The position numbers were made by a program, and so were the translations under genes. The notes below the pieces were generated by a model that was not told where the DNA came from, ran no database searches, and saw nothing but the letters and a program-made list of their open reading frames with translations. DNA of 25,426 bases, from positions 1 through 25,426 of the IMG/VR virus record IMGVR_UViG_3300042528_000147, one strand, 5' to 3'. The first letter of the stretch is position 1. Each line of letters opens with the position of its first letter. The DNA is from a virus. This document shows, piece by piece, positions 1-25,426 of this stretch.

Positions 1-108
1 CAATTCAGCGCCTATCTTGTTGTATAGGTCGCATAACTGCTCATAGTCGGTGCTGCGTTTGTTCAGCAGGATATGTAGTTCCATTTCGGCTTCAAATCTG
101 TTCATCAT
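1..108 (-). CDS. partial small hypothetical protein
   Basis: An open frame runs leftward from ATG at 108 to the window edge, giving 36 residues with no stop, so the 3' end is missing. A second ATG follows directly at 105 and could be the true start. The residues visible are charged and helix-prone (MNRFEAEMELHILLNK at the start), which looks like real coding sequence. Its start lies inside the 3' end of the small membrane ORF at 92-202, with a 17-nt overlap, which suggests translational coupling in a leftward operon of small phage genes. Function is unknown. Confidence 0.5.
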   Translation of the reverse strand, partial: MMNRFEAEMELHILLNKRSTDYEQLCDLYNKIGAEL

Positions 109-202
109 CGGGAGTTATTTTTGAGTAATGGCCCAAAACAATAGCGGAATATATTACCGCTATTGTTAGGACTGAAAGTATTGTTATGTCTATTGGGGTC
201 AT
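92..202 (-). CDS. 36-residue single-pass membrane peptide
   Basis: The frame runs from ATG at 202 to TGA at 94-92. Residues 6-24 are a continuous hydrophobic stretch (ITILSVLTIAVIYSAIVLG) with a short polar tail after it (HYSKITPDDEQI), so a single membrane helix is predicted. It fills the gap between the genes at 225-512 and 1-108 and overlaps the start of the latter. An 11-bp perfect inverted repeat lies inside the frame. Small membrane peptides of this size are common in the early or accessory regions of phages. The function is unknown, and the call rests on the helix and the tight packing. Confidence 0.5.
   Translation of the reverse strand: MTPIDITILSVLTIAVIYSAIVLGHYSKITPDDEQI
137..167. 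repeat. perfect 11-bp inverted repeat with 9-nt loop
   Basis: AACAATAGCGG at 137-147 and CCGCTATTGTT at 157-167 are exact reverse complements around an AT-rich 9-nt loop. On the minus strand it is followed by TTTGGGC, which is too poor a T-run for a confident terminator, and it sits within the membrane-peptide frame at 92-202. It may be an RNA hairpin that affects expression of the next gene, or a binding site. Confidence 0.4.
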
Positions 203-224
203 GTGGTGTAAGGTTTAAAGTTAA

Positions 225-512
225 TTAAATATTTGACTTGTTATAAACATCCTCGCATATTTCGTAGGCCCGGTAAATGTGCGCCCTGAATTCGTTTGCG
301 CTGATTTCTTCATGCTTATAAGATAGCACTTCTTTAGCGCTGTTTCTCTGTTCGATTTGACCCGCCTTGAAGGTCGGGCCATCCCAAACATGGGCGCAGA
401 TAACTTCCGTTTCTGATACGATCTTGCAGCATTGGAATTCGCTTAATCGGATGTAGTGGGGTAATTCGATTTCTCTTTCTTGAGTTGTTGTTGTTGTAAT
501 TTGAATTTTCAT
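225..512 (-). CDS. hypothetical protein, 95 aa
   Basis: The start is taken as ATG at 512 (MKIQITTTT). A longer reading begins with TTG at 539 and would enter the preceding gene's end, so it is less likely. An A/T-rich leader (AAAATAAACATC) precedes the ATG, as is usual in Bacteroidetes. The middle of the protein has two cysteines (FQCCKIVSETEVICAHVWDG) and the C-terminus is acidic and polar. It is the third gene of a leftward run of small genes that starts at the divergent promoter near 1250. No family is recognised, and no membrane segment or catalytic motif is visible. Confidence 0.6.
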   Translation of the reverse strand: MKIQITTTTTQEREIELPHYIRLSEFQCCKIVSETEVICAHVWDGPTFKAGQIEQRNSAKEVLSYKHEEISANEFRAHIYRAYEICEDVYNKSNI

Positions 513-539
513 GATGTTTATTTTTAAGTGGTTTATCAA

Positions 540-851
540 TTATCTATCTTGCCAATCAGTCCGCTGTTGGTCATCATCAAGGCTGTTGTCATTTGCAACG
601 TGCCATTCGTAATCCCAGTCGATGGAGTCAATTATATCTCTAAAGGCTTCGTCATTGACTTCGGCAAGGATGTAGGATAAGTCACCGACAAATTTTCGGT
701 CAATGTACAAATCAATTGCGAAATGTTCGTGTGAAAGGTCATAGGCTTCGCGGGGGCTGCTTACGTTGCAGCTAATCACGATTTCCTGTAGTTGGTTTTT
801 ACCGCCTTGTTTAAGTGGGCGAAACTTTTGGAATGATGTTTGGAGTTTCAT
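540..851 (-). CDS. hypothetical protein, 103 aa
   Basis: ATG at 851, TAA at 542-540. The N-terminus is basic (MKLQTSFQKFRPLKQGGK). The rest is acidic, with many Asp residues and a tail of the type DNDSLDDDQQRTDWQD. The composition is that of a soluble, negatively charged small phage protein, perhaps a decoy or inhibitor, but that is only a composition argument. It lies 26 nt after the gene at 878-1222 and is followed 27 nt later by the gene at 225-512, consistent with one leftward operon. No family recognised. Confidence 0.6.
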   Translation of the reverse strand: MKLQTSFQKFRPLKQGGKNQLQEIVISCNVSSPREAYDLSHEHFAIDLYIDRKFVGDLSYILAEVNDEAFRDIIDSIDWDYEWHVANDNSLDDDQQRTDWQDR

Positions 852-877
852 GTTATTGGGGTTTTTATTGTTTGTGA

Positions 878-1222
878 TTATATTAATTCAAAATTTAATT
901 CTTCGGCTGCTTCTTGATTGTCTGATACGTCCCCCCAGTCTAATACTTGCTCAATTGTTTGGAATGTATCGGTTAATCCTGTTTCGATATCTATAACCCA
1001 TTCTTCAATCATAGCGTTATACCCGCTCTTAGATTGTTCTGTTCTGTTGGTGATGAATGACAATGTTTTGGTTTCGCCATTATTCAAGCGATTACCTGAA
1101 TGATTACCAACGCGAATCTTAACTTCTTCGCCTGTTGTTGTGTAAACCGAGAAGTACTCAGTTTTGCCAACATTACTAAGGGTGTTAATGATTCTGTTTT
1201 TGATGTCGTTGATTGTATTCAT
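878..1222 (-). CDS. hypothetical protein, 114 aa; first gene of the leftward operon
   Basis: The start is taken as ATG at 1222 (MNTINDIKNR). A TTG eight codons upstream at 1246 would fall in the predicted -7 promoter element (1244-1251), so the ATG is preferred. The protein has a basic helical N-terminus, a central strand-rich part (TEYFSVYTTTGEEVKIRVGNH) and an acidic C-terminus (DWGDVSDNQEAAEEL). It is soluble and of unknown function. With a predicted 5' leader of only about 15 nt, it is probably the first gene transcribed leftward from the divergent region. Confidence 0.6.
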   Translation of the reverse strand: MNTINDIKNRIINTLSNVGKTEYFSVYTTTGEEVKIRVGNHSGNRLNNGETKTLSFITNRTEQSKSGYNAMIEEWVIDIETGLTDTFQTIEQVLDWGDVSDNQEAAEELNFELI

Positions 1223-1243
1223 TGTTTTATCGTTTTGTTGGTA

Positions 1244-1251
1244 CAAAGATA
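1244..1251 (-). promoter_or_regulatory. -7 element of the leftward promoter
   Basis: On the minus strand these bases read TATCTTTG, matching the Bacteroidetes -7 consensus TAnnTTTG. Transcription would start about 15 nt before the ATG at 1222. No clear TTG lies at the -33 distance, so it may be weaker than its rightward partner or need an activator. Confidence 0.4.
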
Positions 1252-1268
1252 TATCATATACATATATC
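1248..1268. promoter_or_regulatory. 21-bp imperfect palindrome, possible operator
   Basis: GATATAT at 1248-1254 and ATATATC at 1262-1268 form the ends of a near-palindrome whose centre is CATATAC. It overlaps the leftward -7 element, the position expected for a repressor site controlling divergent phage transcription. AT-rich DNA makes chance palindromes common, so confidence is low. Confidence 0.3.
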
Positions 1269-1311
1269 CCCGCTACCTATATTGTTAATGAATTGTTAAA
1301 TATATTTATTA

Positions 1312-1342
1312 TTGTGTATATTGAAAACATCGTGTATATTTG
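1312..1342 (+). promoter_or_regulatory. Bacteroidetes-type promoter for the helicase operon
   Basis: TTG at 1312-1314, a 20-nt spacer and TATATTTG at 1335-1342 match the known Bacteroidetes primary-sigma promoter (TTG, 19-21 nt, TAnnTTTG). Transcription should start near 1348, about 19 nt before the ATG at 1367. This rules out the TTG at 1340 as the start codon of the helicase. A direct repeat of GTGTATATT at 1314-1322 and 1332-1340 overlaps both promoter elements and may bind a regulator. Confidence 0.6.
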
Positions 1343-1366
1343 CAGAAACAAATAAAACCCCAATAT

Positions 1367-2737
1367 ATGAATGATTATTTAAAGTTCTTAGAACAAAAGC
1401 GGCACACAATAGGCAATTTTGGTTTTGATGCAAATTATATCCCTGATATTGCATTTGATTTTCAGAAGTTTGTAATTGAGAAAGCAATAAAGAAAGGCCG
1501 TTGTGCTGTTTTTTTAGATACCGGATTAGGGAAAACATTAGTACAAATCTCATTAGCTAAAAATATTGTAAATCATACAAATAAAAAAGTACTTATACTA
1601 ACTCCTTTGGCCGTTGCTTTTCAATTTATTTTAGAGGCTGAAAAATTAGGAATAGATGACATTGAGTACTCAAAAGACGGGAAGCACACAAAGAAAATAG
1701 TAGTCTGCAATTATGAAAGATTACACTACTTCAATGAGTCCGACTTTGAAGGGGTTGTATTAGATGAAAGTAGCATATTAAAAAATTTTGACGGTAAAAT
1801 AAAACAAGAAGTGACTTCTTTTGTAAAGAAAATACCTTATCGTTATTTATCAACAGCAACCCCAAGCCCCAACGATTTTATCGAATTAGGCACAAGTTCG
1901 GAGGCGTTAGGATATATGGGCTACATGGATATGTTAGGTAAGTTTTTTAAAAATAATCAGAATAGCGTTGATAGTAATAACCGGAATATAGGCGAAAAGT
2001 TTTATTTGAAACCACATGCAGAAAAAGACTTTTTTGCGTGGGTTAATCAATGGTCAATAATGGCTAAGATGCCAAGTGATTTAGGGTTTAGTAATGAGCG
2101 CTATAATTTACCAGAATTGATTGTAAATAGGCATGTAGTAGAAAACCAATCTTTGATTGATGTAAACGGGCAAATAAAAATGTTTACCCCAATTGCAAAA
2201 TCAATGACCGAGGTTAGGCATGAACAAAAGCAAACAGAAGAAAAACGTTGTGAAAAAGCTATTGAATTAGCTAAAGGCAGAACGTCTGTATATTGGTGCA
2301 ACACTAACAACGAAAGCAGCCTGTTAAAATATGCAGATAGTGAGGCTGTTGAAATAATTGGGAGCCAAAGCATAGATAAAAAGGAGGAAATACTTTTAGC
2401 GTTTGCAAATGGTGAAATTAAAAGGCTAATCACTAAGGCCAAGATGACCTCTATGGGTTTGAATTGGCAGCATTGCAATCATTCTGTATTTTTCCCTACA
2501 TGGAGTTATGAACAATACTATCAGGCTATAAGAAGGTTTTGGAGGTTTGGTCAGAAAAACGATGTAACTATTGATATGGTTATTTCTGATGGGCAAACAA
2601 GGGTATTAGAGGCATTGGAACAGAAAACACAAAAGGCTATTGAACTGCATAAAAATTTAACGGCTAATGTAAATAGATCATTTAGTCACAAGACAAAGGA
2701 ATTTGATAAAGAAATTATAAAACCAAAATTTATTTAA
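1367..2737 (+). CDS. SNF2/DEAD-box superfamily 2 helicase, 456 aa
   Basis: The start is ATG at 1367, just after the predicted transcription start. Superfamily 2 motifs are in order: Walker A DTGLGKT at residues 51-57, Walker B-like VVLDESS with D133-E134, motif III STAT at 162-165, and near the C-terminus an SNF2-type motif VI, QAIRRFWRFGQ, at 386-396. The acidic motif is DESS rather than DEAH, seen in phage SNF2-like proteins. The product is expected to be an ATP-dependent DNA translocase or helicase. The methyltransferase gene begins one base after its stop codon, so the two are co-translated. Such phage pairs may act in replication, DNA modification or defence against host restriction, and the sequence does not decide between these. 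The DNA is clearly AT-richer than the late region. Confidence 0.85.
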   Translation: MNDYLKFLEQKRHTIGNFGFDANYIPDIAFDFQKFVIEKAIKKGRCAVFLDTGLGKTLVQISLAKNIVNHTNKKVLILTPLAVAFQFILEAEKLGIDDIEYSKDGKHTKKIVVCNYERLHYFNESDFEGVVLDESSILKNFDGKIKQEVTSFVKKIPYRYLSTATPSPNDFIELGTSSEALGYMGYMDMLGKFFKNNQNSVDSNNRNIGEKFYLKPHAEKDFFAWVNQWSIMAKMPSDLGFSNERYNLPELIVNRHVVENQSLIDVNGQIKMFTPIAKSMTEVRHEQKQTEEKRCEKAIELAKGRTSVYWCNTNNESSLLKYADSEAVEIIGSQSIDKKEEILLAFANGEIKRLITKAKMTSMGLNWQHCNHSVFFPTWSYEQYYQAIRRFWRFGQKNDVTIDMVISDGQTRVLEALEQKTQKAIELHKNLTANVNRSFSHKTKEFDKEIIKPKFI

Positions 2738-2738
2738 A

Positions 2739-3752
2739 ATGGAACAAAAAGTAAAAGACCAAATCGTAACAGACAATTATGCGCTATACAATAGCGATTG
2801 CATGTTAGTATTGCCATCAATTGAATCAGAAAGTATTGACCTGTCAATATATAGCCCTCCTTTTGCTGGGTTGTACAATTACTCAAGTAGTGAATTTGAT
2901 TTTAGTAATTGTGAATCTAAGGAGCAGTTTTTAGAGCAGTATGAATTTTTGGTAGCTGAAATAGCCAGAGTTACAAAAAAAGGTAGAATAACCGCTGTTC
3001 ATTGTACAGATGTTTTTGACAATACTTGTAGATTATGGGATTTCCCAAATGAAATAATCAGAATACATCAGAAATACGGGTTTGAATATCGTAACAGGAT
3101 TACGATATGGAAGGAGCCTTTAAAAGTTCGTATGCGTACTATGGTGCAAAGTTTGATGCATAAGTTTATTGTTGAAGATAGTACTAAATGTTTTACCGCT
3201 ATGCCTGATTATGTTTTGATATTCACTAAAAAAGGAGAAAACGAAGTACCCGTAACCCATCCATACGGAATCAATCATTATGCCGGTGAAATCCCGATTT
3301 TGCCAAACATTTTGCGAGCATGGAATAACGCAAATAATTCAGACTTAACAGAATCTGAATTATGGGAACACTTGAACAAAGTAAACGAAGATGATAATGT
3401 CACAAAACTAAATCACTATATTTGGCAGCGTTATGCCTCAAGTGTTTGGGATGACATCCGGATAGATAATGTTTTGCCGTTTAGGGATTCAAAAGAAGAA
3501 GATGACGAAAAGCATGTACACCCATTGCAATTAGATGTAATAGACCGACTTGTTGAATTATATTCAAACCCGAATGAAGTAGTTTTAACGCCATTTATGG
3601 GAGTTGGTAGTGAGGTTTATAGCCCTGTTTCTATGGGCAGAAAAGCAATAGGGATAGAACTAAAAGATAGCTATTTTAAACAAGCAAAACTAAATCTACA
3701 GGCTGCTGATAAGCGATTCAAGCAGGCAGCAAAAAATATAACATTATTCTAA
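2739..3752 (+). CDS. DNA adenine-N6 or cytosine-N4 methyltransferase, beta-class, 337 aa
   Basis: The catalytic motif IV is SPPF at residues 39-42, near the N-terminus, and the S-adenosylmethionine motif I is TPFMGVGS at 284-291, followed by GRKAIGIEL. Catalytic motif before cofactor motif is the order of the beta class of N4/N6 amino-methyltransferases. SPP[FY] is frequent in N4-cytosine enzymes but does not exclude N6-adenine. No restriction endonuclease gene is next to it, so it is probably an orphan enzyme that protects phage DNA or works with the preceding helicase. Length is normal for the family. The segment at about 190-250 is variable and could be the target-recognition part. Confidence 0.85.
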   Translation: MEQKVKDQIVTDNYALYNSDCMLVLPSIESESIDLSIYSPPFAGLYNYSSSEFDFSNCESKEQFLEQYEFLVAEIARVTKKGRITAVHCTDVFDNTCRLWDFPNEIIRIHQKYGFEYRNRITIWKEPLKVRMRTMVQSLMHKFIVEDSTKCFTAMPDYVLIFTKKGENEVPVTHPYGINHYAGEIPILPNILRAWNNANNSDLTESELWEHLNKVNEDDNVTKLNHYIWQRYASSVWDDIRIDNVLPFRDSKEEDDEKHVHPLQLDVIDRLVELYSNPNEVVLTPFMGVGSEVYSPVSMGRKAIGIELKDSYFKQAKLNLQAADKRFKQAAKNITLF

Positions 3753-3768
3753 ACAAAAACAAATAACC

Positions 3769-3972
3769 ATGCAAGAAACAGAAACACAACGCAAAAACAT
3801 AGACATCCCTTATCCCGTATTGCAAGCCCTTGAGATAATCGGATTGAAAGAGAAGCCAAACGGGAACAAGTATCCTAAACACATCATTGAGGATTTGTGT
3901 ATTGATTACACGATTAATGCCGGCTATGTGAAGCGGGATAAGGCAGGTAATTTAGTAAGGACTAATAAATAG
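3769..3972 (+). CDS. hypothetical protein, 67 aa
   Basis: ATG at 3769 follows the methyltransferase stop by 16 nt, with an A-rich leader (AACAAAAACAAATAACC) typical of Bacteroidetes starts. The protein is soluble, with a helix-prone middle (YPVLQALEIIGLKEKPNGNKYPKH quoted in part as YPVLQALEIIG) and a basic C-terminus. It could be a small DNA-associated protein, but no family is recognised. It is the third gene of the rightward operon, and the next gene follows after 6 nt. Confidence 0.6.
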   Translation: MQETETQRKNIDIPYPVLQALEIIGLKEKPNGNKYPKHIIEDLCIDYTINAGYVKRDKAGNLVRTNK

Positions 3973-3978
3973 TATACC

Positions 3979-4323
3979 ATGCACTTCAACAACCTAAAAC
4001 AATTCCTCGAAAGCGGACTGAGCCAAAAGCAATTCGCAATAAGTCAAGGCATAAGCGTCACAGGAATGGCAGATAGATTAACCCGCGAAATGAAGCGGTT
4101 ATTATCTACAAACGTAATCGAAGCAAAACGGATCGTAGGCGAAGTATCCATTCATATTGATGACGTAAAGCGTAATCGGGCTAATTGGCTCAAAGCCATT
4201 GAAGCATACAACCAAACAATGTGCGCACCTGTTGACATCAAAACCGATAACCGAAAGATAAGCGAGTTGACGGTGAGTGAGTTTGTAGGGGTGATGATGA
4301 AGGTGATGGGCGGTGAACGCTAA
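3979..4323 (+). CDS. helix-turn-helix-like hypothetical protein, 114 aa
   Basis: The N-terminus (FLESGLSQKQFAISQGIS, then TGMADRLTREMKRLL) reads like a helix-turn-helix in which the phage gene decides whether a coding programme is repeated, as in small phage regulators. The recognition helix would lie near residues 22-32. A long charged helix follows, and the C-terminus is short and hydrophobic (VSEFVGVMMKVMGG). DNA binding is an inference. Its stop codon TAA (4321-4323) lies inside the first bases of an attC-like repeat (TAACG), the same arrangement as for the genes further on, so the repeat array is attached directly to its 3' end. Confidence 0.6.
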   Translation: MHFNNLKQFLESGLSQKQFAISQGISVTGMADRLTREMKRLLSTNVIEAKRIVGEVSIHIDDVKRNRANWLKAIEAYNQTMCAPVDIKTDNRKISELTVSEFVGVMMKVMGGER

Positions 4324-4392
4324 CGTTTGGTGGATACAGGCTGTGAGCGTTGGATTGAGGGCAGGAAAATAGCGTGTATGTGCTGTTATAAC
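4318..4392 (+). repeat. attC-like imperfect palindrome 1
   Basis: It opens with CTAAC over the stop codon of the preceding gene and closes with GTTATAA at 4385-4391. Arms ATACAGGCT (4334-4342) and AGCGTGTAT (4371-4379) pair with one G-G mismatch. The centre carries AGCGTTGGATT, also present in repeat 2. A strong T-run is absent, so it is not a normal terminator. Confidence 0.65.
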
Positions 4393-4472
4393 CAATGCTT
4401 TTGATATGTAAAGAAAAGTGCCAAAACCTATACACGTTGTAAAAACATATAAAGAAAACATCAAATATAAAT

Positions 4473-4565
4473 ATGGAACACGAAACATCATTAAACCACG
4501 AAACCCCGCCATCTTGTTTAGGTGCTGTTATAAGCCGTTTTTCTTCACAAATCAAAATAAAATGA
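4473..4565 (+). CDS. 30-residue leader peptide-like ORF
   Basis: ATG at 4473 to TGA at 4563-4565, encoding a peptide that ends SRFSSQIKIK and contains ETPPSCLGAVIS. Its stop overlaps the start of the next gene as ATGA, a sign of translational coupling. The codons for GAVIS are GGTGCTGTTATAAGC, the same bases as the 3' end of the attC-like repeats (GTGCTGTTATA at 4521-4531). The peptide may therefore be translated from a relic repeat end. Whether it is made as a product is unknown. Confidence 0.35.
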   Translation: MEHETSLNHETPPSCLGAVISRFSSQIKIK

Positions 4566-4735
4566 GAAGATTAACAGGAAAATATAGGATTCGCAAAACA
4601 TTATTTGGGTGGCAAATAAAAGTAGAAGTTTATAAAACAGTTTGTGACTTTGTTGGTGATGAAAGTCCAGATATAAAGGTTTGGCGAAAAGCAAGTGTAG
4701 AAGATTTGATTGAGTTAGGTATAAATTGTGCCTAA
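4562..4735 (+). CDS. hypothetical protein, 57 aa (cassette unit 1)
   Basis: ATG at 4562 is preferred to the in-frame GTG at 4418. The ATG follows an A-rich leader (CAAATCAAAATAAA) and forms ATGA with the end of the short ORF upstream, whereas the GTG reading would run through that ORF in another frame. The protein is basic in its first half (MRRLTGKYRIRKTLFGW) with strand-like alternation, then acidic (DESPDIKVWRKASVEDLIEL). Its stop codon TAA forms the first bases of repeat 2. No family is recognised. Confidence 0.5.
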   Translation: MRRLTGKYRIRKTLFGWQIKVEVYKTVCDFVGDESPDIKVWRKASVEDLIELGINCA

Positions 4736-4812
4736 CGGTTTGCAGCTACACGCAGTAGCCGAAGCGTTGGATTGTGCGGTCGGGGCTATTGCTTGTAGGT
4801 GTTGTTATACGC
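4730..4812 (+). repeat. attC-like imperfect palindrome 2
   Basis: The best-formed copy. It opens with GCCTAAC (4730-4736), which fits the integron R-box pattern RYYYAAC, and closes with GTTATAC (4804-4810). Arms CTACACGCAGTAGCC (4746-4760) and GGCTATTGCTTGTAG pair over 15 positions with one mismatch and one G-T pair. A G-G mismatch follows at the outer edge, at the same place as in repeat 4. The loop holds AGCGTTGGATT. Confidence 0.7.
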
Positions 4813-4847
4813 TGCCTTTATTACTAATTTAATTTAAAAACAAAAAT

Positions 4848-5096
4848 ATGAACGCAAGAGAAAAAGCATCAGAACTTATAGTTGATTTTCAGCTAAAGTG
4901 TAAAACATTAGACTATCAAGAAGCCAAACAATGTGCTTTGATAGCAGTTGAAGAAATATTGCATTGTGAAGCCACAGAACCATCTGATACTGATTGGGAT
5001 GATTGCGGTGCAACTGCTCAATATTACTGGCCGCAAAAGAAAGTTGATGCAGGTAAATTTTGGGGCGATGTCAAATCGGAGTTGCAGTCTTTGTAA
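4848..5096 (+). CDS. small phage-type hypothetical protein, 82 aa (cassette unit 2)
   Basis: ATG at 4848 follows a leader of AAAAACAAAAAT, the usual Bacteroidetes start. The segment EAKQCALIAVEEIL (residues 25-38) and the C-terminal FWGDVKSELQSL resemble a small protein often found in phages and mobile elements of Bacteroidetes, which has no known function. That likeness is from memory and not from a search. The protein is helical and acidic, with no membrane segment. It is the only main gene between repeats 2 and 3. Confidence 0.65.
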   Translation: MNAREKASELIVDFQLKCKTLDYQEAKQCALIAVEEILHCEATEPSDTDWDDCGATAQYYWPQKKVDAGKFWGDVKSELQSL

Positions 5097-5102
5097 GGTT
5101 GC

Positions 5103-5145
5103 GTATAACGTCCGATGGCTTTGCGTTCGGGCGGGGTTATTAACC
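5103..5145 (+). repeat. attC-like palindrome 3, short form
   Basis: GTATAAC at 5103-5109 opens it and GTTATTA at 5136-5142 closes it. The stem is ATAAC with GTTAT and CCGA with TCGG, much shorter than in the other copies. GCGTT occurs near the centre as in repeats 1, 2 and 4. Total length is about 43 bp against 75-90 bp for the others. It starts 7 nt after the stop codon of the gene at 4848-5096. Confidence 0.5.
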
Positions 5146-5164
5146 ACTAAAGTAAATTTGAAAA

Positions 5165-5461
5165 ATGAAAGATAAATTAAACACAAATGTTCATTCGGAG
5201 CAAGTCGCCCCGCCTGACGCAAAACCATTGTTACCTGCCGTTTTTTTGTCGGGTAATGATAAAGCTGAACAATTCCAAAAGGAGTTTAAAGCATTATTGG
5301 CTAAGTACGATGCTGAATTGAATATTGAAGATTTTGGCAGGAATTGGAGTTCAGATGAAAAGATAGTCGTGAATTTCAGGTGGGATGAAGATTTAGCTAA
5401 TAGAACTAATGATGGAATTGTTCCTGATTGGGTTATCGGTCGTTGGGAAAATGGCGTATAA
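5165..5461 (+). CDS. hypothetical protein, 98 aa (cassette unit 3)
   Basis: ATG at 5165 follows AAATTTGAAAA and lies 20 nt after repeat 3. The N-terminal 30 residues are polar and proline-containing, and the remainder looks like a small alpha-beta domain (FKALLAKYDAELNIEDFG, then KIVVNFRWDEDL). Phages carry related-looking small proteins with a KALLxKYxA start, but no function is known to me. The last codons GGC GTA TAA form the first bases of repeat 4, so the stop codon lies inside the site. Confidence 0.55.
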   Translation: MKDKLNTNVHSEQVAPPDAKPLLPAVFLSGNDKAEQFQKEFKALLAKYDAELNIEDFGRNWSSDEKIVVNFRWDEDLANRTNDGIVPDWVIGRWENGV

Positions 5462-5544
5462 CGTTTTGCAGATAAGCGAAGGCACAAATAGCGTTGGCAT
5501 TGTGCAGTTGGATTTGGGCTTTTGCTTATGTGCTGTTATAGCCA
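5454..5544 (+). repeat. attC-like imperfect palindrome 4
   Basis: GTATAAC (5456-5462) opens the site over the stop codon and GTTATAG (5535-5541) closes it. Arms ATAAGCGAAGGC (5472-5483) and its partner at 5519-5530 pair over 12 positions with two G-T pairs. Next outward is a G-G mismatch, then CA with TG. The loop has AGCGTTGGCATT, close to the AGCGTTGGATT of repeats 1 and 2. Confidence 0.7.
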
Positions 5545-5608
5545 GTACGATTAATTTAAGATAAAATTTAATACGAAGAACTAAAAAAAGAATTTAAAAA
5601 ATATAGCG

Positions 5609-6274
5609 ATGGCAAGAATTTTAATAGCCTGTGAAGAAAGTCAGGCAACAACAAAAGCATTTAGAAAATTAGGACACGAAGCGTTTTCGTGCGATTTATT
5701 ACCTTGTAGCGGTGGACATCCTGAATGGCACTACCAATGTGATATTTTTGAAGTAATAAATCAAGGTTGGGATTTAATGGTTGCACATCCACCGTGTACG
5801 TTTTTAACAGGTAGTGGTGTTCAATGGCTATCACATCCCGAAGATAAGGCTTTGCCATTTGAGCAACGCAGACCACATCCGAAGTACCCAAATAGGAGAA
5901 ATGATATGTTGGATAGTGTAGAATTTGTAAAAGCCTTATACAACGCAGATATAAAACATATAGCCATTGAAAACCCAGTAGGATTATTGAGTAGCCGATG
6001 GAGAAAACCTGACCAAATTGTGCAACCATATATGTTTGGAGATGAAGCAACGAAAACTACTTGTTTATGGCTTAAAAATTTGCCTTTGTTGTTGCCTACT
6101 GATATTGTTGGAAAGGGTGAAAGAACTGTTTTTGCTTCGGGTAAATCACATCCAAAATGGTACGCAGATGCTTTGAAGAACGCAAAGACAAAAGAGGAAA
6201 GACAAACATTAAGAAGCAAAACATTTGAAGGAATGGCACAGGCTTTTGCAGAACAGTGGGGAGGTATTTTTTAA
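5609..6274 (+). CDS. C5-cytosine DNA methyltransferase-like protein, 221 aa (cassette unit 4)
   Basis: Residues 1-31 (MARILIACEESQ, then GHEAFSCDLLP) look like the cofactor-binding strand and loop of a Rossmann methyltransferase. HPPCTFL at 60-66 supplies the proline-cysteine motif IV with C63 as the probable nucleophile, and ENPVG at 121-125 fits motif VI. Full-length C5 enzymes are usually above 300 residues with a separate target-recognition domain, and this compact form is common in phages. It probably modifies phage DNA, but activity is not proven. It is the largest and last cassette unit, with a 64-nt leader after repeat 4, and no restriction partner is near. Confidence 0.7.
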   Translation: MARILIACEESQATTKAFRKLGHEAFSCDLLPCSGGHPEWHYQCDIFEVINQGWDLMVAHPPCTFLTGSGVQWLSHPEDKALPFEQRRPHPKYPNRRNDMLDSVEFVKALYNADIKHIAIENPVGLLSSRWRKPDQIVQPYMFGDEATKTTCLWLKNLPLLLPTDIVGKGERTVFASGKSHPKWYADALKNAKTKEERQTLRSKTFEGMAQAFAEQWGGIF

Positions 6275-6316
6275 ATTCTTTTCTCACAAATGCTGATACG
6301 AAGCACAAAGTAGTAT

Positions 6317-6366
6317 TGGCTATAACTCCCAAATACACGCAATACCCTGCGTCTATTCAGCGTCCG
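6317..6366 (+). repeat. attC-like half site 5 at the array's right edge
   Basis: TGGCTATAAC (6317-6326) supplies the opening box and ATACACGCAATACCC (6333-6347) matches 12 of 15 bases of the 5' arm of repeat 2. AGCGT follows at 6359-6363. No matching 3' arm or GTTATA is present afterwards, so the 3' half appears to be lost. It lies 42 nt after the stop codon, unlike the other copies. Confidence 0.4.
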
Positions 6367-6378
6367 AAATACCATACA

Positions 6379-6412
6379 TTAACCCGATTTATGGCCTACA
6401 ATGTAGGGTTAA
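6379..6412. terminator. inverted repeat between convergent genes, possible terminator
   Basis: TTAACCC (6379-6385) pairs with GGGTTAA (6406-6412), and the 20-nt interval contains the small hairpin CCTACA/TGTAGG. It lies between the end of the rightward array and the stop codon of the leftward gene at 6413. There is no T-run on either strand, so termination is only suggested by position. Confidence 0.3.
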
Positions 6413-7612
6413 TCAATCAATACATGAATGATTGATGATGCATTCATTAATTACTTTCCTGTCCTCATAGTAATTGAAACTTATAAACCCGCTTATCCCT
6501 TGTTGGAAGTTTACTTGCACCCATGATGATGACGGACTTAATGCCGGGTAGTTGTAATAGTTGAATCTTTGAGCGGTGCTGCTATCAAACAAGTATTGGT
6601 GCGAATCACCTTTACTGAATTCGATAATTCCCTTTAGTCCATTTCTATCGAGGTAGTTATCAATCTTGTTTTCTTGTATCTTATCCAATTTCGGCTTAAA
6701 TCCAAACTTTAAAGAAACCGAATCTTTGCCATGACTTAGTACAAATGTGTACTTCCCGACCTTGTAAAAATCAATGAACTTTCTGATATTAACCACCTCA
6801 ACATTTGGAAGCATCATTTCAATGGCTGTCTTAAATGCTGAATTGAGAATGTACCCAAAACTGCCCGCATGATTGTCTTCGCATACATTGTGGCAAATGA
6901 TATTATCGTAATACGGTGCCAATGATTGAACCAATTTAATCTTAAACCTCAATCCCACATCAAACGCTTTTTGGTTGTCCATGTTTTGCGGTAAATGATG
7001 TCCTTTTCGCACCGTTTGCGCATCGTAGCCATCAAGGAAATCGCCTAAGTCATCAATGTATAAAACCTTTGATTTTCTATTCAAGATTGTATGCTGAATC
7101 ATCCTATCGCACATCTTGTTCAGTTCATGTTCGTCCCACAAACCGCCGTACAAACTATAATCGGTTACCATCATCCCAACGTGCGTATCGGTGTACACTA
7201 AGCGGTCAAACAAGGCCGTTTCAACTGATGGTTGCTTCTTATACTGCAAAGGCTTTATCTTCCCAAATAACGCCTTAAAATCAATATCTTCAACTCTTAA
7301 CTCACCCGCCTCCCGATAATTCGGATTAACTACAAAAATTGACGCCTCCTTGTTTTTAATCCACATATTTTTGGTGGACGTATTCGGAACATCAAGATTA
7401 TTAGTCGCATTGTACAGCCCTTCATGCTCATCTAACAACCGCTTTTCATGTCGGGCTATAAACCGCCTGAATCCTCGTACTATCGGGTCTTCATCCCTTT
7501 TTGCGGTTGTGTTTAAGATTTTCTCTACTATCTTATAATGCGCCATGCCTTGCCGTAGCAATTCGGCAATCTGGGCGTCGTATTGATAATAGTCTATTGG
7601 TTTGTATGACAT
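6413..7612 (-). CDS. calcineurin-like metallophosphoesterase with helical N-terminal region, 399 aa
   Basis: The metal-ligand motifs of calcineurin-like phosphoesterases appear in order: D142-x-H144 (TDTHVG), GDxxD at 190-194 (GDFLD), N247-H248 (EDNHAG), H294-G295 (LSHGKD) and GDSH at 335-338 in place of the usual GHxH. The fold should bind two metal ions and hydrolyse phosphate esters or nucleic acid, with unknown substrate. Residues 1-65 form a separate helical part (AQIAELLRQGMAHYKIVEKIL) that looks like a helix-turn-helix. It is the last gene of the late leftward run, an unusual place for such an enzyme, and comes after a terminator-like hairpin and a small HExxH gene. Confidence 0.7.
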   Translation of the reverse strand: MSYKPIDYYQYDAQIAELLRQGMAHYKIVEKILNTTAKRDEDPIVRGFRRFIARHEKRLLDEHEGLYNATNNLDVPNTSTKNMWIKNKEASIFVVNPNYREAGELRVEDIDFKALFGKIKPLQYKKQPSVETALFDRLVYTDTHVGMMVTDYSLYGGLWDEHELNKMCDRMIQHTILNRKSKVLYIDDLGDFLDGYDAQTVRKGHHLPQNMDNQKAFDVGLRFKIKLVQSLAPYYDNIICHNVCEDNHAGSFGYILNSAFKTAIEMMLPNVEVVNIRKFIDFYKVGKYTFVLSHGKDSVSLKFGFKPKLDKIQENKIDNYLDRNGLKGIIEFSKGDSHQYLFDSSTAQRFNYYNYPALSPSSSWVQVNFQQGISGFISFNYYEDRKVINECIINHSCID

Positions 7613-7621
7613 AGGGTAATT

Positions 7622-7873
7622 TTACCGACCTCTGTTATTTTTTGTCCTCTCATATCCGTTATCAATTAAAAATTTCGCCATCTCATTACCAATCATTTCT
7701 ACTTGTGCCTCATCAAGATACGGCTGTAAATAATGCGTGTATTCATGAATCAATGTGTTTAGCAGTTCTTCGCCTTCAAGCCTGCTATCAATCTCAATTT
7801 TATTTTCAGGGGTGTAAAAGTACCCCCTTGCATATCGTAGCTTTTTGTATTCGACTTTTACTTTCTTTGGCAT
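7622..7873 (-). CDS. small HExxH putative zinc metallopeptidase, 83 aa
   Basis: The start is ATG at 7873 (MPKKVKVEYKK). A TTG at 7918 is in frame but falls in the terminator hairpin and is rejected. The sequence LIHEYTHYLQP contains H43-E44-x-x-H47, the zinc site of many metallopeptidases, and acidic residues at 55, 59 and 64 could give the third ligand. At 83 residues it is a minimal domain, similar in size to SprT-like or phage-encoded minimal peptidase domains. Substrate and activity are unknown. It is separated from the endolysin gene by a hairpin and followed 9 nt later by the phosphoesterase. Confidence 0.6.
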   Translation of the reverse strand: MPKKVKVEYKKLRYARGYFYTPENKIEIDSRLEGEELLNTLIHEYTHYLQPYLDEAQVEMIGNEMAKFLIDNGYERTKNNRGR

Positions 7874-7903
7874 GATGATTAATTGAATGTGATAAATAAC
7901 AAA

Positions 7904-7935
7904 CCCCGACTTAGACAAGTCAGGGCGTTCTTTTT
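7904..7935. terminator. bidirectional terminator-like hairpin after the endolysin
   Basis: CCCCGACTT (7904-7912) pairs with AAGTCAGGG (7917-7925) around the loop AGAC, with a single C-A mismatch. On the plus strand CGTTCTTTTT follows. On the minus strand the stem is followed by TTTGTTATTT. The late operon is read leftward, so it should end or attenuate transcription after the endolysin gene. Confidence 0.6.
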
Positions 7936-7976
7936 AAACCTACCTATGCTAAAAGTTTTATGCGGATGCATTGTTT

Positions 7977-8540
7977 TTATTTTAGTCCATTGAAAAAAGC
8001 CTGAGCATACCCCGCAATTAATACGTCCTTATCCCGCCCGTTGATAATCTTCCGGGCATTTATCCAATCGGTTTTTGTTGGGCTGAAATATTGTGACAGT
8101 TTCCGACCTGTAAACCATCCATGAATCATACCTTCAAACATGATGTCGGCTGCAATTTGTAAATCACAGGCCAATTCAGGATTGTTCAGCAAATCAACTC
8201 CCAACTTTTTACCCGCTTTCTGATAATTCTCATACCACGTTAGCTGAACGAATCCACGCCCATAATATAATTGGTCGGGCGTTGTGTACGGCTTTCGGTC
8301 CATTCGGATTTTACTACCATAAGGACGGCCTTTGCCTTTGCCAAATTCAACAATGGGCTGCATGGTCTTTGCTGTTTCATGGAATACCGTTGCCAAACAA
8401 TACGCCAATCCCTTAATGCCTATTTCTGAATACTTTTGTTCGTATTCATCAAGTATTGAATCAATGCCCTGAATCTGCTTTGCGGTATACTTTACAAACA
8501 ATGGCCTTACCGTATCGAATAATCTTTTGCGGTCAATCAT
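7977..8540 (-). CDS. GH19-type endolysin, 187 aa
   Basis: Residues 47-64 (AYCLATVFHETAKTMQPI) contain the catalytic glutamate E55 in the context expected for glycoside hydrolase family 19, and YYGRGFVQLTW at 92-102 is the second hallmark of the family. The enzyme should cleave the glycan backbone of peptidoglycan for host lysis. No signal peptide is visible, so export would depend on a holin, and two small membrane proteins are encoded upstream (8743-8910 and 8921-9286). Its ATG overlaps the stop of the preceding gene as ATGA. The length fits a single-domain phage enzyme. Confidence 0.85.
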   Translation of the reverse strand: MIDRKRLFDTVRPLFVKYTAKQIQGIDSILDEYEQKYSEIGIKGLAYCLATVFHETAKTMQPIVEFGKGKGRPYGSKIRMDRKPYTTPDQLYYGRGFVQLTWYENYQKAGKKLGVDLLNNPELACDLQIAADIMFEGMIHGWFTGRKLSQYFSPTKTDWINARKIINGRDKDVLIAGYAQAFFNGLK

Positions 8541-8746
8541 AAATATACTTTAGTTGTTGGTCCTCCGTCCTCAATTCCGATATGCTCAAAAAAGATACCC
8601 GCTATGCTTAGTTCATCTTTAAACAGACCCGCATCCGCTACTGAAGTCGATACGGTTACTACTTTCGGATTGTTGCAGTCGTAGTGAAGATGATAGCTAA
8701 TTCCTAACCCTGATAGGATGCTTGTAATGCGTTGGATGGGGGTCAT
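8537..8746 (-). CDS. hypothetical protein, 69 aa, in the lysis region
   Basis: ATG at 8746 overlaps the stop of the 55-residue gene upstream (ATGA), and its own stop overlaps the endolysin start in the same manner. The gene is thus locked into the lysis cluster. The protein has short alternating hydrophobic and polar segments (ISYHLHYDCNN, then KVVTVSTS) and looks like a small strand-rich soluble protein. No membrane helix and no family recognised. It could assist or regulate lysis by position only. Confidence 0.6.
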   Translation of the reverse strand: MTPIQRITSILSGLGISYHLHYDCNNPKVVTVSTSVADAGLFKDELSIAGIFFEHIGIEDGGPTTKVYL

Positions 8747-8910
8747 CGCGCTTCGTTTTCAGTTGTTTTATCAGGAATCAAACGACCCAATAACGTGAAC
8801 AGACTCCAACTTTTAGCAGTCGGAACTAAGCGAATAATGACTTCATAAACCGCAAATGCAGCCGTTGTAATTGGCTCCCAATGCTCCTGAATTAATTGAA
8901 TGATGTGCAT
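8743..8910 (-). CDS. small possible membrane protein, 55 aa, holin-like position
   Basis: Read directly from the gap: ATG at 8910 (MHIIQLIQEHWEP) to TGA at 8745-8743. Residues 14-29 (ITTAAFAVYEVIIRLV) are hydrophobic and could form a membrane helix, and a second weaker stretch is WSLFTLLGRLIP. A polar tail (DKTTENEAR) ends it. It is one of two small proteins ahead of the endolysin and could be a holin or a lysis accessory protein. Position and shape are the only evidence for that role. Confidence 0.5.
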   Translation of the reverse strand: MHIIQLIQEHWEPITTAAFAVYEVIIRLVPTAKSWSLFTLLGRLIPDKTTENEAR

Positions 8911-8920
8911 AATTATTTTT

Positions 8921-9286
8921 TTAAGCGTTATTTAATTTCAATTTCGAAACAGCCTTATTCATGGCGTTTTTTAGTTCGGTGTTATCAGTTACGGCTTTCT
9001 CAAGAAACGGCATCAATACATCGAACGCTGAACGTATTTCAATCATTTGCATTTGTATCTCTTCGAGTTGACCCATGACTAACTTAAACTCCTTTTGCAG
9101 TTCATTGTATTGGGTCATTATTTCATCCCGTCCCAATTTAGCCACTTCTTCTTTCTTTAGCTTAATCTTTCCGTCCGTTTCTGTTTTCTTTTTTGCGAGG
9201 TCAATCCATGCCCGAACCGCTGCCCCGATTAGTAAACATATCGTCGTAATCCAACCTCCGTATTCCTTAATTTCGTCCGCTGCCAT
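8921..9286 (-). CDS. N-terminal membrane anchor plus coiled coil, 121 aa; candidate holin or spanin-type
   Basis: A hydrophobic segment at residues 11-25 (GWITTICLLIGAAVR) is followed by a highly charged, heptad-like helix (KKKTETDGKIKLKKEEV, then QYNELQKEFKLVMGQLEEIQMQM), which predicts a coiled coil. A single N-terminal anchor with a coiled coil is the design of inner-membrane spanins and of some phage holins. The gene lies 10 nt before the small membrane protein of the lysis cluster. No lipid-anchored partner spanin is seen nearby. The role in lysis is an inference from shape and neighbours. Confidence 0.55.
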   Translation of the reverse strand: MAADEIKEYGGWITTICLLIGAAVRAWIDLAKKKTETDGKIKLKKEEVAKLGRDEIMTQYNELQKEFKLVMGQLEEIQMQMIEIRSAFDVLMPFLEKAVTDNTELKNAMNKAVSKLKLNNA

Positions 9287-9296
9287 GAGATTATTT

Positions 9297-9605
9297 TTAA
9301 GCTATAATTAAATCCAAAATCGTATCCGCCAATTTTTGCGTACTTGTTTGTGCGTGAGCCGTTCCGTTTAATTTAATTACGTTATCCTTTGTAAGTATAG
9401 GCGAGTTGCGCCCTTCATGCGAAACGACTTGAAAGTAAGGTGCAACTTGTGCATCACCCGCAGCGTAATAAATTATCGGGTCATGATATTGCGCAAATGA
9501 ATAATTTTCAGCTGGTGTGCTTACTCCTAATGCAGTGCATTCGGTAATGATGATTGATACATCAGCATTTCCATGCGATGTGGTGTCGATGTTGTAATAA
9601 GTCAT
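9297..9605 (-). CDS. hypothetical protein, 102 aa, late region
   Basis: ATG at 9605. Soluble, mainly strand-forming composition with many Thr, Ser, Asn and Tyr (IIITECTALGVSTPAEN, then YFQVVSHEGRNSP), as is common in phage structural or fibre-associated proteins. The C-terminal 20 residues are helical (TSTQKLADTILDLIIA). It sits between a predicted surface protein and the lysis cluster. No family recognised. Confidence 0.55.
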   Translation of the reverse strand: MTYYNIDTTSHGNADVSIIITECTALGVSTPAENYSFAQYHDPIIYYAAGDAQVAPYFQVVSHEGRNSPILTKDNVIKLNGTAHAQTSTQKLADTILDLIIA

Positions 9606-9629
9606 GATTTATTATTTTTTAGTTTGTGA

Positions 9630-10310
9630 TTAAAATACTGATAATTCCATCCATTTGATTGTAAAACCTGCCACCCATACGCCCGTTGCCGGAACAGTTG
9701 AACGAATGATTAAACCTTCGTTTTGAACCAATGTGATAGGATGCTCACCGCTTGCAAGGTCGCACTTGTATAGCTGTGGTGTTGGTAGGTAGATACTACC
9801 GATTATGGGCGTAGCTGAAGCGACCCCACCGCTTGAATGAGAGGTAATCATCCCGATAGGTTGGGAGTCAATGGTTTTTGTTCCTGCCGTTAATGCCGAC
9901 GTTGTTGAAACCCTTGCACTACCCATGAGTGAAGCGCCCATAGATGCCCTGAGTTGGTTTGTGTCACCTGTCAAAGTGATTGGAGTACCGCCTGACCCAT
10001 CACCTGACCAACCTCTACAAATCGTTGCATTTAAGGTAATTGAACCCGCTGCGAAAGCGGTAAATGCTACCATACCATTGCACACGATTTCGGTGATAAC
10101 GCAAACCCTTGTCGAATCCGTCCAACGTAATTGTACAAGTTCGCTATTTGCAGCCGACCCCGCCCCGATTGACCCCGTTTGAACCGATACGGCATAGTGG
10201 CCCAATGTGCCGTAATCCTGTGGTTTTGCGATGTTATGCAAACCCTTTGCAGCTGCTTCGCCAATGTTTACGATTACGCTATCTGAAGCCCCTGATTGAA
10301 TGATTGCCAT
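9630..10310 (-). CDS. probable structural protein, 226 aa (tail fibre or surface type)
   Basis: The protein is rich in Gly, Ala, Ser, Thr and Ile with strand alternation throughout. Near the C-terminus stands EGLIIRSTVPATGVW at about residues 200-214, a segment I associate with small phage structural proteins exposed on the particle (from memory, not a search). It lacks cysteine-rich or catalytic motifs. It lies after the tail-tip genes and before the lysis genes, the usual place for fibre or decoration proteins. Exact role unknown. Confidence 0.55.
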   Translation of the reverse strand: MAIIQSGASDSVIVNIGEAAAKGLHNIAKPQDYGTLGHYAVSVQTGSIGAGSAANSELVQLRWTDSTRVCVITEIVCNGMVAFTAFAAGSITLNATICRGWSGDGSGGTPITLTGDTNQLRASMGASLMGSARVSTTSALTAGTKTIDSQPIGMITSHSSGGVASATPIIGSIYLPTPQLYKCDLASGEHPITLVQNEGLIIRSTVPATGVWVAGFTIKWMELSVF

Positions 10311-10313
10311 TTG

Positions 10314-11111
10314 TTATATTTTTATGTAATTAAATTTGAATTTGCCGACTACCTTACCGAGTTTAACCGTCCTGAAAAGTCGGTTTATGTCTGCTGTTGG
10401 ATACGCACCTGTGTTTGGTCTTGATGTCAAAATCCCCCCTTTTACGAACCCGCCTGCTATGACGGGAGCCAATACAAACCCTTCGTTTGCCTCCCAATTA
10501 ACTTTAAAGTTCCCTGTTCCTGCTGTGGCCTTGAGTAGTAACGTATCCATTTCGTTTTCATCAGCTAATGACCCCTTACCTGTTAATGATGACATGGCCT
10601 GCCAAATCATTATCTTTGTCGTGGATGTCACCCCTGCATCTGTTACGGTGAATGTTCCTCTGCTTAACGGAGTGCGACCTAAATCGACTTCTATGGTGGT
10701 AACGGTTAAACCACTTGGAGAAATTGTCGTTGCCGTCCTTATTGCATTTAGCGTGTCCGCATAGCTATCACTTACCACAATGACATCGCTTCGATACATA
10801 GTCAATACGGCCCCGCTTCCTGATTCCTCAACCCGCTTAACGTGATGGCAATTCACAAAAATATCCGTATATGAGGCATGACCAAACTCATAGAACCCGC
10901 CGTCTGACATAGCTGTTTTGAAGTCTGCATAGGTTGTATCATCAACTAATACCTCCGCATCGTTAGGTATAGCCTCTAACGCCCTTACTTGATTGGTTTG
11001 AGTTCTATCGAATGCCAATATAGTTGAGCCCGCTTCGCCTTCACGGGCATAAGTAATGAACTCACTACTTATAGCGTATTCGACTGAATTTATTGTGAAT
11101 GTGGCAATCAT
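10314..11111 (-). CDS. tail-associated hypothetical protein, 265 aa
   Basis: The start ATG at 11111 overlaps the stop of the preceding gene as TAATG, so the two are co-translated. The protein is strand-rich with many Thr and Val and contains a glycine-rich strand pair at about residues 210-235 (FVLAPVIAGGFVKGGIL). No membrane segment, coiled coil or enzyme motif is seen. Its location after the large tail-tip proteins suggests a baseplate, fibre or host-contact component. Confidence 0.5.
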   Translation of the reverse strand: MIATFTINSVEYAISSEFITYAREGEAGSTILAFDRTQTNQVRALEAIPNDAEVLVDDTTYADFKTAMSDGGFYEFGHASYTDIFVNCHHVKRVEESGSGAVLTMYRSDVIVVSDSYADTLNAIRTATTISPSGLTVTTIEVDLGRTPLSRGTFTVTDAGVTSTTKIMIWQAMSSLTGKGSLADENEMDTLLLKATAGTGNFKVNWEANEGFVLAPVIAGGFVKGGILTSRPNTGAYPTADINRLFRTVKLGKVVGKFKFNYIKI

Positions 11112-12799
11112 TAGTCTGTCGTAATTGTTACGGTTGTTTCTAATGTGCCTCTGATTAGCGTCATGCCTTCTGATTGTGCAGGAGGAGCCGCTGGGCTTTG
11201 CATATCCAAAGCGTATGAACTGCCCGCTATCACGGTTCCGTTTTGGTTTGCGGTGTAAAGATAACGTAAAATTTGATTTACTGCAATGGTAATCAATTTG
11301 TTATTACTTACATCAAACGAAATGGCCTGCGTGGTGTACATCCAAATGTTATCCCGTATTGATTTCAGGTTCTTATTTGCCAATATAAAACCCGTCATGG
11401 AGGGAGGCAAATCACCACCGATGTAAACGAACACGTCCTCAGAAGGTGTGAAATCAATATCTTCAGCGTCACTTACATAAATGCGGGCTGTGTATCTCTT
11501 TTGGCTTGAATACGATTTGGAAGGTGTTACGGTTCCTGAATATGCGGTTAAATTTACCTGCGTTCCATCGCCCCAAACGACGGCATAGTTTTTAGAGGCC
11601 ACGCTAATCAGGTCGAATGATAGAGTATTGTCAGTTCCAACTACATTAACACCGACTTCGATGCAATACGGCAATACATTACCCGCTGTGAGCTCGTAAG
11701 TGCCTGATATTGTTTCTCCGCTTGCTTTGCTGTAATATAAATATCCGTCATCCGCGATGGAAAAGAACCCATCAAGATTAACGATATTGCGATGTACTAA
11801 GTTATTGAGATAATCAACAAAGTTAGCCGCCCCTGTGAACCCCTGCTCCATAGTTATTACTGACCCGCCTAATGTTATTCTTTTTACATAGAATTGACTT
11901 GTAGTCGGTAGCTGTGCAATGCTTTTGGATTGTATGTCATCAATCACCACGCTATCATCATTGTATCTCTCACGCATGGTTAGGGTATAATCAAACAATG
12001 GATTCTCTTTCACTCTTTCGGCCTCTATTTTGCCGTTTTCAGGTCGTGTAAGATAAATCCCATCTATTTGAAACGTATCGCAAATAGTAGCCCTGTTTAG
12101 CTTATCTGCAATCCATTCCGGCGCCTTGTGTAGATGAATCTGAAAAGACCTGTGAACTTTACCGCTAATCATCTCAAGGTTATGCGGTTGGTCCTCATAA
12201 ACATGATAGTCTGCGTCCGGTGTCATATCGCCTATAAAACCATGCACCCGCAAAAGAAAGTTCATGCCGTTGTTATACTTCACGTTCTGCGAGTTATACG
12301 AATTGCTGTACTTAATCAGCATTGAGCGTTCATGTACTTGCTTTATGTGTATAGGCTCACTAATGGCAAACACATCGGCCCCGTCTTGTAAGTGCTGTAT
12401 TTGAATGAAATAAACACCTTCAGGAATTGTTGCGCATCCGATAAAACATTCATAAACTTTAAGCCCTGCGAATGTCCCCGTTATTGGGCTATGTGTTTGC
12501 GTTGCATAAGTCCTACCTTCGCAGTCCAACAAACGAACAACATAGTTTGCACTTGTTGTATCACTTCCTGACCATTGGAATTTTATAACGTCGGATTGTT
12601 GATATGGCTGCAGGTAATATTCCTGGTCCACCCAATCCCTGAGCATTCTTGATAGGAAGTCTGAATCAAATTGTTTGTTTTGCCATGATGGGTTAAACAC
12701 CCCCAACAATATAGACCCTGTTGCGGTGTTATATGTGATGTCGGATTGAAGAAAGAATCTGACTGCGTTTACCTTCGGAAATTCAAATATATTTGCCAT
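11111..12799 (-). CDS. tail-tip protein with PKD-like and leucine-rich segments, 562 aa
   Basis: Residues 1-380 look like a phage tail-tip structural region. At 409-412 is WGDG, followed by strands ending in RYTARIYVSD (435-444), the pattern of a PKD domain, an immunoglobulin-like fold common in Bacteroidetes surface proteins. Residues 466-515 then read like leucine-rich repeats (ILANKNLKSI, then FDVSNNKLITIAVNQIL), and a QSPAAPP segment follows at 534-540. The C-terminal half is therefore a good candidate for binding a host surface polymer. The family of the first part is not recognised. Confidence 0.6.
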   Translation of the reverse strand: MANIFEFPKVNAVRFFLQSDITYNTATGSILLGVFNPSWQNKQFDSDFLSRMLRDWVDQEYYLQPYQQSDVIKFQWSGSDTTSANYVVRLLDCEGRTYATQTHSPITGTFAGLKVYECFIGCATIPEGVYFIQIQHLQDGADVFAISEPIHIKQVHERSMLIKYSNSYNSQNVKYNNGMNFLLRVHGFIGDMTPDADYHVYEDQPHNLEMISGKVHRSFQIHLHKAPEWIADKLNRATICDTFQIDGIYLTRPENGKIEAERVKENPLFDYTLTMRERYNDDSVVIDDIQSKSIAQLPTTSQFYVKRITLGGSVITMEQGFTGAANFVDYLNNLVHRNIVNLDGFFSIADDGYLYYSKASGETISGTYELTAGNVLPYCIEVGVNVVGTDNTLSFDLISVASKNYAVVWGDGTQVNLTAYSGTVTPSKSYSSQKRYTARIYVSDAEDIDFTPSEDVFVYIGGDLPPSMTGFILANKNLKSIRDNIWMYTTQAISFDVSNNKLITIAVNQILRYLYTANQNGTVIAGSSYALDMQSPAAPPAQSEGMTLIRGTLETTVTITTD

Positions 12800-12800
12800 G

Positions 12801-15068
12801 TTAGTTTACTAAGTTTGAAAAGTCTGTGTCTGCCATTGCTATGAGTTCAAATTTGCCGGGCTGTAATTCTGCAACCTTTTCGCTCATCTGCAAAATAAAT
12901 CCATAATAAGAAGTTCCTAACCATCTGAACGCAACAAACCCATAAGGATCGGTTGTAATAATGGACAACAAATTTGCGGGCGTTTTGGCCGTAACCTTAA
13001 ACAGAAACGGCGCAAAATATGCCGTTGATGCACTTGCTAAATCATTAATCGTTTCATTTACGCCTTCATCATATACGGTAGGGGTAGCCCCTTCGCTTAC
13101 TATCATTCGCACATTGCCTGCCGTATTTTTCCCCGTTGTGATTAGCTTCAATTCTTCGCCTCCTTGATGGAATAAAATAGACCGCAAAAAACGCCCGTTT
13201 CTGTACATCATGCGCTTTGGTTGGAAGAAAATATTAAAGGCCTTGTCCTCATTTGAGTAAGTGCCGTTTACGTCTAAAAATAGATTTTGTATCTCAAAGA
13301 ATGAAGCGCCTGCCGTTCCGTTTATAGGCGTTCTGTAAAGGTCATAGTAATTGGTAGGCGTGCCATTAAGGTCAAACGTGCCAGCGACGGCGTCCGCGTC
13401 AACATCAAGAAAAAACGGGTCATTGTCGCTGTCTGCGTCGGCCTGCTGTTTGTCGGTTAGGTTTGCAATAGTCATTGCAATTCCGAACATATCCGCCCTG
13501 ATGTCGCTCACCATGTCACGGGTTGCGATTATCTTTTGTAGTGGTGAAGAAAATTCCGATGTCACATTGAATTCTTCTTTACCATTGATTTCATCATAGA
13601 TATTATTCGGGCTTCCTATCTTCAGTGTACTAAAGTTCAATTCCTTTAACGGCTCGACTTCCAATGTAGCAACTTCGCCTAAGTCTATTATTTGTGTAGC
13701 GTTATCATAGGCCGTTTCTTTTTCATCAATGGTTAATTCATCGGCTGTTTTATCATATCCCATCCGTAAATCTAAATGGCAATCTAATGAACGATATGTT
13801 TTATTAAACGATAGCTTTACCTGTGAATTAGTAAGCCTTCTAAGCGCATCACCAGACGTTATATGAATGCGTCTATACGTTGTGTCCAATACATCTACAA
13901 CGGCTGTTGTACTTCCTGAATTCGTCATCTTATCCATTAGCTGCTCAATGACACGACCTGCAGGAATTACCGGAACGTATGTATCAGGCACAAAGTTTTG
14001 GAATTGCGCCTCTAATTCAAGTGAGTAGATATGAAATTTTTGTCCGAATGACCCGTTTGTGTAGAAGAAAGTAAGCCATAAGCATTCATTAGGTCCTAAT
14101 GCATAAACATAATCAAAATCAATCGTTTCCGTTCCATTTGCACCTGCTGCGTAAGTTATGCCGTCAGCTAATGCATGGGTTTGCAATATAGTTCCTGTTC
14201 CAAATGCTGCCCTCAATGTCCTTAACCTACATTGAGCCGTTGCCCCCGCAGCTGCAATGGTAGCAATAACTAATTTGCCCTTGATTCGGACATCATAACT
14301 ACCTGTTGTGCTTGTGTTTCTCAGGTAGTATTTATCTGCCATTGAAAGCGATATAAAACTGCTCGCCCCCTGTTGAAAGCATTGCGAAAACGTACCGATG
14401 AAATCGTTACCCTTGTTGAATATATCGCCTCTGTTGTATCCCTCAGTTATAAACGGTAGTAAGGTTGGCATATTTATCCCGTTGGCTGAGTCAAACAATG
14501 GGGTGCTTGAATCGTCCTGTGGTTGCTCAATGCCTGTGAACTTCATGGAACACAATAACGGCGGGCCTCCATCAATCTTAACCCATACTACATCATCGTT
14601 TGTTTCAACGGGCAATTCATAATCATTGCCTTCGGTTGCCTGAAACTTAGTCATAAATCCACCGTCACGCATTGAACATTGGCAATCGTTTTCGAAGTCT
14701 GTAAATGTTGCGAAATCAAATTCACCATAATAAAAAGCGGCATAGGTGTAATCGGATTCGTTTAGCTTTTCAATATACAATTCAAGTTGCGCCTCTGTTC
14801 CTTGTGCGTAAAACCTTTGCCTTAAAATTTTTCGGGCATCTCGTTCGAATCTCAATGGGTTGGCATAGGTAGTAAATATTCCATGATATTCAAATCCACG
14901 CTTCCACATAACCTCCTTATCCGACCATCCATCGGGCGCATATTGAATAGGATTTAGGGGCGTTCCTGATGCAGTTACTACGATGGTTCCTGATGAATTA
15001 ACGGAGTAGTAATCATAGTTAGTGCCATTGAATGAACGTAGATAATATTTGAAGGCGTTTGGCTGCAT
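12801..15068 (-). CDS. large tail-tip or baseplate protein, 755 aa
   Basis: It starts with ATG at 15068, directly after the tape measure stop (TAAATG). Residues 1-120 contain aromatic-rich strands (YYLRSFNGTNYDYYSV) and a basic helix (RFERDARKILRQRFYAQGTE), similar in style to distal tail proteins that follow the tape measure gene in siphoviruses. The middle is acidic and strand-rich and the C-terminus is helical (GYDKTADELTIDEKE at about 445-460). The position directly after the tape measure supports a tail-tip role (distal tail or tail-associated protein), which I infer from order and size. Confidence 0.6.
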   Translation of the reverse strand: MQPNAFKYYLRSFNGTNYDYYSVNSSGTIVVTASGTPLNPIQYAPDGWSDKEVMWKRGFEYHGIFTTYANPLRFERDARKILRQRFYAQGTEAQLELYIEKLNESDYTYAAFYYGEFDFATFTDFENDCQCSMRDGGFMTKFQATEGNDYELPVETNDDVVWVKIDGGPPLLCSMKFTGIEQPQDDSSTPLFDSANGINMPTLLPFITEGYNRGDIFNKGNDFIGTFSQCFQQGASSFISLSMADKYYLRNTSTTGSYDVRIKGKLVIATIAAAGATAQCRLRTLRAAFGTGTILQTHALADGITYAAGANGTETIDFDYVYALGPNECLWLTFFYTNGSFGQKFHIYSLELEAQFQNFVPDTYVPVIPAGRVIEQLMDKMTNSGSTTAVVDVLDTTYRRIHITSGDALRRLTNSQVKLSFNKTYRSLDCHLDLRMGYDKTADELTIDEKETAYDNATQIIDLGEVATLEVEPLKELNFSTLKIGSPNNIYDEINGKEEFNVTSEFSSPLQKIIATRDMVSDIRADMFGIAMTIANLTDKQQADADSDNDPFFLDVDADAVAGTFDLNGTPTNYYDLYRTPINGTAGASFFEIQNLFLDVNGTYSNEDKAFNIFFQPKRMMYRNGRFLRSILFHQGGEELKLITTGKNTAGNVRMIVSEGATPTVYDEGVNETINDLASASTAYFAPFLFKVTAKTPANLLSIITTDPYGFVAFRWLGTSYYGFILQMSEKVAELQPGKFELIAMADTDFSNLVN

Positions 15069-17522
15069 TTATTTCACGTATTTTTTAGTCCAATTATCAA
15101 ACTCGGAATTGTTGTTTATCACGACTGACATTTTCTTATCTTCTAATACCCGTCTTAATTTTCTGTTTTCCTCCAATGTCTGTTCGAATATTTCCACCAT
15201 GACATCACCATACTGCTGCGAAGTTACAGCACCACCCTGACCTAACTTTATCATTGTAGCCTGTTCGACTGATTTCATCAATTCATCATTCGGGATAACC
15301 TTTGAGCCTTTAGGAAGGTTTATGATTGATTCCGTTGCAGGTGTTAGGTATTTCTTTCCTGATGGCTCGATGACTAATTCCTGACCTCTTTCAGATACAA
15401 CGGCCAAACCGCCCGGTGCTGAATTAGTACCCTTTGCGAATTGTGGCAATGGAGCTGCCGCCGCCCTTGCTAAGTTGGCTAACCCGATTGCGCCTGTGAA
15501 TGCCGCCATTGCATAGTTTGCAGGTGGTGGAAATGACTTCAATGCGTTCAAAACCGCAACCGATGTTGATGTAATGATGTTAGCTATATCCGCCTCTTTG
15601 TCCGCGCGTGCTTTCTTCCTTGCTGCTGCGATTCTATCCCTATCAATCCGTTTGCGTTGCGCCTCTGTTTGTGCTTCTAACCTACGTTTATCCGCTTCCT
15701 GTTGTGCTTTAGATTTCCCGCTTAACTCAATCGCTTTTAGTTCTTTGTCATACGATGCGCTCAGGGCTTTATCTCTGTTTTCAATCTTTGCAATCTCAGA
15801 ATCATACATAGCCGCCGCAATCGTTGACCATAGCTCAGCGGCCATCCGCACAAGTTCTGCAAGGGTTTCTAATCGTTTTACCTGTTTGTCGTATCGTTCC
15901 TGATCCGCTTTATCAATGTTATCAAAAAAGGTTTTTTGGTCACGCTCCCATTGACTGATTAAATCAAGTTCTTGATCGTATGCCTCCTTGTTTCGCCTGT
16001 GTTTCTCCTTTGCGGCCTTCTCCATTCGGGCGTATAAATCAGCGTCTGCCTTTTCGCTCATTTCGCGCCATTCGCGGTCTAATTGGGTTAATTCCATGAA
16101 TTGTTGCTCAAAATCAAATCCTGAATCCGCTGTTTGCCCCGCTGCTGATTGCCCCGTCCGCCCGCCTCCGGTTGTACGACCACCTCCTGCACCCGCTGTA
16201 CCGCCCTGATTTGATAAACTATTTGCAAATTGGTTAGCTGTCAATAACAATTGGCGCATCTGTTCTTTAGTTGCATCAATAGCTTTCTGAGTTGCTGTGA
16301 TTTCATTCTGCACAAGCAAAAGAGGTGAATTAGCAACGGTCTGAACGCCCGAAGGTACACCCCCCGAATAAGTGCTAACCGTTTGCGGGCCTGCTGCCAT
16401 GATTTGTTGCTGCTGTTTGCGTAAATTGTTAAGTTGGTTATACAACGTAGGCAATGAACTTGCAACTTCATCTGCTTGGGCCTGAAATGCTTTGTATATC
16501 GAATTGTTTATCAAGGCTTCATTGAGTGCATTATACGCATCCGCTGCTTTACCTGCCATGATAGCCTCATCGGATAAATTACCCAAATAGTCGGGGTATT
16601 GTTGCTGTAATTTATCCACCGCATCTTTTCGGGCTTGATATGAAGCCGTTACATCGGTTGCCAATGAATACAAGGCTTCCATTTGTGATATTTCCTTTGC
16701 CCCTGATTTCAATGCTTCATCAAATGCGTCCTTAACCTCTTTGGTTTTATCTGCCATCATTGCCATTCGGCCCGCTACAACGGTAATAACACCGATTGCA
16801 ATAGTAAGTAGGTTAGTTGCACTAAATATGCTGCTACCAAATACGCTCAATGCTTTTGATGTGCTGCCTGTTTCCGCTTTTACCGCTTTGAATTGGTCAA
16901 CAAGTATTGGTAAGTTATTAGACAAAGCTAAAATACCTGTACTTGCTGAATAAGTAAACGCAGGCATCTCACGCAGCACCTGACTAAGTGAATTAGTTGC
17001 CGTTGCGTAATTACCGACATTCCTTTGGAAACGCCCTGTGTTTGAATCCAATGTTTTCAATGCGGTATCAACAAGGTTGATTCGCTTTGCCAACTCAGCA
17101 CCCATTGGTGACTTCCTCAATGCCTCCGACATATTATCCCATTGACCCCTGAGCCTAATTAGTTGGGCGTTCATCTGCTTAACACTACCTTCAGTTGCAA
17201 GCATTTCTTTTGCTGCGTTTTTATTGGCCCTTGTGTTTTCTTCAATCTGAACCTTTAACAACGCCAACTCCTTACCCTGTTCTGAATTCGCAAACGCTAA
17301 CTGTCTTTGAGCGGCCTCAAGTTTAGCTGTTTCCGATGCGGCCCGTTTTATCGTATCCGTTACCTCTTTTATCTTATCAGACCCTTGTAAGGCCGCATTG
17401 AACAACTTAACCGCATTGGCGTTGCCTTCAAATCGTTTGAGCAACTCAGATAGACCTTTGTCCATCTTTGCGACTTGGTCAAACGCCTCCTTACTGATTA
17501 TATCATCAATCCGTTCTGCCAT
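15069..17522 (-). CDS. tail tape measure protein, 817 aa
   Basis: Length, order and composition all fit: long helical, Ala/Lys/Gln-rich segments (residues 1-180 and 480-660), a hydrophobic segment at 236-255 (TNLLTIAIGVITVVAGRMAM), a glycine-rich linker at about 430-460, and near the C-terminus the phrase GLAVVSERGQELVIEPSG that often ends tape measure proteins. It sets tail length and is probably ejected with DNA, the hydrophobic segment perhaps inserting into the host membrane. The gene overlaps the small membrane protein gene at 17506-17703 by 17 nt and ends next to the tail-tip gene. Confidence 0.85.
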   Translation of the reverse strand: MAERIDDIISKEAFDQVAKMDKGLSELLKRFEGNANAVKLFNAALQGSDKIKEVTDTIKRAASETAKLEAAQRQLAFANSEQGKELALLKVQIEENTRANKNAAKEMLATEGSVKQMNAQLIRLRGQWDNMSEALRKSPMGAELAKRINLVDTALKTLDSNTGRFQRNVGNYATATNSLSQVLREMPAFTYSASTGILALSNNLPILVDQFKAVKAETGSTSKALSVFGSSIFSATNLLTIAIGVITVVAGRMAMMADKTKEVKDAFDEALKSGAKEISQMEALYSLATDVTASYQARKDAVDKLQQQYPDYLGNLSDEAIMAGKAADAYNALNEALINNSIYKAFQAQADEVASSLPTLYNQLNNLRKQQQQIMAAGPQTVSTYSGGVPSGVQTVANSPLLLVQNEITATQKAIDATKEQMRQLLLTANQFANSLSNQGGTAGAGGGRTTGGGRTGQSAAGQTADSGFDFEQQFMELTQLDREWREMSEKADADLYARMEKAAKEKHRRNKEAYDQELDLISQWERDQKTFFDNIDKADQERYDKQVKRLETLAELVRMAAELWSTIAAAMYDSEIAKIENRDKALSASYDKELKAIELSGKSKAQQEADKRRLEAQTEAQRKRIDRDRIAAARKKARADKEADIANIITSTSVAVLNALKSFPPPANYAMAAFTGAIGLANLARAAAAPLPQFAKGTNSAPGGLAVVSERGQELVIEPSGKKYLTPATESIINLPKGSKVIPNDELMKSVEQATMIKLGQGGAVTSQQYGDVMVEIFEQTLEENRKLRRVLEDKKMSVVINNNSEFDNWTKKYVK

Positions 17523-17703
17523 GTCGCGTGTTTAATTCGTTTTCAATATCTTGTTTCACTTGGCTTAGTACCTCATCCGAATGAACCTTATACCACATAT
17601 CAAGATTGGCCTTTTGTAGTAAACGCCTAATTGCCATCATAAGTAGAACGCCTATGACAATCCCTATGATAACCCCGATTAAAATATATATGATACTAAA
17701 CAT
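17506..17703 (-). CDS. small membrane protein, 65 aa, overlapping the tape measure gene
   Basis: Residues 2-25 (FSIIYILIGVIIGIVIGVLL) form a strong N-terminal membrane helix with a GxxxG-like spacing, and the remainder is basic then acidic and helical. It overlaps the preceding gene by 8 nt and the tape measure start by 17 nt, so its place in the operon is certain even though no function is known. A membrane protein between assembly and tape measure genes is uncommon. It might be a tape measure accessory factor for genome entry. Confidence 0.55.
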   Translation of the reverse strand: MFSIIYILIGVIIGIVIGVLLMMAIRRLLQKANLDMWYKVHSDEVLSQVKQDIENELNTRHGRTD

Positions 17704-18292
17704 TTTGTATTTTTTTTAATTGTGCTTCACAATATGCCTTGTACCGATTGATATAAATGCAGTATTGCAACAATGATAAATCCTTTTCGGAAATGTTGAA
17801 CTTGAAGGCTTCGCTCATATCTACCAATGAGCCAATAAAATATTCCCTTGTATATCCACTACTCTTTTCACCGTCCGATTTGTTCACTGATTCAAATTCC
17901 AAAATCAGTTTCTCTAACTTCCTAAAATCGTACTTATAATTCGCTACAAAAATACGCAAAACCTCATTTACATTTGAATAATTATATGGCTTTTTTGGTA
18001 GGTTATACCCAAACTTATACAACTGCTCATAAAGCCCCTCTGTTGGGTATAGCTTAAATGTTTCAATGATACATTCAGCACTTACGACCCTGTTTTGTGA
18101 AATAGCGATTTCCTTTATTTGCCGGATATGCCTAAGCAAGTCCTTACCCCCAACGGCTTCAATATATTGCTCATAAATTGCCTCAAATGCCGTTGCTGTT
18201 TCTTCGTTTGTTGGCTTACCTGATATGATTAGCCCCTTGTAGTCATTGTCGCAAATGCAATCAATGAACACAGATAAAGGAACGTCATTAAT
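17696..18292 (-). CDS. hypothetical tail-region protein, 198 aa; no canonical start codon
   Basis: The frame is open to 18442, but the part above 18290 overlaps the well-supported 74-residue gene and reads like off-frame translation. The sequence that looks genuine begins INDVPLSVFIDC. The only start there is ATT (18292-18290), sharing bases with the upstream stop TAA; no ATG, GTG or TTG lies in this part until DMSEAF near the end. Either an ATT start or a frameshift from the upstream gene is implied. The protein is helical and rich in Lys, Tyr and Ile, with no enzyme motif. It stands in the usual position of tail assembly chaperones, two genes before the tape measure. Confidence 0.5.
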   Translation of the reverse strand: MNDVPLSVFIDCICDNDYKGLIISGKPTNEETATAFEAIYEQYIEAVGGKDLLRHIRQIKEIAISQNRVVSAECIIETFKLYPTEGLYEQLYKFGYNLPKKPYNYSNVNEVLRIFVANYKYDFRKLEKLILEFESVNKSDGEKSSGYTREYFIGSLVDMSEAFKFNISEKDLSLLQYCIYINRYKAYCEAQLKKIQNV

Positions 18293-18512
18293 ACGGTGTA
18301 ATAATTTCGTATCGCTCGATTCCTCTCTCAATGGTTGTTTGGAGTTCAGCAGCCCTAAACCGACCATCCTCTTCATCGTAATAAATGGCATAGTTAATAC
18401 CTGAATCCAACGCCCGCTGTTTGGTTGTGTTATAGATTGCATCGTATTGCTGGTTTAATAGCTGCTTTTTTAACCTACATGGTATGCAGCCCGGATCAAT
18501 TAACTGAGTCAT
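18288..18512 (-). CDS. hypothetical protein, 74 aa, with CxxC
   Basis: ATG at 18512 overlaps the stop of the gene at 18509-18946 as ATGA. Residues 9-12 (CIPC) form a CxxC pair in a short N-terminal part, and the rest is polar (DSGINYAIYYDEEDGRF). Two cysteines could be part of a redox or metal site but no second pair exists. It reads well as a protein, which is the main reason to reject the longer overlapping start of the next gene. It may also be the first half of a frameshifted product. Function unknown. Confidence 0.55.
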   Translation of the reverse strand: MTQLIDPGCIPCRLKKQLLNQQYDAIYNTTKQRALDSGINYAIYYDEEDGRFRAAELQTTIERGIERYEIITPY

Positions 18513-18946
18513 AATCCTGTTTCTTTTTTGATGTATGTCACAAGCCCCGGATTGATTATTTCGTACTTAACATCCTCCTTATTATCCGTTGTAAGGCCAA
18601 ATATTGTAGCACCGTATTTCCTCTTTAAATCAGGTGTTTTGCTATCAGTTGAAGTGATTTCATACATATTTGTGCTTTGTATATTCAACTTCATTGAATT
18701 CTGAAAACCGCCTTTATCGTAAAGGTCTGGATTCCCGTATCCGGGCGATGGGTTCCGTTTGTTTTTCTTTGCTGCGTATGCCGCTGAAGCATACTTCTTT
18801 AGCCGTTTCTTCTCCTTATCAAACCCATCCATCAACTGCTCTCGGTTCTTATCTATGATGTCCTCTTTGCGTTCAGATACAATGCTAATTGCTGCCCGTT
18901 TGACGTCTATTTTAGACCATCTGCGTTTTAGTTCTTGTATAGTCAT
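18509..18946 (-). CDS. phage structural-region hypothetical protein, 145 aa
   Basis: It starts 13 nt after a terminator-like hairpin. Residues 1-55 are a basic helix (MTIQELKRRWSK, then KEKKRLKKYASAAY) and the middle GNPDLYDKGGFQNSMKL is of the type seen in small head-tail joining or tail completion proteins, where a loop with a Gly-Gly-Phe precedes a strand. The C-terminus has alternating strands (YGATIFGLTTDN, then YEIINPGLVTYI). The location between the probable tail tube and tape measure genes agrees with a completion role, but no family is certain. Confidence 0.5.
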   Translation of the reverse strand: MTIQELKRRWSKIDVKRAAISIVSERKEDIIDKNREQLMDGFDKEKKRLKKYASAAYAAKKNKRNPSPGYGNPDLYDKGGFQNSMKLNIQSTNMYEITSTDSKTPDLKRKYGATIFGLTTDNKEDVKYEIINPGLVTYIKKETGL

Positions 18947-18958
18947 AGGTTAAAAATA

Positions 18959-18979
18959 GTAGGGGCATTTCACCCCTAC
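18959..18979. terminator. hairpin terminator inside the late operon
   Basis: GTAGGGG (18959-18965) and CCCCTAC (18973-18979) pair perfectly over 7 bp around a 7-nt loop. On the minus strand it is followed by TATTTTTAACC, and on the plus strand by ATTTGTTTTTT, so it could act either way. It lies between the lipoprotein gene and the gene at 18946. Downstream late genes need either read-through or a new promoter. Confidence 0.6.
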
Positions 18980-18988
18980 ATTTGTTTT

Positions 18989-19465
18989 TTAGTCCATGTT
19001 CAAGACCTGAGCCTCAACACGTGTAGATTGTGTGCCTGTTCCAACACAAGCAATACGCAAATACATAACCCTACCCCAATTGGATAATACCGTTGGAGTT
19101 GGATTTAATGACCAAATGAAATAAGCAGGAGCAGCAGATGTAACCTGTAAGGTATCGCATTGAATACCTGTTTGTCCGGCTGTGCCATAGAAATTAACCC
19201 AATTCGTTCCATCCAATGACCCTTGTAAGATTGCCTTAAAGGTAGATGTGCCTGAAATATTGGTTGTTCTCAATGATACACGATAACGGCCGCTTTGGTT
19301 TGACTTAATGGCTGACAATTGGGATGTCAAATACGTAGTACCCGCATTCGTTACGGTGTCAAAATATGTATCTGAGCCGTAAAGGTATGGCAATTGTGCA
19401 TTTGCTTTTTGGTTGCAAGCCGTGAAGCATAACAGGGCCATGATTGCGAAAATAAAATTTTTCAT
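18989..19465 (-). CDS. predicted phage-encoded lipoprotein, 158 aa
   Basis: The N-terminus is a signal peptide: MKNFIFAIMALLCFTAC, with C17 preceded by FTA, a reasonable lipobox for signal peptidase II, followed by polar residues. A signal-peptidase I site (ANA before Q) is an alternative. The mature part is strand-rich with a DGTNW segment at about 90. Exported proteins in the middle of a phage structural operon are unusual; some phages encode lipoproteins that block superinfection by related phages. A terminator-like hairpin lies directly after the gene. The A-rich leader (AAAAAC repeated) precedes its ATG. Function not proven. Confidence 0.6.
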   Translation of the reverse strand: MKNFIFAIMALLCFTACNQKANAQLPYLYGSDTYFDTVTNAGTTYLTSQLSAIKSNQSGRYRVSLRTTNISGTSTFKAILQGSLDGTNWVNFYGTAGQTGIQCDTLQVTSAAPAYFIWSLNPTPTVLSNWGRVMYLRIACVGTGTQSTRVEAQVLNMD

Positions 19466-19489
19466 TTTTGTTTTTGTTTTTGTTTTTTG

Positions 19490-19669
19490 TTATTGATTTT
19501 TTTCTTCTTTTGGTTCCGCCTTAACAGGATGGGTTTTGTCCCAAAGCAAATCCAATGTTTGAGAAGCAACCCCGTCATTTGCGGGGTGCTTCATAAACTT
19601 ATCTTTGCTTTTGAACGTAGCAACCCAATCAAGGTTAAACGACACTTTGTCTATTCTGATTGTTTCCAT
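19490..19669 (-). CDS. small hypothetical protein, 59 aa
   Basis: Read directly from the gap between the lipoprotein and the tail tube gene: ATG at 19669 (METIRIDKVSFNLDW) to TAA at 19492-19490. The first half carries strand-like alternation and the C-terminus is charged (KAEPKEEKNQ). The gene begins 3 nt after the previous stop, so it belongs to the late operon. No family recognised. Confidence 0.55.
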   Translation of the reverse strand: METIRIDKVSFNLDWVATFKSKDKFMKHPANDGVASQTLDLLWDKTHPVKAEPKEEKNQ

Positions 19670-19672
19670 ACG

Positions 19673-20644
19673 TTAGCTTCTTGGTGTGGTAATTGATGTT
19701 CCTGCATGACCTAATACGCCCGCCGTTACCAAATCCGATACGTCACCAATGGTAATCTTGATAAGCATTCCGGCTGTTGCAGGATAGTCTGTATCTGCTG
19801 CATCCAATTGGACATTGAACGTCTTAGTAGCTGCTGCATAGGTTACGGATGTAACGGTGATTGCATTACCCGTTGCCACATTCTGAGCGCTGTACAATGA
19901 TGCCGTTGCCAATTCGGTGGAATAGGTGTCAGCAAGATTTGTAGCACCGCAGCCGTCATTGATTTGCAACTTAACCAAACCGCCCGCCGTCATTGCAGTG
20001 TGGACAACGATTTCAGTATCTATCAATGAACTCAATTCATATAACAGATTCACGGATTTGTCAAATGAAACGATACCCCATGAATTGTTGAACTCATCAG
20101 GGTTTTGCATTGCAAACGTGACGTAGAACTTAGAATCAGCAGCACCGGTATTGAGCTTGAAGTTTGGCACGTCAATCATTTCCAATGTGAATCCCTTAAA
20201 CTTATTGTCAGCGGTTTTAACGCCGAGTAATACGTTGTTTTGAGTGTCCACATAGATAACATCAAACAAATCCTGTTTGTTATCCAATGAACTGATTTTT
20301 TGATGTAAACACGCACCGCCTTTGATGTACTCAAATGTGTATGAATATTTACCATTTCGGATTTTACGATTACCGCCGTAAGGAGTGGCCTCATAAACCC
20401 CCTCAGATGATTTATCCTCCATCCCCACGAATGTCTTAATGAGTTGGAAGCGGTCCGCTTGCACGTCCTCCGCTAACCCGTCCTGAACATTTGTAAGCAT
20501 ATCGGATATTTGAGCCGTTGTAAACTCATAACCTCTCGGCACAAGTAAAACGCCTTCGATAAGTCCGGGCGTGTAGTGGCATGAAGTGAATCCGGTATTG
20601 GATACACTTGCTATGCAGCTAAACGCATTTAATGAATTTGGCAT
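19673..20644 (-). CDS. probable major tail tube protein, 323 aa
   Basis: It follows the connector and neck-type genes and precedes the tape measure region, the standard place for the tail tube gene in siphoviruses. The composition fits: strand-rich, acidic, with few cysteines, a central segment LLGVKTADNKFKGFTLEM (about 155-172) and a C-terminal part with Val/Thr alternation like an added immunoglobulin-type domain (VTYAAATKTFNVQLDAADTD). Length is at the upper end of the family, consistent with a C-terminal extension. The role is inferred from order and composition and not from a catalytic motif. Confidence 0.6.
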   Translation of the reverse strand: MPNSLNAFSCIASVSNTGFTSCHYTPGLIEGVLLVPRGYEFTTAQISDMLTNVQDGLAEDVQADRFQLIKTFVGMEDKSSEGVYEATPYGGNRKIRNGKYSYTFEYIKGGACLHQKISSLDNKQDLFDVIYVDTQNNVLLGVKTADNKFKGFTLEMIDVPNFKLNTGAADSKFYVTFAMQNPDEFNNSWGIVSFDKSVNLLYELSSLIDTEIVVHTAMTAGGLVKLQINDGCGATNLADTYSTELATASLYSAQNVATGNAITVTSVTYAAATKTFNVQLDAADTDYPATAGMLIKITIGDVSDLVTAGVLGHAGTSITTPRS

Positions 20645-20655
20645 ATTTTTTTATT

Positions 20656-21825
20656 TTAATTGATTGTGTAAATGATTGTTGAATTAATTGTTCTGTTTGA
20701 AACTCTTATTTTTTGTTTGTATGACTGAAAGCTACCTGAACGGCTTGCGATGTACTCATTATCTACGTCAAGTGATTTGATTAGCCCGTTTATTACATGC
20801 GAATATCCCGGGTCTATTTGATTATTTGCTAAGTAATCAAACGCGGTTAGGTTGTACTCTGTTGACTGAACATTGCTTACCGCTGTGAACTTAGGAACCG
20901 ATATAGTTATCGGGTTTAATTCAAAGCTGTTCGACATTGCAGCCACCACCTTACCTGATTGAACCTTGAACCAAAACCCCAAACGTGTGCCGGGTATAAC
21001 CCCGTCATCAAGCTTGACATATCCGACATACTCGCCATCTGCATAAGCAGATACGCTGAACGTATAAGGTTGGCCAACATAGGCCGTTACATCTGTAGAA
21101 AACACGCCATTGCCCTTATCAAGAAAATAATAAAATAATGGGGATATATTGCCCACATCAATCAGTTCACCTTCAAACTCTATTGTAATCTCATCGCCTG
21201 AATACGTTACATCAATGCTTGTAACGGCTGAGTAAAACAACAACTGAGGCAATGACGGCACAACCCATGATTGAAGCGTACACATATTTGGCAATACAGA
21301 CAACTCAAGGTCTTTAATCCAAATGCCATCCACTACATCGGGCAAAATATACGCTATCTTACCACCGCCTGATTCTTCACCCATGTGTAAGTCATCAACC
21401 TTTACATGAGGAACGCCTCTACTATGATACTTCCTGAAGTAATTACTTGATTCCACGACGGACATGAATTCGGCATAAATCGGGTAAAGAATAGGTAAGT
21501 AGTTTTGCGTGTAACGATCCTCACTATACATTGAGTTTTCACTTTCGGTGCATATCAAGAATGTAAGCGATACATCAAGCGAATCCTTCCCGCTTACTTT
21601 TCTTTCATCAAAGGAATAAATCAGGGCTATAAGCGGATATTTAACCTCCTTATTCCCTTCTGATTTATCTTTCGAAGCAAGCCGTTGCCGGATGTGATTA
21701 TAAGAGCCGTACAAGAACTGAACATCACGCCCTAATTCAGTGCGAAGATTTGCGCTGACATCCTGCACTATCTTTTCAAATAGTGAAGGAATAGAAACAG
21801 GTAATTGTTCGTATGTATGAGCCAT
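20656..21825 (-). CDS. probable neck or tail terminator-type protein with C-terminal extension, 389 aa
   Basis: It starts at the stop of the connector gene (shared base, TAATG-type). Residues 1-190 (AHTYEQLPVSIPSLFEKIVQDV, quoted in part as SLFEKIVQDV) show an N-terminal helix followed by strands including YPLIALIYSFDERK, as in tail terminator proteins that join head and tail. Residues 200-389 are strand-rich and look like an added domain (GDEITIEFEGEL). Homology is not certain. Its place after the connector and before the tail tube is the strongest argument. Confidence 0.5.
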   Translation of the reverse strand: MAHTYEQLPVSIPSLFEKIVQDVSANLRTELGRDVQFLYGSYNHIRQRLASKDKSEGNKEVKYPLIALIYSFDERKVSGKDSLDVSLTFLICTESENSMYSEDRYTQNYLPILYPIYAEFMSVVESSNYFRKYHSRGVPHVKVDDLHMGEESGGGKIAYILPDVVDGIWIKDLELSVLPNMCTLQSWVVPSLPQLLFYSAVTSIDVTYSGDEITIEFEGELIDVGNISPLFYYFLDKGNGVFSTDVTAYVGQPYTFSVSAYADGEYVGYVKLDDGVIPGTRLGFWFKVQSGKVVAAMSNSFELNPITISVPKFTAVSNVQSTEYNLTAFDYLANNQIDPGYSHVINGLIKSLDVDNEYIASRSGSFQSYKQKIRVSNRTINSTIIYTIN

Positions 21826-22376
21826 TATATACCGATGTAGTTTTGTTTGATAAAGAACCTTTCGGGCTGATTGCCTGTAAATCCTGCGTAATCGGGATAG
21901 TCCGCCTTGTTTTGATAAATAAAATCATCAAGGATTCTATTTAGTTCCACCATGCGATTCCATGCCCTTACTGATGTCTTTACGATACTAACGGGAGTCG
22001 CATTTTCAGGAAGTTGGCGTATAACACCAACCCCTGAATTATGCGATTTTAAGCCTGTTAGAATCTTTGTAAAAACATAGTTAGCTATCGGGCTTTCTTT
22101 TTCCGTATTAGCTAACCCGCGCCACTTATTCAACAACCCATTTGAGTCTGTGAATTCAGCACCCTTCCAGATGTCATACCAAATGCCAGACGTAGGGTTT
22201 GACGCAATGGCAGCGGTTAAGTCCTTTGCCATTTTATACCCTAAGAAGTCAACAAGGTAGTTATCTTCATGGATTGCCGTCATCTCGATATAATACTGCC
22301 CCTCAGACTTTGAATCGTCTGTGTTTGGCAGTATGTTATCACCAACAAAATATGAGTTATCGATTATCGTAGCCAT
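21825..22376 (-). CDS. probable head-tail connector protein, 183 aa
   Basis: Directly after the capsid gene and the 59-residue gene. The sequence is helical with segments YLVDFLGYKMAKDLTAAI and SPIANYVFTKILTGLKSH and a C-terminal acidic-aromatic stretch (DYPDYAGFTGNQPERFF). This fits the adaptor or connector proteins that follow the major capsid protein. Function is inferred from order and helical content. It ends where the next gene begins. Confidence 0.6.
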   Translation of the reverse strand: MATIIDNSYFVGDNILPNTDDSKSEGQYYIEMTAIHEDNYLVDFLGYKMAKDLTAAIASNPTSGIWYDIWKGAEFTDSNGLLNKWRGLANTEKESPIANYVFTKILTGLKSHNSGVGVIRQLPENATPVSIVKTSVRAWNRMVELNRILDDFIYQNKADYPDYAGFTGNQPERFFIKQNYIGI

Positions 22377-22382
22377 ACGGAT

Positions 22383-22562
22383 TTACTTTTTTACATGACC
22401 TTTTGCAATCAAGGTTTCAGCAGTTTCAGCGTTCAAAGTGTATTTTTTACCCTCTTTGTATTTATCCTTTTTGCCTGTTCCTGTTACGGTGACAAAGCCT
22501 TCAGGCGCTTGTACTACTTCTTCCTTTTTTGCAGGTTCTTGTGTGTGTGTTGCTTTCGCCAT
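22383..22562 (-). CDS. small head-region protein, 59 aa
   Basis: Found in the gap between capsid and connector: ATG at 22562 (MAKATHTQEPAKKEE) to TAA at 22385-22383. It begins 11 nt after the capsid stop. The sequence is Lys/Glu/Thr-rich with GFVTVTGTGKKDKYKEG in the middle and a helical end. A small basic protein next to the capsid gene could be a head decoration or scaffolding accessory, but nothing more can be said. Confidence 0.6.
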   Translation of the reverse strand: MAKATHTQEPAKKEEVVQAPEGFVTVTGTGKKDKYKEGKKYTLNAETAETLIAKGHVKK

Positions 22563-22573
22563 ACTATTTAAGA

Positions 22574-23800
22574 TTAAGGAGTTTCAAGTGCTGCAATAGC
22601 GTTAGTGATGTTTGAAGCGTAAACAATAGCTGCTTTATCGTTCTCTTTCACATAGTGAACAGCACGCATTTCACCTAAGATTGTAACTTGGTTTTTTGTG
22701 AAGTTATCGCTATTCAGACCAACGCTGATGTTAAACTCTTCACGGATACCCAATGTACATTTCGATGGGTCAAGGATGTATGCTTCATTGGCAGTAACAC
22801 CATTGTTTTCTACAACCAACAGACCGGCAGAGGTCATCAACCCGCCCGGAACATCCGTAGCATAACGACCGTTCTTGTCTTTCACCATGCGAAGCAAAGC
22901 AACGTCATTTGGGTTCATCAATGCAACCGTTGCGTTGTAGTTTGCTTTAGCAACCTGAGCCTTTGCAGTCACAAGGAAGTCAAAGATATTGGCGTTCTCA
23001 ATCAAATCAGTAAATCCGGTTGTTGCATAAGAAGTTGCGTATGTTTCAATTCCTTTCAAGTTAGGGCTTACACCGCTACCTGTTAAGATTTGAGAATCCA
23101 ATTCCAATTCAACCAATTCGCGTAATTCATCATTGATGATTGACTGCAAGTAAGGCAAATCAGCAAGGGCCTGCTTAGTAACGGTTACATAAGAAGCAAC
23201 GGTTTCAACAGGTAATTTGCGCTCAACCAAATTGAAATCGGATTGTGACTTAGCATTTCCTTCGGTCTGCATACCTGCACCACCTTCAGGGGTTGCTTTG
23301 TCAAACCAGCTGATATATTGGTCAGCAATAGGACGGGTACGGATTAATTGGCGTAAGAACGGCGCACGACGGGCAAATTGACCGACATTAGGGTCCCATG
23401 AAGAAATCCCTACAAAGCCGCCTGAGTAGTTAGATGAACTCATGTTAGCAACGTCCTTGTTTACGATTGACATCTCAACCGATTGGCCGGGCTTCCAATT
23501 CTTCAATTGCTCGATGTGCTGACCTAATTGTTTGCTTACTTGGTCCGAAAATGTTGGTTCTTTGTAGTCACGTTGTTTCATGGCCTGCAATTCTTCGATT
23601 GCAATACCTTGAGCCTTCAACGTGTCTGTTAAAGAGTCCTGAACGGCTTTAGTTTCCGTTTTGATTGATTCGGTTAATGCTTCCATCTTTGAAGCAAATT
23701 CTTGATTGTTTATCATCCCGTTCAATTTGTCGGTGACAAACTTTTGAGCCTGACCTGTGATTTCTGAAATCAGGGCTTTTTCTTGTTCGTTAAATTCCAT
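22574..23800 (-). CDS. major capsid protein, HK97 fold, 408 aa
   Basis: Residues 1-75 are a charged coiled coil (EQEKALISEI, then FASKMEALTESIKTETKAV) typical of the scaffolding delta domain that the prohead protease removes. The remainder shows the HK97 pattern: SGGFVGISSWD, TRPIADQYISWFDKAT, PVETVASYVTVTKQALADLP (start of the spine helix region), then LELDSQILTGSG at about 232-243. The protein builds the icosahedral shell. The gene is preceded by the protease gene (13-nt gap), which supports the processing scheme. Confidence 0.9.
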   Translation of the reverse strand: MEFNEQEKALISEITGQAQKFVTDKLNGMINNQEFASKMEALTESIKTETKAVQDSLTDTLKAQGIAIEELQAMKQRDYKEPTFSDQVSKQLGQHIEQLKNWKPGQSVEMSIVNKDVANMSSSNYSGGFVGISSWDPNVGQFARRAPFLRQLIRTRPIADQYISWFDKATPEGGAGMQTEGNAKSQSDFNLVERKLPVETVASYVTVTKQALADLPYLQSIINDELRELVELELDSQILTGSGVSPNLKGIETYATSYATTGFTDLIENANIFDFLVTAKAQVAKANYNATVALMNPNDVALLRMVKDKNGRYATDVPGGLMTSAGLLVVENNGVTANEAYILDPSKCTLGIREEFNISVGLNSDNFTKNQVTILGEMRAVHYVKENDKAAIVYASNITNAIAALETP

Positions 23801-23813
23801 TTGTTTGTGATTT

Positions 23814-24647
23814 TTAATAGTTAAAAAAATTGTGCTTCACGAGCTTTGAATAGTCCACCTGATTGGTATTAACCGGATCGGGGTTGTCTGAATTGTCACC
23901 GACGGATTCAGGATATGTTATAGGGGTTGCATCGTTACTCCCAAAAGGAACCATGCTACCCTCTTTAATTATTTTTGCTTCTTCAACGCCCCACAAATAC
24001 CCCGCTTCATCAACGGCTTCTTTGTTTACGATTTCGGGGTAAACTGAATCAAAATATAGTTTATTTTCAGCGTATTCCTTATCGTTTGAATTGATGCCTA
24101 AACGTAGTTTAACGTATTGCATCCTTACGCTGTTTTGTATCGGTCGTTTTTGTTCAATGATTTCTTTTGCTATTGGGTTTACTATCTTATCCATTTCAAT
24201 CTCATAAACCAGTGCCTCCGTTGTTCCTGGGTAGTTCTTACCCAAAAACGCCCATGATACCACCTTAACCATCGGCTTCACATCCGTTGGCCATGCGATT
24301 ATACTTGTGGTTTTTAGTTCATGGTCCATGACGTAGAATAGTTTTCCATCCTGCTCATTGACTGACTTAGACCAAATGCCGGGCCTGTGGACGTCACCAT
24401 GTGAATCGTAGTAATTGATGGTATTGATTACGGGATAAACCGCAGTTGATTTCATCGGGAACGGCTGCCCCTTTTGGCTTACGGCATCCTTCATCAATTC
24501 AAACGGCGCAAACTGACCTTTACTCTTCGATTCGTATATTGCCGCCTTCTTTATCGCTATCAACTTCGATTCGTTGGCCTTCAACTCCTTGAATAGTTCC
24601 GCCTTGTTGGTGAAGGTCTTGTTTAGTTCCGGTATAAATATTTTCAT
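23814..24647 (-). CDS. prohead protease, 277 aa
   Basis: The likely catalytic residues of the U35-type prohead proteases are H109 in FYVMDHE and S173 in RPIQNSVRM, with the stretch NYYDSHGDVHRPG (78-90) ahead of them. It should cut the N-terminal scaffolding part of the capsid protein at 22574-23800 during head maturation. The start is ATG at 24647, 26 nt after the portal stop. Residues 1-50 form a separate helical part. The C-terminal 50 residues are polar and acidic (GDNSDNPDPVNTN). Length is within the normal range for the family. Confidence 0.75.
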   Translation of the reverse strand: MKIFIPELNKTFTNKAELFKELKANESKLIAIKKAAIYESKSKGQFAPFELMKDAVSQKGQPFPMKSTAVYPVINTINYYDSHGDVHRPGIWSKSVNEQDGKLFYVMDHELKTTSIIAWPTDVKPMVKVVSWAFLGKNYPGTTEALVYEIEMDKIVNPIAKEIIEQKRPIQNSVRMQYVKLRLGINSNDKEYAENKLYFDSVYPEIVNKEAVDEAGYLWGVEEAKIIKEGSMVPFGSNDATPITYPESVGDNSDNPDPVNTNQVDYSKLVKHNFFNY

Positions 24648-24673
24648 CTTCCTTTAGTATTTCTTTTTCAAGT

Positions 24674-25426
24674 TTAGCTCTCTTCAGGCGTATCACCCGC
24701 TCCGCTTCCTGTTTCGTTAGTATTTTCATAAATTTCGCTCATTTGATACTTGTATCTGTTGCCGTCTGTGATAGGCTTCTGCCCTATCATTTCAAGCATC
24801 TGATTGAATGTAATTGCATTTAGATTGAACTGCATTTCAGCCGCTTCTGTGATGGCTTTTATTCCTTTACCCTTCTCCTCATTGCTTTCTTGCATGACTT
24901 CTAAATGGTCATAGGTTTTCTTAATCAGCACCTTCGATACATCCACTTTCAGTAACTCCATTAGCTGCATACAATACGATTCAGCCATAGGTATAACCGT
25001 ATCTTGATATAATGATTTCCACGCGGTGTTTTGGTTGTTGAATGTGCTTCCTTCAAGTTGCAACAAGTCTTTAGGATAGCCTAACCCCGTTGCGATGTCG
25101 AACGTGGCACGTTTATAGGTTTCATTTAGCCCTAATTCAGTTGCATTGAATGACATGGACTGCCATTGAAGGGCTGCATCTGTTATGATTATTTGGCTTT
25201 GATCGGGTTGGAATCCGTATGCATTTTTGAAGTCACGTTGTATTTCATCTCTTGCTTCCGTACTCATTGGCTCCCTATCAAGTTCACCCGCTGCGGTGTT
25301 TGCCAATATACCTCTCGGGCCTCTATGCGTCATCATTTCGTTTTCCGCGTTGTAGTACGAAATCAGAATTGATATTGGCTTGCTTAGTGGCCCTAAAGGT
25401 GATTCAGGCAAATAAAAGTTATCAGT
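24674..25426 (-). CDS. portal protein, C-terminal part (partial)
   Basis: The frame continues off the right edge, so only the last 250 residues are visible. The start codon drawn at 25411 (TTG) is internal. ESPLGPLSKP near the visible beginning, the helical clip-type region (DIATGLGYPKDLLQ) and GSTFNNQNTAWKSLYQDTV match the Phage_portal family of HK97-like phages. The dodecameric ring would form the DNA entry vertex and tail attachment site. The C-terminus has a low-complexity acidic tail (ENTNETGSGAGDTPEES). The protease gene follows 26 nt after its stop. Confidence 0.85.
   Translation of the reverse strand, partial: TDNFYLPESPLGPLSKPISILISYYNAENEMMTHRGPRGILANTAAGELDREPMSTEARDEIQRDFKNAYGFQPDQSQIIITDAALQWQSMSFNATELGLNETYKRATFDIATGLGYPKDLLQLEGSTFNNQNTAWKSLYQDTVIPMAESYCMQLMELLKVDVSKVLIKKTYDHLEVMQESNEEKGKGIKAITEAAEMQFNLNAITFNQMLEMIGQKPITDGNRYKYQMSEIYENTNETGSGAGDTPEES

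Follow-up and report, generated by a model that had tools for sequence, protein, structure and literature searches.

Among the closest described systems are small phage lipoproteins that face the periplasm. Llp of phage T5 is periplasmic and acts on FhuA, and exclusion proteins are reportedly made early (both in passages of PMC9586334), while Rtp45, a periplasmic protein of about 6 kDa, acts on LptD (in a section of PMC12685063). In secreted Bacteroidota proteins the Q-rule denotes a Gln at position +1 of the signal peptidase I site (in part of PMC10653852), and phages of Porphyromonas gingivalis encode secreted proteins of the Q-rule type, to which passages of PMC10367356 give no function. 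XepA of the Bacillus subtilis prophage PBSX is an exported late phage protein with a beta-sandwich fold.

The locus analysed here shares some features with each of these systems. Its product would be, like Llp and Rtp45, a small phage lipoprotein facing the periplasm, a likeness proposed for the way of working and without a claim of kinship. It differs from both in its larger size (about 14 kDa for the mature protein, estimated from the 134 residues after residue 24, against about 6 kDa for Rtp45), its late operon and its beta-sandwich model. A profile search of PDB chains returned 46 sequences to E 1, with neither Llp nor Rtp45 among them, the inclusion of these two in the searched set being uncertain. 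The P. gingivalis phage proteins likewise use host Sec/Q-rule export, but their phages are temperate and inserted at tRNA-Pro genes (passages of PMC10367356), and the likeness considered here is one of export type. XepA differs in its two domains, its pentameric state and its lytic cassette, and the similarity of fold is at background level. No account of the exported family was found among the matches listed for the open-licence PMC literature.

Gene, neighbours and hairpin

The window, a single virus record of 25,426 bases, carried most of its large ORFs on the minus strand from 6.4 kb onward. Its relevant features were:

18989..19465, minus: exported-protein gene, ATG start, 158 aa; homologues and purifying selection
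19394..19465, minus: residues 1-24, the signal peptide region, with the lipobox F14-T15-A16-C17 and, before Q24, A21-N22-A23 as a possible type-I site
18992..19393, minus: mature-domain codons, residues 25-158; predicted all-beta sandwich, pLDDT 69, pTM 0.70
18959..18979, minus: hairpin GTAGGGG-TGAAATG-CCCCTAC, then TATTTTTAAC; conserved; weak terminator or other RNA element
18509..18946, minus: downstream neighbour, phrog_6195 tail protein, 145 aa; PHROG match, E 9e-26
19490..19669, minus: 59-aa ORF between the tube-like gene and the exported-protein gene
19673..20644, minus: upstream neighbour, tail-tube-like, 323 aa; named by position and size; phrog_31902 (unknown function)
22574..23800, minus: major capsid protein gene, PF05065
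15069-17522, minus: tape-measure-like gene
7977-8540, minus: endolysin gene
225..9605, no strand assigned: non-structural and lysis block, in which 12 ORFs match phage L008 at 66-99% aa; the L008 structural block is unlike

The preliminary description had placed a lipoprotein gene at 18947-19465 without giving a strand. The gene was real, but the gene proper occupied 18989-19465 of the minus strand, and the rest of the interval was the 42-nt gap before the next gene. The gene had also been placed between tail genes, and it was indeed flanked by the tube-like gene and the phrog_6195 gene; however, the 59-aa ORF lay there as well, and the name “tail tube” came from position and size and was given by no profile library searched. 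The 59-aa ORF occupied the place of an 86-aa ORF in the contig L026, an equivalence by position only. Unlike in several relatives, the exported-protein gene of the window was not behind the capsid gene. No Pfam, PHROGs or PADLOC profile matched the exported protein above the curated cut-off; the best matches below it were a PHROG at E 0.024 and Pfam Invasin_D3 at E 0.006 (17.5 bits against a cut-off of 33), with none from PADLOC. Its PDB sequence matches were discarded as chance-like, the best being the dehydrogenase 3cky (E 3.6e-4), followed by fluorescent proteins. Elsewhere in the window, two DNA methyltransferase genes were found at 2739-3752 and 5609-6274 (PF01555; phrog_757), the first of them directly behind the helicase gene at 1340-2737.

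The perfect 7-bp hairpin reported earlier behind the gene was confirmed at 18959-18979 (7-nt loop) and was kept in 7/7 relatives with the same gene context. Its 66-nt fold of -14.2 kcal/mol (z -2.97) was equalled or bettered in 4 of 200 shuffles, and when the 42-nt gap was shuffled 20,000 times, such a stem arose in 8 cases. It was the only perfect stem in the window with at least 7 bp, at least 5 GC and a loop of 3-8; 0.5 such stems were expected per shuffled window (40 shuffles), so one anywhere was not surprising. In L005, L006 and L007 the stem was GTGGGGG/CCCCCAC, with one A-T pair changed to G-C on both sides, and the identity of two of these three variants at this place would perhaps point to a single event. 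As for the proposal that the gene has its own terminator, the conserved hairpin agreed with it, but the T run behind the stem was only 4-5 long and terminator-like sites as a class were at shuffle level in the region (17 found against 16.5 expected). The hairpin might be a weak terminator at best, or another RNA element near the next start codon. It was absent behind the gene in L008-L012, and none was seen by eye behind the family gene in L026 and L027. Another terminator-like hairpin of the minus strand, with 10 pairs, was located at 7903-7926, where it follows the endolysin gene closely and stands at the start of 7622-7918.

A promoter belonging to the gene itself was not found: sigma-70-like sites were at shuffle level, with none listed just upstream on the minus strand, and the promoter motif TANNTTTG occurred 13 times on that strand, none of them within 18400-20000. 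Since no own promoter was seen, the gene probably shares a transcript with the late structural genes. Its GC content of 0.415, against 0.37-0.48 in 14 other genes measured, showed that its composition was not deviant. The label moron-like thus fitted in one respect, the absence of the gene between the same genes in L026, but not in promoter or composition.

Export signal and predicted fold

The 158-aa protein began with MKNFIFAIMALLCFTAC-NQKANAQ... and was the sole one among 37 window ORFs selected by script (ATG, at least 50 aa) with a signal-peptide-like start and a cleavage motif, as called by a simple motif rule of our own. Under the same rule three other ORFs had a hydrophobic stretch only, without a cleavage motif. 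The signal peptide with a lipobox-like FTAC, as first described, was borne out: FTAC stood at positions 14-17 in 13/13 sequences of two near groups (window, L002-L013; eight distinct N-termini), with residues 2-5, 7 and 9-11 varying around it. In the same 13 sequences A21-x-A23-Q24, a type-I signal peptidase site of the Bacteroidota Q-rule form, was invariant at A21, A23 and Q24, while residues 18, 19, 22, 25 and 26 varied. At lipobox residue -3, F is a weaker fit than L. Lipidation at Cys17 is likely, judging from this conservation, and not certain because the AxA-Q site was as conserved as the lipobox.

That second site would allow a soluble periplasmic protein, cut by signal peptidase I before Gln24 and carrying no lipid, with a function otherwise as in the best reading given below or unknown. 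It would explain why A21, A23 and Q24 were invariant among varying residues, and the more distant relatives examined had a type-I site without a lipobox; but FTAC was just as invariant among its own varying neighbours, and modification of a lipobox cysteine normally precedes any cut by signal peptidase I. We regard such a protein as improbable. With lipidation as the likelier course, the residues after Cys17 bear on the membrane face. They were C-N-Q-K, C-N-E-K or C-T-E-K, with fewer than two acidic residues and so no LES motif, whereas the lipoprotein surface-export signal of C. canimorsus requires two (in part of PMC5080379). With no acidic export signal behind Cys17, a periplasm-facing anchor is expected.

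The signal region evolved faster than the rest of the gene (dN/dS 0.14-0.67). A signal peptide was present and the lipobox absent in the more distant L026, L027, L045 and L046, and Gln was found at +1 of the type-I site in 8/8 family representatives (window, L026, L045, Pan5, MD05, L079, L053 and L075).

Modelling of the mature part by AlphaFold with 17 sequences gave pLDDT 69 and pTM 0.70 and an almost entirely beta structure; a first model with 12 near sequences had been dropped at pLDDT 55. The model points to a likely beta sandwich. The first PDB rows of Foldseek were the carbohydrate-binding modules CBM22 and CBM36 (E 3e-4 to 6e-4), and the best viral row was an uncharacterised phage protein (E 4e-7, 26% identity); glycan binding is at this stage a guess from the model. 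The highest VIA-align Z was 8.1, about background, a Z under 8 being background for such models.

XepA appeared at VIA-align rank 4 (Z 7.8, rmsd 3.4, 101 residues), and it is exported and absent from mature particles (in part of PMC6834076). The window protein could accordingly be imagined as a lysis helper: made late, exported and folded as a beta sandwich, it would perturb the membrane and so promote release. The Z value is within background, however, XepA has two domains against one in the window protein, and more than 10 kb separate the gene from that of the endolysin at 7977-8540, so that we find this role improbable. An outer spanin was dropped for the same distance from the endolysin gene.

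Near relatives and the wider family

Searches of viral contigs gave 12, 14 and 16 loci, plus L053 at 28%. Seven contigs had the phrog_6195 neighbour and nine had the tube gene; the seven with both neighbours were the seven that carried the gene in this context, and the remaining two tube-gene contigs ended inside the tube gene. To the extent of the sampling, every near-group phage had the gene (7/7 contigs with both neighbours). The preliminary description had held that fixed presence with no conservation of the lipobox would speak against it; presence was fixed, but the lipobox was conserved in these contigs too, and in the wider family the signal peptide was retained and the lipobox was not. 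Purifying selection was seen in the mature part (dN/dS 0-0.20 in eight comparisons), and the two flanking genes gave 0.02-0.07 in four comparisons. The syntenic but more distant L026 had the tube-like gene, the 86-aa ORF and a gp10-like gene with no family gene between them.

Action in the prophage state, as suggested before, was unsupported, since phage integrase was found in 0/13 records and resolvase in 0/11, these records possibly being fragments. A scan of the genome collection for two short conserved patterns gave one match, in the signal peptide only, and the near profile A2 gave one weak match in 395 genomes (E 9e-4, inside a 1382-aa frame). Against known phage records the window protein reached E 4 or worse and the L026 protein E 0.5, and the L045 protein matched Pan5 at E 0.06 and LS06-2018-MD05 at E 0.02.

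Sequence comparison places the window gene in a wider family, whose products are exported and predicted to fold as beta sandwiches. Members around L026, L045, L053 and Pan5 resembled it in sequence, N-terminal export signal and place in the structural block, but had type-I Q-rule signal peptides without a lipobox and, in several cases, lay behind the capsid gene. In L026 (capsid by phrog_10) and L027 (capsid by likeness) the member was directly behind that gene; in L053 a 77-aa ORF separated it from a preceding capsid-like ORF, and in L075 and L078 it began about 250 bases behind one. The relatives in L053, L075 and L078 were two-domain. The window capsid matched the capsid-like ORF of L075 at 35%, the only one for which this label was checked. 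Pan5 UXO94049, annotated “cement protein”, was directly behind the annotated capsid gene, and WBC28462 of phage LS06-2018-MD05 was behind a “virion structural protein”. Pairwise hhalign probabilities were 97.9 for Pan5, 95.3 for MD05 and 94.1 for L053; the E-values are optimistic, with the signal peptide included, and the links to Pan5 and MD05 rest on this pairwise comparison. PDB matches of the Pan5 protein by sequence were glutamate receptors and were set aside as chance-like.

At E 0.01 the wide profile A4 matched 17 of 395 genomes. Only G096 (E 8.5e-16) covered it in a small ORF, located behind a 361-aa ORF that is a putative capsid gene by place; the other 16 matched at E 1e-4 or weaker. 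PF05065 was found in 20 of the 395 genomes (phylum of G001), at 26 loci, and among the next three ORFs a neighbour with an export motif was detected at 0/26 by script and at one by eye (L112), so that capsid genes do not generally have a secreted neighbour. The GC content of these PF05065 loci, 0.32-0.67, makes it doubtful that all their hosts are Bacteroidota.

Sharing between phage types and proposed function

Phage L008 (40,282 bases) has one shared ORF that matched both ends of its record, which suggests a circular genome. It matched 13 of 33 window ORFs: 12 within 225-9605 at 66-99% aa identity, one of them probably an antisense frame, and the exported-protein gene, whose product was 82% identical over 155 aa. 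The 13 other large window ORFs, at 9630-25411, had no match in L008 (0/13, tblastn at 1e-3), and it is in this sense that the structural blocks are called unlike. By profile, the phrog_6195 tail protein was found in both (E 9e-26 in the window, 1e-5 in L008), and the two structural blocks may be remotely akin. No capsid protein was identified in the L008 record. While the whole-record comparison was made with L008 alone, two proteins were compared with L009-L012: the 399-aa protein of 6413-7612 was 96-98% identical in 3/5 L008-type contigs and the tube gene occurred in 0/5, which excludes a single chimeric assembly as the cause. The 399-aa protein itself, 98% identical between the two phage types and near the lysis genes, belonged to phrog_22398, with a weaker match to phrog_704, DNA repair exonuclease.

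L008 and L045 had similar structural blocks, with matches at 28-56% in 13 further structural-region ORFs, and L045 carried at the corresponding site a family member of its own with 42% identity to the L008 member. The window block resembled the one in L026, where ten ORFs matched at 24-44% and the member behind the capsid gene was 50% identical to the window member. Judged by these alignments, every structural type has a resident member, and the lipobox version is common to two types that share non-structural genes. The tree placed the window and L008 members together, L026 next and L045 outside, with moderate supports for the near groups (83/76, 88/84 and 86/97) and a midpoint root that gives no direction of transfer.

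A protein of the cement type is expected to travel with a given capsid type. Here the 82% copy stood beside an unlike block, yet each structural type had a member. The copy suggests that the protein works on the host and is not part of the particle. Nevertheless, a virion decoration has to be weighed: as a member of a cement or head-fibre family associated with the capsid, the protein would be exported and then attach to the particle at lysis or later, or would retain its signal peptide. The homologues behind the capsid gene in L026 and L027 and near capsid-like ORFs in L053, L075 and L078, the Pan5 “cement protein” with its hhalign probability, the constant place of the family gene within the structural block and the beta-sandwich model are all in keeping with it. 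On the other side, cytoplasmic assembly does not need the Sec signal peptide with +1 Gln seen in 8/8 representatives, the 82% identical copy lay beside a block with BLAST matches to 0/13 other large window ORFs, and the 26 PF05065 loci yielded an export-motif neighbour by eye only once. The Pan5 paper names BLASTp, HHpred and AlphaFold2 with DALI as its methods (passages of PMC9837993), and the word “cement” is absent from its main text. Taken together, decoration appears rather unlikely. In a variant of it, the exported beta sandwich would stay in the periplasm or on a lipid anchor and coat the particle no earlier than lysis, which would explain the capsid-gene neighbours, the export signal and the sharing between phage types together. 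One such coat could suit phages of a single host whose capsids differ, might contribute glycan binding, and if true would be a new assembly route. To this passage through the host envelope we give a low probability.

The reading that we favour, and hold tentatively, is a late-made, envelope-located, host-directed protein, whose task in the lytic cycle is most likely to exclude superinfecting phages or to mask a receptor. For such a role of a lipoprotein facing the periplasm, Llp with FhuA and Rtp45 with LptD are solved precedents. The reading is preferred because 82% identity beside an unlike block is unexpected for a protein tied to the capsid and because cytoplasmic assembly needs no Sec signal. 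In this mechanism the gene would be co-transcribed with the late structural genes, the hairpin ending the segment, and the Sec machinery of the host, presumably a member of the Bacteroidota, would export the late-made protein. Most likely lipidated at Cys17, it would be anchored in the outer (or inner) membrane and face the periplasm. The body of the protein, a probable beta sandwich like those of carbohydrate-binding modules, would occupy or alter a receptor (a glycan or an outer-membrane transporter). With the receptor masked, neither infected cells nor debris would bind progeny, and additional phages would be excluded, in the manner of T5 Llp and Rtp45.

Against a host-directed protein counts the position of the gene inside the structural block in every context seen, and against exclusion its place among the late genes. 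The size above that of Rtp45, the lack of an exclusion lipoprotein among the PDB sequence matches, the AxA-Q site as conserved as the lipobox and the faster evolution of the signal region weigh on the same side. The late operon, the constant structural-block place, the capsid-side homologues and the name “cement” are why exclusion is held so tentatively and decoration is kept beside it. Host-directed action had been part of the preliminary description; sharing by phages with unlike structural genes is as expected of a host-directed accessory gene, and the prophage component is unsupported. Bacteroidota phage proteins exported by the host Q-rule pathway had been noticed before (passages of PMC10367356). 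New here is a Q-rule family, some members having a lipobox and others none, that is tied to structural operons and common to two phage types with unlike structural genes; for it the question of host envelope or virion is now directly testable. Receptor masking, if true, would extend exclusion lipoproteins to phages where none was met in this analysis.

Several minor observations were made in the same records. In L112, at 2821-3363 of the reverse complement, a different Q-rule signal-peptide protein with an inner start MKRLLILF... was located two ORFs after the PF05065 capsid gene. The 545-aa protein of L008 at 5478-7115, a portal protein by position only, showed a DnaJ-type CxxCxGxG zinc finger at E 0.0015, below the cut-off, and its counterpart in L045 had a similar CxxCxGxG motif by eye. 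Comparison of window positions 1-9605 with L080 and L081 showed the structural block swapped between phages whose non-structural and lysis proteins are 66-99% identical.
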